From Gammaproteobacteria bacterium (GTDB lineage Bacteria > Pseudomonadota > Gammaproteobacteria > Pseudomonadales > Cellvibrionaceae), in contig JANYIO010000142.1 in assembly GCA_025362015.1 (NCBI GenBank), forward strand, positions 1 to 55,450: a stretch of DNA of 55,450 bases, read 5' to 3'. Within the stretch, counting starts at the first letter, position 1; each line of letters begins with the position of its first letter. The position numbers were made by a program, and so were the translations under genes. The notes beneath the pieces are model-generated. The model was not told the origin of the DNA and made no database searches. It worked only from the letters and a program-made list of their open reading frames with translations. Positions 1 to 55,450 of this stretch are shown here, piece by piece.

Positions 1-931
1 CTTAAACGGTGGTACCTACGGTGTGTATCTCCAAGATGGATGGCAAATTAACCCTGCTCTCACCATTAACTATGGTGCCCGCATGGATAAAACCACCACA
101 GTGACGAAGGAACAGCAATTCAGCCCACGTCTCGGATTGGTTTACGATCTTTCTCCGGAAACTCGTATTCATGCGGGCTATGCTAACTATTTTACACCGC
201 CACCCACAGAAATAATTGGTGCCACCTCGCTCGAAAAATTTCAAAACACAACTAACGCTTTACCTACCGATGTGAACACCTCCGTTAAAGCCGAACGCTC
301 GCATTACTTTGATATTGGTTTCACTCAAAAGCTAAGTGAAAGTTGGACTGCCGGCGTGGACGCTTATTATCGCAGAGTAAAAAACTTACAGGATGAAGGT
401 CAATTCGGCAGCGCGCTAATTTATTCTGCGTTCAATTATGAAACCGCGCGCATCGGCGGACTTGAGCTAACCACCTCCTATCAGCACGAAGGCTTTTCAA
501 CGTACATCAACATTGCCATATCGAAAACCATGGCAAAAAATATTATTTCCGGCCAATATAATTTCGCAGCAGACGAGCTGGATTACATTAATCAACATTG
601 GATTCATCTCGATCACGACCAAAAATTATCTGGCTCAGCGGGCGCATCTTACAAGTGGGATGAGGTTACAGTCAGTGGCGATTTAATTTACGGCTCAGGC
701 TTACGCAATGGGTTTTCCAACACCGAAAGTCTTCCAGACTATACTCAAATAAATTTAAGTGCGAATAAAACTTTCAATACCAGCCTACTGGGGAAATTAG
801 ACCTTCGCATTGCAGCGACAAATATATTTGATAAGGTTTACATTATTCGCGACGGGACCGGCGTAGGTGTAGGTGCACCGCAATACGGTCCACGTCGGGG
901 ATTTTTTGTGGCATTGAATAAGCAGTTTTAA
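1..931 (+). CDS. TonB-dependent outer membrane receptor, C-terminal part (5' end outside window)
   Basis: The reading frame is open from base 2 to the TAA at 929-931, so the gene begins upstream of the window. About 309 residues are visible, all of the beta-barrel half. They show alternating amphipathic strands, the 'YxxYFTPPPTE' stretch common in siderophore-type receptors, repeated aromatic strand ends (for example 'YINIAISK', 'VTVSGDLIYGSGL'), a late 'RIAATNIFDKVY' strand and a terminal 'FFVALNKQF' with C-terminal Phe, the outer-membrane insertion signal. The plug domain and TonB box are not present here, so the ligand cannot be assigned; siderophore, thiamine or another nutrient remain possible. 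A strong terminator follows 40 bp downstream. The family is secure; specificity is unknown. Confidence 0.9.
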   Translation, partial: LNGGTYGVYLQDGWQINPALTINYGARMDKTTTVTKEQQFSPRLGLVYDLSPETRIHAGYANYFTPPPTEIIGATSLEKFQNTTNALPTDVNTSVKAERSHYFDIGFTQKLSESWTAGVDAYYRRVKNLQDEGQFGSALIYSAFNYETARIGGLELTTSYQHEGFSTYINIAISKTMAKNIISGQYNFAADELDYINQHWIHLDHDQKLSGSAGASYKWDEVTVSGDLIYGSGLRNGFSNTESLPDYTQINLSANKTFNTSLLGKLDLRIAATNIFDKVYIIRDGTGVGVGAPQYGPRRGFFVALNKQF

Positions 932-1369
932 TTTTAATCTTACAAGCTAAAATCTAATTTTAAATATTTACTCACACAGATTAATTACCGTCCCGGAATT
1001 TAATCTGTGTGAGTATTTTTTTGCAATACAATAGTTAGTTAAAACTTTCTATTCATTTTTAACAAGCCCTGCCTAATACTTCTAAAAATATTTTTCTGTA
1101 TACAAAGCATACAATCAAGAATATGATCAACGCTAATTTTTATTTTACTAAAAGCAGTAATTAACCTGAGCTGGGACCTTAAAAAGGTTAATTAAAGCGC
1201 CAGGAATTTAATCTGTATCAGTATTACTTTTAGCATTTTTAAAATAATACTTTGCGGGTTATGTACCAAGGAGACAAACAACTAAGCTGTTTTTACCCTT
1301 TTGTTGTAGGTTTTATTTAGTGCTCTTGTCTCAAACTTTTTTAATCGGTTTGATAAAAGGAAATGTATT
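932..1369. other. 438-bp spacer: terminator, decayed repeat copy and structured leader
   Basis: There is no coding region. After the terminator at 971-1022 the stretch is very AT-rich. At about 1187-1229 there is a degenerate second copy of the terminator's loop and right arm (shared GGAATTTAATCTGT core), but without the matching left arm. Just before it AATTAACCT (1159-1167) pairs with AGGTTAATT (1185-1193). Nearer the next gene GAGACAA (1271-1277) pairs with TTGTCTC (1326-1332) around an inner ACAAC/GTTGT pair, so the leader of the 1370 gene may be folded. An AAAAGGA ribosome binding site sits 8-9 bases before ATG 1370. Confidence 0.5.
971..1022 (+). terminator. Rho-independent terminator after the TonB receptor
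   Basis: A perfect 13-bp stem (CTCACACAGATTA at 971-983, complement at 1001-1013) with a 17-nt loop is followed by TATTTTTTT. It lies 40 bp after the receptor stop codon. Confidence 0.85.
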
Positions 1370-2098
1370 ATGGCTAACATTAAAATTGCAGTTATTAACA
1401 AGAGCACCGTAGTAAAAAACGACAGTCAGCTAGTAAAAGTGGTTGCCGCGTTACAAAAACAAGTGTCACGGGATTTTGCCCCCGCCTGGGGAATTGATGC
1501 AGACTTACGCCTTGTTGCACCGAATAGCAAACCGGCAGCCAATGAATGGTGGCTAGTCATTTTGGATAACTCGGATCAAGCGGGCGCACTGGGTTATCAC
1601 GATATCACCAGCAAAGGATTACCACTCGGCAAGGTATTTGCGAAAACCGATTTAACCTACGGCGAAGATTGGGCCTGCACGGCAAGTCATGAACTTCTGG
1701 AAATGCTGGCCGACCCCACCATCAATTTAACGGTGTTTGAAGAAAACACTGCAAACGGTGGAGTTCTCTATGCCTATGAAGTGTGTGATGCTTGTGAAGA
1801 TGAAAAATTCGCTTACAAAATTGATGGAGTGCTAGTATCTGACTTTGTTTATCCTGCGTGGTTTGAATCCTTTCGCAAAACCGGTCAATTCGATTTTATG
1901 AAAAAAATATCCAAACCATTACAACTTTTATCAGGTGGATACATTGGCATGTACAATATAAAAAATGGTGGGGGTTGGACGCAAAAAACGGCAGAAAAAG
2001 TCAACATGCGATCTCGCGCAGCAGTGGGTAGCCGCCGCGAACGTCGCACTGTCCCCTTAAATCAGCGCATATTAAGTACGGCCAACAAACAAAAATAG
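1370..2098 (+). CDS. Uncharacterised 242-aa protein with HELLE metal-site-like motif
   Basis: I recognise the sequence style as that of a widespread bacterial family of unknown function but cannot name a domain. The N-terminal half (1-100) has 'FAPAWGIDADL' and 'WWLVILDNSDQAGALGYHD'. The centre has 'TASHELLEMLADP' (His106-Glu107-x-x-Glu110), followed about 35 residues later by 'YEVCDACED'. The combination looks like a zinc-protease-type helix with further Cys/Asp/Glu ligands, but it is not a canonical HExxH. The last 40 residues are Arg-rich. There is no signal peptide or membrane segment. The start has a good AAAAGGA site. It stands alone, ending 56 bp before the convergent outer-membrane gene. 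Metal binding is inference. Confidence 0.6.
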   Translation: MANIKIAVINKSTVVKNDSQLVKVVAALQKQVSRDFAPAWGIDADLRLVAPNSKPAANEWWLVILDNSDQAGALGYHDITSKGLPLGKVFAKTDLTYGEDWACTASHELLEMLADPTINLTVFEENTANGGVLYAYEVCDACEDEKFAYKIDGVLVSDFVYPAWFESFRKTGQFDFMKKISKPLQLLSGGYIGMYNIKNGGGWTQKTAEKVNMRSRAAVGSRRERRTVPLNQRILSTANKQK

Positions 2099-2154
2099 TA
2101 TTAATTTATTTTTCCTAACGTCGGTTGCCCACGGTCGCCGACTTTTTGCAAAAT

Positions 2155-3120
2155 TTAAAATCTTGTACTAACTCCCACCACAAAACTATTTGCATTACTC
2201 AGTTGTATACCATTTACATTCTGATACAAGCGATGATGCACAAACGAATAAACTTGCGTTGCTTTACTTAAAGCAATACTTATTCCAGGGCTAAATGCTA
2301 AAGTTTTTGAACCACTTTCTTCAGGCTCTGCTTGTGCACCGCTATCCCGATTTTTAATGACGTAATTTAATTGCGCCATTAAACATATTGTTTCATTCGC
2401 GCGATAGCGGTAGCCAAGATCCCACGCTACTTGTTGCCCCGCTTGAAACTCATCGCGTTTATTCATTGGTTTTATAATAAGTACTTGGCTAAACCACTGA
2501 CCATTCAATTCGGGTAACAGCTTGCGGTAATAAGCCCCCAGTATCGCATCCGTGGTGCCACTGCCGGGCTGCATACTGCGCTCGGCAAGTTCGCCGTCAT
2601 CATTCGCGATATCGTAAGCACCCGTGGGTAATTTAACGCCTATATTGATTCCGTAAGCATCATATAAACTCGTGCCGGGCGATAATTGCATGCGGCCAAC
2701 TACACGTACATCACCCAGCTTGGTAAAATCCCACTGCTCACGTTCAACGTCGGTTACATCATCAGGGTTTACATGTAAATGGGCATGCTTACGCGACGTC
2801 AAGGGCGCATTCATAGTTAGGCCATAAGTATCGTCAAACGCATAATCAAAGGTTGCTAGCAGGTTATGATTTTGCGTACTTATTTCATGGTGATCCATTT
2901 CCGCAATGTCATCGGCACTTGCTTTACCAGTACCACTACGTACCTCATCCTGGTTCACTGACTCATAGCGCAAATCCAGGCGTGCCCCGGGCTCTGCCCA
3001 CACACCTTGCGCACTCCAGTTAGTATTCAGCATACAAAAAGCCGAACCACAACTTGCCTGTAACTCTGCACTCACCAAAACTGAAAAACCAAGCAAGGAA
3101 TAACCCATTGTTTTACGCAT
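2155..3120 (-). CDS. Outer-membrane beta-barrel protein, transporter-like
   Basis: The start chosen is ATG at 3120: an AGAAGG site lies about 10 bases upstream, and the protein then begins with a clean signal peptide (MRKTMGYSLLGFSVLVSAELQA) instead of an unlikely 26-residue extension. The mature protein starts 'SCGSAFCMLNTNW', a paired-Cys N-terminus, then alternating strands such as 'GARLDLRYESV', 'NLLATFDYAFD', 'YGINIGVKLPTGAYD' and ends '...VVGVSTRF' with terminal Phe. A His/Asp-rich loop ('EMDHHEI', 'HAHLHVNPDD') near residues 75-135 could bind metal. No specific substrate is evident. An operator-like palindrome sits 60 bp upstream of the start. Confidence 0.7.
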   Translation of the reverse strand: MRKTMGYSLLGFSVLVSAELQASCGSAFCMLNTNWSAQGVWAEPGARLDLRYESVNQDEVRSGTGKASADDIAEMDHHEISTQNHNLLATFDYAFDDTYGLTMNAPLTSRKHAHLHVNPDDVTDVEREQWDFTKLGDVRVVGRMQLSPGTSLYDAYGINIGVKLPTGAYDIANDDGELAERSMQPGSGTTDAILGAYYRKLLPELNGQWFSQVLIIKPMNKRDEFQAGQQVAWDLGYRYRANETICLMAQLNYVIKNRDSGAQAEPEESGSKTLAFSPGISIALSKATQVYSFVHHRLYQNVNGIQLSNANSFVVGVSTRF

Positions 3121-3180
3121 TACCATCAGCCTTCTAAAAAGTATGGCGCCGATTATAGAGGTAGAAATCCGCCAACACAC

Positions 3181-3197
3181 TGTGACAAATTGTCGCA
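3181..3197. promoter_or_regulatory. Operator-like near-palindrome upstream of the outer-membrane gene
   Basis: TGTGACAAATTGTCGCA is a 17-bp inverted repeat with one mismatch (a G:T wobble) and a central A. It lies 61-77 bp upstream of ATG 3120 on the minus strand, where a repressor or activator could act. I cannot name the regulator. Confidence 0.35.
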
Positions 3198-3354
3198 CCC
3201 TCTTATTGCTAGCATATTTAACGACACAAACTTAGGTTTTTTATAATTTACACGCCAATATACAGAGCAATAATTGAAAAGAGTTGACAGCGTTGTTTGT
3301 TCATAAAACAATCTAATGGCTGGACACGAAAACTAACTAATGAAGGATTAAATT

Positions 3355-3843
3355 ATGGCTAATTTCAATGATGCGATCGTAAAAACTTTGGCAAAAGAAG
3401 GTGGCGCAAAGTTTACCGATGTTGCTGGCGACAAAGGCGGGGCTACTAAATACGGCATATCTCAAACTGCTTATCCTAATGTAGATATTCGCAACCTTAC
3501 CGAACAACAAGCGCGCGATATTTATAAACGCGATTATTGGGATAGGGTGTGCGGCGATGATATTAAATCGCAAATAATCGCTGAAAATATTTTTGATACT
3601 GCAGTGAATATGGGCATACGGACTGCCAGCCGTTTAGTGCAAGTAGTACTCAACATTACACCTCCCGACGGAATTATTGGCAGCGCATCACTCGCGGCAA
3701 TTAATAAACAGGATGAAGCTGTTTTTCTCGCTCACTTTACCTTGGCAAAAATTGCACGCTACACCAATATTTGCATGCAAGATAAAACCCAAAGCAAATT
3801 TTTATTAGGCTGGGTTAATCGTGCCCTTGGAGGTGCTGTATGA
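3355..3843 (+). CDS. GH108-family endolysin (N-acetylmuramidase)
   Basis: The 162-residue protein has the glycosyl hydrolase 108 layout: 'ILKxLAKEGG'-like start with the catalytic Glu in 'AKEGGAKFT' (Glu16), 'DKGGATKYGIS' and 'IYKRDYWDRVCGDDI', then the peptidoglycan-binding-3 part with 'NIFDTAVNMG' and 'PDGIIGSASLAAIN'. These enzymes cut the MurNAc-GlcNAc bond of peptidoglycan during phage lysis. There is no signal peptide, so export would need the holin. AAGGA at 3343-3347 precedes ATG 3355. Its stop overlaps the holin start as ATGA. No other phage genes surround it. Confidence 0.85.
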   Translation: MANFNDAIVKTLAKEGGAKFTDVAGDKGGATKYGISQTAYPNVDIRNLTEQQARDIYKRDYWDRVCGDDIKSQIIAENIFDTAVNMGIRTASRLVQVVLNITPPDGIIGSASLAAINKQDEAVFLAHFTLAKIARYTNICMQDKTQSKFLLGWVNRALGGAV

Positions 3844-4289
3844 ATTTTTTAACAACACTATTTAGCGGCGGCGATACAGTAAAAGCCATTGGTGACACAC
3901 TCAACAATTTGTTCACCTCTGATGAAGAGCGCATGGAAAAGAAAAATGAAATATTAAAAACGAATCGCGAATATGATTTACAAGAAAATAAATTAATTGC
4001 CGAACAAAATATCGCGCAAACGGAAGTCAATAAAGCAGAAGCCGAGAGCAGTAGTTTATTTGTGGCTGGCTGGCGCCCCGCTATTGGTTGGGTAGGTGCG
4101 ATATCACTTTTTTATCAGTTTATTGCATACCCAATGTTGTTATGGTTACCGGTTACTCCACCGCCACAAATAGATACATCGCAACTCTACCCTATTATTA
4201 TGGGAATGCTCGGCCTTGCAGGCTTGCGCTCTTATGATAAAGCTCAGGGTACCGAGACTAAATCAATAAAGCTCACGGTGCCAGATTAA
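3840..4289 (+). CDS. 3-TM holin (GTA_holin_3TM family)
   Basis: The 149-residue protein has an N-terminal amphipathic and charged region (residues 20-70, with 'TSDEERMEKKNEIL' and a coiled-coil-like segment). The family hallmark 'AGWRPAIGWVGAISLFYQF' follows, with hydrophobic segments at about 73-102 and 112-130. Holins of this family occur in gene transfer agents and prophages and let a cytoplasmic endolysin reach the wall. The start overlaps the GH108 stop (ATGA), so the two are translationally coupled. No spanin gene is visible. Confidence 0.8.
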   Translation: MNFLTTLFSGGDTVKAIGDTLNNLFTSDEERMEKKNEILKTNREYDLQENKLIAEQNIAQTEVNKAEAESSSLFVAGWRPAIGWVGAISLFYQFIAYPMLLWLPVTPPPQIDTSQLYPIIMGMLGLAGLRSYDKAQGTETKSIKLTVPD

Positions 4290-4619
4290 ATCGATAAAGT
4301 AATTTAAAAATATAACATCACAAGGACGTGATGAAAAAAAGCTTTATACTCTTTAAGGTTAAGTCTCAACTATCAATATGCCGCAATTACAGAGTCACCT
4401 CATTGTAACAAGTTGTATCAAAGTCTCCTTAATAAAAAATATCATGTTAGGCTACTCACCGAGAGATTGGGCTTAGCCTGCAGGGTATCCCGAAATCGAA
4501 ACCGTGATTTAACGCAGTCAATAATTCATAGCATTAGTGCATTCCAGCGGATAATATGACGCTTCTGTAAAGCCCAGCGCCATCAATTACCCAAACACAC
4601 ATGATCCAGGAGCGAACAC
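4290..4619. other. 330-bp spacer after the lysis pair
   Basis: No coding region is supported. A CATCAC/GTGATG hairpin lies near 4317-4334 but is followed by A rather than T on the plus strand. AGGAG (about 4608-4612) serves the gene at 4620. I see no convincing promoter. Confidence 0.4.
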
Positions 4620-5210
4620 ATGTCATTTAAAAATATTTTTTTATCGACAACACTACTTGCAATATCTTTTAGCAGTTATGCCGAAGAAACAGCATCCGAG
4701 AATACTGGTTTTTTTATTGGTGGCTTTGCTGGCCAAACAAAATCTAAACTAGAAGGTTATAAAGAAACAGTTAACAGCTATGGCGTATACGGTGGGTACA
4801 ACTTTACCCCGATGTTTGGCCTTGAGGGTTCTTTTTTTACAACCAGTAACTACTCAAAATACGACTCGAACTTGCGCACTGCAGGATCTGGCGGCCTTAC
4901 ATTTACACCTAAAGTTACTTTACCAATTAATGATGCAGTTTCAGTTTATCTCAAAGCAGGGGTAGCGGTACTAGCCTACGTGGAAGAATACAAATACGCT
5001 AACTACAACAACAACTATGACAGAAATGCCTCATGGGGAGGAATTGGCAACACCTTTGGTGTCGGCGCAGAATTTCGAATTATGAATGGCCTGAAGCTTC
5101 GTGTCAGCTATGATCAATATCGCGCTACTATAGAAGATGACAACAACTACTACAATGATATGGACTTGAAATTATCGCAAGGATCTGTGGGCCTACATTA
5201 CCAATTTTAA
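4620..5210 (+). CDS. OmpA-like/opacity-type outer-membrane beta-barrel protein
   Basis: The 196-residue protein has a signal peptide ending 'SSYA|EE' near residue 21. A small eight-strand barrel follows: 'TGFFIGGFAGQTK', 'SYGVYGGYNFTPMFGLEGSFF', 'GGLTFTPKVTLPI', 'VSVYLKAGVAVL', 'TFGVGAEFRIMNGLKLRVSYDQY', ending 'GSVGLHYQF' with terminal Phe. This fits the outer-membrane beta-barrel family around OmpA and Opa proteins. The role is unknown, possibly structural or adhesive. An AGGAG site lies about 8 bases upstream. The gene converges on the PP2C-kinase gene with a hairpin between them. Confidence 0.8.
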   Translation: MSFKNIFLSTTLLAISFSSYAEETASENTGFFIGGFAGQTKSKLEGYKETVNSYGVYGGYNFTPMFGLEGSFFTTSNYSKYDSNLRTAGSGGLTFTPKVTLPINDAVSVYLKAGVAVLAYVEEYKYANYNNNYDRNASWGGIGNTFGVGAEFRIMNGLKLRVSYDQYRATIEDDNNYYNDMDLKLSQGSVGLHYQF

Positions 5211-5217
5211 TGAATAA

Positions 5218-5254
5218 ATTTTCAGTATTCCTGCAGCTTGTGGGGATACTGAAA
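5218..5254. terminator. Hairpin between convergent genes
   Basis: TTTCAGTATTCC and GGGATACTGAAA form an almost perfect stem around an 11-nt loop, placed between the two convergent stop codons. There is no strong T-run on the plus strand; the minus strand reads AATTTATT. Confidence 0.5.
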
Positions 5255-5260
5255 CTCCGC

Positions 5261-7003
5261 TTATACAAGCCGCAACAACAAATAAGACATCACACAGAGT
5301 ACAACAAATAATCCAGCGGATAAGTACTGCCAAAACCGCAGCGGATTTTTCCCCATCGACATAATACGGTACTGTTGTTTGTATTTAGGATTGGGCTGTT
5401 GTAGTTCGTGCAACAATTCAGACACATCACCAAAGCGACGCTCAGGATCATAACGCAAACTTTTTTTAATCGCGCCATCAATCCAAAAGGGCACCAACGG
5501 ATTAATCTCATAGATTGGCACATATTCGGTATTTAAATACGCGCGCGGGCTCCGGCATTGCCCAAGCTTTCCTTTAAAGGGTTGTTCACCGGTAAGCATT
5601 TCAAATACAACAATTGCCAATGAAAAAATATCGGACTGCTCTGAACATAGACCACCGAGCACATGTTCCGGTGCAGAATATTCAGCAGTACCTAAAATAT
5701 TATCGCGCTGAATAGGTGAAGCAATTTCTGCTACGCCTTTAACAAGGCATGAACCGAAATCGATCAGCATAATTTCACCATTGCGATCCAGCATAATATT
5801 TGCCGGGCGAATATCCTGGTGCAAAGTTTCCCTGCGATGGAAAGCGCGCAAACCTTTTACCATTTGCTCCACCATATAAATAACCGTTTGTACCGGCGGG
5901 TTAGGATTTTGCTTGATCCATTGCGTAAGCGTAATACCCTCAACATAAGCCATTAAATAATATAAACAGGTTTTCGGTTTGTTAGGTGCAATAATTTTCA
6001 CAACATGATGATTGTGAATGCGGCTGCCAATCCAACTTTCCATAACAAAACGTTCAATATAAGCGGGATCATCATCATGATTAACCGAAGGTGTTTTCAT
6101 GCAATAGCGCTCACCGGTTTCTACATCCGTTACGAGATAGACCTGACTGCGGCTGTTTGCATGCAATTCTTTTTCAATGCGATACCCGTCAATAATTTTT
6201 CCTGCATCCAAAGGCGGCGGGAAAGGTAACGCTGTTAATTTTTGTGTGGCTTCTTCGATATTTTGTTCAGGCAAGCCATTAACGCGAATAATTTGGCAGC
6301 TAAGATTATCATCACTGTGATTCTGTAATGCCAGGTTCGCTAATTGCAAACAGCTTGCGTCATAGCTTTCGCACACAGAGGAAAGAGTATGAATAATATC
6401 ATTTTGATTAATAAATTCGTACAAGCCATCAGTCGCGAGTAAAAATACGTCGCCCACCTCTAGTTCAAGCGTGCGGCAATCTACATCGAGCGAAACATCC
6501 AGACCCATTGCCCGAACCAGATAAGATTCTTTTTCACTAATAATTGTACGGTGGTCGCGCGTTAATTGTTCCAGAACTCCAGCGCGCAAACGATAAATAC
6601 GCGAGTCACCCACATGAAAAATATGCGCACTGTGCGATTTAAAAATGATGCAGCTAAATGTACTGACATAACCTTTTTGCGCTTCTTGAAAACTACGCCC
6701 ACGTGAGTAGAGCCAGCGATTAAGAGCAATTAATACTTGAGAGGTAGATTTTTTAACTGACCAGGTATCCGGTGTTGAGAAATAATCCACCAGAAAATTT
6801 CGTACACAGGTTTCACTGGCTTCTTTACCCGCCTCAGCAGCACTAACGCCATCGGCAATTATTGCGGCAGCGCCCTTAGTACTCAATAGCATACCTTCAG
6901 GAATGCGAATCCCTATAGCATCTTCATTGTCAGCCTTAACCCCCGCGCTGGTGTATTGCCCCACTGAAAAAGTTAAATTGCCTTGTAGATGCCACGGATT
7001 CAT
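5261..7003 (-). CDS. PP2C phosphatase / Ser-Thr protein kinase fusion, membrane-anchored (copy 1)
   Basis: The protein has three parts. Residues about 10-240 form a PP2C-type phosphatase with metal motifs 'ADNEDAIG', 'IADGVS', 'FHVGDSRIYRL', 'LATDGLYEFI' and 'DDNLSCQI'. Residues about 272-543 form a Ser/Thr kinase with 'CMKTPS' (VAIK-type Lys), 'LHQDIRPANIML' catalytic loop, 'LIDFGSC' and 'GTAEYSAPE'. A C-terminal membrane anchor spans about 557-580. The glycine-rich loop is degenerate ('HANSRSQVYLV') and the usual Lys of the catalytic loop is Arg. ATG 7003 is chosen over TTG 7009 because GGTGAG then has proper spacing. It follows the nitrate transporter gene by 56 bp, as a similar kinase gene does near nasA in Pseudomonas. 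Confidence 0.9.
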   Translation of the reverse strand: MNPWHLQGNLTFSVGQYTSAGVKADNEDAIGIRIPEGMLLSTKGAAAIIADGVSAAEAGKEASETCVRNFLVDYFSTPDTWSVKKSTSQVLIALNRWLYSRGRSFQEAQKGYVSTFSCIIFKSHSAHIFHVGDSRIYRLRAGVLEQLTRDHRTIISEKESYLVRAMGLDVSLDVDCRTLELEVGDVFLLATDGLYEFINQNDIIHTLSSVCESYDASCLQLANLALQNHSDDNLSCQIIRVNGLPEQNIEEATQKLTALPFPPPLDAGKIIDGYRIEKELHANSRSQVYLVTDVETGERYCMKTPSVNHDDDPAYIERFVMESWIGSRIHNHHVVKIIAPNKPKTCLYYLMAYVEGITLTQWIKQNPNPPVQTVIYMVEQMVKGLRAFHRRETLHQDIRPANIMLDRNGEIMLIDFGSCLVKGVAEIASPIQRDNILGTAEYSAPEHVLGGLCSEQSDIFSLAIVVFEMLTGEQPFKGKLGQCRSPRAYLNTEYVPIYEINPLVPFWIDGAIKKSLRYDPERRFGDVSELLHELQQPNPKYKQQYRIMSMGKNPLRFWQYLSAGLFVVLCVMSYLLLRLV

Positions 7004-7059
7004 TGCCAACTCACCATTTTAATTTTTATGAAGAGGTTTTTTTATTTGTCTTCGGCTCT

Positions 7060-8526
7060 TCAGTGCAACTCAATCATTTGCACTGTGCCATCAGGTAATA
7101 CCTCAAACATTTTATTTTGCGGCTCATCCAATAGCAGCGCCGCTATAGCAGCAACAGAAATACTTGCGGCAATGGTAATAAAAAATACCGGCGTGCTCAC
7201 AAAAGAAAATACCGTAAGATAAATAACGGCGCCAATATTGCCGTAGGCCCCCACAATTCCCGCAATTTGCCCGGTTAGGCTGCGACGAATAAGCGGAACC
7301 ATCGCAAATACACAACCTGCTGCGGAGCCCAGAAAAAATGAGCTACATACCATTGCAGCTACCGCCCATTGGATAGGCCAGCCAGCATTAATTTGCGACA
7401 GCACCAGGAACCCTAGAGATGCACAAAATAACAAAATAATGAGTGATTTTTTGCGGCCAAATTTATCGCTAATCCAACCGCCAGAAGGGCAAGATACAAT
7501 ATCGGTCGCCGCAAAACATGCGCCTAGGATACCGGCCAAGGCCACAGGAACTAGAAATGTGTTTTTGAAAAATAACGGCAACATGGAAACTACCGCCAAT
7601 TCAGAGCCGAAAGTAACGGCGTAAGCCAAACTTAAAATAGTGACTTGTTTAAATTTGTATTGGTGCATTTTTTCCACAGGCTTGTGGAAGAGTTCGGAAT
7701 TAACATTGTAGATTTTTTTACTCTGAAATATAAATATCGCTACTAACAACAGATTAATACTGATTAAAGCAGTTTGATTTATTAAACCTAATAGCGTCAA
7801 TTTCCAGGTTAATAAAGAAAGCGCGCCATACATAGGGATATTAATTAACAAATATTGTACAAAATCGCTTTTAGTAGTGACTGCCAAACCACCGGATTTA
7901 TTAGGTTTAAAATAAGTAGAGCCCGCCGGGGTGTCACGCACCGAAAAATAATAAATGCCAGCATAAGCAATTGCGATAATACCCGTACACCCACTCGCAT
8001 AACGCCAACCCTCATCGCCACCAAAAATTAACGCGAGTGTAGGCAAGCTAACAGCTGCTGCGGCAGAACCTATATTGCCTAGACCCTTATAAATGCCCTC
8101 AGCCAAACCCAATTGCCGAGCCGGAAACCATTCACTGATCATGCGAATACCAATCACAAAACCAGCACCGGCAAAGCCTAATAAAAAACGTGCAAGCGCC
8201 AGCATTTCAAAATTAGTTGCCAAGGAAAAAAAGAAGCACAGCCCACCCGTAATAAATAGTAACAGTGAATAAATATTACGCGGACCAAATACATCAACCA
8301 ACATACCAATCACGATGCGCGCAGGAATAGTTAACGCAACATTTAAAATCAGCAAGGTTTTTATTTGTTGATCCGTCAAGCCCATCGAGCTTTGTATGGC
8401 AAGCAATAACGGTGCATGGTTAAACCAAACGACGAAAGTTATAAAGAAAGCCATCCAAGTTAAATGCAAAATTCTAATCTTGCCGACAAATGAAAAAAAA
8501 TCTAACTGTGCACCCGTTTTACTCAT
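7060..8526 (-). CDS. NNP-family nitrate/nitrite MFS transporter (NarK/NasA type), copy 1
   Basis: This is a 12-TM major facilitator protein of the nitrate/nitrite porter family. The hallmarks are 'LHLTWMAFFITFVVWFNHAPL' style TM1, 'PARIVIGMLVDVFGPR', 'GFVIGIRMISEWFPARQLGLAEGIY' and the second nitrate signature 'GQIAGIVGAYGNIGAVIYLT' near the end. ATG 8526 is chosen because GGAG lies 8-9 bases upstream and TM1 then falls at the usual distance; an upstream ATG would add 48 atypical residues. It moves nitrate (or exchanges nitrate and nitrite) across the inner membrane. It probably forms an operon with the downstream PP2C-kinase gene and is divergent from a paralogue at 9089. Confidence 0.9.
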   Translation of the reverse strand: MSKTGAQLDFFSFVGKIRILHLTWMAFFITFVVWFNHAPLLLAIQSSMGLTDQQIKTLLILNVALTIPARIVIGMLVDVFGPRNIYSLLLFITGGLCFFFSLATNFEMLALARFLLGFAGAGFVIGIRMISEWFPARQLGLAEGIYKGLGNIGSAAAAVSLPTLALIFGGDEGWRYASGCTGIIAIAYAGIYYFSVRDTPAGSTYFKPNKSGGLAVTTKSDFVQYLLINIPMYGALSLLTWKLTLLGLINQTALISINLLLVAIFIFQSKKIYNVNSELFHKPVEKMHQYKFKQVTILSLAYAVTFGSELAVVSMLPLFFKNTFLVPVALAGILGACFAATDIVSCPSGGWISDKFGRKKSLIILLFCASLGFLVLSQINAGWPIQWAVAAMVCSSFFLGSAAGCVFAMVPLIRRSLTGQIAGIVGAYGNIGAVIYLTVFSFVSTPVFFITIAASISVAAIAALLLDEPQNKMFEVLPDGTVQMIELH

Positions 8527-9088
8527 TACCCACTCCAAAAAGGTATTTATTAAGGCATGAACAGCAATAATTAAGCCATAAGGTAAAAATGTTGTTATTT
8601 CTCCTAAATTGAAATGCACCAGATTAAAACTCATGCAAATTACATAGAAATATGCACTTATTTCGCACATAATGCACCACCATTAACGCAAAAATGGGCC
8701 AACTTAAATCATTTGCGCTGCGCACTTATGGGCCACACTAAGATCCACTCAAGAAAATAACTCATTATTTTTACCGCGTCTCTCGCCGTCAGGAATCAAG
8801 CGCGCGCCAAAATCAATCAGAACCCCTTCAATTTATCTGCTGTTATTGAGCGTTTCATATCGACAATAACCCTTTAGCGAAATCACGGTGAAACGCCCCA
8901 CAAACAATCAGATTCAAAATTCCCAGCCTTTAATTGGAGCAACGCTAGCACTTAATTGCGCACCTTTAAGCACCATAGCGATTAAATTAGCCATTAGTAC
9001 GCACCATGAAAGAATTGGCACAGGCGTTGCTAAATTGACTTTGTATGAATGACTTTATTATCTTTTCACCAGCTTGGATGATACCTCC
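8527..9088. other. 562-bp divergent regulatory region between the two nitrate transporters
   Basis: No gene is visible. The plus-strand side holds a sigma-54 promoter (9015-9031). GCAC motifs recur at 8654, 8665 and 8674, again at 8722, and at 8948, 8960 and 8970, with steps near 10-11 bp. GCAC/GTGC is the NtrC half-site core, so these are candidate enhancer sites, but I do not see a full inverted NtrC box. No convincing promoter was found for the minus-strand transporter. Confidence 0.5.
9015..9031 (+). promoter_or_regulatory. Sigma-54 (-24/-12) promoter for the second nitrate transporter
   Basis: TTGGCACAGGCGTTGCT matches the RpoN consensus TGGCAC-N5-TTGCW at every key position with correct spacing. 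It lies 58 bp before ATG 9089. Nitrogen-limited, NtrC-dependent expression is the natural inference. Confidence 0.8.
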
Positions 9089-10564
9089 ATGAGCCCATCA
9101 AAATTAAATTTGCTAGATTTTAAAAACAAATCAGTGACCACTTTGCATCTCACCTGGTTTGCTTTTTTTATGACCTTTGTAATGTGGTTTAACCTGGCAC
9201 CACTAAAACCATTAATTATGGGCGCGTTCAAAATGACCGAGCCACAATGGAAAGCGCTACTCATTATGAATATCGCATTAACAATTCCCGCGCGAATTGT
9301 GGTTGGCAGTTTGGTGGATAAGTTTGGCCCACGGGTTATCTATAGCGGCTTATTAGTTGCCTCCGGTGCGATGTTAATTGCATTTGCTTCAGCACAAACG
9401 TTCGAACAACTTGCGTTATTTCGCTTTCTACTCGGCTTTGTCGGTGCAGGTTTTGTAATCGGTATTCGCTTGGTTGGCGAATGGTTTCCTGCGCGTCAAG
9501 TTGGTTTAGCGGAAGGTATTTACGGTGGCTGGGGTAATTTTGGTGCAGCAGCAGCAGCTTTTATATTGCCAATGTTAGCGCTGCATGTTTTTGGTGGAGA
9601 AAACGGCTGGCGTTATGCAATTGGCTTTACCGGTTTATTTGCAATGGTTTACGGTTTTGTGTTTTACATTTTTACTCGCAACACACCAAAAGGGTCAACT
9701 TATTTCAAACCAAAAAGATCTGGCGGCTTGGAAGTCAGCAGCAGAAAAGATTTTTTGTTTTACGTATTGATCAATGTACCCATGTATTTAATATTGGCTG
9801 TGCTTGCTTGGAAACTATCTCCCAGCAATTTAAAACTATTGAGCTCAAGTACAACTTACATGTTATATGGTGTTTTATTTGCGCTTTTCGCATTTCAATT
9901 CAGCCAAATTTATCGCGTTAATATAGACATGCTAAAAAATGGCTCACCTGATCACGATAAATATCAATTCAAACAAGTTGCGATTTTAAACTGGGCCTAT
10001 TTTGTTACCTTCGGTTCAGAGTTAGCAGTAGTTTCCGTTTTACCCGCATTCTTTATGGAAACTTTTTCCGGCTTAAGCATGGCACAAGCAAGCATGTTAG
10101 GTGGTTCATTTGCCTTTATGAATTTAGTAGCGCGTCCCGGCGGCGGTTGGTTCAGCGATAAATTTGGCCGCCGCTTAACCATGACATTCATTATGATTGG
10201 CGTCGCCATTGGGTATATGTTGTTGTCACAAATTAACGCCAGCTGGCCATTATTGTTAGCATTTGCTTCCGTTGTTATTTGCTCTCTCTTTGTTCAAGCA
10301 GGTTGCGGTGCTGTGTTTGCAATTGTGCCACTCATTAAGCGCCGCATGACCGGCCAAATTGCGGGCTTAACTGGTGCCTACGGCAATGTCGGCGGAGTCA
10401 CTTTTTTAACGATTTATAGTTTTGTGGATGTGCATACTTTCTTTATGGTAATCGCAGCAACAGCAGCGGCAGGTTTGGTATTTGTGCAATTCTTGAAAGA
10501 ACCAAAAGGCCACATGACTGAAGTGAATGAAGACGGAACTGTGCAGCGCATTGAGTTAAGTTGA
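9089..10564 (+). CDS. NNP-family nitrate/nitrite MFS transporter (NarK/NasA type), copy 2
   Basis: This is a paralogue of the transporter encoded at 7060-8526, similar along its whole length: '[21 protein letters not shown]', '[16 protein letters not shown]', '[30 protein letters not shown]', 'SDKFGRR' and '[20 protein letters not shown]'. Twelve membrane segments are expected. ATG 9089 is chosen over TTG 9074. A sigma-54 promoter directly upstream suggests nitrogen-controlled nitrate uptake for assimilation, whereas no such promoter is seen for copy 1. A strong terminator follows, so it is probably monocistronic. Confidence 0.92.
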
Positions 10565-10603
10565 GTCGTTCCAGGGCTAAAATTACCACCTTTTTGACCT
10601 ACT

Positions 10604-10638
10604 AAAAATCCTTGCGCAATCCGGCAAGGATTTTTTTT
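10604..10638 (+). terminator. Rho-independent terminator after the second nitrate transporter
   Basis: ATCCTTGC (10608-10615) pairs with GCAAGGAT (10624-10631) around an 8-nt loop; the run of eight T follows at once. Confidence 0.9.
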
Positions 10639-10850
10639 ACATAAAATTAATGCTCAACTCTGCGATGGTTAAGGTCGCACTTTTTTATCACGATGGATTT
10701 CTTACTAGAATGGATGCTAACAATCCGCGCTTAATGTTGCAGGCAGTGCATAAGCTCACAGCAGGGTCGGTTGGGTTAGGCTATCCTATGCTTAAACGAG
10801 CACCCGTTAAGCGGGGCTCCGATATCTACAACACACGAGACTAATGCAAC

Positions 10851-11891
10851 ATGAGCGCAGCCCAAACGATCAAATCCTGGTTGGGGGCGCGTAAAGCAAA
10901 TTTGAAATTTATCTATGCTTTATTAAATCTATTTCTCACACCAAGCTTGATCGATACCGATCAGAGTCAACGTTTTTCCGGCCCAGGAAGTGCAGGCTTT
11001 AAAGGAGGAGTTTTTAACCCCGGTGCACTCGCAGGTGATGCCAACATATTAATTGTAGCCAAGGGCCAGCACGTACATTGGGACGTGGCGTCGCCCGAGG
11101 ACTTCGCTCAGGGCGACCCGTTACTCTTTAGCATGAGCTATAAGTTCGATCTGTTATGTACGCATAAAATCAGCGTCATCGATAATTTACCCGGAATAAG
11201 TTCAAAACAGATCGAAGACTTCCGTCTGTTCAGGTTCAACAATAAAATTTATTCAAACCACACGCTGCTATGCTTAAAAAAAGAAGGCGGCTACGATAAA
11301 TGCTTGCATACAATATCCGAACTTAACACCGACAATAGAACTCTGACGCTTATAGGTCAGCCCCTTTTAGATTTCAATCAAAATAAACAAGAAAAAAATT
11401 GGGGATTTTTTGAGCACAAGGAGGAACTCTATCTATTGTATTCTTTCTCGCCTTATATTTTATTGAAGGTGATGGATTGGCCGACACTTAGATTCAGAAC
11501 AGTAGTCAGAGAAGAAACCAATCTCACGTTTTATAAACCCCCTATTTTGCAGGGGGAACATATCGCCCTGAGTACCAATCCAATCTCTTATGACGAAAAA
11601 CACTTTCTAGTCATTATTCATTCGTCTACACGGGTAGCTCGATATCGCCGCCTCTATTTTCATTGGGCGGTGCTTATTGATAAAAAATCTTTACTTCCGG
11701 TAAAAATAACTTCATGCCCCCTGCTTAAAGGCGGGAAATGCAATGGTATGATGCCGGGTGTTATATTTACCATGGCTGCACTTTTAATCGACGATTATCT
11801 GGTGCTATTTAGTGGCGAAGGTGACTCTTTTTGTTCTTATGTAAAAATAAAACAGAAAATATTAAATGCGAGCTTTGTTGATTTTAAGTAG
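10851..11891 (+). CDS. Five-bladed beta-propeller protein, GH130/GH43-like fold
   Basis: The 346-residue protein has no signal peptide. Features recall five-bladed propeller glycosidase-like proteins of the GH130/GH43 superfamily: 'GVFNPGALAGDANILIVAKGQ' at blade 1, 'IEDFRLFRFNNKIYSNH', 'EKNWGFFEHKEELYLLYSFSPY' and 'LLIDDYLVLFSGEGDS'. In characterised relatives such repeats line a mannoside- or glycan-binding cleft. I cannot identify catalytic residues with confidence, so enzyme activity is not claimed. It lies 66 bp upstream of the GH16 gene, on the same strand, with only weak Shine-Dalgarno character. A role in glycan handling is inferred from fold and neighbour. Confidence 0.5.
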   Translation: MSAAQTIKSWLGARKANLKFIYALLNLFLTPSLIDTDQSQRFSGPGSAGFKGGVFNPGALAGDANILIVAKGQHVHWDVASPEDFAQGDPLLFSMSYKFDLLCTHKISVIDNLPGISSKQIEDFRLFRFNNKIYSNHTLLCLKKEGGYDKCLHTISELNTDNRTLTLIGQPLLDFNQNKQEKNWGFFEHKEELYLLYSFSPYILLKVMDWPTLRFRTVVREETNLTFYKPPILQGEHIALSTNPISYDEKHFLVIIHSSTRVARYRRLYFHWAVLIDKKSLLPVKITSCPLLKGGKCNGMMPGVIFTMAALLIDDYLVLFSGEGDSFCSYVKIKQKILNASFVDFK

Positions 11892-11903
11892 CTATCCCCG
11901 CAC

Positions 11904-11934
11904 TTCACCTAAGTGCACAAATTAATTAGGTGAA
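11904..11934 (+). other. Hairpin in the leader of the GH16 gene
   Basis: TTCACCTAA (11904-11912) pairs perfectly with TTAGGTGAA (11926-11934). No T-run follows, so it is not a clear terminator. It ends 7-8 bases before the TAGGAG ribosome binding site of the GH16 gene and could affect its translation or mRNA ends. Confidence 0.4.
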
Positions 11935-11957
11935 AATTCGATAGGAGAAATTCCGCC

Positions 11958-13358
11958 ATGAAAAAGATGTTGTTCGCACTAATTTTTTGCATCCTTACCC
12001 AACCAGTGCTCGCAGGCTGGGAAACACATTGGATAGATAAATTCGATGGCACCTCGGTTAATTACAATATCTGGACTGCAGAAATTCAGGCCGATTATAC
12101 CGGTACCGAAGAATGCTATACCGATGATGAGACCCCGCAAACGGGCAACCTGGAGGTCTCCAATGAAACATTAAAAATTACTGCACGCAAAGGAAATATT
12201 AATTGCCCGGGGCTGGATGGCAAAGCGAAAACCTGGACTTCTGGCCGATTGAACACAAAAGATAAAGCCGAATTTTTATATGGCCGAATAGAAGCGCGCT
12301 TAAAATTTTCCAATTTGGAAAGTGGATTATGGCCGGCATTTTGGGCACTCGAAGGCAGAATTAGCGAACCGCCAATAAAAGGCGACGACGACAATGTACC
12401 TTGGCCAAACCTGGGTGCCGGCGAAATAGATATATGGGAATGGATGGCAGCCCAACCCTCAACTTACTTCAACGCTTTTCATAACATAGAGGGCGATAAT
12501 GCTTTGAATCCCAAGTGCGGGACAACACGGGCACCTGCGTTGCCCAATGGCGCTGCTGATATTCAGCAATGGCACACCTATGCGATGGAGTGGACAAAAA
12601 CAACGATTAATTTTTACATGGATAATAATTTGATGAGCACAAATAATGTTAACGAGTGCGCACAATATAAAGAACCTATGTTCGTGTTAATTAATATTCA
12701 AATCGGCAACGCTGGCGGCCCGATAGATCCCAAGCTTGATAAAGCAACAATGGAAATTGATTATGTCGCGCATTGCCTTGCAACCGATTCCAACAATGCA
12801 ACGTCGTGCAATGAAAGCACACCAACCCAACAAGATGATGACGGCGATGGCGTGCGCAATGAAGATGACCTTTGCCTTTCAACGCTTGCAAACACAAGTG
12901 TTGATCTGAATGGCTGCGCTGCCAATGAAACCGCAATCAATGTAGCGCCCGAAGTTACGTTAAAAATGGTTCAAAATAGTGTTAGTGTAAAAAATATTGT
13001 GACTAATGGTGGCCCGGTTGTTATCTCCGCCAAAGCCAGCGACCGCAATCTCAACGATACTCATACTTACAAATGGAATCTTAATGGCTTGGCGGGCGTC
13101 ACCGAAAATGGTAACACCGTTAGTTTTAACCCCAGCGCTCTGAGTAGTGGCACTTATACAATTTCCGTTGAGGCTTTGGATAATGGCAGCCCTGCACTTT
13201 CCGCAACAAATAGTTTGTCATTCGGCGTAAGCAAGTCTGCACCTATTGGCGAGTCTAAACGCAGAGGTGGTGGCAACATAGATTTTTATTTACTTACGCT
13301 ATTGGCGTTGTTTGGAGCTATTGCAATGTATCCACAAAGCAAAAACAAAAGCAGCTAA
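11958..13358 (+). CDS. Secreted GH16 endo-beta-glucanase with TSP3 repeat, Ig-like domain and GlyGly-CTERM tail
   Basis: A signal peptide ends 'PVLA|GW' near residue 19. Residues about 20-275 form a GH16 laminarinase-like domain: 'WIDKFDGTSVNYNIWT', 'YGRIEARLKF', 'GLWPAFWAL' and the catalytic 'GEIDIWEW' (Glu156 nucleophile, Glu161 acid/base). A thrombospondin-type-3 Ca-binding repeat follows ('DDDGDGVRNEDDLC', about 292-305), then an Ig/cadherin-like domain (about 325-430). The tail is 'RRGGG', a hydrophobic helix and a short basic end, the architecture of a GlyGly-CTERM sorting signal processed by rhombosortase. The likely substrate is beta-1,3 or mixed-linked glucan. TAGGAG precedes the ATG. 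Confidence 0.9.
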   Translation: MKKMLFALIFCILTQPVLAGWETHWIDKFDGTSVNYNIWTAEIQADYTGTEECYTDDETPQTGNLEVSNETLKITARKGNINCPGLDGKAKTWTSGRLNTKDKAEFLYGRIEARLKFSNLESGLWPAFWALEGRISEPPIKGDDDNVPWPNLGAGEIDIWEWMAAQPSTYFNAFHNIEGDNALNPKCGTTRAPALPNGAADIQQWHTYAMEWTKTTINFYMDNNLMSTNNVNECAQYKEPMFVLINIQIGNAGGPIDPKLDKATMEIDYVAHCLATDSNNATSCNESTPTQQDDDGDGVRNEDDLCLSTLANTSVDLNGCAANETAINVAPEVTLKMVQNSVSVKNIVTNGGPVVISAKASDRNLNDTHTYKWNLNGLAGVTENGNTVSFNPSALSSGTYTISVEALDNGSPALSATNSLSFGVSKSAPIGESKRRGGGNIDFYLLTLLALFGAIAMYPQSKNKSS

Positions 13359-13422
13359 ATTTACAATTCAGAAAAAATTTTTTTACAAAGTGCAATTTAA
13401 AAACTATTCAGTAAATAAGTTT

Positions 13423-13456
13423 AAAAAATGCCCGCAATAATGCGGGCATTTTTTTA
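13423..13456. terminator. Bidirectional terminator between GH16 and porin genes
   Basis: AAAAAATGCCCGCA, loop ATAA, TGCGGGCATTTTTTT: a perfect stem with A-run and T-run on its flanks, working for both convergent genes. Confidence 0.92.
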
Positions 13457-13469
13457 TTTTATGCCTTCC

Positions 13470-14798
13470 TTAAAAATTCCAATCAGCCTGTATCCAGAAT
13501 TTAGTGGTATCAGACACTAAAGCTTTAGTACCGATTTTTTGTGTCCAATCGCCATTTTTAAACATGGCATATTTTGCTGTGTAAGCAACTGCTCCAAACT
13601 TTTTGCTTGCACTTAAATTCCACTCTGCACCATAGTCAATAATTTTTCCAAAAGTAGCGCCTGCAGCCAAACTTTTTTCATCTGCTTTATAGTCATGGTA
13701 AGCAGCAACGAGCTGTGCACCCATTACTGCTACCGTCAAACTCGCATACATATCTCTAATACCTTCCTTCGGCGTCGTTAAGAAACGATCGGCCCAACCA
13801 TTGAACGCATGTAATGTCGCAAAGGGTGTTGCAAAACCTTTTGTGCCGTTATCAGAACCTAATACTTCGTAGCCAAATGCAGGAACAAAAAGCCCTAGTG
13901 TTGTACTGGCTTCAGCAAACATATACGACGCACTGTAGTCCAACGGGTTATCGTAAGCGCTGGATTGTTTTGCATATTCCAGAGTGTACATAAATGTTGG
14001 ATTTGCGGTACTTGCCCAACGCGCGCCATAAGTATTACTGGAAAGCGCCGCAGATTTATTAGTAGCTGCACCAGTTCCTACCAAGAAAGCATCGTTCGCA
14101 TTATTAATTAAATACGCATAACCGATTAATTTTCCCGCTTCAAAACCGGTGTAGCTCACATTAATTAAATTTGAATCCTGATGATAATCACCTTGCACTT
14201 CTATGCCATCGCCAAAAATACGATTGACATTGTTAATGTGCGCTAAAAAAATATTTGTGTAGCGAATTGATTTATTAGTAAAACTTAAACCATCATATGT
14301 CTGCTCGTTTTGACGCCAGCCCACGTTACCAATAAAGCGCGCGTTATCTAACACTATGCGTTGACGGCCATATTTAACAACATTATTAAACGTAGTATAA
14401 GAAATTATTGCCTGATTTAAATCAGTACCTTGCGGATCAGAAATCAACGCGTGTTTTACCGCCCCGGCATTGATTGGATCATTTGCCCAGATTGCATAAT
14501 CAACCTCATGATCAACCTCAGTAACATTATCCATTTCAATGGTTGTCGCAAAACCATTCCAGGCTCCGGACTGATACGACAAACGCGATCTTAACGTCAA
14601 CGCGTCCGAATCTTCATAGCCATCCCAACTTACATTTTCATAACGAGTTCGAAAATTTACTTTAATTGTACTGCCTTGTTGCAACGCCTCTGTCAATGTT
14701 GGTGACGCAAATACACCAGGGGTTGTCAGTAACAATAAACTTGCAGCAGCGCAAACTAATTGCGCCTTAAAAATCCGTGGTGCAGTGTGTGCTTTCAT
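13470..14798 (-). CDS. Outer-membrane porin, alginate-export/OprD-like, in the nitrate region
   Basis: The 442-residue protein has a signal peptide (to about residue 31, 'PGVFA|SP') and a large beta-barrel: 'IKVNFRTRYENVSWDG', 'ALTLRSRLSYQSGAWNGFATTIEMDNVTEV', 'NVVKYGRQRIVLDNARFIGNVGWRQNEQTYDG' and a terminal 'WIQADWNF' with C-terminal Phe. The 'R..YGRQ.I..DN.RFIGNVGWRQNEQT.D' region is typical of the alginate-export-type porins. It is divergent from nrtA and has its own sigma-54 promoter, so a role in outer-membrane passage of nitrate or another nitrogen source is inferred. The ligand is not shown by the sequence. Confidence 0.8.
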   Translation of the reverse strand: MKAHTAPRIFKAQLVCAAASLLLLTTPGVFASPTLTEALQQGSTIKVNFRTRYENVSWDGYEDSDALTLRSRLSYQSGAWNGFATTIEMDNVTEVDHEVDYAIWANDPINAGAVKHALISDPQGTDLNQAIISYTTFNNVVKYGRQRIVLDNARFIGNVGWRQNEQTYDGLSFTNKSIRYTNIFLAHINNVNRIFGDGIEVQGDYHQDSNLINVSYTGFEAGKLIGYAYLINNANDAFLVGTGAATNKSAALSSNTYGARWASTANPTFMYTLEYAKQSSAYDNPLDYSASYMFAEASTTLGLFVPAFGYEVLGSDNGTKGFATPFATLHAFNGWADRFLTTPKEGIRDMYASLTVAVMGAQLVAAYHDYKADEKSLAAGATFGKIIDYGAEWNLSASKKFGAVAYTAKYAMFKNGDWTQKIGTKALVSDTTKFWIQADWNF

Positions 14799-14928
14799 AG
14801 AGAGTTCTCAACAATTAGTAATAGTCGCAACTGCCAGCTATTTTTAATCATCATGAAAATTTACTTTTCAAAAATGTATTTAATAAATAAACAAATTAAA
14901 TTTTGTTGGCATTGCTTATTTTCACTAG

Positions 14929-14945
14929 AGCAAAGCCTATGCCAA
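14929..14945 (-). promoter_or_regulatory. Sigma-54 (-24/-12) promoter for the porin gene
   Basis: Read on the minus strand, TTGGCATAGGCTTTGCT fits TGGCAY-N5-TTGCW with correct spacing, 131 bp before the porin ATG. Confidence 0.7.
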
Positions 14946-15390
14946 CCAAATTTTTTAATTTTGGTAAACAAAAATACTTCATTTAAATCAACATTCTATA
15001 AAACATAATTCGCTATTCTTAAAATAGAGACATAAATAATTAACGCACACACTTGGGGATAGGCAAATTTAATTCGCGCCATTTTTAAACATTCAGGTAA
15101 TTTTATTTGCCCCAGAGAAGAGCATTATGCGTGCACGCCAATCTACACGAGTGCACCATAAAAATATTTAGCCGTTAATTTTATTCAGTCGCGAACAAAC
15201 ACAAAAAATCAAGCAGTGCATTAAAGAAACGCAGATCAATTATCTAGCGCATTAAAATTGAACAAAGTTGTTAGCCTAAATGTTATTTAAATCCATTTCA
15301 CGCAACAGCGGCTGATCCAAAAAATGGCACACACTAGAAAACCTAATTTTTTCTGCGCCAAAACAGCACAAATGGCATTTTTAATAATGT

Positions 15391-15407
15391 TTGGCATAGA
15401 GCTTGAA
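15391..15407 (+). promoter_or_regulatory. Possible sigma-54 promoter for the nrtA operon
   Basis: TTGGCATAGAGCTTGAA resembles the porin promoter (TTGGCATAGGCTTTGCT) and keeps GG and TTG at the right spacing, but the -12 GC is GA. It lies 104 bp before ATG 15511. Confidence 0.45.
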
Positions 15408-15510
15408 TAGTACTTTGCATACAGAGCTTATATAAATGACTCCTGTACATAATTTATCTGGCAACTTGTTTACCTTAAAATTTTTAATTTAATAGTTTAG
15501 GAGTAAGTTT

Positions 15511-16935
15511 ATGAGCGCTATCGGAAGTTCGAAAATCATAAAATGTTTTTCACCAAAATCTGTCACTTTAAGCAAACTAATTCATACGACTTTTAAAGCA
15601 GCTATCGGCTTAACCACTGCTTTTGCATTAATAGCTTCTGTTGAGGCAGCTACCGGAAAGCCCGAAAAAGAAAATTTAAAATTTGGTTTTATTAAATTAA
15701 CGGATATGGCACCACTTGCCATTGCGGTTGAAAAAGGTTTCTTTGAAGATGAAGGTTTAACCGTAGAATTAGAAGCACAAGCAAACTGGAAAGTAGTACT
15801 TGATCGCGTAATTACCGGGCAACTCGATGGTTCGCATATGTTGATGGGGCAACCTGTAGGTGCGCAAGCCGGTTTTGGTACCAGCGCTGAACTGGTATAT
15901 GCCTATGCCCTCACACAAAATGATTATGCCTGCACAGTTGGTAACGATATTTGGAATCAAATTAAAAAAAATGTACCTAAAGGTGCCGATGGAAAACCCA
16001 TTCATCCGATAAGTGCTGAAGTATTGAAACCGGTTATTCAAAGTTATAAAAATGCCGGTAAACCATTTAACATGGCAATGGTATTTCCTGTATCCACCCA
16101 CAACATGGGAGCGCGTTATTGGCTAGCCGCCGCCGGCATTAATCCTGGATTTTACGCACCACTGAAAGGTGATACTTCTGGTCAATTAAATGCAGAAGTT
16201 TTGCTATCTGTAACACCCCCGCCACAAATGCCGGCAACACTTGAAGCAGGCACTATCAATGGTTATTGTGTTGGTGAGCCTTGGAATCAACAAGCGGTAT
16301 TCCGCGGTATTGGTGTTCCCGTTATTACTGTTCACAACCAAATAGCGGACAAAATTTTTGGTGTAACCAAAGCCTGGGCAGAAAAAAATCCCAACACACA
16401 TATTCACGTGGTAAAAGCATTAATCCGTGCCGGAAAATGGTTGGATGAAAAAGATAATGCCAATCGCGCTGCTGCTGCAAAAATAATTTCCAACTCGAAT
16501 TATGTGGGGGCAGATTACAAGGTTATCGCAAACTCCATGACCGGTGTTTTTGAATACGAGCGCGGCGATATTCGTAAAGAGCCTGATTTTAACGTGTTTT
16601 TCCGCTACAACGCCTCTTATCCTTTCTATTCAGATGCAGTCTGGTATTTATCGCAAATGCGTCGCTGGGGACAGATTCCTGAAGCAAAAACTGACAACTG
16701 GTATGCAGATCTTGCCAAAAAAATCGCCATGCCGGAAGTCTATCAACAAGCCGCTAAAGATTTAATTGCTGAAGGCAAAATGAGTGCTGCGGACTTCCCG
16801 GACTTTAGCAAAGTGGATGGCTACCGCACACCAGATGCAACTGAATGGATCGATGGTATTAAATTCGATGGCCACAAGCCTAACGACTATTTAAAGTTAT
16901 TCAAAGTAGGCTTGAAAGGTGACGAAAAAATTTAA
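15511..16935 (+). CDS. nrtA: NrtA-type nitrate ABC transporter substrate-binding protein
   Basis: The 474-residue periplasmic protein has a long N-terminal signal region ending near 'SVEA|ATG' (about residue 46-47). The NrtA/CmpA body follows: '[33 protein letters not shown]', '[25 protein letters not shown]', '[19 protein letters not shown]', '[25 protein letters not shown]' and 'RWGQIPEAK'. These are the characteristic segments of nitrate/bicarbonate-binding proteins rather than taurine-type ones. It is the first gene of an operon with permease and ATPase, and probably nitrogen-regulated. Nitrate or nitrite is the best substrate guess; cyanate cannot be ruled out. Confidence 0.9.
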
Positions 16936-17017
16936 TCTTCAACTAAAAATATCTATCGACTATTAAATCAAAAACTCTCTCTGGCAGGCCAATGCTGGAG
17001 AGAATTTGGAGAACAAA

Positions 17018-18004
17018 ATGAGCGTGTTAAGTAGCAAATTCCCGGCACTCACCATGGGGAAAATATCTCCGGAAAAAATACGCGACTTAATGCTCGGAGT
17101 CATTATGCCCATGGTTGGCTTGGTCTTTTTTTTAATTTTTTGGCAAGTCGGTGCACAAAATATCAAAACATCACTCGGCACTTTTCCCGGGCCAAAAGAG
17201 GTTCTCGCGCAGTGGAGCAATCTTGTTGATGAACATAAAACTGAAAGAAAACGCGAAGCCGATTTTTATACGCATCAAACAACGCGTAATGCCGAAGCAC
17301 TAGCACAAGATCCAGCCGCTGAGATCAAGGTGCGTAAATTTTCTAGGCACCCCACATTTTTTGATAAAATTAAAACCAGTTTAATCACCGTATTATGCGG
17401 ATTTTTCCTAGCTTCGATTATTGCCATTCCCATGGGAATTTTTATTGGCCTTAACCAATCACTATATCGCGCATTCAACCCCATTATTCAAATATTTAAA
17501 CCCATTTCACCATTGGCATGGTTGCCCCTGGTGACGCTGGCAGTAAGCTCCGCCTACCAAAGTGAATCACCTCTGTTTGCAAAATCATTCATTATTTCCG
17601 TTATCACCGTAATGCTTTGTTCACTGTGGCCAACCATGATTAACACCGCCGTTGGTGTTGCTGGCGTGAGCAAAGATTTAATTAATGTAAGCCGCGTATT
17701 GCGTTTAAGTTGGTTCACGCATGTACGGAAAATTGTTTTACCTTCCTCAATTCCTATGATGTTTACCGGTTTACGTTTATCACTAGGTATCGCCTGGATG
17801 GTGTTAATCGCCGCTGAAATGCTTGCGCAAAATCCGGGCCTCGGAAAATTTGTTTGGGATGAATTTCAAAATGGTTCATCAGATTCCCTAGGTAGAATTT
17901 GTGTTGCAGTATTAACCATCGGCATTATTGGGTTCATGTTAGACCGCACCTTGCTTGCAGTACAAAGCTGGGCAAATTGGGACAAGAGCGCGATTGTTAG
18001 ATAG
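17018..18004 (+). CDS. nrtB: NrtB-type ABC transporter permease
   Basis: The protein has about 328 residues from ATG 17018, which sits 6 bases after GGAG; TTG 17006 is a less likely start. It has an N-terminal membrane segment (about 32-49), a charged periplasmic or cytoplasmic stretch (65-110), and then a BPD_transp_1 domain with 'LITVLCGFFLASIIAIPMGIFIGLN' and the EAA-type loop 'GVAGVSKDLINVSRVLRLSWFTHVRKIVLPSSIPMMFTGLRLSLGIAW'. This fits NrtB/CmpB. It forms the membrane channel with the ATPase encoded after the repeat element. The 228-bp gap to the ATPase gene is unusually long for such an operon and is filled by a MITE-like insertion. Confidence 0.9.
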   Translation: MSVLSSKFPALTMGKISPEKIRDLMLGVIMPMVGLVFFLIFWQVGAQNIKTSLGTFPGPKEVLAQWSNLVDEHKTERKREADFYTHQTTRNAEALAQDPAAEIKVRKFSRHPTFFDKIKTSLITVLCGFFLASIIAIPMGIFIGLNQSLYRAFNPIIQIFKPISPLAWLPLVTLAVSSAYQSESPLFAKSFIISVITVMLCSLWPTMINTAVGVAGVSKDLINVSRVLRLSWFTHVRKIVLPSSIPMMFTGLRLSLGIAWMVLIAAEMLAQNPGLGKFVWDEFQNGSSDSLGRICVAVLTIGIIGFMLDRTLLAVQSWANWDKSAIVR

Positions 18005-18023
18005 CAAAAATTAACACCAAACA

Positions 18024-18176
18024 CGAATGGTACTTACTTAAGAACTCTTGAGTTTTTTCCCAGTGTTAATTTATGAAATAAGGGAGTCGTCATCCTCGCG
18101 TAGCGGGGATCCAACATGGTTGAAAGTCACTGGATCCCCGCTACGCGAGGATGACGAGCGTAAGTAAGTACCATTT
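18024..18176. mobile_element. MITE-like palindromic element inserted between nrtB and the ATPase gene
   Basis: The outer inverted repeats AATGGTACTTACTTA (18026-18040) and its complement (18161-18175) enclose a second, 27-bp perfect inverted repeat (18087-18113 and 18131-18157; core TCCTCGCGTAGCGGGGAT) with a 17-nt loop. The whole is flanked by direct copies of ACACCAAACA at 18014-18023 and 18177-18186, which look like a 10-bp target duplication. There is no coding capacity. The GC-rich core contrasts with the surroundings. Confidence 0.75.
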
Positions 18177-18232
18177 ACACCAAACATTATCGATTATTTT
18201 CAGCATAGCGGATTAAAAAAGAGAACTGCATT

Positions 18233-19108
18233 ATGAGCCAATTACATTTAGAACTTTCCAGTGTAGGCATAGATTTTCCAACACCTAAAGGCCCTTTCAG
18301 TGCATTGCACGATGTTAATTTGAAAATTATGCAAGGTGAATTTGTATCGCTGATTGGCCACTCAGGTTGCGGAAAATCCACCGTGTTAAATATTGTCGCA
18401 GGTTTATACCAAGCTACTTTGGGCGGCGTAATATTAAATGGTCGCGAAGTAAATGAACCCGGCCCCGAGCGCGCAGTGGTATTTCAAAACCATTCCCTTT
18501 TACCTTGGCTCACCGCATATCAAAATGTCGAGCTAGGTGTAAAGCCCGTATTTAAAGGCAAAAAAACCAAAGCCGAAATGCGTGAATGGATTGAACACAA
18601 TTTAGAATTGGTACACATGACACACGCGCTACACAAACGCCCTGATGAGTTGTCTGGCGGCATGAAGCAACGCGTCGGCATTGCCCGCGCACTCGCTATG
18701 CAACCCGAAGTATTATTAATGGATGAACCCTTCGGCGCACTCGATGCTTTAACCCGCGCGCATTTACAAGATTCATTGATGGAGATTCAAAATACGCTCG
18801 GCAATACCGTGATTATGATTACGCATGATGTTGATGAAGCTGTATTACTTTCTGATCGCATTGTGATGATGACCAACGGGCCTGCCGCCACCGTCGGCGA
18901 AATTCTCGACGTAAAATTAGCACGCCCACGTAACCGCTTAGCGTTGGCGGATGACACGGAATACAACGGTTATCGCGGCGCAGTGTTGCGTTTCCTGTAC
19001 GAAAAACAAAAAAAGGTTGAACCCATTACTGTAAAACGTACCGAAAAACCTGCAGAGCAATTTGCAGTAGAAAATACATCCATAACCGAAAGCAAACAGG
19101 TAGCGTAA
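18233..19108 (+). CDS. Nitrate ABC transporter ATP-binding protein (NrtC/NrtD type)
   Basis: The 291-residue ATPase has Walker A 'GHSGCGKST' (residues 42-50), Q-loop 'VVFQNHSLLPWLTAYQNVELG', signature 'LSGGMKQRVGIARALA', Walker B 'VLLMDEPFGALDALTR' and H-loop 'MITHDVDEA'. The 'SLLPWLT' after the Q-loop is typical of the NrtC/NrtD/TauB/SsuB group. It lacks the C-terminal NrtA-like regulatory domain of cyanobacterial NrtC; the last 45 residues are a charged, low-complexity tail. It powers the NrtA-NrtB system upstream despite the intervening repeat element. Confidence 0.92.
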   Translation: MSQLHLELSSVGIDFPTPKGPFSALHDVNLKIMQGEFVSLIGHSGCGKSTVLNIVAGLYQATLGGVILNGREVNEPGPERAVVFQNHSLLPWLTAYQNVELGVKPVFKGKKTKAEMREWIEHNLELVHMTHALHKRPDELSGGMKQRVGIARALAMQPEVLLMDEPFGALDALTRAHLQDSLMEIQNTLGNTVIMITHDVDEAVLLSDRIVMMTNGPAATVGEILDVKLARPRNRLALADDTEYNGYRGAVLRFLYEKQKKVEPITVKRTEKPAEQFAVENTSITESKQVA

Positions 19109-19391
19109 AAAAAATAACGAATGATGCGTGCGGAGAAAATGGGATAACGCACTTTTAGCGCCTAATCCATTATCAATATTTTTCTTTTAGACTAATTTGT
19201 ATTTACGGTAGCACCACATCATTCCCAGCACACAGCTTTTCGTATTAGTGATCAATACATTAGCCAATAAGTTGACGGGCTTCCACCCTCAGGTCATCAC
19301 AATCTTTAATGAAAAAGACTCGCGCTGATTGAATAGGTTATGATGGTGTATTCTTTATACTCCAGAAAACCTGAGACTATTCATCATTCTT

Positions 19392-21110
19392 ATGGATCAC
19401 CTTCAATCCAGCTTACACATTAAATTTTCACAGCGCAGCGAAGCGGGCCGGAAGCCTGAAAATCAGGACACCGTAGGCGCACGCATTCCTGAGGGTAATG
19501 CGCTTACTACCAAAGGCATTGCCATAGCTATTGCAGATGGCGTGAGTAGTAGCATGGCTGCTCGCGAAGCGAGCCAAACGGCGATTACCGGTTTTCTCAC
19601 GGATTATTACGCCACACCCGACACATGGAGCACACAACAATCAGCCATTCGGGTTATTCAAGCATTAAATTCCAGCTTGTATGGGCGCAGCCAAAATTCA
19701 ATTTACGGCGAAGGCTACCTCAGCACTTTTTCAGCATTAATTTTAAAAGGTTCAACCGCATTTTTATTTCATGTAGGGGATACACGCATTTATCGTTTGC
19801 GCGGCAATGACCTTGAATTGCTTACCCGCGACCATACCCAACGGGTTGACCGCGATACCACTCACCTCAGCCGCGCTATAGGTGCAGATCCTTATTTAGA
19901 AGTGGACATGTGCAGCTGCGACCTTGAAGTGGGCGATGTATTTATTTTAAGTAGCGATGGTATTCATGAATTTATTCCCGTCGCCGAATTCAAACATTTA
20001 ATTAAAACTAATTCACAAAATTTAGAAGCGTTGGTTAACGCTGCCATTGAACTCGCACTAAATCACAACAGCAATGACAACATTAGCATTCAAGCTACCA
20101 GTATTGAACAAATTGGCAGCGCCACTCAAAGTGAAGCCGTTCAAGTATTGTCGCGCTTACCATTCCCACCGCTATTATCACCTGGGCAAATACTGGATGG
20201 TTTATGCGTTAAAAAAATCATGCATGAATCCAATCGCAGTCAGGTTTATTTAGTCGAGGATGAAAAAAATAATCAGTTCGTAATGAAAACACCCTCTGTC
20301 ATTTTCCAAGATGATGCGGCTTATATCGAACGCTTTGTGATGGAATCCTGGATTGGGGTGCGCATTCACAGCCCACAAGTAGCGCGCATAGTTCCGGCAC
20401 CGGAATCGCGTTCATGTTTGTATTATTTAACCGAATATATTCCGGGACCAACACTCACACAATTATTAAAGGAGCGCGGCACGTTATCCATTTTAGATGC
20501 CGTTGAGCTTATTGAAAATTTAATTCGCGGCATTCGCGCAATGCATCGCAAAGAAACATTGCATCAGGATTTAAAGCCCGACAATATTGTTATTAGTGCA
20601 AAAGGCCCCATCATCGTCGACTTTGGTTCTTGCTGGGTAGCAGGAGTTGAAGAAGTTGTAGCGCCATTTATGCGCGATAATGTTTTAGGCACCATGGACT
20701 ATTCCGCACCAGAATACCGTTACGGCGGAAAGCCTGGGCCAGCCTCCGATCAATTTTCATTGGCAGTTTTATTGTATGAAATGCTCACGGGTAAATTACC
20801 TTACGGAGTAAATTATGCTAAAGCGACAAATTTAAATAGTTTTCAAAAATTGAAATATCATTCGGCAATGCAGCACAACCCACTAGTACCTTATTGGTTA
20901 GACAAAGCATTGGAAAAAGCCCTCAGTATTTATCCCAACGCACGTTACGAAGCTTTATCCGAATGGCTACAAGATTTAAAACGCCCTAACCCCAAGTGGC
21001 TTACCCAACGCCAACAACCCTTAATAGAACGCCACCCCGACAAAGTGTGGAAATTTTTAGCCACTACGGGTTGGCTAAGTACTTTATTGTTATTATTTTT
21101 GCGGAAGTGA
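19392..21110 (+). CDS. PP2C phosphatase / Ser-Thr protein kinase fusion, membrane-anchored (copy 2)
   Basis: This is a paralogue of the fusion at 5261-7003 with the same order. The PP2C domain (about 10-240) has 'KPENQDTVG', 'IADGVSSSMA', 'FHVGDTRIYRL', 'LSSDGIHEFI' and 'NDNISIQ'. The kinase domain (about 272-540) has 'FVMKTPS', 'LHQDLKPDNIVI', 'IVDFGSC' and 'GTMDYSAPE'. A C-terminal hydrophobic anchor ends 'LLLLFLRK'. Unlike copy 1 it keeps the canonical DLKPDN catalytic loop. The glycine loop is again replaced ('HESNRSQVYLV'). It follows the nitrate ABC operon by 283 bp; a TATACT at 19356 may be a -10 element. A role in phosphorylation control of nitrate uptake or assimilation is inferred. 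Confidence 0.9.
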   Translation: MDHLQSSLHIKFSQRSEAGRKPENQDTVGARIPEGNALTTKGIAIAIADGVSSSMAAREASQTAITGFLTDYYATPDTWSTQQSAIRVIQALNSSLYGRSQNSIYGEGYLSTFSALILKGSTAFLFHVGDTRIYRLRGNDLELLTRDHTQRVDRDTTHLSRAIGADPYLEVDMCSCDLEVGDVFILSSDGIHEFIPVAEFKHLIKTNSQNLEALVNAAIELALNHNSNDNISIQATSIEQIGSATQSEAVQVLSRLPFPPLLSPGQILDGLCVKKIMHESNRSQVYLVEDEKNNQFVMKTPSVIFQDDAAYIERFVMESWIGVRIHSPQVARIVPAPESRSCLYYLTEYIPGPTLTQLLKERGTLSILDAVELIENLIRGIRAMHRKETLHQDLKPDNIVISAKGPIIVDFGSCWVAGVEEVVAPFMRDNVLGTMDYSAPEYRYGGKPGPASDQFSLAVLLYEMLTGKLPYGVNYAKATNLNSFQKLKYHSAMQHNPLVPYWLDKALEKALSIYPNARYEALSEWLQDLKRPNPKWLTQRQQPLIERHPDKVWKFLATTGWLSTLLLLFLRK

Positions 21111-21310
21111 CTTTTAGCCGCCTTAACTCCCCCGGATAAGCCGCATCAAGCGGCTCCACTCTGCCCCTATTGCTAATCAGAATACTGCGCGAGCAGAAAG
21201 AATTAACGGCCAAAATAATGACGGATAACAAACTGTAAACTATTCTAATTGGACTACCCGTAATTTTCTTTGTTATTGAGCCTAAAAACACCAAGCGAGC
21301 GCCACCCAAA

Positions 21311-22063
21311 TTGCCTAACTCTCTGATAGTTATAGTGATTTTATTTAGTGTCATATTTTTCGTAAGCTTGGCGTGGGTACGGTATCGTTTTGAAAAAGAG
21401 GCCAGCAATAAAGCGCTAGCAGCGAACAAGATGCTAGCGGGCATGATAGATAAGAGCGAACACAATGCTCTGCTGGAAAGCAAAGAAGCGGCCATAAAAC
21501 AATTAGAAGACCAGCTTGCAATATTGAACAATTTATTAGCGCATTCTGAAGCCGATATTAAACGTCAGACGGCGCAAACTGAACAAACGCTTGCTAACAG
21601 GCAGGCAGCCATTGAACGCATCACCAGTGAAAACGAATATTTTGTAACCGACATTACCGGCAAGATAGAAGCCCTGCGCAGCAATGCTGGCAAGTTACAA
21701 AACGACCTGTTGTCATTTGAACGCTGGGCACTCCAGTTAGAAAATTTAATGACTAACAATGCAGTCATGCAAAAACAAAGTAAAACGTTCCAGGGTATTG
21801 TTAAACAAATTATTATTTTGGCACTTAACGCAAGCATAGAAGCCGCCAGAGCTGGAGCGGCCGGTAAGGGATTTGCTGTTGTTGCATCAGAAGTTAGAAA
21901 TTTAGCCAATGAATCTGAAGCGCTAAACAACAACAATAAGGATAACCTTTGTAAAAACGAAGTATTAACAGTAACTACATTTCAGGATATCCAGGCAACC
22001 AGCAGAATGATTCTAACCGGTGTGACTAATCTTCACTCTGACATAAACAAACTTTTAATGTGA
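21311..22063 (+). CDS. Short MCP-like signalling protein with truncated C-terminal helix
   Basis: The protein has a single N-terminal membrane helix (about 4-23), a long coiled coil (about 25-165) and the methyl-accepting chemotaxis hairpin tip '[35 protein letters not shown]' in adapted form. Only about 50 residues follow the tip, so the antiparallel partner helix is much shorter than in a normal MCP. There is no ligand-binding domain. The start is TTG 21311; the frame is open a further 24 codons upstream and encodes another hydrophobic stretch, so the true start may be earlier. It is followed by CheX- and CheY-like genes on the same strand. The CheA/CheW partner is not in the window. Confidence 0.7.
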
Positions 22064-22134
22064 TTCGCAGGTAATGTAATTCGCATGAAACATCTGACGA
22101 CACCCAGCTTTTTACAACAGAGAAAAGTTAATTA

Positions 22135-22710
22135 ATGAACCCCGCTAATCACAAAAATTTAGCAACGATTTTGGGTCAATCTTTTAATGAGATGCTAAGC
22201 TCAATTGGCAAGCAGCAAACGTTATCTATTAGTACTGTTGAGAAGAAATTAATCCAATCACTTGGATTTAAATCGGTTATGTGTTCAATAGCATCGTCGT
22301 CCTTTAAATTAAATATGTTATTGCACTTTCCATTAGATAACCTTGCCGCGAGTCATTTTATCGCGCTCATTAATGTTGATGCTGGTAAGGATGCACAGCA
22401 ACATTATCTGGATTATATTTCTGAACTGACGAATAGTTTATGCGGTACCGCCAATAGAATTTTAGGTGTTTGTGGATTTTCAACGGGCATGTCTACTCCT
22501 GTTACATTGCAAATTACCAATAGCACCCTACATATGGATGCAATAACACCAGGAAGCGAAGTGCATATTGGTTGTTTTCTCAACGGCGGCCCGCTTATTT
22601 TTGCAAGCCTTTATTTATTTATAAACCAGGGCTTTGAAAATAATTTATTAATAACGGTGCCAGAGGTTGGCATCGCCACTGAAAATTCAGGTGAGCTTGA
22701 GTTTTTCTAA
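22135..22710 (+). CDS. CheX-like CheY-P phosphatase domain protein
   Basis: The 191-residue protein contains the CheC/CheX-type active motif D-x3-E-x2-N in 'LDYISELTNSLCGTANRIL' (Asp93, Glu97, Asn100). CheX-like segments are 'SVMCSIASSSFKLNMLLHF' and 'CGFSTGMSTPVTLQI'. Such proteins dephosphorylate CheY-P. The gene lies between an MCP-like gene and a CheY-like gene, 29 bp before the latter, so the pair probably works as receiver and phosphatase. The divergence from CheX proper is large; the function rests on the motif and context. Confidence 0.7.
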   Translation: MNPANHKNLATILGQSFNEMLSSIGKQQTLSISTVEKKLIQSLGFKSVMCSIASSSFKLNMLLHFPLDNLAASHFIALINVDAGKDAQQHYLDYISELTNSLCGTANRILGVCGFSTGMSTPVTLQITNSTLHMDAITPGSEVHIGCFLNGGPLIFASLYLFINQGFENNLLITVPEVGIATENSGELEFF

Positions 22711-22739
22711 CGTACAAGAAAAGGCGGAGTATTTATCAA

Positions 22740-23099
22740 ATGGCAAAAGTATTAGTTGTTGACGATTCTAGTACCGTTAGAAATGAAGTCAGTGGCTTTC
22801 TGATAGCCAACGGTATTGATGTAGATACCGCAATTGATGGCGTGGATGGTTTATCTAAAATTGGGAGAGACCCGAATTTAAAACTCGTCATTTGCGATGT
22901 AAACATGCCCAACATGGATGGCCTCACGATGGTTGAGAAAGTAAAAGCCTCCGGCAAATCCATTTCTATCATTATGCTGACCACTGAAAGCAACCCCAGC
23001 ATGAAACAAAGAGGTAAAGATGCAGGGGTAAAAGGTTGGATTGTTAAACCATTTAATGGTGCAGCTACGCTAGAGGGAATTAAAAAACTTATTATGTAA
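22740..23099 (+). CDS. CheY-like single-domain response regulator
   Basis: This is a 119-residue stand-alone receiver domain. It has the acidic pair Asp8-Asp9 in 'VVDDSSTVR', phospho-acceptor Asp53 in 'LVICDVNMPNMDG', the switch Thr in 'IIMLTTES' and Lys in 'GWIVKPFN'. No output domain is fused. GGCGGAG lies about 12 bases before the ATG. It ends just before a strong hairpin that it shares with the convergent symporter gene. Confidence 0.92.
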   Translation: MAKVLVVDDSSTVRNEVSGFLIANGIDVDTAIDGVDGLSKIGRDPNLKLVICDVNMPNMDGLTMVEKVKASGKSISIIMLTTESNPSMKQRGKDAGVKGWIVKPFNGAATLEGIKKLIM

Positions 23100-23113
23100 A
23101 AAATAGCGATCAC

Positions 23114-23149
23114 CGTTAAAATATTTTAGCGTATCACGCTGTTTTAACG
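23114..23149. terminator. Bidirectional hairpin between cheY-like gene and symporter
   Basis: CGTTAAAA (23114-23121) pairs with TTTTAACG (23142-23149), enclosing an inner AGCGT-ATC-ACGCT stem. The symporter's TGA (23134-23136) lies inside it. Confidence 0.55.
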
Positions 23150-24368
23150 CCTACTATTTTTTGCACCACCAAACTTCCCACCATATCACCTTCTACATTT
23201 ACTGCCGTGCGAAAGGCATCAAGCAAGCGATCTATCGGCAATAAAATTGCGATGGCCTCACCGGCAAGCCTACCGATTGCAATACCATTATCATCGTCAC
23301 CATACCTGCACTTGGAATTCCTGGTGCGCCCATAGCAGCGATCATCGCGGTACAAAATACAATAAGTTGCTGCGCCAAGGTTAACTCAATGCCGGCGAGA
23401 TTGGCGATAAACAATGCCGCAGCAGCTTCGTAAAGTGCAGTGCCGTCCATATTAATGGTGGCACCTAGAGGCACCACAAAACCGGCAATATCTTTTTGCA
23501 CTTGTAAATTTTTTTCTACGCAACGCAACGTTACCGGTAAAGTAGCGGAGCTGGAGCTGGTAGCGAAAGCAGTAATTAAAGCTTCGCGCGCACCGCGCCA
23601 AAACCACAGCGGTGATTTTTTAGTAAAGAGATACAAAATAAACGGCAAAATAATAGCGCCATGCACCAAGGTTAACGCAATAATAATGGCCACAAATTTT
23701 GCCAAGGTCGTCAGTAGCTCCATATTTTGCGTGGCAACTAACTTTATCAATAACGCAAATATGCCGAGCGGAGCTAAACGCATTACCCAACCTATCATGC
23801 GCATCATTAAATCTAAAAATTCCTGAAACAAATTTAAAATATTCCGGTATTTTTCACCACCCATAACCAAAGCTACGCCCAAACATAAAGCAAACACAAC
23901 AACTGCAAATACATCGCCTTTTGCCAGAGCCGAAAATGGGTTTTGGAAGATACTATGCAAAAATTGCAGAAAAAACTCAGACGGTGGCAACTGTTTATGC
24001 TCGAAATTTTCCATCGCTCCCTGAAACATGGCGAGATGCATACCCTCACCCGGGCGCAGCAAATTCATCGCCAATAACGCTAATACAATCGCAATGCCCA
24101 TGGAGCTTACAAAAAATGCGAGAGTCGTCATCCATACTTTATTGATTTGTTGATGCGCTTGTAAATTGGCAACACCCACTACGATGGTAGAAAATACTAA
24201 AGGTATCAATACCATTTTTAGTAAATCCACAAAAAGATTCGCTGCCAGGGTACTAGTGTATAAAACCCATATATGCACGGGCGATGCATCGCCAATTTGG
24301 GTAAGCAGACCGCCGGTTAACAGACCAAGCACTACGCCGATTAAAATTTGTTGATTAAGACTTGGCAT
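23134..24368 (-). pseudogene. Dicarboxylate/amino acid:cation symporter (DAACS family) with a one-base frameshift
   Basis: From ATG 24368 (AGAGGATG site) the frame encodes a DctA/GltP-type sodium or proton symporter: TM segments, a Ser-rich 'FATSSSSATLPVT' hairpin, 'VPLGATINMDGTALYEA' and 'GIPSAGMVTMIMVLQSVGLPV'. The frame is then lost and ends at 23232. The correct continuation, 'GEAIAILLPIDRLLDAFRTAVNVEGDMVGSLVVQKIVG', lies in another frame down to 23134. Loss of a single G near 23257-23261 (expected GTGGAG, present GTGAG) explains it. The lost part carries the Asp/Arg/Asn residues that bind substrate and cation, so the upstream product should be inactive. A sequencing error is the main alternative. 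Confidence 0.8.
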
Positions 24369-24385
24369 AACATCCTCTACATAAA

Positions 24386-25036
24386 TTATTTGATGTAACC
24401 CATACGATAATGTTTATCTTCCACCACCCGGAAATCATTTCTGAATAAATCCAATTCATGTGCAGCGCGATCGTTGCGAACTTCTAAATCAGTAATTTCA
24501 TAATGTAAATCATCAATGCGGTGCAGTTTATATTGCCGTTCATTGGAATCGTTATTGCGCTCGGAAATATCATATTGCAGCGCTTGAATTTCATTGTAAT
24601 TCGATTGAATACGCGCCTGATTACTATCCATTTCACTCGCTAAATTATTTATGTGGCGCTCAATATTATAAAGCTCCTGCCCATCGCGATAAGCAAGCAA
24701 AAATTGCCCCTCTAAATCTTGCGGACAAATGCCGTGATATTCAGAGCCATCGCGACCAGCGCTATAACCTTTTTCTGGCACGCAATACAAACGTGCACCT
24801 TTTTTGTGGCCATCTTCATAATCAGGCATCACCGGTGTTACTTTCACGCGTGCGCAAGCTTTACCGTGTTCAGCAACACGACTGAGTGGATAACCCTGAT
24901 TGGCATCTTCCAAACCTTTAATGTACCAATCCGCATGCAAACATTCATCTTTACTCATAGTGGCACAAGCCGACAATAGGATTGAACACAAAAGTAAAAT
25001 TGATAGCGCGCACCGCATGAATATTTTATTGTTCAT
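24386..25036 (-). CDS. DUF2799-type lipoprotein
   Basis: The protein has about 216 residues. A lipoprotein signal ends at 'LLSAC' with the lipidated Cys near residue 23. The globular part reads 'DWYIKGLEDANQGYPLSRVAEHGKAC', 'PDYEDGHKKGARLYC', 'GYSAGRDGSEYHGICP' and 'FLLAYRDGQELYNIE', a style matching DUF2799. A predicted coiled coil (about 125-195) follows. The start at ATG 25036 overlaps the end of pbpC by 11 bases, so it is probably co-transcribed with it. Function is unknown; an envelope location is clear. Confidence 0.75.
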   Translation of the reverse strand: MNNKIFMRCALSILLLCSILLSACATMSKDECLHADWYIKGLEDANQGYPLSRVAEHGKACARVKVTPVMPDYEDGHKKGARLYCVPEKGYSAGRDGSEYHGICPQDLEGQFLLAYRDGQELYNIERHINNLASEMDSNQARIQSNYNEIQALQYDISERNNDSNERQYKLHRIDDLHYEITDLEVRNDRAAHELDLFRNDFRVVEDKHYRMGYIK

Positions 25037-27419
25037 TTTTATTTTCATCTCCAAGTACTTTAAACCAACGCTCTAATTTGTAACCTTGCTCATCCAACAA
25101 TAATAATTTATGCATTCCCGGTTCCAATGCAACAGTTTGTTCGTGAAATACCCGGGTTTCGCCTAAATATTTATCATCCAAATGCCAAAATATTTTTGCT
25201 TTATTATTGCGATGCACCGCGCGCAACAAAGCGCGGGTGCGCAACCCATTTAAATCCACCGGCAAATAAATGCGACTGGTTTCGTGGGGGTAGAGCAAAT
25301 CCATGGGCTGATCATCGTCCACTTCGGCCAGTTGTGCAATACAATCTGCGCGCCATTGTGGTAGCGATTGGTAATTACTGTGACGTTGCCGCCAAAAATA
25401 TTCCTGTGCCGCCGGCAATACAAACCAATCCATACCGCGCATATTATTTACCGCTTCACAGCCGCTGTGAACACGCAGATTTTTTTGGCCATCCAAATGA
25501 ATACGCTTGTGAAACGGCGTAACTTTTTCAAAGTGACTATCTTCAGGAATTTCACTGTCCACGGCATTGCATTGATCACCAGCAAGATAACCATCATCTT
25601 CACACACACTGACTTTCTTTAATGCCTGCTCCGGTTTTTGCAACCATGCGCTCGGCCCTAACAAATCAAATACGTCAAACATAACCGGTGCAGCACTAGT
25701 AGCGCCAGTTAATGCTGGTGCCGGTTCACCACCCGCATTACCCGCCCAAACGCCAACTGTGTAATGACTATTGCTGCCAATGGCCCAAGCATCGCGCAAG
25801 CCGTAACTGGTGCCAGTTTTCCATGCGATGGTTTGGCTGTTTTGATATTCGCGCCAAAGTGATTCGTTGCCCGGGCGCGCCACTTCAATCATTGCCTGCA
25901 GTGCAAGCCATGCGGCGCCCTGACGAATAACCGGCAATTGTTTTCGCTCAATTTTTAATTCTGTTTGCAATAGCGCAATTTTTTCTGGCAGTTTTGCAAA
26001 ATTCCCATCGCGTGCTGTTGCAATCATCCGCGCATAAATACTGCTAATTTCCCACAGCGTACCTTCGGCACCACCGAGGATAAGCGTAAGCCCATAATCA
26101 TCAGCGGGGCGAAATAAAGTTGTCATACCCAAATCTTTTAATTGCTGCTGAAAACGGCTCACACCAAATTGGTGTAGCATATGCACTGCAGGAATATTTA
26201 ACGATTGCGCCAGCGCTTGCTGCGCAGGCACAGCGCCGCGAAATTGGTGATCAAAATTTTGCGGTGTAAAACTGCCGAATTGTGTTGGAATATCTGGCAC
26301 TAACGTAGTAGGTAAAATTTCACCCTCTTGCAACATACCCGCGTACAACAAAGGTTTTAAAATACTACCGGTTGAACGGGGGCGATTAATCACATCCACA
26401 TCTGGCGAATATTGCACTGCGTTTTGCCAAGCCTGGTTGCCCACATACACCAATGTTTGCAATGCTTCGTGATCAATGACAATGATTGCTAAATTATTAA
26501 CACCATCACTCGCTAAACGCGCACTGTGGCGCTCTGCGATTTCATACACACGCTTTTGTAAATTGCGATTAACGGTTGAATATAATAATGGCTCTTCGGG
26601 ATGTTCTTTTATTAAACGTGTTAATAAATGCGGCGCCAGTTGCGGCAGTGGTTGCGGTTTTTCTGGCAGAGGTTCGAGCAGCGCCAACTGTAATTCCAAA
26701 TCATTAATGATTTTTTTCGTATGTAATTTTTGCAGTAACCTATCGCGTTTTTTTTGTAAAAGTTCACGTTGCAAACCTAAATGCATCATTGATGGGCTAT
26801 TGGGCAATACCGCAAGCACTGCGGACTCCGCCCAAGATAATTGCTCTGGCGCGCGACCAAAATAACGCCAGGAGGCCGCATGTAAACCAATAATATTGCC
26901 GCCAAAAGGCGCATGATTAGTATAATCGCGCAAAATTTCCGTTTTGCTAAAACGCCACTCTAATTGCAGCGCAATAAATGTCTCAATGACTTTACTCAGC
27001 ATATTACGTGGCGGAGCAACTTCTAACGATTCCTGACGCAGCAAACGCGCAAGCTGCAGCGTAATCGTACTGCCACCGCTCACCACATGGCCACGGCGAA
27101 TATTACTGAGCAGAGCGCGACCAATTGCCATGGGATCAATACCAAAATGATGGTAAAAATTTTTATCTTCAAACGTTAATACGGCTTGGCGATATTTATC
27201 CGGTAAGGTTTCAACCGGAGCAAAACGCCACTGATGGTCACTTGCAATTTGTGCACCCAGTAAACCGCCATCGCTGGATAATAAGACGCGGGCATATTGA
27301 TTGTGTTGCAGCGCACCCGGAAGCGGAACAAATTGTAGCCATACAAATAAAATCACCAACAAAAATATGCAAGTAATAATGATTTTTTTGAGGTGATTTC
27401 TTAATGGTGTATAACGCAC
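25026..27419 (-). CDS. pbpC: Penicillin-binding protein 1C
   Basis: The 797-residue bifunctional murein synthase has a short cytoplasmic tail, a membrane anchor (about 11-30), and a GT51 transglycosylase domain (about 50-230: 'FEDKNFYHHFGIDPMAIGRAL', 'GGSTITLQLARLL'). The transpeptidase domain (about 300-560) has the SxxK motif in 'STGSILKPLLYAG', 'SLN' in 'AQSLNIPAVHML' and KTG in 'AWKTGTSYG'. A C-terminal BiPBP_C-type domain (about 695-790) completes the protein. This is the PBP1C order rather than PBP1A/B. The start is GTG at 27419 with a poor ribosome site. The alpha-2-macroglobulin gene often beside pbpC is absent here. Confidence 0.92.
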   Translation of the reverse strand: MRYTPLRNHLKKIIITCIFLLVILFVWLQFVPLPGALQHNQYARVLLSSDGGLLGAQIASDHQWRFAPVETLPDKYRQAVLTFEDKNFYHHFGIDPMAIGRALLSNIRRGHVVSGGSTITLQLARLLRQESLEVAPPRNMLSKVIETFIALQLEWRFSKTEILRDYTNHAPFGGNIIGLHAASWRYFGRAPEQLSWAESAVLAVLPNSPSMMHLGLQRELLQKKRDRLLQKLHTKKIINDLELQLALLEPLPEKPQPLPQLAPHLLTRLIKEHPEEPLLYSTVNRNLQKRVYEIAERHSARLASDGVNNLAIIVIDHEALQTLVYVGNQAWQNAVQYSPDVDVINRPRSTGSILKPLLYAGMLQEGEILPTTLVPDIPTQFGSFTPQNFDHQFRGAVPAQQALAQSLNIPAVHMLHQFGVSRFQQQLKDLGMTTLFRPADDYGLTLILGGAEGTLWEISSIYARMIATARDGNFAKLPEKIALLQTELKIERKQLPVIRQGAAWLALQAMIEVARPGNESLWREYQNSQTIAWKTGTSYGLRDAWAIGSNSHYTVGVWAGNAGGEPAPALTGATSAAPVMFDVFDLLGPSAWLQKPEQALKKVSVCEDDGYLAGDQCNAVDSEIPEDSHFEKVTPFHKRIHLDGQKNLRVHSGCEAVNNMRGMDWFVLPAAQEYFWRQRHSNYQSLPQWRADCIAQLAEVDDDQPMDLLYPHETSRIYLPVDLNGLRTRALLRAVHRNNKAKIFWHLDDKYLGETRVFHEQTVALEPGMHKLLLLDEQGYKLERWFKVLGDENKNEQ

Positions 27420-27610
27420 AATGAATTATTTACTCAGTTTTAATCACAAGTGAGAATTAATTCCCCGTGACTTTCCACAAAATGGATTTTTGGAACAAAA
27501 CTACTGTTATAAAAGCATGGCTCGCTGCTTGCGGCAAGGTGTTTAATTAATGCCATTAAATTCCGGCAAATATACGCTTCCTATGAAAGTTAATTATTTT
27601 TAATAGTTGA

Positions 27611-28222
27611 TTATTTAAGACAGTTGTCGGACTGGTTATTTAACCCTTGTTTCTCTACGCGGAATTTTAACGGCTCATGATTTTTTTGCGAGATAATATA
27701 GATAGAATCAAAATCCTGATCATCCCAGTGAGGAACTTCAACATTGATCAAATGTTTTAACAAAAAATTACGCACTACCTGCTCCGCGACTTTATGCTCC
27801 CAAGCCACCAAAACGCGGTGCTCCGTCACACTGCCCAAACTTTTTTCCAGTCGCTCATCAAACCCCGCAAGATTATTAAAGCCCAAGCTTGCCTCCACGG
27901 GTAAGCCGAGGGTAATGGCTAGCGGTTCAATGGTTGCAAGCGGGCGAATATAGGAATAATTAATGCCTTTATCTTTTTTTTGCAGACCCGGATCCGGCAC
28001 AATAATGACGTCAGGCTTACCAAAGCGTTTTACAATAACATCACCGAGTGCCAAAGCGCGATTGAAGCCTTTGCAGCTTAATTGCCCCAGGCCCTGCTCC
28101 GGTTTTTCGCCGTGACGAATAATTAAAATTTCAATATCTGCTCTAGCAACGTTAACCGGTAAAATAATGGCACAAAATACAAAGATCAGTGAGCCAAATG
28201 CCATTCGTGGTGCCATGATCAT
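27611..28222 (-). CDS. Exported histidine phosphatase-superfamily protein
   Basis: From ATG 28222 (GAGG 9 bases upstream) the protein has a signal peptide ending 'NVARA|DIE', then 'ILIIRHGEKPEQG', the phosphohistidine RHG motif, and a late 'LVAWEHKVAEQ' supplying the second catalytic His. The length (203 residues) suits a minimal phosphoglycerate-mutase-like fold. A periplasmic phosphatase role is likely; the substrate is unknown. The adjacent DUF4337 gene lies 36 bp away on the same strand. Confidence 0.8.
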   Translation of the reverse strand: MIMAPRMAFGSLIFVFCAIILPVNVARADIEILIIRHGEKPEQGLGQLSCKGFNRALALGDVIVKRFGKPDVIIVPDPGLQKKDKGINYSYIRPLATIEPLAITLGLPVEASLGFNNLAGFDERLEKSLGSVTEHRVLVAWEHKVAEQVVRNFLLKHLINVEVPHWDDQDFDSIYIISQKNHEPLKFRVEKQGLNNQSDNCLK

Positions 28223-28258
28223 ACCGCTAAACCTCAAATAATTATTAACGTATAAAAA

Positions 28259-28825
28259 TTAACTTAAGAATGCCGCCAACCAATCGGGGTGCAAATTCCA
28301 ACCGACAAAACCCGCAACACCAAACAATATCCCACCCATACCCGCACCCAAGCCAATAAAAAATACACTCCAGCGTTCTACCAATGAAGATACAGCAATG
28401 ACTGCTAGAGACAATGACAATAACGCATCGGACATATCAAATTGATCATCGTGAAAATTCAGGGCATCATAAGTAGCTTCAAAGCCCTTAGCTTTTTCTT
28501 GCAGCTTTTCCAAATCCAGCTGATATCTCTCCATAGTTTTATTTTGTAATTCAATTTCTTTATTGAAATTTTCTGCATTGCTATTGGCCAATGTATCACG
28601 TAAAAGTTCGGCTTGGTGCTTGCTGTTTTCGGAAAGATGCAATTTTAATTTTTTAGCTTGATACTCAGACCAGGTATCTACCGCATTGACTTTTGCCTGT
28701 TGCATAGCCTGCACTATATTGTCGTCTTTCACTTTTGTGATTGACAAAAACGCCGAAAAAATAACAACAGAAACCGCTACAGAGTTAGCGATGCGATTCT
28801 TTTTAATTTCTGCAGATGTTTGCAT
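28259..28825 (-). CDS. DUF4337-type membrane protein
   Basis: The 188-residue protein has an N-terminal membrane helix (about 12-30), a long soluble coiled-coil region ('DTWSEYQAKKLKLHLSENSK' and following, about 45-120), and two C-terminal membrane helices (about 128-180) ending near 'FVGWNLHPDWL'. 'NAVDTWSEYQAKKLK' is the hallmark of DUF4337. AGGAG lies 9 bases before the ATG. No function is known. It may be co-transcribed with the histidine phosphatase gene. Confidence 0.8.
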   Translation of the reverse strand: MQTSAEIKKNRIANSVAVSVVIFSAFLSITKVKDDNIVQAMQQAKVNAVDTWSEYQAKKLKLHLSENSKHQAELLRDTLANSNAENFNKEIELQNKTMERYQLDLEKLQEKAKGFEATYDALNFHDDQFDMSDALLSLSLAVIAVSSLVERWSVFFIGLGAGMGGILFGVAGFVGWNLHPDWLAAFLS

Positions 28826-29149
28826 GCTTATAACTCCTAAAAATTATGATTAGTTAAAATATTTTAATCCTGACCCATTCAGGATAGAGGCTTATACGCC
28901 ATTGAACACACACGAAATATCGCAGAAAAGAGTCATTTCTATGTGAATTCCGGGAGCATGCATACTACCCTATCTGCTGACGTCAATATTGCATGATATA
29001 TGCTTAAATACAAACCCAATAAATACTGCGCACTTTAATTTGTTTTCCGCACTGAGGTATAGTTATAGTTGCAGCGGGGGGTAGTTTTCGTTATGTACTA
29101 ACACAAAAACTTTACGTCATCGTTACATTCACCAAGGCATTAATTACCT
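28826..29149. other. 324-bp divergent spacer
   Basis: No gene is supported. It separates the minus-strand DUF4337 gene from the plus-strand EEP gene and should hold promoters for both. I did not find a convincing -35/-10 pair or operator. Confidence 0.3.
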
Positions 29150-30037
29150 GTGACATTAAAAATGAATTGCTTTAAAACAGTGTTTTTATGGCTAGTCGCG
29201 CTCTACTTATATAGCTTAAGTACTGCAGCACTCGCTATCCTCGACATCAATGTTATGACATTTAATCTCCGCGTACCGGTTGATCCTGCGCCCAATGACT
29301 GCGCCTCAAGAAAACCACGCGTTATTTCAATTATCAAAAATCAACATCCAGATTTTTTGGGTGTGCAAGAATCTGTACCTCAATTTGTGACTGATTTGCA
29401 ACATGAGTTGACTCAGTATGCACATATTGGTCGAGGCCGTGAAACTGACGGCGGAGAAGAAGGCACACAAATTTTTTATCGTAAAGATCGCTGGCTACTT
29501 GATAAAGCTGATCAGGGGACACTGCAACTATCGCCAACACCAGATTTGTCTGGCTCAAATGCCTGGGGGATGCAATGGCCACGCATCTTTACATGGGCAC
29601 ACCTGCGCGAGAAACGGTCAGGTAAATTTGTTTATATTTTTAATACCCATTTTCCACTAAAACCGCAAGAGCGCGATTTATCGGTACAACTATTGGCTAA
29701 ATACATTTTAGCGCGAAAACATCCAACCGATTCCGTAATATTAACAGGTGATTTTAATGCCTGTGAGGGCGAAGCCTCCATGAATTATCTTCTCGGGCAA
29801 GGTAACTCACCCATTACAATGCAAGATACTTTCAGGGTGTTACACCCTGAAGATAAAGTTATAACTTTTCATGCGTTTGGTAAAATTAGTAATGAATGTA
29901 AAATAGACTACATTTATACTTTGGGCCAATGGAGTGTATTACACGCAGACATTATTAAAGATCCTGAAGGCGCTGGCTTTGCCTCGGATCACTATGCAGT
30001 AATTGCGCAAATTCGCCTGAAAAAAAGCACTAGATAA
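29150..30037 (+). CDS. Secreted endonuclease/exonuclease/phosphatase (EEP) family protein
   Basis: A signal peptide (to about residue 28, 'STAALA|ILD') is followed by the EEP fold: 'VMTFNLRV', the metal-binding Glu in 'FLGVQESV', 'VYIFNTHFPL', 'VILTGDFNACEGE' and the terminal catalytic 'ASDHYAVIAQI'. These are the motifs of the DNase I / sphingomyelinase / inositol-phosphatase superfamily. The substrate may be nucleic acid or a phospholipid; sequence alone does not decide. The start is GTG 29150 or ATG 29162; neither has a good ribosome site, and both keep the signal peptide. Confidence 0.82.
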   Translation: MTLKMNCFKTVFLWLVALYLYSLSTAALAILDINVMTFNLRVPVDPAPNDCASRKPRVISIIKNQHPDFLGVQESVPQFVTDLQHELTQYAHIGRGRETDGGEEGTQIFYRKDRWLLDKADQGTLQLSPTPDLSGSNAWGMQWPRIFTWAHLREKRSGKFVYIFNTHFPLKPQERDLSVQLLAKYILARKHPTDSVILTGDFNACEGEASMNYLLGQGNSPITMQDTFRVLHPEDKVITFHAFGKISNECKIDYIYTLGQWSVLHADIIKDPEGAGFASDHYAVIAQIRLKKSTR

Positions 30038-30164
30038 CGTCACTCAATAGCAATTACAAAAAATATTCTCAATACTTTTTTATTTAATTCTCAATTTTTT
30101 ACAATTGTAAAAAATATTCCAGTACCATTGACGCCTACAATCGCCCACTCGCCGGCTTATAACT

Positions 30165-31322
30165 ATGTCTTACTCTGCAATTATTTTAGGTTTGTGCCAA
30201 TTTTTATTTATGGCGGCGGTTGCCGTGGGCATTGCGTTTAATGCGTTAGTGGGCAAGGAACTTGCGCCTTCACCACTGCTGGCCACCTTCCCCTTTTTAT
30301 TCATTATGGGCAGCACCGCCATGCTCACCTTATTGATGCCAAAATTATTAGCGCGCTTAGGGTACAGACGAGTATTTTTATTGGGCAGCGCTGCTGGTTT
30401 AGTGGCCGGGCTAGTCGCAGCAATGGCAATATGGCTGCATAGCTTTAACCTTTTTTGTGTGGCTGGTTTTTGCATGGGTTTGTATCAAGCGTCGGCCATG
30501 TACTACCGGTTTGCCGCAGCAGATGCCGTAGATACGCAACACAAAGGCTCTGCAATTGCATGGGTACTCAGCGGCGGAATTCTTGCAGCACTAGCCGGGC
30601 CAATGATTGGCAGCAACAGTCTGCATTTTTTTAGCGTGGATTATATTGGTGCTTATGTGGCTTCCAGCTTGTTAGCTTTATTGGCGTTGCCTTTGCTGTT
30701 ATTTGCTCCCATTCCTGCGCGCCAGGCCGTGCTAAATACGCAAAAATTTCAACTCAAAGATATAAATCGCTCAGCATTAACTGCCATGCTTTTTTGCACC
30801 AGTGGTTACGCCATGATGGCAATGGTGATGTTAGCCTGCCCATTAGCAATGGCTAGTTGCGGTTATCATGCCGCAGACGCCGCCAGCGTTATTCAATGGC
30901 ATTTACTGGGAATGTTTGCGCCGTCATTACTCACCGGAAAATTTATCACACGCTTTGGAGCGCAAAAAATTGCGCTTATTGGTGTCGGGATTTTAATGTC
31001 TGGCTGCTTGCTCGCACTTGCGGGACAAACATTAATATTTTTTCACTTTGCGCTGCTGGTAATCGGCGTTGGCTGGAATTTCATGTATATAGGCGGCAGC
31101 ACACTGCTCACGCAAATACCGGATGCCGCGCAACGCAGTCGCTTGCAAGCGATCAATGAATTTATTACCTTTACTTGCGTTACGATCATATCGGGTTTAT
31201 CCGGCTGGCTATTTGCGCTACTGAGTTGGAACAGCATTTTATATATCGCAATTACTTTGCTGCTAGCGGTGATGGCCTATTTAGCTTTAGGTTGGCTATT
31301 TGAGAAAAAACTAACGCATTAA
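30165..31322 (+). CDS. MFS transporter (12 TM), substrate unknown
   Basis: The 385-residue protein is mostly hydrophobic with about 12 predicted membrane helices. 'LLARLGYRRVFLLGSAAGLVAG' matches the loop 2-3 motif of major facilitators, and 'FCMGLYQASAMYYRFAAADAV' lies in the TM4-5 region. No substrate can be assigned. Its stop codon region overlaps the convergent GNAT gene by 12 bases. Confidence 0.8.
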   Translation: MSYSAIILGLCQFLFMAAVAVGIAFNALVGKELAPSPLLATFPFLFIMGSTAMLTLLMPKLLARLGYRRVFLLGSAAGLVAGLVAAMAIWLHSFNLFCVAGFCMGLYQASAMYYRFAAADAVDTQHKGSAIAWVLSGGILAALAGPMIGSNSLHFFSVDYIGAYVASSLLALLALPLLLFAPIPARQAVLNTQKFQLKDINRSALTAMLFCTSGYAMMAMVMLACPLAMASCGYHAADAASVIQWHLLGMFAPSLLTGKFITRFGAQKIALIGVGILMSGCLLALAGQTLIFFHFALLVIGVGWNFMYIGGSTLLTQIPDAAQRSRLQAINEFITFTCVTIISGLSGWLFALLSWNSILYIAITLLLAVMAYLALGWLFEKKLTH

Positions 31323-31805
31323 AATATTTTTTTGCCAAAACATTGCTTTACCCATAATGGGGTCTAACTCATAACCCGCAAAGCCAAATTTTTGGTAGGC
31401 ATTTTGTGCAACTTCGTTACCTTCCAGAACCTCAAGCGTTAGCTTGCAACACCCTCTTTCCTTTGCAATTCGCTCTACTTTGATTAACATCAATTGGCTA
31501 ATACCCAAACCGCGAAAATCATTAGCGACAATAAGATCATGAATATTGATTAGCGGCTTACACTGAAAAGTGGAAAATGCTTCAAAGCAATTTACTAACC
31601 CCGCAGGGTTGCCATCAACGTAGCAAAGCACACTAAAAGCGTGAGGTATTTTCGATAACTCCGCTGCAACCTTATCTTTAATACCCAAACCTAATGTAGT
31701 ACCACCACCCATTGGATCAATTGCATAACTATCGAGAAGATAGCCAATATCAAATCCGTGTTTTGGATTTTTATAGTCTGCTCTCAACACTTCAATTTTA
31801 TTCAT
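31311..31805 (-). CDS. GNAT-family N-acetyltransferase
   Basis: The 164-residue protein has the GNAT fold: strand 4 'INIHDLIVANDFRGLGISQLMLIKVERIAKERGCCKLTLEV' with the acetyl-CoA pyrophosphate loop 'RGLGIS', then 'NEVAQNAYQKFGFAGYE', the usual motif-B end. The acceptor is unknown. It converges with the MFS gene, overlapping its last 12 bases. Confidence 0.88.
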   Translation of the reverse strand: MNKIEVLRADYKNPKHGFDIGYLLDSYAIDPMGGGTTLGLGIKDKVAAELSKIPHAFSVLCYVDGNPAGLVNCFEAFSTFQCKPLINIHDLIVANDFRGLGISQLMLIKVERIAKERGCCKLTLEVLEGNEVAQNAYQKFGFAGYELDPIMGKAMFWQKNILMR

Positions 31806-31870
31806 TATGAATGCTACTCATTGCTTCCATCATACAAGCCTTTGTTTTTATTTTTTCTTTCATCGCGATA

Positions 31871-32464
31871 TTAACGCTCGTCATTATTATTTTTGTCATT
31901 TTTTTTGTCGGATTTTCGCAATAGAATATAAGTCGCTCCACTTGCACCGTGCCGTGGCTGTGCCGAATGAAATGCCAACACATTGTCGAACTGGGGCAAC
32001 CAATGTGCGATACAACTTTTCAATTGTGCGGGCTGCTCGCGGCCTTCGCTTTTGCCGTGAGCAATTAACGCGCAGCGAATACCGTAAGTCATGCAGTCTT
32101 TAATAAATTGAAATACCGCCGCACGTGCTTGCTCGACAGTCATATGATGCAAATCCAACCGTGCATCAATTTGATATTTCCCTAAGCGCAAATTTCGATA
32201 CACACCCAGCTGTACACCATCGCGCTTGAATTCTAAAATGGCCAGTGGGGCCAACGGTTCTATATATTCACCAGAAAGAAAATTTTTGTCTTTTGCCAAC
32301 TCTGCAATTGCTACCTGACGGCGCTTTTCCGTATTGGTTTTATCCTGATGTGCAGACGCCAGGGCAACCTTAGGGTCCACCTTAATCGGTTTTACGTTTT
32401 GCATTTGTTGCAAGAACAAATTGTCGTCTGGTATTTTGTTGGCCATAGCGTTAGCGCATTTCAT
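31871..32464 (-). CDS. Smr-domain protein (SmrA/YdaL-like)
   Basis: The N-terminal half has the 'DDNLFLQQMQNVKPIK' segment seen in DUF1889/YdaL-type Smr proteins. The C-terminal Smr domain (about 110-190) has 'ARLDLHHMTVEQARAAVFQFI', 'LIAHGKSEG' and 'HWLPQFDNVLAFHSAQPRHGASGATYILLRK', with the HGxG- and LDLH-type residues of the Smr nuclease fold. Such domains nick DNA or cut RNA. The start is uncertain: ATG 32464 or 32446, neither with a good ribosome site. Divergent from hemC. Confidence 0.85.
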   Translation of the reverse strand: MKCANAMANKIPDDNLFLQQMQNVKPIKVDPKVALASAHQDKTNTEKRRQVAIAELAKDKNFLSGEYIEPLAPLAILEFKRDGVQLGVYRNLRLGKYQIDARLDLHHMTVEQARAAVFQFIKDCMTYGIRCALIAHGKSEGREQPAQLKSCIAHWLPQFDNVLAFHSAQPRHGASGATYILLRKSDKKNDKNNNDER

Positions 32465-32638
32465 GGTTTTAAGGGAAAGATTTAACGTCAATATTTAAAA
32501 GTCGATTGTGAATGAATTAGCGAATAGGAACAATATCGCTATAGTGTTGCCCAGCCCCAGAGTACAAACTGGTTCACAGTGGTATCATGCCTTCCTTTAT
32601 GAATCTATATACATCTCCTTCAGTAAAGTGATGATTTT

Positions 32639-33580
32639 ATGTCCGCAACTCCACAAATTCTGCGCATCGCTACACGTAAAAGCCTACTTGCTCTCTGGCA
32701 AGCAGAATACGTTAAGGCCGAATTGCTCAAACATCACCCACAGCTCAGCATTGAGCTAGTGCCGCTCACCAGCAAGGGCGATAAAATTCTCGACGTACCC
32801 TTGGCAAAAGTGGGGGGAAAGGGCTTGTTTGTTAAAGAGTTGGAGCAGGCTTTATTGGCGAATGAAGCGGATATCGCGGTGCATTCGATGAAAGATGTGC
32901 CAATGGATTTCCCTGCGGGACTAGGGCTTGCCGTGATATGCCCGCGTGAAGACGCGCGCGATGCGTTTGTCTCTAATCGTTTTGCCAGCCTGGATGATTT
33001 ACCAAAAGGTAGTTTGGTGGGAACTTCCAGTTTACGCCGTCAATGTCAGCTGCTTGAGCTGCGACCTGATTTAAACATTAAATTTTTGCGCGGAAATGTG
33101 CAGACGCGCTTACAAAAACTCGATGCTGGCGAGTACGATGCCATTATCCTCGCTGCTGCTGGCCTGATTCGCCTGGGCTTGAGTGCACGAATCAGTTCAC
33201 ATCTTAGTGTCGAGCAATCCCTCCCTGCTGGTGGGCAGGGAGCTGTAGGGATTGAATGTCGCCTTGCTGATGCCGCTACTCGCGCACTATTAATGCCGCT
33301 GCATCACAGCCTAACAGCACAACAAGTTATTGCTGAGCGCGCAATGAATAAACATTTACAAGGGGGCTGTCAGGTACCTATCGCCTGCTACGCCATTCAT
33401 AGCGAGGGCGGTTTATGGCTGCGCGGTTTGGTCGGCTCTGTCGATGGAACACAAATGCTGCGCAATGAGATTCGCGGCGGCGTTGATGACGGCGAGACAA
33501 TGGGCATCGCCCTGGCAAATACCTTATTGGCCGCAGGCGCCGACAAAATTTTGGCCGAGGTCTATCAAGCAGCCGAATAA
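32639..33580 (+). CDS. hemC: Porphobilinogen deaminase (hydroxymethylbilane synthase)
   Basis: The 313-residue cytosolic enzyme joins four porphobilinogens into hydroxymethylbilane. The motifs are '[21 protein letters not shown]', '[18 protein letters not shown]', '[12 protein letters not shown]', '[11 protein letters not shown]', '[14 protein letters not shown]' and the dipyrromethane-cofactor Cys in '[12 protein letters not shown]'. Full length. It heads the hemC-hemD-hemX-hemY cluster typical of gammaproteobacteria. Confidence 0.97.
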
Positions 33581-33614
33581 GCAGCAGTAAAATAGTCATG
33601 AGCGTGAATAAATA

Positions 33615-34475
33615 GTGGACGATTTACAAGGCTTACACATAGTAGTGACTCGCCCGCTTGCGCAAGCTGAGCCGTGGGCAAAGCGTCTGGTTGACTTAGG
33701 CGCAAATGTTTCGTTAATACCGCTATTGAATATTGTGCCCGTGCAAAATGACGCACAAGTGCAAGCCATAAAAAATCATATTTTGGATTTTGATTTATAC
33801 AGTAAAGTTATTTTCGTAAGCCAAAATGCCGTCAGCTATGGCTTTGAATGGCTGGAAAATTATTGGCCGCAATTGCCAGTAGGTGTGAGTTTTTTTGCCG
33901 TTGGCGAAACTACTGCAACATTGATTCAGGCACGCGGAGTTTCTGTAACAGATTTAGCGCAAACACAGTATGGCGCTATGACCAGCGAAACACTGTTGCA
34001 GTCACCCGCGTTACAACAGGTTGCCGGCGAAAAAATATTGATTATGCGTGGCCTTGGTGGCCGCACACATTTAGGCGAAGCACTCACGGCGCGCGGCGCA
34101 AAAGTAAATTACTGCGAGCTTTATGAACGACATGTGCCTGTAGCTGCTGCAACGCAATTTGCACAAGTATTAAAAACCAATGCTTTGGCAATCTATGCTT
34201 TAGAAAGCGAAGTTTTGGAAATCGAAGCACTGCCGATTATCGTAACGCTTCATAGCGGCGAATCGCTCGAAAATTTAATGGCAATATTGAAACAACTAAT
34301 ACCTAACAACCCGATGAAAATGCAACAACTGATATTATTAGTGCCAAGTGAACGCGTAGCCGAACAAGCTATAGATGCCGGGTTTAGCACCATTTTCACT
34401 GCCGACAATGCAACAGAAGCAAGCATGTTGCAACGGTTGCTGGATATAAAAGCGTCGCTGGAAAAATCAATTTAA
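33615..34475 (+). CDS. hemD: Uroporphyrinogen-III synthase
   Basis: The 286-residue protein starts at GTG 33615. The family is low in sequence conservation, but 'LHIVVTRPLAQAEPWAKRLVDLGA', 'KVIFVSQNAVSYGFEWL', 'FFAVGETTATLIQARG' and 'KILIMRGLGGRTHLGEAL' fit the two-domain HemD fold. It closes hydroxymethylbilane into uroporphyrinogen III. It starts 34 bp after hemC and is followed 18 bp later by hemX. Confidence 0.93.
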   Translation: MDDLQGLHIVVTRPLAQAEPWAKRLVDLGANVSLIPLLNIVPVQNDAQVQAIKNHILDFDLYSKVIFVSQNAVSYGFEWLENYWPQLPVGVSFFAVGETTATLIQARGVSVTDLAQTQYGAMTSETLLQSPALQQVAGEKILIMRGLGGRTHLGEALTARGAKVNYCELYERHVPVAAATQFAQVLKTNALAIYALESEVLEIEALPIIVTLHSGESLENLMAILKQLIPNNPMKMQQLILLVPSERVAEQAIDAGFSTIFTADNATEASMLQRLLDIKASLEKSI

Positions 34476-34493
34476 CTAGAAAGGTCATGTATT

Positions 34494-35585
34494 GTGAGTG
34501 AAAATAATCATTCAATAACGGTCAATGAAACCGCAGCCACTGCACCCGCGGCAATTGTGAAAAATAGTAAACCAGCGAAATCGCGCGTTGGCTTATGGCT
34601 CGCTATTATTATTTTGCTAACACTGGCCGGCGCTTGCACTATGTTGCTATGGCAACAGCATAAGGTTCTCATCAACGCCCAGACGGCATTAGCCGCAGAG
34701 CGAGACGAGAGCGAAACGCAACGCAAAGTGTTGGCCGCAAAATTGGAAAATGATTTCGCCAACCAGGAACAACAATTTCAGAGTGATTTAACCGAGCTGG
34801 CGCAACGCCAGGAAAGCACCGCCGTACGCGTACAGGCGTTAAGTAATATTAGTCGCGATGATTGGAAGCTCACTGAAGTAAGCTATTTATTGCGCATGGC
34901 AAATCAACGTATTTTACTAGAACATGAAACCGCAAATGCCTTGGCCTTAGCTGAATCAGCTAACAGTGTATTATCTGAATTAGATAGCGCTGATTTATTT
35001 TCCGCGCGAAAAAAATTAACCGAAGAAATTCAAGCATTAAAAATGGTTACCAAAGTTGATCGCGAAGGTATTTATTTACAATTACTCGCACTCACCCAGC
35101 AAATAGATAATCTGCCATTAATTGAACCCCTGATTGCAGAAGACGAAGAAGCACTGGATAGCTCGGACGAAGCAATCGTCACGACTGTTTGGGGAAAAAT
35201 AACTAACTTTGGCAAACACACTTTACACAAATTAGGCCGTTACGTGCGCGTGCGCGATCAAGGTCGTCGCGTCGACGCAATTCTACCGCCCGAAGATCAA
35301 ATGTATTTAAAACAAAATTTACGTTTAATGTTAGAGCAAGCCCAAACTGGATTGTTACGCGAGGAGCAACTCGTTTATCAAGCAAGCTTAGATAAAGCGC
35401 AAAACTGGATTCGCGATTATTACCCACTCAATGAGCAAGCCGAAATAGTCCTGAATGATTTAGATCAACTCAAGAAAAATATTGTGCAGCAAGCATTACC
35501 CGATTTTTCTGGTTCGGCGGCGCTGATGAAAGATTACATTGCGCAAAAAGATAAATTAGCAATAGCGCGCCACGGGGTGCATTAA
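34494..35585 (+). CDS. hemX: HemX family membrane protein
   Basis: The 363-residue protein begins at GTG 34494, 9 bases after AAAGG. It has a single membrane helix (about 32-52), a coiled coil (about 60-110), and the HemX core 'LTEVSYLLRMANQRILLEHE' through 'VDAILPPEDQMYLKQNLRLMLEQAQTGLLR'. HemX is encoded between hemD and hemY in many gammaproteobacteria; its biochemical role is unsettled despite an old methyltransferase label. The stop is directly followed by the hemY start. Confidence 0.92.
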   Translation: MSENNHSITVNETAATAPAAIVKNSKPAKSRVGLWLAIIILLTLAGACTMLLWQQHKVLINAQTALAAERDESETQRKVLAAKLENDFANQEQQFQSDLTELAQRQESTAVRVQALSNISRDDWKLTEVSYLLRMANQRILLEHETANALALAESANSVLSELDSADLFSARKKLTEEIQALKMVTKVDREGIYLQLLALTQQIDNLPLIEPLIAEDEEALDSSDEAIVTTVWGKITNFGKHTLHKLGRYVRVRDQGRRVDAILPPEDQMYLKQNLRLMLEQAQTGLLREEQLVYQASLDKAQNWIRDYYPLNEQAEIVLNDLDQLKKNIVQQALPDFSGSAALMKDYIAQKDKLAIARHGVH

Positions 35586-36827
35586 ATGAAAAAGCTAATT
35601 ATTTTCGTTATTATATTTATTTTGCTAGCACTCTGGGGGTTTGGTGTAATCCTGCCAGACGCCGGTTATGTGCTGGTAGTCTTAGGCCAAAAAACCGTAG
35701 AGACCAGCTTATGGTTTGCCTGCTTTGTCGCATTAACAATTTGTTTTGTATGGTGGATAATCGCACAGTTTGTTCATGCTAGCTGGTCATTGGCCCAACG
35801 CATTACAGATTTTTTTGTGTTTGGCAGCAGCGAGCGCGCAAGCAGAAGAGCGGCGAGTGGTTTAATCGATTTTTTGTCGGGTGACTGGTTGCAAGCGCGC
35901 AAAAAATTATTGCGTACCGCCACTAAAGTAGAATCGCCCCTGGTGAATTATTTGGCTGCAGCACGCTGCAGTTATGAGCTGGGTGATCGCGAAGAAGCAC
36001 TCAGCATCCTCGCTAATGCACAAAAAAAATATCCCCACTTTTACGTGGCTATTGGCTTAGTGCAAGTCAAAATGGAATTGTCGGATGGCCGTCAGGATCA
36101 AGCTAAACATATTCTGTTAGCACTACAACAAAAAGCACCTAAGAATACCGTAGTGATTAATAACTTGCGCCAAATATATGAAGCCCGCCAGGACTGGATG
36201 GCATTGAATGAAATTCTTCCGCAGGCAAAAAAACACAAACTGTGTACGCTTAATGACACGCTGGAAATGGAAGCTTCCGTGATGGCAGGCCAATTACAGC
36301 AGGCGAATGAAGCCGCAGCACGCGAAATTCCAGCCGAACGCTTTACTTTATTACGCAAAGCCTGGGGTAAGGTTCCTAGCTACCAACAAAAAAATCCTCG
36401 CGTTGTCGCGGCTTATGTACACGCCCTGCTTGAAGACCTACATGATCAGGAAGCTGAAATTTTGTTGCGCAAAACCATTAGCGTAGTCTGGGATGATAGC
36501 CTGGTAAATCTCTACGGGGTTTTACGCGTAAGTGATCTCACGCAATGTATTCGCACCGCCGAAGGCTGGTTAATATACCAACCACAAAACCCCATTCTAT
36601 TGCGCACTCTCGGGCGCTTGCATTTACGCAATCAAAGCTGGAGTTCCGCACGTGAATATTTTCAGCGCAGCTTAACTGTACAAAAAAATCCCGAGACCTA
36701 TGCTGAGCTTGCGCGCCTACTCAATAGCTTGGGCGAAACGCAAAAAAGTGTAGAAACTTATCAAGCAGCGTTGTTGTTAAATAGCGAAGCCTTGCCAGAT
36801 TTGCCGCAGCCGGCTAGAACGTATTGA
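35586..36827 (+). CDS. hemY: HemY family inner-membrane TPR protein
   Basis: The 413-residue protein has two N-terminal membrane helices (about 4-22 and 40-62), then TPR-like repeats across 90-410, with the HemY-typical 'GLIDFLSGDWLQARKKLLR' and 'PAERFTLLRKAWGKVP'. It abuts hemX with no gap. This is the proteobacterial HemY of the hem cluster, not protoporphyrinogen oxidase. A terminator-like hairpin follows. Confidence 0.93.
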   Translation: MKKLIIFVIIFILLALWGFGVILPDAGYVLVVLGQKTVETSLWFACFVALTICFVWWIIAQFVHASWSLAQRITDFFVFGSSERASRRAASGLIDFLSGDWLQARKKLLRTATKVESPLVNYLAAARCSYELGDREEALSILANAQKKYPHFYVAIGLVQVKMELSDGRQDQAKHILLALQQKAPKNTVVINNLRQIYEARQDWMALNEILPQAKKHKLCTLNDTLEMEASVMAGQLQQANEAAAREIPAERFTLLRKAWGKVPSYQQKNPRVVAAYVHALLEDLHDQEAEILLRKTISVVWDDSLVNLYGVLRVSDLTQCIRTAEGWLIYQPQNPILLRTLGRLHLRNQSWSSAREYFQRSLTVQKNPETYAELARLLNSLGETQKSVETYQAALLLNSEALPDLPQPARTY

Positions 36828-36860
36828 TTGACCTTAAATTTATTTATTAACCTTAAATGT

Positions 36861-36901
36861 AAGGCGTGGAATTCATCGCAAATCACGCCTTTAGCTTTTC
36901 T
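36861..36901 (+). terminator. Terminator after hemY
   Basis: AAGGCGTG (36861-36868) pairs with CACGCCTT (36884-36891), followed by TAGCTTTTC. Modest T-run. Confidence 0.55.
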
Positions 36902-36931
36902 GGCAGTTCATTTTATTTTTCTGACCACGCA

Positions 36932-36960
36932 TTGACTCATGCCATCATTTTCCCATAAAA
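36932..36960 (+). promoter_or_regulatory. Possible sigma-70 promoter for uvrD
   Basis: TTGACT (36932-36937) is followed after 16 bases by CATAAA (36954-36959). The -10 is weak. It lies just upstream of the LexA box. Confidence 0.4.
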
Positions 36961-36979
36961 CATATGCAACCATAGCAAT

Positions 36980-36995
36980 CTGTACATTTAGCCAG
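36980..36995 (+). promoter_or_regulatory. LexA (SOS) box upstream of uvrD
   Basis: CTGTACATTTAGCCAG fits CTG-N10-CAG and agrees at 13 of 16 positions with the E. coli uvrD box as I recall it (CTGTATATATACCCAG). It lies 43 bp before the uvrD ATG and about 20 bp after the putative -10, a place where LexA would block transcription. Confidence 0.7.
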
Positions 36996-37038
36996 TAAAA
37001 TTCCTCTTTTCCTTATTCTTACTTAAGCGTGAACTCTA

Positions 37039-39264
37039 ATGGATGTGTCTTATCTCCTTGATGGCCTCAATACTGCGCAACGCGATGCGGTTTCCGCACC
37101 GGCGGGTAGCCAACTTATTTTAGCGGGTGCAGGCAGCGGGAAAACCCGTGTGCTAGTACATCGCATGGCCTGGTTAATTCAAGTCGAGCAAATGTCGCCC
37201 TATTCAATTATGGCCGTAACATTTACTAACAAGGCTGCGCGCGAAATGCGCAGCCGTTTGGATGAATTGTTCAGCGCAACCAAGCAACCCATTAATTCGC
37301 GAGCTATGTGGGTCGGCACATTTCACGGCATTGCCCATCGCCTGCTCAAAGCCCACTGGCAAGATGCAAACTTGCCGCAAAATTTTCAAATTTTGGATAG
37401 CGATGATCAATTGCGTTTAATTAAACGCGTATACCAAGCATTAAATATTGACGATGAAAAATGGCCGCAAAAGCAGGCACAATATTATATTAACGGTCAA
37501 AAAGATGAAGGTTTGCGTCCGCAACATATTCAGGAAACTGCAGATCCTTATGTGCGTACCATGCTGCAAATTTACCGTGCTTACGAGGCGGATTGCCAGC
37601 GTGGCGGCATGGTGGATTTTGCCGAAATTTTATTACGTGCGCACGAACTCTGGCTTCATAAGCCACACATTTTAGAACATTATCGCAATCGTTTTCCGTT
37701 TGTATTAGTCGATGAGTTTCAAGATACCAACAGCGTGCAATATGCCTGGTTACGCATGCTTGCAGGAAAGGAATCTTTTGTAACGGCAGTGGGCGACGAC
37801 GACCAGTCTATTTACGGTTGGCGCGGTGCAAAAATTGAAAATATCCAGCGCTTCACGCAAGATTTTTCCAATGTGCAAACTGTACGCCTCGAGCAAAACT
37901 ACCGCTCCACTGGCAATATTTTAAAAGCGGCCAATGGCGTAATAGTGAATAATAATGGTCGCTTGGGTAAAAAATTGTGGACAGAAGATGTTGCAGGCGA
38001 ATTAATTTCACTTTACGCTGCTTACAACGAACAAGACGAAGCGCGGTTTATTGTGGAGCGTATTCAAGAGTGGGTGCGCAAAGGCAATAGCAATAATTCC
38101 TGCGCAATTTTATATCGCTCGAATGCGCAATCGCGGGTGCTTGAAGAAGCTTTGTTGCGCGAAGGTATAGCCTACCGTATTTATGGTGGCCAACGCTTTT
38201 ATGATCGCATTGAAATTAAAAATGCAATTGCCTACATGCGCTTGATTAGCAACTGTCACGATGATGCCGGATTTGAGCGCGTCATTAATACACCTACCCG
38301 TGGCGTTGGCGGCAAAACAGTAGACGACATTCGTTTATTTGCGCGCGAACAAGGTTGCTCGTTGTGGCATGCAGCTGAACAAATGTTAGCGAACCGCGTG
38401 TTTAGCCCGCGTGCTGGCAACGCAGTACAAAGTTTTTTAAATATTGTCGTGCAATTAACTCGCGACAGTGAAAACCAGGCGCTCGATTTTATTGCGCAAC
38501 AAGTGCTGGAACACACTGGCTTGCTGGTTTTCCATCAAAATGAAAAAGGCGAAAAGGGCCAAGCACGCGGAGAAAACCTGCAGGAATTAATTACTGCTTG
38601 CCGGGCGTTTAACCCTGATACGAACAGCACTGAAGGCGAAATAGAAAACGACGAAGACTTATCGCCCCTGCAACAATTTTTAGATACGGCTGCACTTGAT
38701 GCAGGCGAAACTCAGGCAGATGAGTTTGAAGATGCAGTGCAATTAATGACGCTCCATTCCGCCAAAGGTTTGGAATTTCCTTTGGTTTTTATGGCAGGTA
38801 CAGAGGAAGGTTTGTTTCCACATAAAATGTCTGGCGACGACCCTGAGCGATTAGAAGAAGAACGCCGCTTATGTTATGTAGGCATTACCCGTGCGATGCA
38901 AAAATTATTTATCACTTATGCTGAAACACGTCGTTTATACGGCAATGAAACTTATAACAATGTATCGCGCTTCGTAAAAGAAATTCCCTCAGACTGCATT
39001 CAAGAAGTGCGACTGAAGGCTGCTGTGACTCGGCCAGTGAGTTTTCATCGCAAACCTAACGCTCAGATACTACGCAAAGGCATGAGTGATGTGGGTGAGG
39101 ACACGGGCTTCAACCTCGGCCAACGTGTACAACACACCGTTTTTGGCGAAGGTGTTATTGTTCATTTTGAAGGCCAGGGCCCCACCGCTCGGGTGCAAAT
39201 AAATTTCAAACAAGTGGGCAGCAAATGGCTAGTCATGCAGTACGCAAAACTGGAAGCGATTTAA
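37039..39264 (+). CDS. uvrD: DNA helicase II
   Basis: The 741-residue superfamily-1 helicase unwinds DNA in nucleotide excision and mismatch repair. Motif I is 'AGAGSGKTRV' (about 30-39), Ia 'AVTFTNKAAREMR', II 'VDEFQDTN', III 'GDDDQSIYGWRGA', IV 'QNYRSTGNIL', V 'TLHSAKGLEFPLVF' and VI 'CYVGITRAM'. The C-terminus 'GQRVQHTVFGEGVI...KLEAI' is the Tudor-like end typical of UvrD rather than Rep. The length is usual. A LexA box upstream suggests SOS induction. Confidence 0.96.
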   Translation: MDVSYLLDGLNTAQRDAVSAPAGSQLILAGAGSGKTRVLVHRMAWLIQVEQMSPYSIMAVTFTNKAAREMRSRLDELFSATKQPINSRAMWVGTFHGIAHRLLKAHWQDANLPQNFQILDSDDQLRLIKRVYQALNIDDEKWPQKQAQYYINGQKDEGLRPQHIQETADPYVRTMLQIYRAYEADCQRGGMVDFAEILLRAHELWLHKPHILEHYRNRFPFVLVDEFQDTNSVQYAWLRMLAGKESFVTAVGDDDQSIYGWRGAKIENIQRFTQDFSNVQTVRLEQNYRSTGNILKAANGVIVNNNGRLGKKLWTEDVAGELISLYAAYNEQDEARFIVERIQEWVRKGNSNNSCAILYRSNAQSRVLEEALLREGIAYRIYGGQRFYDRIEIKNAIAYMRLISNCHDDAGFERVINTPTRGVGGKTVDDIRLFAREQGCSLWHAAEQMLANRVFSPRAGNAVQSFLNIVVQLTRDSENQALDFIAQQVLEHTGLLVFHQNEKGEKGQARGENLQELITACRAFNPDTNSTEGEIENDEDLSPLQQFLDTAALDAGETQADEFEDAVQLMTLHSAKGLEFPLVFMAGTEEGLFPHKMSGDDPERLEEERRLCYVGITRAMQKLFITYAETRRLYGNETYNNVSRFVKEIPSDCIQEVRLKAAVTRPVSFHRKPNAQILRKGMSDVGEDTGFNLGQRVQHTVFGEGVIVHFEGQGPTARVQINFKQVGSKWLVMQYAKLEAI

Positions 39265-39266
39265 TA

Positions 39267-39309
39267 AAATAATCTTTTAAAAAGTATTATTAACGTAAAG
39301 ATTATTTTT
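39267..39309 (+). terminator. AT-rich terminator-like hairpin after uvrD
   Basis: AAATAATCTTT (39267-39277) pairs with AAAGATTATTT (39297-39307), followed by TT. The stem is long but has little GC, so strength is doubtful. Confidence 0.45.
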
Positions 39310-39321
39310 ATCCACCAGAGA

Positions 39322-39360
39322 TTATTTTATTTAACAGGTATTATTTTTATTTAACAGGTA
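39322..39360 (+). repeat. Tandem duplication in the leader of the PPOX gene
   Basis: Two adjacent 19/20-bp units, TTATTTTATTTAACAGGTA and TTATTTTTATTTAACAGGTA, differ by one T in the T-run. Each ends in a possible ribosome-site-like CAGGT; the second is the one near ATG 39367. Confidence 0.75.
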
Positions 39361-39366
39361 AATGTA

Positions 39367-39915
39367 ATGTCAGAAAAATTCACTGAGCTATCGCAATCGC
39401 ATATAGAATTTATTCAACAACAGCATATGTTTTTTGTGGGAACTGCTGGAGCAGAAGGCCTGGTAAATGTTTCACCAAAAGGCATGGATAGCTTTAGAGT
39501 TATTAATTCAAAACAAATCACCTGGTTAAATCTCACCGGAAGTGGCAATGAAACTGCCGCCCACGTGAGTGAAAACCAACGCATGACCATTATGTTTTGC
39601 TCTTTTGAAAAGCAGCCGTTAATTTTACGTTTATATGGCAATGCTGAAGTTATTCACCCAAGAGACTCGCGCTGGAATGAATTGATTACCTTGTTTCCCG
39701 AATACACCGGTGCGCGCCAATTATTTGATCTTAAACTCAGCATTGTACAAACATCTTGCGGCTATGCAGTACCCTTTTATGAGCTAAAAGGTGAGCGCCT
39801 AACCTTGGATAAATGGGCAGACAATCGCGGGCGCGAAAGCATAGAACAATATTGGATAGAAAAAAATACACTCAGCTTGAACGGTAAAGAAACAGGAATA
39901 TTAAAAAATACGTGA
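39367..39915 (+). CDS. Pyridoxamine 5'-phosphate oxidase-like FMN-binding protein
   Basis: The 182-residue split-barrel protein begins 'SHIEFIQQQHMFFVGTAGAEGLVNVSPKGMDSFRVI' and continues 'ITWLNLTGSGNETAAHVSEN' and 'MFCSFEKQPLILRLYGNAEVI'. This is the PPOX-family style of general FMN-dependent or F420-type oxidoreductases, not PdxH itself. 'SCGYAVPFYE' near residue 136 is typical of the group. The substrate is unknown. It stands alone downstream of uvrD. Confidence 0.85.
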   Translation: MSEKFTELSQSHIEFIQQQHMFFVGTAGAEGLVNVSPKGMDSFRVINSKQITWLNLTGSGNETAAHVSENQRMTIMFCSFEKQPLILRLYGNAEVIHPRDSRWNELITLFPEYTGARQLFDLKLSIVQTSCGYAVPFYELKGERLTLDKWADNRGRESIEQYWIEKNTLSLNGKETGILKNT

Positions 39916-40252
39916 CCGCTCCTTAGGTTTATGGCTTTCGAAATACAACCTACTTTGACTATAGAAATGAAGTAGTCTGGAATGGTTAGGACTTCACACC
40001 TGCGGTTAGGTTCCAACTTTCAACGCCACACAGACAAGATTTGTATCCCCACTATCGACTCCATTCGTACAGGAGAAAGATATTAAGACCCGTACAAGAA
40101 TTAACAAACAAGAGTTGCAATCAATTTTTTGCGCGCTATTATAAAGAGAGACTATAGTGCTTAAAACGGCTTTCCTTTTAAGGTAGCTTTCTGTTTAAAT
40201 AAGTTGTAGTCTGGATTGGCTGTATTACATATTTTAACCGTGGAGAAATATC
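39916..40252. other. 337-bp spacer with a promoter for the small Lys-rich gene
   Basis: No other gene is visible. A sigma-70 promoter is plausible at 40115-40142 (TTGCAA, 16-bp spacer, TATTAT), giving a leader of about 100 bases. The 14-mer GTAGTCTGGAATGG at about 39972 recurs as GTAGTCTGGATTGG at about 40206, once on each side of the promoter. GGAG (40242-40245) serves ATG 40253. Confidence 0.45.
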
Positions 40253-40366
40253 ATGAGTAAAGCTCAAGACAGTAAAAAAGAAACCAAGAAGCCTGCTGCA
40301 AAAACCATGAAAGAAAAACACGATGCAAAAAAAGTCAAAAAAGCAGAAAAAGCCCGTCAAGAATAA
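40253..40366 (+). CDS. Small Lys-rich protein, 37 residues
   Basis: ATG at 40253 is preceded by GGAG at 8-bp spacing and the frame ends with TAA at 40364-40366. The product begins MSKAQDSKKETKKPAAKTMK and is about one third Lys, with Ala and Glu, no hydrophobic core and no Cys. It should be disordered and very basic. Small 'MSK..DSKK..KK.PAKT.KEK' proteins recur in gammaproteobacterial genomes as hypothetical genes, from memory. It has its own candidate promoter and a strong terminator, which supports real expression. A nucleic-acid or ribosome partner is only a guess from charge. Confidence 0.75.
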   Translation: MSKAQDSKKETKKPAAKTMKEKHDAKKVKKAEKARQE

Positions 40367-40394
40367 TGATGGGATTTGCTAAGATCATGGTAAC

Positions 40395-40428
40395 AATGAC
40401 CTTTGGTAACCTTTAACCAAAGGTCATT
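40395..40428. terminator. Terminator after the small Lys-rich gene
   Basis: AATGACCTTTGGT (40395-40407) and its perfect 13-bp complement (40416-40428) around an 8-nt loop; tail CCTCTCCTTATT. It is 28 bp past the stop. Confidence 0.75.
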
Positions 40429-40496
40429 CCTCTCCTTATTCTCATTTCCCCTATTCCTTCGCAACCACTCCACTGACATTAAGCTTGGGTGTGCAC

Positions 40497-41129
40497 TCAA
40501 TGGCTCGAACTGGTGTTGCTAACGGTTGAAGCTACAGGCGTTTGCACAGGAAGTGAATTTAATTGCTCAAGTGTTTTTTTGGCAAGGAAGTTACCGCCTT
40601 GAGTGGAAAGCTGCAAATATTTTTTCGCTTCTGGTAATTTTTTCTGATAGATTTTTAATTGTGCGTAATTATTAAAAAGACGAGCTTGAGAATTTTTGGA
40701 TAATTTATCGGAATGCTCCAACGCTTTAGTAAAATAGGTGTCCGCATTGTCATACTGCCCATCAAGAAAAAATGCCCAGCCTATAGAATTATCCAAGGTG
40801 GGATCCTGAATACTTAAACGAGTTTTTAATTTTTCTGCATCCAGCAATTTTACAATTGCATCTTTTGTTTTCCCCATATCGGCATAGGCTAATCCAAGGT
40901 TATAGATTGCCCGATAATAATTGGGATTTTGTTGCGTAAGATCAACCAGTTGTTTTGTTGCATCACTAAGATTGCCCTGTCTGCGCAAGTCGACTATCGC
41001 ATTTAATTTATCCACCTGCACTTGTTCTATATTATTTTGATATTTGTCTTGCGCATATATATTTAATGGCAATGCAATACTGAGAATTAATAATGCCGGC
41101 AATGAAAAATATTTAATTGGGATCATCAT
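40497..41129 (-). CDS. Exported TPR-repeat protein
   Basis: The start is ATG 41129: GAGG lies 6 bases upstream and the signal peptide (ending 'LNIYA|QDK') follows well. About 210 residues. TPR-like helices: 'NAIVDLRRQGNLSDATKQLVDLTQQNPNYYRAIYNLGLAYADMGKTKDAIVKLLDAEKL', 'SIGWAFFLDGQYDNADTYFTKALEHSD' and 'NNYAQLKIYQKKLPEAKKYLQLS'. It should be a periplasmic scaffold. Its start overlaps the end of the upstream 2-TM gene by 17 bases, so the two are translationally coupled and probably act together. Confidence 0.75.
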   Translation of the reverse strand: MMIPIKYFSLPALLILSIALPLNIYAQDKYQNNIEQVQVDKLNAIVDLRRQGNLSDATKQLVDLTQQNPNYYRAIYNLGLAYADMGKTKDAIVKLLDAEKLKTRLSIQDPTLDNSIGWAFFLDGQYDNADTYFTKALEHSDKLSKNSQARLFNNYAQLKIYQKKLPEAKKYLQLSTQGGNFLAKKTLEQLNSLPVQTPVASTVSNTSSSH

Positions 41130-41619
41130 AGCCGACCTCATGAGTGCCATTTTTTAACTGGTTGTGCGCAAACACCAAATCAGTTTGCATTTTGTTAAAG
41201 CTTTTCAATAGTGCGCCAAGCTCAACCGAGATAACGTCTTTATCTTGAACTTTAATCGCAACATCGCCGAAATCACCGATAGAAATATCCTGTGCTTTAA
41301 ACACAAGATGCGGCTTTGAATCTTTGGTCAAATCAGAATAATTGGAGATTTTAACCCCGATATTACTTTCGTGATTTCCGGCAATTTTAAAAATCTCTAA
41401 CCCACCCGTCAAAAGCGTTACAGATAGACTAATAATTAAAAAAAATTTAATGGAGGCGTGTCTTCTTTGATATTCCTTTTCCTGTGCAAGACTTGTAGGC
41501 GGAGGCGCTTGAAGCTGTATTACATATAAAGAATAGCCGTTCCACAACCCAAACATACCAACACCTGCCAGGCCTGTTTGTGCAATGGAAACAATAAGAT
41601 TCGGATCAATGATACCCAT
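41113..41619 (-). CDS. Uncharacterised two-helix membrane protein
   Basis: Not recognised. The 168 residues have membrane helices at about 8-33 and 56-78, a short loop between with 'QAPPPTSLAQEKEYQRRH', and a soluble C-terminal domain (about 85-160: 'VFKAQDISIGDFGDVAIKVQDKDVISVELGALLKSF'). GAGGG lies 7-8 bases before the ATG. It is coupled to the TPR gene downstream, which suggests a joint envelope function. Confidence 0.6.
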   Translation of the reverse strand: MGIIDPNLIVSIAQTGLAGVGMFGLWNGYSLYVIQLQAPPPTSLAQEKEYQRRHASIKFFLIISLSVTLLTGGLEIFKIAGNHESNIGVKISNYSDLTKDSKPHLVFKAQDISIGDFGDVAIKVQDKDVISVELGALLKSFNKMQTDLVFAHNQLKNGTHEVGYDDPN

Positions 41620-41792
41620 AATATTCCCTCGTTTTTGTGTGGATGATTAACCTTAGCAACGCTTAATGCCTACATCACATTCATAGGTTTAACAAATAAA
41701 ATAACACAAACAAAAGATTTGCAGAACAAATAAGGATATGAATATTTTTCTATGGCGCAAAAATCATTATTGCTGTGAAATTACAAGAGATG

Positions 41793-41829
41793 AACCAACT
41801 GACCAGAATTTCAATCTGGCCAGTTGGTT
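41793..41829. terminator. Hairpin terminator after the 41841 lipoprotein gene
   Basis: AACCAACTG-A-CCAGA pairs with TCTGG-C-CAGTTGGTT (one mismatch) around a 7-nt loop. It lies 12 bp past the lipoprotein stop on the minus strand; the T-run is short. Confidence 0.6.
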
Positions 41830-41840
41830 ATTGTTGCAGA

Positions 41841-42353
41841 TTATAGATTTTTGTAATTAGCTTCATTCTTTTTTGCTTTCTCAAGCGCTTTACCGGGTAA
41901 GGGTTTTGTTTTTAATTTATCAACGGTCATGGCTTTTAATTTTTTGTTCCATTCTGGAATTCTCTCATCGGACGTATCTGCCACCCCTAGATTCATGAAC
42001 CCAAACCCAGTATTTGGTTTAATATAATAGACTCTGTTAGCACCTACCTCTATATTCATATATGCCCAAGCACCACCTTGTGTTGGATCAATCATAAAAC
42101 AATGCTTACCAGGACTAGCGACGTATTGGATCATAGCGCCTGATTCAAGCGTACCGACAAAATTAGATCCATCCCACACTTCGAAATCCACGCCGTCACC
42201 TATAAATATATGTGGGCGAACAAAATTAACGAGCGCCTTTTCAGTATTGGTGTTGCTAATTTTTTCTGCAGGTTTCATAACGGCAAGACTAGAACAACCA
42301 GAAAGAACAATTGGCAACAACACTAACGCGCATTTAAAGATAAAATTTTTCAT
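41841..42353 (-). CDS. Lipoprotein, DUF2846-like
   Basis: The 170 residues begin with a lipoprotein signal, lipobox 'LSGC' (Cys20). The body reads 'KALVNFVRPHIFIGDGVDFEVWDGSNFVGTLESGAMIQYVASPGKHCFM' and 'YMNIEVGANRVYYIKPN', a beta-sandwich resembling DUF2846 envelope lipoproteins. A Lys-rich C-terminus follows. AGGA lies 9 bases before the ATG. Function is unknown. Confidence 0.72.
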   Translation of the reverse strand: MKNFIFKCALVLLPIVLSGCSSLAVMKPAEKISNTNTEKALVNFVRPHIFIGDGVDFEVWDGSNFVGTLESGAMIQYVASPGKHCFMIDPTQGGAWAYMNIEVGANRVYYIKPNTGFGFMNLGVADTSDERIPEWNKKLKAMTVDKLKTKPLPGKALEKAKKNEANYKNL

Positions 42354-42422
42354 GATATGTTCCTAAAATTTATTATGCTATTAAGTAAAGACCGAAGCCT
42401 TGGTTAGTTCCTATTTTTCATG

Positions 42423-44681
42423 TCATGCTTTTACTCTTACGCAATCCACAAAATAACCTTTCTTGCCATCGACTTCGCGTTTTACCAAGCCGTGAACGTC
42501 AGTTTCAAAGCCAGGAAATTTTTCATTAAAATCGCGCGCGAATTTTAAATAATCAACGATGGTTTTGTTGAAACGTTCGCCGGGAATTAATAATGGAATA
42601 CCTGGCGGATAAGGCGTTAATAAAATTGAAGTGATGCGGCCTTCAAGTTCGTCGATAGGTACGCGGTCGATTTCGCGGTGCGCCATCATTGCAAAAGCAT
42701 CTGAAGGTTTCATCGCCGGCTGCATATCAGACAAATACATTTCTGTCGTTAAACGCGCGACGCCATAAGCTTTGTAAGTTTCATGAATTTGCTGACATAA
42801 ATCGCGCAAACCTAAACGCTCGTAGCGTGGATTCGCGGCGGCAAATTCTGGAAGAATGCGCCACATGGGTTGGTTTTTATCGTAGTCGTCTTTGAATTGC
42901 TGCAGCGCTGTCAGCAAGGTATTCCAGCGGCCTTTAGTGATGCCAATGGTAAACATAATGAAGAATGAATAGAGGCCACATTTCTCAATAATTACGCCAT
43001 TTTCAGCGAGGTATTTAGTCACGATAGAAGCGGGAATACCGGTTTCGCTGAACTTACCATCCACTGATAACCCGGGGTTGATAATGGTGGCTTTAATAGG
43101 ATCAAGCATATTGAAACCAGTGGCCAATTTACCAAAGCCATGCCAGTTGTCTTCACTGCGCAATACCCAATCATCACGCTCGCCAATGCCGTCTTCAGAA
43201 AACTCTTCTGGCCCCCAAACCTGGAACCACCAGTCTTGACCCCATTCGGCGTCTACTTTTTTCATAGAACGGCGGAAATCGAGCGCTTCTAAAATAGATT
43301 CTTCAACCAGCGCAGTACCGCCAGGTGCCTCCATCATGGCCGCAGCTACATCGCAGGAAGCGATAATAGAATATTGCGGCGAGGTAGAGGTATGCATCAA
43401 ATAGGCTTCATTAAAAGCATCTTGATCCAGCTTCACAGTTTCAGATTCGCGCACCAAAATTTGCGAGGCCTGCGACAAACCAGCGAGTAATTTATGCGTA
43501 GATTGTGTGGAAAAAATCATCGACTCTTTAGCGCGTGGACGATCTTTACCAATAGCATGCATGTCTTTATAAAAATCATGGAAGGTCGCGTGCGGCAGCC
43601 AGGCTTCGTCAAAATGCAGAGTGTCAATTTTACCATCAAGCATTTCTCTTAAGGTTTCGACGTTGTAAATCACGCCGTCATAAGTGGACTGTGTAATCGT
43701 TAAAATGCGCGGCTTTTTATTGACTGCAACGCGAGCAAAAGGGTTAGCTTCAATTTTGCGCGCAATGCTTTCAGGAGTGAATTCTTCTAACGGAATTGGC
43801 CCGATAATCCCCAGATGATTGCGTGTAGGCATCAAAAATACCGGAATCGCGCCGCACATAATGATCGAATGCAAAATTGATTTATGGCAGTTACGATCAA
43901 CTACAACAATATCTCCCGGCGCTACCGTTGAGTGCCACACCATCTTGTTGGAAGTTGAGGTACCGTTAGTCACAAAGTAACAGTGATCGGCGTTAAAAAT
44001 ACGCGCAGCATTGCGTTCCGATGCAGCGATGGGGCCAGTGTGATCAAGCAATTGACCAAGCTCTTCAACCGCGTTGCAAACATCCGCACGCAGCATATTT
44101 TCACCAAAAAATTGATGAAACATTTGCCCGATAGGCGATTTCAAAAATGCCACGCCGCCGGAGTGACCAGGGCAGTGCCAGGAGTAGGAGCCATCGTTTG
44201 CGTAATGCACCAAAGCGCGAAAAAATGGTGGCGCCAAGCCATCCAAATAAGATTTTGCTTCACGAATAATATGGCGCGCCACAAATTCCGGAGTGTCTTC
44301 AAACATATGAATGAAGCCATGTAGCTCACGCAAAATATCGTTAGGGATATGGCGCGAGGTACGGGTTTCGCCGTAAAGATAAATCGGAATGTCGGCGTTT
44401 TTGTAACGAATTTCTTCCACAAAAGCACGTAATGATTTTAGTGCGTGATCCGTTTCTTCGAGTGAGCCGGCACCAAATTCTTCATCGTCTATCGACAAAA
44501 TAAACGCCGATGCGCGCGATTGTTGTTGCGCAAATTGCGATAAGTCGCCATAGCTAGTCACGCCTAGCACCTCCATCCCCTCTTTTTCCATTGCATCTGC
44601 CAGCGCACGGATACCAAGGCCGGAGGTGTTTTCAGAACGGAAATCTTCGTCGATGATGACAATGGGAAAACGGAATTTCAT
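42423..44681 (-). CDS. PLP-dependent Orn/Lys/Arg decarboxylase (biodegradative arginine decarboxylase-like)
   Basis: From ATG 44681 (GGAG 6 bases upstream) the 752-residue protein shows the three class-I domains. An N-terminal response-regulator-like wing comprises about 1-140. The PLP core has 'SWHCPGHSGGVAFLKSPIGQMFH', 'VTNGTSTSNK', 'LHFDEAWLPHA' and the cofactor Lys in 'STQSTHKLLAG' (Lys397). The C-terminal domain has 'PYPPGIPLLIPGE'. 'DGVIYNVE' and the length favour an arginine-type enzyme, but Arg, Lys or Orn cannot be separated by eye. It makes a polyamine or agmatine and consumes protons. Single-gene unit. Confidence 0.9.
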   Translation of the reverse strand: MKFRFPIVIIDEDFRSENTSGLGIRALADAMEKEGMEVLGVTSYGDLSQFAQQQSRASAFILSIDDEEFGAGSLEETDHALKSLRAFVEEIRYKNADIPIYLYGETRTSRHIPNDILRELHGFIHMFEDTPEFVARHIIREAKSYLDGLAPPFFRALVHYANDGSYSWHCPGHSGGVAFLKSPIGQMFHQFFGENMLRADVCNAVEELGQLLDHTGPIAASERNAARIFNADHCYFVTNGTSTSNKMVWHSTVAPGDIVVVDRNCHKSILHSIIMCGAIPVFLMPTRNHLGIIGPIPLEEFTPESIARKIEANPFARVAVNKKPRILTITQSTYDGVIYNVETLREMLDGKIDTLHFDEAWLPHATFHDFYKDMHAIGKDRPRAKESMIFSTQSTHKLLAGLSQASQILVRESETVKLDQDAFNEAYLMHTSTSPQYSIIASCDVAAAMMEAPGGTALVEESILEALDFRRSMKKVDAEWGQDWWFQVWGPEEFSEDGIGERDDWVLRSEDNWHGFGKLATGFNMLDPIKATIINPGLSVDGKFSETGIPASIVTKYLAENGVIIEKCGLYSFFIMFTIGITKGRWNTLLTALQQFKDDYDKNQPMWRILPEFAAANPRYERLGLRDLCQQIHETYKAYGVARLTTEMYLSDMQPAMKPSDAFAMMAHREIDRVPIDELEGRITSILLTPYPPGIPLLIPGERFNKTIVDYLKFARDFNEKFPGFETDVHGLVKREVDGKKGYFVDCVRVKA

Positions 44682-45136
44682 AGAGGTCTCCAAATAGAGT
44701 TAAACCAGTGAATAGCCAGAATTGTAGCTTCTTTTTTAAGACCACCATTTAGGAAAATAATCCTTAACGACGGCAATCTATAGGCATTGGAAAATTGTGA
44801 AGTGGATTTTCGCAGATATGAGCGGAGTGTGGGGAAAAAATAAGACCATAATTGCCCATGAGGCAAGATTAATTTCCATAAACTCATCTTTCATACAGAT
44901 GGAACAATAATTAACGCAGCTTTAATCCCAGCTTTCGCTAACTCAACTCTAACAGAAACATATACTCAGATAGAATTAAATTTAAGGGCAAAATAATATC
45001 ACCAGATACTCCATAGCTATTTTTGATTGATATTTAATTGACCCAAATACATCTTTCCGCGACTCTTTCGCCCCTATACGCAAAGTTTTATGCAGAACAA
45101 TTTATTGACTTAAGTGTCAATTGCCCGAGGCAAGCC
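44682..45136. other. 455-bp divergent spacer
   Basis: No gene is supported. It separates the decarboxylase from the copper-linked ABC operon. The only clear structure is the palindrome at 45105-45120 next to the ABC operon's ribosome site. I found no convincing promoters. Confidence 0.4.
45105..45120 (+). promoter_or_regulatory. Operator-like palindrome before the ABC/SCO/cupredoxin operon
   Basis: TTGACTTAAGTGTCAA: TTGAC and GTCAA arms separated by 6 bases, with an inner ACTTAAGT palindrome. It lies 16 bp before ATG 45137, next to the GAGG ribosome site. FNR-type boxes have 4 bases between arms, so this is not one. Confidence 0.4.
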
Positions 45137-46198
45137 ATGAATTACGATGATCCAAAAAATGCTGACTTTTTGCTGCGCAGGCGATTGATATTAGGCGTAG
45201 CTGCAGCTGCGGCGGCACTGCCATTCGCTGGATTATCGTCATGTTCCAAAAAAGAAGAGGGTAAAGCCCAACTGCTACAAGTCGGTGGCTTACCAGTAAC
45301 TTGTAACCTCACCTTGCCAGTGGCGTGTACCGCGAAAGCCGCCAGCAATCTCGCGGGCACGGGCGATAACCGCTTTGAGTTTCAATATAGCAAGTACAGT
45401 GGCTGGCCAGAAATCAAGGAATCGCTGATGACTGGCCGTATTCAAGCCGCATATATGCTCGCGCCCTTAGTAATGGATCTGGCAGATAAGAAAGTTCCGC
45501 TTAAAATTGTGTCCCTCGGCCACCGCTCCGGCGCGGTGATTATGGTGAGAACAGACTCTAACTATCAAAGCTTTAGCGAACTTAAAGGTAAACGTATTGC
45601 CATTCCCAGCCGTTTTGCCGTGGATTTTTTGTTCCTGCGGAAAATGCTGGCGAAAGAAAACATGACGCCGAAAGATATTGAAATTGTCGAGATGCCGCCG
45701 CCCGATATGCCCGCCGCGCTCTATGCCAACGCAGTAGATGCCTATTGCACCGGAGAACCGTTTGGCGCCGCCGCTCAACGCGCTGGCTACGCGCGCCCAC
45801 TGCGGATGACCCGCGATGAATGGCGCAATTACATTTGCTGTGTGCTTACTGTACGCGAAGAGTTAATTCATGATAACCCCGCTATGGTGCAGGACTTGGT
45901 CAATCATGTGATGGGTGCTGGCACCTGGCTGGATATAAAACAGGGCAACCGCGATAAGGCGGTGGCAATTGCCGCCAAGCGCGAGTTTTTCAATCAAGAT
46001 CCAAACATTCTCAAATTTGTGATGGAAACCCCCACCGACCGAGTGACTTACGGCGATTTGCGAATGATCAGAGCTGAATTTGAAGACTTAATGCAGCTTT
46101 CGATGGAGGCTGGCACACTCAAACACCCGGTTGCCTATGAAAGTTACATCAATGACAGTTTTGTCAAAAATGCCAAACCGACCACCATTACCCTGTGA
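45137..46198 (+). CDS. NrtA/CmpA-like ABC substrate-binding lipoprotein with Tat-type signal
   Basis: ATG 45137 is chosen for its GAGG 6 bases upstream. The 353-residue protein starts with 'LLRRRLILGVAAAAAALPFAGLSSC', a twin-Arg-like signal joined to a lipobox (Cys near 35). The body is of the NrtA/CmpA/NMT1 type: 'EFQYSKYSGWPEIKESLMTGRIQAAYMLAPLVMDLADKKVPLKIV', 'ELKGKRIAIPSRFAVDFLFLRKML' and 'MPPPDMPAALYANAVDAYCTGEPFGAAAQRAGYARPL'. It is shorter than NrtA and lacks that protein's C-terminal extension. It heads an operon with SCO, cupredoxin, permease and ATPase. The substrate is unknown. Confidence 0.85.
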   Translation: MNYDDPKNADFLLRRRLILGVAAAAAALPFAGLSSCSKKEEGKAQLLQVGGLPVTCNLTLPVACTAKAASNLAGTGDNRFEFQYSKYSGWPEIKESLMTGRIQAAYMLAPLVMDLADKKVPLKIVSLGHRSGAVIMVRTDSNYQSFSELKGKRIAIPSRFAVDFLFLRKMLAKENMTPKDIEIVEMPPPDMPAALYANAVDAYCTGEPFGAAAQRAGYARPLRMTRDEWRNYICCVLTVREELIHDNPAMVQDLVNHVMGAGTWLDIKQGNRDKAVAIAAKREFFNQDPNILKFVMETPTDRVTYGDLRMIRAEFEDLMQLSMEAGTLKHPVAYESYINDSFVKNAKPTTITL

Positions 46199-46257
46199 TG
46201 TACCCTGTGCCTGTGATATGCCCTGTACCATTTCCTGAGATAGTAGAGAAGCCAAAC

Positions 46258-46863
46258 GTGAAACAATTATTCGTGCGCTTAATGCCGTTTTTACTGTGGG
46301 CGGTTGCGGTCAATGCGGCACATAGCGAAGCGCTTAAATCAGGCATTTTCGATCCACCACGACTTGCACCGGACTTCACGCTGCAAAGCTCTAACGGCGG
46401 TGAATTTAAGCTCAGCCAGGCGCGCGGCAAAGTGGTCGTATTGGGTTTTGGTTTTACTCATTGCACAGCAGTCTGCCCCATTACACTCGCTAATCTGGCA
46501 CAAGCGCGCAAAAAGTTAGGCGCTTTAGCCGATGATGTGCAAGTCGTTTACGTCACCGTCGACCCTGAGCATGACGATCCGGCGCGCCTGCACGAGTATC
46601 TCGCCTTTTTTGATCCAACGTTTATTGGTGTCACTGGAACAGACGCACAATTGTCGTTAGTACGGCAGGAGTATGGAATAGTCGCTGGCAAAGTCACCGG
46701 TAAAACTGGCCAGCCTGAGGTACATCATTCGTCTTATATTTATCTGATCGATCGTGCAGGACTTCTGCGTGCGTTGGTCCCCTTCGGCAAAAGCCCTGAC
46801 GATATAGTTCACGATGTGAACATTCTGCTGCTAACAAATCTTGCTGCAAGTAAGGCAGGATAA
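46258..46863 (+). CDS. SCO1/SenC family copper-binding protein
   Basis: The frame is open from ATG 46198, but GTG 46258 gives a proper signal peptide (MKQLFVRLMPFLLWAVAVNA) and the bases between are a short repeat, so GTG is preferred. The thioredoxin-like body has the copper/redox motif 'CTAVC' (Cys69, Cys73), 'VYVTVDPEHDDP' and the third ligand His157 in 'VHHSSYIYLID'. SCO proteins deliver copper to CuA-type sites or reduce their cysteines. Linkage to an ABC importer and a cupredoxin-like protein is unusual and suggests copper-related delivery for this system. Confidence 0.88.
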   Translation: MKQLFVRLMPFLLWAVAVNAAHSEALKSGIFDPPRLAPDFTLQSSNGGEFKLSQARGKVVVLGFGFTHCTAVCPITLANLAQARKKLGALADDVQVVYVTVDPEHDDPARLHEYLAFFDPTFIGVTGTDAQLSLVRQEYGIVAGKVTGKTGQPEVHHSSYIYLIDRAGLLRALVPFGKSPDDIVHDVNILLLTNLAASKAG

Positions 46864-46871
46864 GTAGATTT

Positions 46872-47342
46872 ATGATGTGGATTCGCCGTCATTGGCTGTT
46901 ATTGTTACTGCTCAATCTGGTGTTTGATGCCGTTATTTTAATGGCTCTAGTACCCATACGCATCGAATCACGCGAAGAAGTTTTTGAAATCCCAACAGGT
47001 ACCTGGGCGCGGCGGATGGCGGGCGAAAAAATCGAAATTCTTCCCCAAGCAGTCTATCTCGCGCTTGGCGTCAGGGATGTATTAGTGCTGCGCAATCTCG
47101 ATACAGTGCCGCAGATTTTTGGCCCCACCCTGATTATGCCCAATCAAAGTTTTAAACTTCCTTTCGAATTGGCATCCGATTACCAGTTTGCCTGTACCGC
47201 GCATTTGAGCGGACAAATGACGGTGGTGGTTGACCCTGAACCAACGCTCGGCTGGTCGCGATTGGTATGGCGAGTAAAAACGTTAACGCGACACTTACCC
47301 ACAACTAAAATAGCCGAAACGAAAATAGCCACGCAAAAATAA
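46872..47342 (+). CDS. Membrane-anchored cupredoxin-like protein
   Basis: The 156-residue protein has an N-terminal membrane helix (about 8-28) and a cupredoxin-like domain (about 60-120). The domain ends with 'YQFACTAHLSGQMTVVV', the C-x2-H-x4-M ligand loop of type 1 copper sites (Cys108, His111, Met116). The first-ligand position, expected as His before the 'FGPTLIMP' turn, reads 'VPQIFGP', so the N-terminal His seems replaced by Gln81. It lies 8 bp after the SCO gene and 55 bp before the permease. A periplasmic copper carrier or binding partner is inferred. Confidence 0.7.
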   Translation: MMWIRRHWLLLLLLNLVFDAVILMALVPIRIESREEVFEIPTGTWARRMAGEKIEILPQAVYLALGVRDVLVLRNLDTVPQIFGPTLIMPNQSFKLPFELASDYQFACTAHLSGQMTVVVDPEPTLGWSRLVWRVKTLTRHLPTTKIAETKIATQK

Positions 47343-47397
47343 CTACAAAAGTACATCAGAAAACCCTATAAGTGCTCCACAATAAAAAGGTATCCAT

Positions 47398-48156
47398 GTG
47401 TTAAAACTAAAACAGACGCTGCCCCCGCTGGCAGTATTAGGATTGTTAATTGCGGTCTGGTGGCTAGTGGTCGTTAAAACCGAATCTGCTATTTTCCCGA
47501 CTCCACTGCAAGTGGTCACCGGCACATTGGAACTGGTAAAAGACGGCTCCTTATGGGAGCACATAGGCTCATCGCTAATGCGTGTTGGCGCCGGCTTTTT
47601 GTTAGCGGTTGTCGTTGCCATTCCACTTGGGCTATGGATGGGGCGCGTTGAAGGCGCATACATAACCCTCAACCCTATTTTCCAAATACTGCGCCCTATT
47701 TCCCCCATCGCCTGGATTCCGCTGGCGATTTTGTGGTTTGGCGTAGGCAACGCTTCGCCCATTTTTCTCATCTTTATCGCCTCAGTTTTTCCAATGATTG
47801 TGCAGACCGCTGCTGGCGTGCACACCATTGAGCAGCGCTACCTCAGGGCGGCGGAGAACTTTGGTGTTTCGCGCTATAAACTCTTTACCCAAGTCATCAT
47901 TCCGGCGGTTTTACCAGAGATGATCGTCGGCATGCGCATTTCGCTCGGCGTTGCCTGGCTCGTAGTCGTTGCCGCCGAAATGATCGCGCTGCGTTCAGGC
48001 CTGGGCTACTTAATTATGGATTCACGCAATGCCGGCAACCGCTATGACCTCGTCATCGCCGGCATGATTATCATCGGTATCATTGGACTGTTATTGGACG
48101 GCTTAATGCGACTTCTGGAAGGGCTTAAATCAGTAAGGTGGCGTTATGGTCGATAA
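47398..48156 (+). CDS. ABC transporter permease (NitT/TauT-type)
   Basis: The 252-residue protein starts at GTG 47398, 7 bases after AAAAAGG. About six membrane helices with the BPD_transp_1 hallmark 'GVHTIEQRYLRAAENFGVSRYKLFTQVIIPAVLPEMIVGMRISLGVAWLVVVAAEM'. This is the SsuC/TauC/NrtB style. The gene overlaps the ATPase start by 11 bases, so the two are coupled. It is shorter than the NrtB at 17018 and is a separate system. Confidence 0.9.
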   Translation: MLKLKQTLPPLAVLGLLIAVWWLVVVKTESAIFPTPLQVVTGTLELVKDGSLWEHIGSSLMRVGAGFLLAVVVAIPLGLWMGRVEGAYITLNPIFQILRPISPIAWIPLAILWFGVGNASPIFLIFIASVFPMIVQTAAGVHTIEQRYLRAAENFGVSRYKLFTQVIIPAVLPEMIVGMRISLGVAWLVVVAAEMIALRSGLGYLIMDSRNAGNRYDLVIAGMIIIGIIGLLLDGLMRLLEGLKSVRWRYGR

Positions 48157-48886
48157 GATTGTTATCAAAGATATCAAAAAGAGTTTTGTCTCTGGTAAAG
48201 AAACTCTCGCAGTGGTTGGCGGACTTAGCCTAACCGTTGGCGAAGGCGAGTTTGTCGCTATAGTCGGGCCATCGGGCTGCGGCAAATCAACACTGATGAA
48301 AATCATCGCAGGCTTCGAACAGCCCGATTCAGGCCATGTTGCAGTTGATGGCGTGTTGCGCAAAGGCCCCAATGCCAACGGCATAGTTATTTCCCAACAT
48401 GGGTCAGTGTTTCCCTGGCTGAACGTGCAACAAAATCTAATGTTTGGCCTCAACGGCAACGAGCACGGCGACAAAGCCGCACTCGCTGATCACTATGCAG
48501 CGATGGTCGGGCTGAAAGGCTTCGAGCAAAATTATCCCCATGAACTTTCGGGCGGGATGTTGAAGCGTGTGGAAATTGCGCGCGCATTAGTGGTGAAGCC
48601 AGAAATTTTGTACATGGATGAACCCTTCTCCGCATTGGATGCATTAATGAATTTACGCATGCGTACAGAGTTGTTGCGTATTTTGGAGGAAGAGCGCCAC
48701 ACGGTATTGCTGATTACGCACGATGTTGAAGAAGCCATCCATTTGGCCGATCGGATTATTGTGCTTTCACCGCGCCCAGCCAGTATTCAGGCTGTGTTTG
48801 AAGTTCCATTCAAACATCCACGCAAATTATCAACTCCCGAAGCACAAACTTTGAAGGATGATATTTTGCGCGAGCTTGGAATTTAA
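48146..48886 (+). CDS. ABC transporter ATPase (NitT/TauT-type)
   Basis: The 246-residue ATPase has Walker A 'GPSGCGKST' (41-49), Q-loop 'VISQHGSVFPWLNVQQNL', signature 'LSGGMLKRVEIARAL', Walker B 'ILYMDEPFSALDAL' and H-loop 'LITHDVEEA'. It pairs with the overlapping permease. It is the last gene of the five-gene unit; I see no strong terminator immediately after. Confidence 0.92.
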   Translation: MVDKIVIKDIKKSFVSGKETLAVVGGLSLTVGEGEFVAIVGPSGCGKSTLMKIIAGFEQPDSGHVAVDGVLRKGPNANGIVISQHGSVFPWLNVQQNLMFGLNGNEHGDKAALADHYAAMVGLKGFEQNYPHELSGGMLKRVEIARALVVKPEILYMDEPFSALDALMNLRMRTELLRILEEERHTVLLITHDVEEAIHLADRIIVLSPRPASIQAVFEVPFKHPRKLSTPEAQTLKDDILRELGI

Positions 48887-49076
48887 TCCACAGAAATTTA
48901 ATCTAGTTGAAACGCCGTTTACTTTTGTATTTACATCGGACCAAACAGCAAATTCATGATTTTGGCTAACAAAATGAAAACGGCGGTCTACCGGCCCGGA
49001 AATGAAAACATAGACGGAAACGAAAAGATAGATTGTATAATTGAACGACCCAATTTCGGCGCGGGTTTCTTCGAGA

Positions 49077-49131
49077 TTAGTGCACTAAAAATAATTAGTA
49101 CACTACGCTTGGCGTTAGCGGCTTCGCCAAG
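49077..49131. repeat. Twin near-palindromes and hairpin beside the pyruvate-kinase remnant
   Basis: TTAGTGCACTAA (49077-49088) is a perfect 12-bp palindrome. TTAGTACACTA (49095-49105) is a near copy 18 bp later. Then CTTGGCG (49108-49114) pairs with CGCCAAG (49125-49131). This compact set lies at the truncated end of the remnant, so it may belong to a small repeat or an operator. Confidence 0.5.
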
Positions 49132-49567
49132 TATATGGAGCCATTACGCGCACCCTACGCTCAGAGCCAACAGAGCCCAACCGGCTTTCGTTATGATTTA
49201 GCCAACTTTGACTAAATTTGATTTCCGTGACGTTGCCTGACGGAAACCCGATCGATTTACTAAGTCTATGCAAGGCTCTGAGCGTGGCATCAAGTGCCGC
49301 TAAAACGTGCGACTCAGCCCGCCCGAAAGAGGAAAGCCCAAGTTCAGCCAAGCTGAATTGTAACGGACGCAGATCTCGCCGACGCAACGCCAAATAGTGA
49401 AGCAGATTGCGCGCACTGGCTTGATGGCTAGGGTGAACTTTGGCAAGACGCGCAGCACCTCTAACCTCTTCGGAAATCATATCCGCGCGAATAGCGCTTA
49501 GCTCTTTGAAGAGTCGCTGAATATCTAAAAATTTTGAAGAATCATGAACATCAATATTTTTTTGCAT
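49115..49567 (-). pseudogene. Truncated N-terminal fragment of a pyruvate-kinase-like gene
   Basis: Residues about 15-103 ('IRADMISEEVRGAARLAKVHPSHQASARNLLHYLALRRRDLRPLQFSLAELGLSSFGRAESHVLAALDATLRALHRL' in substance) match the extra N-terminal region of a proteobacterial class of pyruvate kinases. The catalytic barrel that should follow is missing. After residue 103 the frame runs into about 47 unrelated, Arg/Ser-rich residues and stops at 49115. No barrel sequence is visible downstream. The break therefore lies near 49255-49260. It may be a gene-decay scar; a functional short domain is less likely. Confidence 0.6.
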
Positions 49568-49726
49568 GATGAAACACCCTCTTAACGAGCCGAAGGAAGA
49601 TCGACTCCATATGAGGATGCGCTAACAATATTAATTGAATCTGTTCGTTATGCCACACAAAATTAAATTAAAAATTGCTGCTGCACATCTGAATCATGCA
49701 AATGTAATTTATTAAATGCTTCCTAA

Positions 49727-50440
49727 TTAAATGCTTCCTAATTGTTGATGCAAGCCATAAGTCATTAAACTTAAAAAAACCACCAACCCTAAATACAGCA
49801 ACCCATAATTAATACGATCATTAATCGATGCTTTGTAATAGTGTTCACCTGCGGCGATTTGTTCTGCGCTCGGCCATAGCGCTTGTTTGATTTGGGGATA
49901 TGCGAGTACGGCAATTAAAATCAACATCGGGCTGGGACTGTAAATAAACAACCCAATCAAAATGGGCACTCCAAGGAGCCATACCTTCGGGGAAATAATG
50001 GCCGTAATGCGGCCACCATCAAGCGGGGAAACGGGAATCAAATTAAATAAATTGAGCATAAAGCCAGAGTAGGCCAACGCCATTAATAAGTGGCTACTTT
50101 GTTCTCTCGCAACAAAATAAACCGCAAGCGCCGCAGCAGAGCCGGCAATTGGGCCGGCAAAACCAATGTAAGCTTCTGTCTCAACATCCATTGGCGTTTC
50201 TTTCAGCTGAATCCACGCGCCTACAAAGGGAATAAACGTAGGGGCACCCACATCCAAACCGCGTTGGCGTGCAGCTACGTAATGGCCCAACTCATGAAAT
50301 AACAACAGCAATACAAAACCGACCGCATAGGGCCAACCAAAAATCCAGGAGTACACAACCATAGAAATAATCATTGACCCGCAGGTCAACAACAACTTCC
50401 CAAATTTACCTGCGGTCAACAATGCCAATAGCAACTTCAT
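49727..50440 (-). CDS. M50-family site-2-protease-like membrane metalloprotease
   Basis: The 237-residue polytopic membrane protein has the zinc motif 'FHELGHY' (His49, Glu50, His53) in a membrane helix and the third-ligand region 'NLFNLIPVSPLDGGR' (Asp141). These are the M50 hallmarks. There is no PDZ domain, so this is the short type. The cleaved substrate is unknown. It follows the DUF2167 gene by 29 bp and is probably co-transcribed with it. Confidence 0.88.
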   Translation of the reverse strand: MKLLLALLTAGKFGKLLLTCGSMIISMVVYSWIFGWPYAVGFVLLLLFHELGHYVAARQRGLDVGAPTFIPFVGAWIQLKETPMDVETEAYIGFAGPIAGSAAALAVYFVAREQSSHLLMALAYSGFMLNLFNLIPVSPLDGGRITAIISPKVWLLGVPILIGLFIYSPSPMLILIAVLAYPQIKQALWPSAEQIAAGEHYYKASINDRINYGLLYLGLVVFLSLMTYGLHQQLGSI

Positions 50441-50469
50441 AATGATTCACTTTAAAAAATTGCTATTCA

Positions 50470-51402
50470 TTAATCTTGAGATTTTTTCCCCAGGAATTTT
50501 TTTACATAAGCACCAACTGCGACCACACCGACAATAATAATTTTTTTCAATACCAGCAACATACCGAAAAGTTTTGCAAACAACCCCAATTTCGCGGCAA
50601 TACCGCCGGCAACCAAAGCGGCTAAACCGTATTCTGCAACGTGATCTGTTTTACTATCAAAATCACCGTATTGATTGCCAGCAGTAAATTCTGTAGCGGC
50701 CAATACGGCTGGCATTTCGGATTTTATTTGATTTATTTGCTCCATGCTGGCGATAGCATTGAGCACCAAAACACCTTTGCGACCCAACACTCTAATGTTG
50801 TAATTTAATGAGTTGGGGCCTTTCGTTACTGCATATTCTTTTGCCCAATACATTTTCCGAGTTTGCTTGTCATAACGTGGCGGCTCTGCCCAACCCACTA
50901 GCAACATAGAACCATAACCTTGTTTGATGCGTTCTGCATTATTTTCCTCGCTTTCTTTTTTCATGTCGGCGAGAAGCTTATCGTAATTGATTTCATCAGC
51001 ATCAGTATCTTTCACATAACCATCTTCGTCATAAGAAATTACCACACCCCAACCATCCTCACCCAGCGGACTGGTGTTAGCAGGCAGAACCATACCGAGA
51101 GTTTTGTTGCCAGGAGGATTACCCCAAGCTTCAACCAATAATCGTTCTGCATCTTCTGGTGAAATGTAGCGAAATTTCTCTGACAAATTAAGTGTCGCTA
51201 CACCACCCGGTAAATTAATTTTGCCATTCTGAAAATGCAAGGATGCTAAAAAATCTGCACCGCTTTGCGTGGCCGCAGGTTTATCAGCAGTTGTTTGATC
51301 AGCTTGCGAATCTGTGCTTGGTGCTGGGTCGGTAGGTAATGCTTGAACTGAGGTATTGAACGTACAAAGTAGGGTTATTATGAAGAGGATATTTTTAAGC
51401 AT
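50470..51402 (-). CDS. DUF2167 membrane protein
   Basis: The 310 residues have a signal peptide (to about 21), a low-complexity Thr/Asp/Gln linker (22-50), a domain with 'YISPEDAERLLVEAWGNPPG', 'LGMVLPANTSPLGEDGWGVVISYDEDGYV' and 'KMYWAKEYAVTKGPNSLNYNIRVLGRKGVLVLNAIASMEQI', the DUF2167 signature, and two C-terminal membrane helices ending in a Lys-rich tail. Function is unknown. Its partner downstream is the M50 protease. Confidence 0.88.
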   Translation of the reverse strand: MLKNILFIITLLCTFNTSVQALPTDPAPSTDSQADQTTADKPAATQSGADFLASLHFQNGKINLPGGVATLNLSEKFRYISPEDAERLLVEAWGNPPGNKTLGMVLPANTSPLGEDGWGVVISYDEDGYVKDTDADEINYDKLLADMKKESEENNAERIKQGYGSMLLVGWAEPPRYDKQTRKMYWAKEYAVTKGPNSLNYNIRVLGRKGVLVLNAIASMEQINQIKSEMPAVLAATEFTAGNQYGDFDSKTDHVAEYGLAALVAGGIAAKLGLFAKLFGMLLVLKKIIIVGVVAVGAYVKKFLGKKSQD

Positions 51403-51616
51403 GTGACATTCCCTTTAATATTTTTTGACAGTAGTGTTAGTTAATCTGGCGCCGCAATCAACGCAATTTACTTTTTATCATTTACTTGAGATAAAAGCAA
51501 TTTAAAACCTTGTCTGCAAACCTATGCTTACAAACCTAAATCGCTCAACCCGGGATGGGCTTCTGGCCTACCCCCTAAAGGCCAATGAAATTTTCGCTCA
51601 CTTTCGTTGCGCATTA

Positions 51617-52240
51617 TCAATTCACAGCTGAAGTATGTACACAAATGCCAGGCATGGATTTATAACCGGGCAACGCCTCTATACACGTAAACCATTTCTC
51701 AATGGCAGGATAAAGACTGATATCAACATGACCTTCATTCGCAAGCGCGAGGTAAGGGTAAAGCGCAAGATCCGCAATGGTGATTTGCGTTGTTACCAAC
51801 CACTCATGCTCACTTAGATGGGTGTTTAACACATTCAATAAGTGCGCAGTAATTTTTGTTGCATCATCGACATTAATATCGCGCCCAAATTTATGATGCA
51901 AGCGCAGTGCATTAGGGCCGCGGGTTATTTCGTTAGCGGCGACAGAAAACCATGCGGTGATTTGTGTGAGCGCAAGCGTGTTATCAATCGGAAACCACTG
52001 CGATCCACCATAAGTTCGCGCGAGATAAACTAAAATCGCCTGACTATCGCGAATAACGATTTCGCCATCGATTAACACCGGCACTTGCCCAAACGAATTC
52101 AATGCCAAAAAATCAGCGGATTTATGTTCGCGCTCGCTGCCATTTATCATGTGGCTTTTATATTCCAGCTTTAAGAAGGATAACAGCAAACGGATTTTGT
52201 GGCAGTTACCGGACAACGCAAATTCATAAAGTGTAATCAT
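51617..52240 (-). CDS. Glutathione S-transferase family protein
   Basis: The 207-residue protein has an N-terminal thioredoxin-like domain ('[23 protein letters not shown]', '[32 protein letters not shown]', where 'QVPVL' and 'DSQAI' bind glutathione) and a C-terminal helical domain with the '[14 protein letters not shown]' N-capping box. AAGGAG lies 8 bases before the ATG. It is the third gene of a unit with the VanB-type reductase and the old yellow enzyme, which points to detoxification of electrophiles or aromatic compounds. Confidence 0.9.
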
Positions 52241-52258
52241 AATTTACTCCTTGAAAAG

Positions 52259-53251
52259 TTATAAATCTAAAACAAGGCTTTCACTTTTAGCGCGCGACAC
52301 ACAAATACATATCATGCCCTCGGCACGGTCTTTATCACTCAACACATGATCGCGATGCTCAGCTTCGCCTTCAAGAATTTTTACTGCGCAAGTGCCGCAA
52401 TCGCCAACACAGCAATCAAAAGCAACGGTTATACCCGCATCGCGCATCGCCGCTAATATAGGTTGATCTGGTGCAACTCGAATTAATTTATTGGAGCGCG
52501 CCAGCTCCACAATCACTGGCTTATCTTGCACATCTTTTACTACGCCAAACTGTTCGCTTTGAATGCGATCTTTGGTTATACCTAGCAATGTTGCAAAATT
52601 ATAAACTTCATCTATTAATTTCTGCGGCCCACACACATAAAATAGTGCGTTACCTGACGCATCAGAAAGTAAATGCATTATGTTCATCCGTTTATTTTCA
52701 TTCGCAGGATACGCAACATAATTATTTGCATACTCACGCGATAAGTGATCGCTAAACGCCATTTCTTTTAAACTTCGACCGGCATAATGTAATTGAAAAC
52801 GACGACCACGTGCAGCCAGTACTTGTGCCATAGGCTTTATAGGTGTAATGCCAATGCCAGCCGCAATCAAAATTGCGGGGCTGGTATCTGCATGTAATTC
52901 AAAATGGTTATCGGGTAATGCGCAATTGAGCTGCAAACCTAAAAAATAATTATCGTGTATTGCCTTGGAACCTCCGCGACCACTTTCTTCGCACAACACT
53001 GCAATTTCATACATATCGCGACGCGCAGGGTTAGAACAAACAGAATATTGCCGCAGTTCGGTTTTCCCATTATTCATTAACACTGGAATTGATAAATGCG
53101 CACCAGCAGTAATCAAGGGCAAATCGTGTCCTTCAGGATCACGCAATTCATAAGCACGAATACGCGGCGTGAGCTGGCGAACCGCACTAATAACTAAAGC
53201 GAGGTTTGAGTCATCACGCCTAACTGAAAACCCAGGTGTTGTGTAGGGCAT
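52259..53251 (-). CDS. PDR/VanB-type flavin-[2Fe-2S] oxidoreductase
   Basis: The 330-residue protein has the phthalate-dioxygenase-reductase order. The FMN domain has 'RQYSVCSNP' (67-75), the NAD domain 'AAGIGITPIKPMAQVL' (130-145) and 'YVCGP', and a C-terminal plant-type ferredoxin domain has Cys280, Cys285, Cys288 ('CCVGDCGTC') and Cys317. It passes NAD(P)H electrons to a partner oxygenase or demethylase. No oxygenase subunit is in the window; the neighbour upstream is an old yellow enzyme, and it starts 8 bp after that gene. Confidence 0.92.
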   Translation of the reverse strand: MPYTTPGFSVRRDDSNLALVISAVRQLTPRIRAYELRDPEGHDLPLITAGAHLSIPVLMNNGKTELRQYSVCSNPARRDMYEIAVLCEESGRGGSKAIHDNYFLGLQLNCALPDNHFELHADTSPAILIAAGIGITPIKPMAQVLAARGRRFQLHYAGRSLKEMAFSDHLSREYANNYVAYPANENKRMNIMHLLSDASGNALFYVCGPQKLIDEVYNFATLLGITKDRIQSEQFGVVKDVQDKPVIVELARSNKLIRVAPDQPILAAMRDAGITVAFDCCVGDCGTCAVKILEGEAEHRDHVLSDKDRAEGMICICVSRAKSESLVLDL

Positions 53252-53259
53252 GGAGTTAA

Positions 53260-54333
53260 TTAACCCGCCACAGGATAATCGGTGTAACCCGCGGCACCTG
53301 CTGAATAGTGAGTATTTTGATCCGACTCAGCCAGCGGCAAATTTTCTTGCATGCGCAAAATTAAATCCGGGTTGCCAATAAAAGGTCGGCCAAAAGCGAC
53401 AAGATCAGCCTGCCCTGCTTTCAATATTGCTTCAGCACTTTGCGCATTGAATCCGCCTGATGCGATAAATAAACCTTTAAATGTAGCGCGTAATTTTGCC
53501 TTAATTTGTGCAGGCACTTCGGGTGCACCCATGGCTGAATGATCTACTAAATGCAGATACACAAGACCAATTTCAGAAAGCTCTTGCGCGAGGCTAAGAT
53601 ATTGCCCCTCTACACCCTCGAACGCCCCGGTGCTGTTAAATACACCATAGGGTGATAGGCGAATGCCGACGTGGTCAGCACCAATTGCAGCGACGCAAGC
53701 GCGTGCAACGTCGAGAGTTAAACGATTGCGAGCAGCGGGGCTACCACCATAACCATCGCTGCGAGTATTAACATTAGCATTCAAAAATTGCTCAAGTAAA
53801 TAACCATTCGCGGCATGAAGCTCTATTCCATCGAACCCCGCTTTAATTGCCAGCTTGGCCGCATTTGCATACTCGGCGACAACATTTTTCAGTTCAATTT
53901 CACTAAGCACATGTGGCTTAGCGTGCGGCTGCTTACCCAGGCTGTCCGTGTACATTTCACCCGGACAAATTTCAGCTGTTGGGCCAACCACACGTGCACC
54001 AGCCGGCAAATTAGCGCTCGCAGAAACACGGCCTGTGTGCATCAATTGAAGAAATATTTTTGCTCCCTCGCGATGCACAGCTTGAGTAACAAGTTGCCAA
54101 CCCTCAGCTTGCGCGTTATTAAATAAGCCAGGAATTCGCGCATAGCCCAAGCCATCCACAGAGGGTGATGTACCTTCGGTAATAATTAACCCCGCACTCG
54201 CGCGCTGGCCATAATATTCAGCCATTAACGCATTAGGTGTATTGCTATCAACTGCACGACAACGAGTCATCGGTGCCATTACGATACGATTTTGTAATTT
54301 AAGACGAGGGTATTCGAGCGGATTAAATAACAT
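53260..54333 (-). CDS. Old yellow enzyme-type alkene reductase (NemA-like)
   Basis: The 357-residue FMN enzyme has 'NRIVMAPMTRCRA', 'LIITEGTSPSVDGLGYARIPGL', 'IFLQLMHTGRVS', the substrate pair His173/Asn176 in 'IELHAANGYLLEQFLN', 'SDGYGGS' and 'DLVAFGRPFIGNPDL'. It reduces activated C=C bonds with NAD(P)H, including N-ethylmaleimide-type electrophiles. The start has 'GAGAAG' upstream. It heads the unit oye-vanB-gst. Confidence 0.92.
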   Translation of the reverse strand: MLFNPLEYPRLKLQNRIVMAPMTRCRAVDSNTPNALMAEYYGQRASAGLIITEGTSPSVDGLGYARIPGLFNNAQAEGWQLVTQAVHREGAKIFLQLMHTGRVSASANLPAGARVVGPTAEICPGEMYTDSLGKQPHAKPHVLSEIELKNVVAEYANAAKLAIKAGFDGIELHAANGYLLEQFLNANVNTRSDGYGGSPAARNRLTLDVARACVAAIGADHVGIRLSPYGVFNSTGAFEGVEGQYLSLAQELSEIGLVYLHLVDHSAMGAPEVPAQIKAKLRATFKGLFIASGGFNAQSAEAILKAGQADLVAFGRPFIGNPDLILRMQENLPLAESDQNTHYSAGAAGYTDYPVAG

Positions 54334-54514
54334 AGCAGCTTCTCTAGTTGGGATCGCAACTAGACAGATGGGGACGAATTTACCAAATTAAAAGGGCTGC
54401 ACCATAAGGTTTAAAACGTCCTTTGCTAAAATGATCATCCCTAAACGAACATCCTTAAACGAGCATCATTAAACGACCAAGGGATCACCTTGGCCGCTCA
54501 CATTTCTCTACCGG

Positions 54515-55186
54515 CTAGCGGGTATAAAGACCCGTTATTTCAACCTTTTGAATGATGGCATTGGCAAATTGCGTTTCAAATTCACTGCGTTCGTACGGGC
54601 GAGTAGTACTAACAGCGATTTTCGCTGTGTTTAACGCGTAAAGTGCAAAAAAGTAATGATGTGTACCGGTACCTGGGGGCGGGCATGGGCCTTCATAATT
54701 TACCCCTTCAACACTCCCCAGTGGCATAGTGCGCAGGGACGCATCTTCGGCTATTTGACGCACATCCGCGGGAATATGATAAACATTCCAGTGAACATAG
54801 GGGTGACCTACGATGGCAATAGCGTCAAGATCTTCAACAATAAGGGCAAAGCTCTGAATCTCTGCCGACGTTATTTCCCATTGCAACTGAGGGCTGATTT
54901 TGGAACCATCACACGTATATTTAACAGGGATGACTTCACCCGACGTAAAACTGTTTGATGTGAGCGTGAAGGGAATACTGCTCGCTGATGAGCTGCTCGT
55001 GCTTGTCATGCTTGATGCATCAGATAAACTTGAACTACTTGAACTAGAAGAGCTAACGGAAGATACAGTTGCAGAAGACGAAGGGCTGCTGGCCGGCACT
55101 GGTGGGCTGCTAGTTTTATGGGCACCGCCACCGCCACATCCAACCAAAAAAGTCATAAGTACAATTGAAAGAAAATGATATCTCAT
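54515..55186 (-). CDS. PEBP (YbhB/Raf-kinase-inhibitor-like) lipoprotein with polyserine linker
   Basis: From ATG 55186 (AAGG 8 bases upstream) the 223-residue protein has a lipoprotein signal with 'FLVGC' lipobox, a Gly-rich tether, a polyserine linker of about 50 residues, and a PEBP domain: 'GEVIPVKYTCDGSKISPQLQWE', 'SFALIVEDLDAI', 'VHWNVYHIP' and 'YEGPCPPPGTGTHHYFFALYAL', the phosphate/anion-pocket motifs of YbhB/YbcL. Polyserine linkers are common in secreted proteins of plant-cell-wall-degrading marine and soil gammaproteobacteria. The role is unknown. Confidence 0.88.
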   Translation of the reverse strand: MRYHFLSIVLMTFLVGCGGGGAHKTSSPPVPASSPSSSATVSSVSSSSSSSSSLSDASSMTSTSSSSASSIPFTLTSNSFTSGEVIPVKYTCDGSKISPQLQWEITSAEIQSFALIVEDLDAIAIVGHPYVHWNVYHIPADVRQIAEDASLRTMPLGSVEGVNYEGPCPPPGTGTHHYFFALYALNTAKIAVSTTRPYERSEFETQFANAIIQKVEITGLYTR

Positions 55187-55360
55187 AGAGCAAGCCTTGA
55201 AAGAAAGATTCGGGGCTTGCAACTTATCCTTAGCTAAACTTTAAGAAGTCCTCTTCGATAAAAGATGACTTGAGAAGAATGCGCTTAATCATTTTAATGG
55301 GCAGCTAGCAATAAGGAGTTAACCCTATATTGATTCGGCGAAACGCCCAGACTTTCTATA

Positions 55361-55390
55361 AAAAACTCGGCCGCAAGCGACCGAGTTTTT
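55361..55390 (-). terminator. Terminator of the right-edge minus-strand gene
   Basis: AAAAACTCGG, 10-nt loop, CCGAGTTTTT: a perfect 10-bp stem with A/T runs on both sides, able to work on either strand. It overlaps the stop codon of the partial gene. Confidence 0.85.
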
Positions 55391-55450
55391 AGAAGAGCCC
55401 CAGCTGCTTACTGTTTTCTTCACCTTTGTTCATAACGTCAAGTTGGTTTT
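55389..55450 (-). CDS. Unidentified gene, last 19 codons only
   Basis: The minus strand reads NQLDVMNKGEENSKQLGLF then TAA (complement of 55389-55391), with the frame open to the window edge. A strong terminator lies right at the stop, which supports a real gene end. The fragment is too short to name. Confidence 0.5.
   Translation of the reverse strand, partial: NQLDVMNKGEENSKQLGLF

Follow-up and report, generated by a model that had tools for sequence, protein, structure and literature searches.

What an ABC importer does with two copper-handling proteins in its midst is the question raised by the locus at positions 45137-48886 of the window, i.e. the whole stretch of 55,450 nucleotides analysed here. 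The original prediction placed five genes on one strand in the order binding protein, SCO, cupredoxin, permease and ATPase, with an 11-bp overlap at the end, and this arrangement was confirmed. The first gene (45137..46198; all five lie on the + strand) encodes a substrate-binding lipoprotein (SBP) of the NitT/TauT (NMT1_2) type with a twin-arginine signal, as assigned by NMT1_2 match and alignment. It is followed by the gene of a SCO1/SenC periplasmic protein (46258..46863, with 46195 as an earlier start; PF02630 over cut-off), and by that of a membrane-anchored cupredoxin-like protein (46872..47342; fold search, alignment and a weak sequence match). An ABC permease (BPD_transp_1; 47398..48156) and an ABC ATPase (ABC_tran; 48146..48886), both identified by Pfam and NCBIfam, complete the operon. 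Their genes overlap by 11 bp (48146..48156, + strand), a length that does not vary among the 9 loci compared. According to the ORF positions, an intergenic region (44694..45136) separates the operon from a divergent Orn/Lys/Arg decarboxylase gene. An Rfam search of positions 40000-55450 gave no match.

The transporter genes are of familiar type. NMT1_2 (108 bits), BPD_transp_1 (79 bits) and ABC_tran (108 bits) all scored over their Pfam cut-offs, so that an NMT1-type SBP, a BPD permease and an ABC ATPase stand in one operon, as expected of a NitT/TauT ABC importer. None of the curated NCBIfam cut-offs for Ssu, Tau, Nrt or Sao was reached among the matches listed. The SBP scored 118 bits with SsuA (cut-off 163.5) and 49 with the Sao SBP model (cut-off 300), the best listed match of the permease was SaoP (184 bits, cut-off 295), and the ATPase was matched by ntrCD (198 bits, cut-off 291.8) and SaoA (197 bits, cut-off 360), among the best 25 of 188 families. 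SsuA, SaoP, TauC, NtrB and NtrCD were thus the top models for the three proteins among the matches listed, all of them below cut-off.

The closest PDB sequence to the SBP was 3UN6 (122 bits), followed by nitrate and bicarbonate transport proteins. Its twin-arginine pair is invariant (7 of 7 aligned), and a lipobox-like Cys36 is present in 8 of the 9 loci; the ninth, L013, has a nearby LGC instead. The SBP frame of genome G1192, whose assembly is 85% complete, is short (278 aa). Compared with 14 acidobacterial relatives, C64, C204 and C234 are specific to the operon, and Met or Cys occupies 9 of 63 operon-specific invariant columns versus 1 of 30 in the opposite direction. These cysteines were considered as copper ligands and then demoted, because the PDB alignments show equivalents of C204 and C234-C235: C204 lies within a YC-GEP motif that is also present in the nitrate-protein alignment, and C234-C235 align with the CC of 3UN6. 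Only C64 has no equivalent in 3UN6 or among the 14 relatives, and it lies outside the nitrate alignment. The SBP cysteines are therefore weak evidence for copper. A predicted structure of the SBP (pLDDT 36) was poor and was set aside.

The identity of the SCO protein was clear (PF02630 132 bits, cut-off 22.8). Its CxxxC motif (C90, C94) and His177-His178, numbered from the 46195 start, are invariant in 7 of 7 sequences, and the best PDB match was the Blr1131 protein (121 bits). The predicted identity thus stood; a GTG at 46258 is a more likely start than the predicted one at 46195, because the orthologues begin there.

At E <= 0.001, neither Pfam nor NCBIfam matched the cupredoxin-like ORF (46872-47342). 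When its AlphaFold2 model (mean pLDDT 70.6) was used in a fold search, the top matches were cupredoxins, three of them at E <= 0.001; purple cupredoxin 5fc9 was matched at E 3.7e-4 and amicyanin at 1.1e-3; by sequence, amicyanin was matched only weakly (E 0.0096). C108-X2-H111-X4-M116 is invariant (7 of 7), and so is Gln81, which occupies the position expected of the first copper-ligand His, a position that we take from an N-x-D-x-x-x-H pattern. The seven aligned proteins consequently lack the canonical His-Cys-His-Met type 1 ligand set. The term 'cupredoxin-like' is therefore supported by fold and weakly by sequence, with the reservation that one canonical copper ligand is replaced.

The gene order is not peculiar to this strain, as it could have been. 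Of the 21 genus genomes searched, 8 contain the cupredoxin, that of the window among them, and all 8 have the full five-gene order; the same order occurs in L013, a contig of a metagenome-assembled genome whose assignment to Acidobacteria is that of the record title and hence depends on binning. Because it recurs in this way, the order is not due to chance. In six genus loci compared, the five operon genes were the sole genes common to all, and the outer flanks varied. A plasmid search with the cupredoxin gave no match. Apart from the genus and L013, only G391 gave a clear-scoring cupredoxin homologue (41% identity). It stands alone, and so is a relative of the protein and not of the system; the first His and a Cys are present, the following His and Met absent. 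A match in G076 (E 6.7e-4) contained internal stops and was regarded as spurious. On the L013 contig, a pyridine-nucleotide-disulphide oxidoreductase gene lies 1.3 kb downstream of the operon.

A separate promoter for the SCO and cupredoxin genes, which would have detached them from the transporter, found no support. In 8 of 9 loci the two genes share 1 or 4 bp, the window having an 8-bp gap instead, and a promoter scan found 7 candidates, no excess over shuffled sequences (mean 6.0, sd 2.7). One alternative is an ordinary NitT/TauT importer for a sulfonate, a nitrate-like or another organic anion, encoded alongside copper proteins without a functional tie to them, perhaps through co-induction. 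The best models among the matches listed (SsuA, SaoP, TauC, NtrB, NtrCD) would suit such an importer, as would the SBP relatives: permease and ATPase matches lie nearby in 13 of 15 acidobacterial loci, with a cupredoxin match in none of the 15 and, in one, a distant SCO match (22% identity) at the edge of the locus. Against this, all 9 loci (8 of the genus and L013) have the SCO and cupredoxin genes inside the operon, and no ABC model was over cut-off among the NCBIfam matches listed. We consider this explanation quite unlikely.

A more direct link to copper was found next to the operon. The TIGR01778 model (TonB-dependent copper receptor) was over cut-off in 4 of 21 genus genomes (G033, G073, G1192 and G093), and in the first three of these the receptor gene directly adjoins that of the SBP and diverges from it (3 of 8 genus operon loci; 729-737 bits, cut-off 472). 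G093 has the receptor and lacks the cupredoxin. All four receptors contain CxxxM and HxM motifs 180 residues apart, a spacing equal to that of the copper ligands Cys143 and His323 given for OprC in PMC8610252. At the other 5 of 8 genus operon loci, the window included, there is no adjacent copper receptor, and these genomes have no TIGR01778 match over cut-off. Since G033 and G1192 are close relatives (operon proteins 93.8-99.2% identical), the adjacency represents about two lineages. It nevertheless speaks against an ordinary importer of organic anions.

An ATAG-N7-CTAT dyad was detected upstream of the operon in four genus loci, namely those of G033, G073 and G1192 and one more, and no exact copy was found there in the window, G051, G095 or G1197. 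The extended pattern ATAGRYTYWRDCTATG has 8 sites in the 21 genomes, 7 of them upstream of the operon, and a reversed-pattern control had 0; since it was built from the 7 operon sites, these match by construction, and it is the scarcity elsewhere that counts as evidence. The G1193 site adjoins ORFs of other type, presumably that of a CYTH-type protein and then TatC, and was taken as a chance occurrence. With the divergent OprC/NosA-type receptor in 3 of 8 genus loci and the common upstream dyad, the predicted copper link of the operon is well supported.

We therefore favor, at about an even chance, the reading that the five genes make up a single conserved operon for copper acquisition, with an ABC transporter that brings in copper or a complex of it. 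In some relatives copper would reach the periplasm through the OprC/NosA-type TonB receptor, and in the others by a different route. It may then be reduced or held, and handed on, by the SCO protein, which binds thiols and copper, and by the anchored cupredoxin with its Gln/Cys-His-Met site. The Tat-exported lipoprotein would offer the permease copper or a small complex of it, for import driven by the ATPase. Because there is a single permease gene, the permease is probably a homodimer. Copper as the substrate, the import direction, the order of hand-over and regulation by copper are all inferred from these data, as is the import of a copper ligand or complex suggested in the original prediction. 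The more specific form of this reading, a dedicated primary-active copper importer that is fed by a SCO/cupredoxin relay and in some species paired with an OprC-type receptor, so that one genetic unit would span the path from outside to cytoplasm, is put forward tentatively, at somewhat below an even chance. The operon looks like a copper-uptake machine that has not been described. By combining an ABC importer with two proteins that handle copper and, in some species, with a receptor for ionic copper, it offers five or six genes for testing energised copper import in an environmental bacterium; should the ABC transporter import something else, the partnership of SCO/cupredoxin proteins with an ABC importer would still be new.

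It was also proposed that uptake might be coupled to the loading of a copper enzyme. As a full alternative, the operon could be a periplasmic module for cuproenzyme maturation, in which SCO and cupredoxin load the enzyme, while what the ABC transporter imports or recycles is a thiol or organic chelator that serves in the loading, and not copper. The SCO protein's best PDB match, Blr1131, is consistent with this, and the named SBP matches are mostly NitT/TauT proteins with organic or oxyanion substrates. PMC12914433 describes ScoI as a chaperone of oxidase assembly, and according to the review PMC7558416 the maturation of nitrous oxide reductase involves both an ABC transporter and a ScoI homologue. 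No enzyme gene travels with the operon, as no extra gene is common to the six loci compared. A domain search confined to COX2, the CuA subunit, found it in 5 of 8 operon genomes and not in G051 (100% complete), G095 (99%) or G1197 (79%). Because G051 and G095, both near complete, show no COX2 domain, the operon need not serve a CuA oxidase; another copper enzyme, such as cbb3 oxidase, may be a client. Cytochrome oxidase assembly as the sole role was likewise weakened by the COX2 co-occurrence. Moreover, the window's genome has a second SCO gene on the contig carrying its COX2 gene; for this reason, and given the G051 and G095 searches, the operon SCO is not simply the oxidase SCO. No nos genes were recognised among the operon neighbours scanned, and a nos_propeller search had 0 matches in the 21 genus genomes, but all 14 controls were silent too. 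A maturation module is judged unlikely, and copper acquisition remains the preferred reading.

SAO is a predicted selenocysteine-assisted organometallic transporter, SaoAPX. A related system that transports or detoxifies a different soft metal or an organometal (Ag, Hg, organomercury) would agree with SaoP as the best permease match and SaoA as nearly the best ATPase match among the NCBIfam matches listed, with the oxidoreductase gene downstream of the L013 operon, and with small HMA-like proteins bearing TCITC that follow the SBP in 3 of 14 SBP-relative loci (L041, L042 and L044; regex matches in L045 and L051 were discounted as apparently non-coding frames). These HMA-like proteins count in favor of copper acquisition as well. 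The Sao models were nevertheless missed widely by permease, ATPase and SBP alike, and SCO, cupredoxin and the OprC-type receptor all belong to families of copper proteins, which makes such a role very improbable.

NosDFY is not known to have a NitT/TauT binding protein. Together with NosL and SenC it likewise combines an ABC transporter with copper chaperones that include a ScoI homologue (PMC7558416). The NitT/TauT importers SsuABC, TauABC, NrtABCD and CmpABCD share the SBP, permease and ATPase families of the operon, which differs from them in having SCO and cupredoxin genes between SBP and permease and in scoring below every substrate-specific NCBIfam cut-off among the matches listed. Receptors of the OprC/NosA type are exemplified by P. 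aeruginosa oprC-PA3789, and it is a TIGR01778 receptor with CxxxM and HxM that adjoins the operon in three related genomes. The published OprC and CrtA receptor operons combine the receptor with a PepSY/FoxB-type protein (PMC8610252, PMC12914433). CrtA is a receptor family separate from OprC/NosA, a few crtA operons include ScoI genes, and the terms 'ABC transporter' and 'cupredoxin' have no occurrence in the main text of PMC12914433. Thioalkalivibrio thiocyanate dehydrogenase (TcDH) clusters likewise have ABC-type transporter genes beside a copper enzyme, for which the authors suggest copper acquisition (PMC5328954), but they differ in having two permeases, two ATPases, copCD and TcDH itself. 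With this different ABC composition, and with no SCO named ('SCO1' and 'SenC' do not occur in the available text of PMC5328954), that context was kept for comparison only. Among the matches listed from titles and abstracts of open-licence papers, where slash spellings were possibly missed, there was no NitT/TauT copper importer and no combination of SCO, cupredoxin and NitT. An E. coli 'AZY operon' is linked to copper uptake by a title in the references of a 2026 paper.

The operon at 45137-48886 comprises, on one strand, genes for an NMT1_2-type binding protein (SBP), a SCO1/SenC protein, a cupredoxin-like protein, an ABC permease and an ABC ATPase. The original prediction of five genes on one strand, with an 11-bp overlap of the last two, was borne out, and the overlap was found in all nine loci compared, window included. 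The SCO gene probably starts at the GTG at 46258, matching the starts of its orthologues. Both arginines of the twin-arginine signal of the SBP were invariant in seven of seven aligned sequences, and a lipobox-like Cys36 was present in eight of nine loci; the SBP of L013, a contig from a MAG whose title reads Acidobacteria, has LGC nearby instead.

A profile search detected the cupredoxin in eight of 21 genus genomes, the window's own counted, and in all eight the five genes occurred in identical order. The same order was found in L013, whose SBP, SCO protein and cupredoxin are 66%, 50% and 57% identical to those of the window, the Acidobacteria label being dependent on MAG binning. The order is thus not confined to this strain; confinement to it was what the original prediction had named as a refutation. 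Single-sequence searches matched the cupredoxin in seven of 100 genomes at family level (own genome and a weak match in G076 counted, the latter discarded as spurious) and in two of 398 at phylum level, namely the window's own and G391, which has a stand-alone homologue. At class level a profile search gave only the window's own genome (1 of 369), and in the order of L013's genome only L013's own (1 of 19). A gene-by-gene comparison of six genus loci found just these five genes in all of them; the outer flanks varied (a decarboxylase in the window, MoeA in G051 with a homologue in G095, other genes elsewhere). The recurrent order, the sharing of just these genes and the small number of carriers therefore identify the operon as a real, conserved unit that is sparsely spread. 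The window itself corresponds to contig C172 in a genome assembly of 328 contigs. In L013, a small ORF directly 3' of the ATPase gene (4050-4421) carries one CxxCH-type heme motif and had no Pfam match.

The operon SCO protein retains CxxxC and its histidines. The predicted structure of the cupredoxin matched known cupredoxin structures, and the protein keeps C-X2-H-X4-M with an invariant Gln at the expected first-His position; its copper site is perhaps changed and may prefer Cu(I). The G391 homologue (L019, 9652-10125; 41% identical) is nearly the reverse, with the first His and a Cys and lacking the His and Met that come after.

In G033 and G073, the gene adjoining the SBP gene is divergent and matched TIGR01778, the model for TonB-dependent copper receptors (cut-off 472 bits), with 729 and 737 bits; G1192 has the same arrangement. 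The TIGR01778 cut-off was exceeded in only four of 21 genus genomes; in three of these the receptor gene adjoins the operon, G093, in which the cupredoxin was not found, being the exception. No receptor scored above the cut-off in five of the eight operon genomes, the window's included. Because G033 and G1192 are closely related (operon proteins 93.8-99.2% identical), the adjacency represents about two lineages. In an unrooted concatenated tree, G091 and G1197 took an intermediate place, with G073 on one side and the G033/G1192 pair on the other (support 0.86 and 0.97). This suggests that receptor and operon became associated early and that the association was later lost in G091 and G1197. All four receptors carry CxxxM and HxM motifs 180 residues apart, resembling OprC, whose Cys143/Met147 and His323/Met325 bind ionic copper according to PMC8610252.

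Exact ATAG-N7-CTAT dyads occurred nine times in 187,457 bases from eight sources, and seven lay upstream of the SBP gene: two each in G033 (L016 7737, 7819), G073 (L018 11842, 11922) and G1192 (L092 8379, 8459) and one in G091 (L017 7774). An extended pattern, derived from these seven sites themselves, gave eight sites in 21 genus genomes, seven of them the same, and the reversed-pattern control gave none. Neither search found the dyad in the window, G051, G095 or G1197. At the three receptor loci the paired dyads are 80-82 bp apart between the divergent receptor gene and the operon, which points to a single regulator of both. We take the dyad to resemble LysR/OxyR boxes; no regulator gene was recognised beside it in the G033, G073, G091 and G1192 neighbourhoods.

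The copper link of the operon rests on these conservation, receptor, motif and dyad results. Of the original proposal that a copper ligand or complex is imported, the link to copper gained support from the divergent receptors and their shared upstream dyad, while import itself is inferred. Copper would be drawn from the periplasm, delivered there in some species by the dedicated outer-membrane receptor, and retained or reduced by the SCO protein and the anchored cupredoxin; the lipoprotein SBP would hand copper, or a small copper complex, to the permease for import powered by the ATPase. We give about even chances to import of copper itself.

COX2 was present in 14 of 21 genus genomes, including five of the eight with the operon, and was not found in operon genomes G051 (100% complete), G095 (99%) and G1197 (79%). 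A second SCO gene of the window's genome lies about 7.6 kb from the COX2 gene, on contig C209. On this evidence the operon has no fixed tie to the CuA oxidase. That the five genes form a maturation module whose transporter imports a chelator or thiol is rather unlikely. The components of the operon belong to known families, and no description of the five-gene combination was found among the open-licence literature matches listed; the 'copper ABC transporter' is nosF/nosY in PMC5359404 and an unspecified component, A1B9T7, in PMC5987163.

Among the matches listed, no ABC subunit exceeded a substrate-specific NCBIfam cut-off. C64, C204 and C234 are invariant in operon SBPs, and 14 relatives carry Asp, Ser/Phe/Val and Ser, respectively. 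Counterparts of C204 and C234-C235 occur in nitrate-type proteins and 3UN6, so the cysteines alone are no proof of copper binding; the structure prediction of the SBP was too poor for use. An ordinary anion importer, with copper proteins merely co-regulated, appears a little less probable again than a maturation module.

Among the 347 genomes searched in L013's phylum, 16 matched the SBP profile at E <= 1e-30, with 680 bits for L013's genome and 148-266 bits for 15 others. Permease and ATPase matches lay near 13 of these 15 relatives, a cupredoxin near none, and a SCO match at one (distant, 22% identity, at the locus edge). In three of 14 relative loci a small HMA-type TCITC protein directly follows the SBP (L041 5760-6062; L042 7733-8104; L044 6983-7288); that of L042 matched Pfam HMA with E 2.3e-4 and 21.9 bits, under the cut-off of 24.8. 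Two further TCITC regex matches were discarded as non-coding frames. These three loci, with their NitT/TauT-type SBPs, are possibly another soft-metal ABC system. For the operon itself, transport of another soft metal is very improbable. At L041 and L042 the N-terminal region of the SBP reads VTC-x-LTC, and DUF169 genes are also found there.

Elsewhere in the window, the NMT1_2 binding protein of the nitrate-type region (15511-16935) is followed by ORFs read as permease and ATPase. An unusual pair of PP2C phosphatase-Ser/Thr kinase domain fusions flanks this region, one per side (5261-7009, minus strand; 19392-21110, plus strand), and is possibly linked to nitrate uptake. At 3355-3843 (plus strand) lies a phage-type endolysin-like protein with Glyco_hydro_108 and PG_binding_3.
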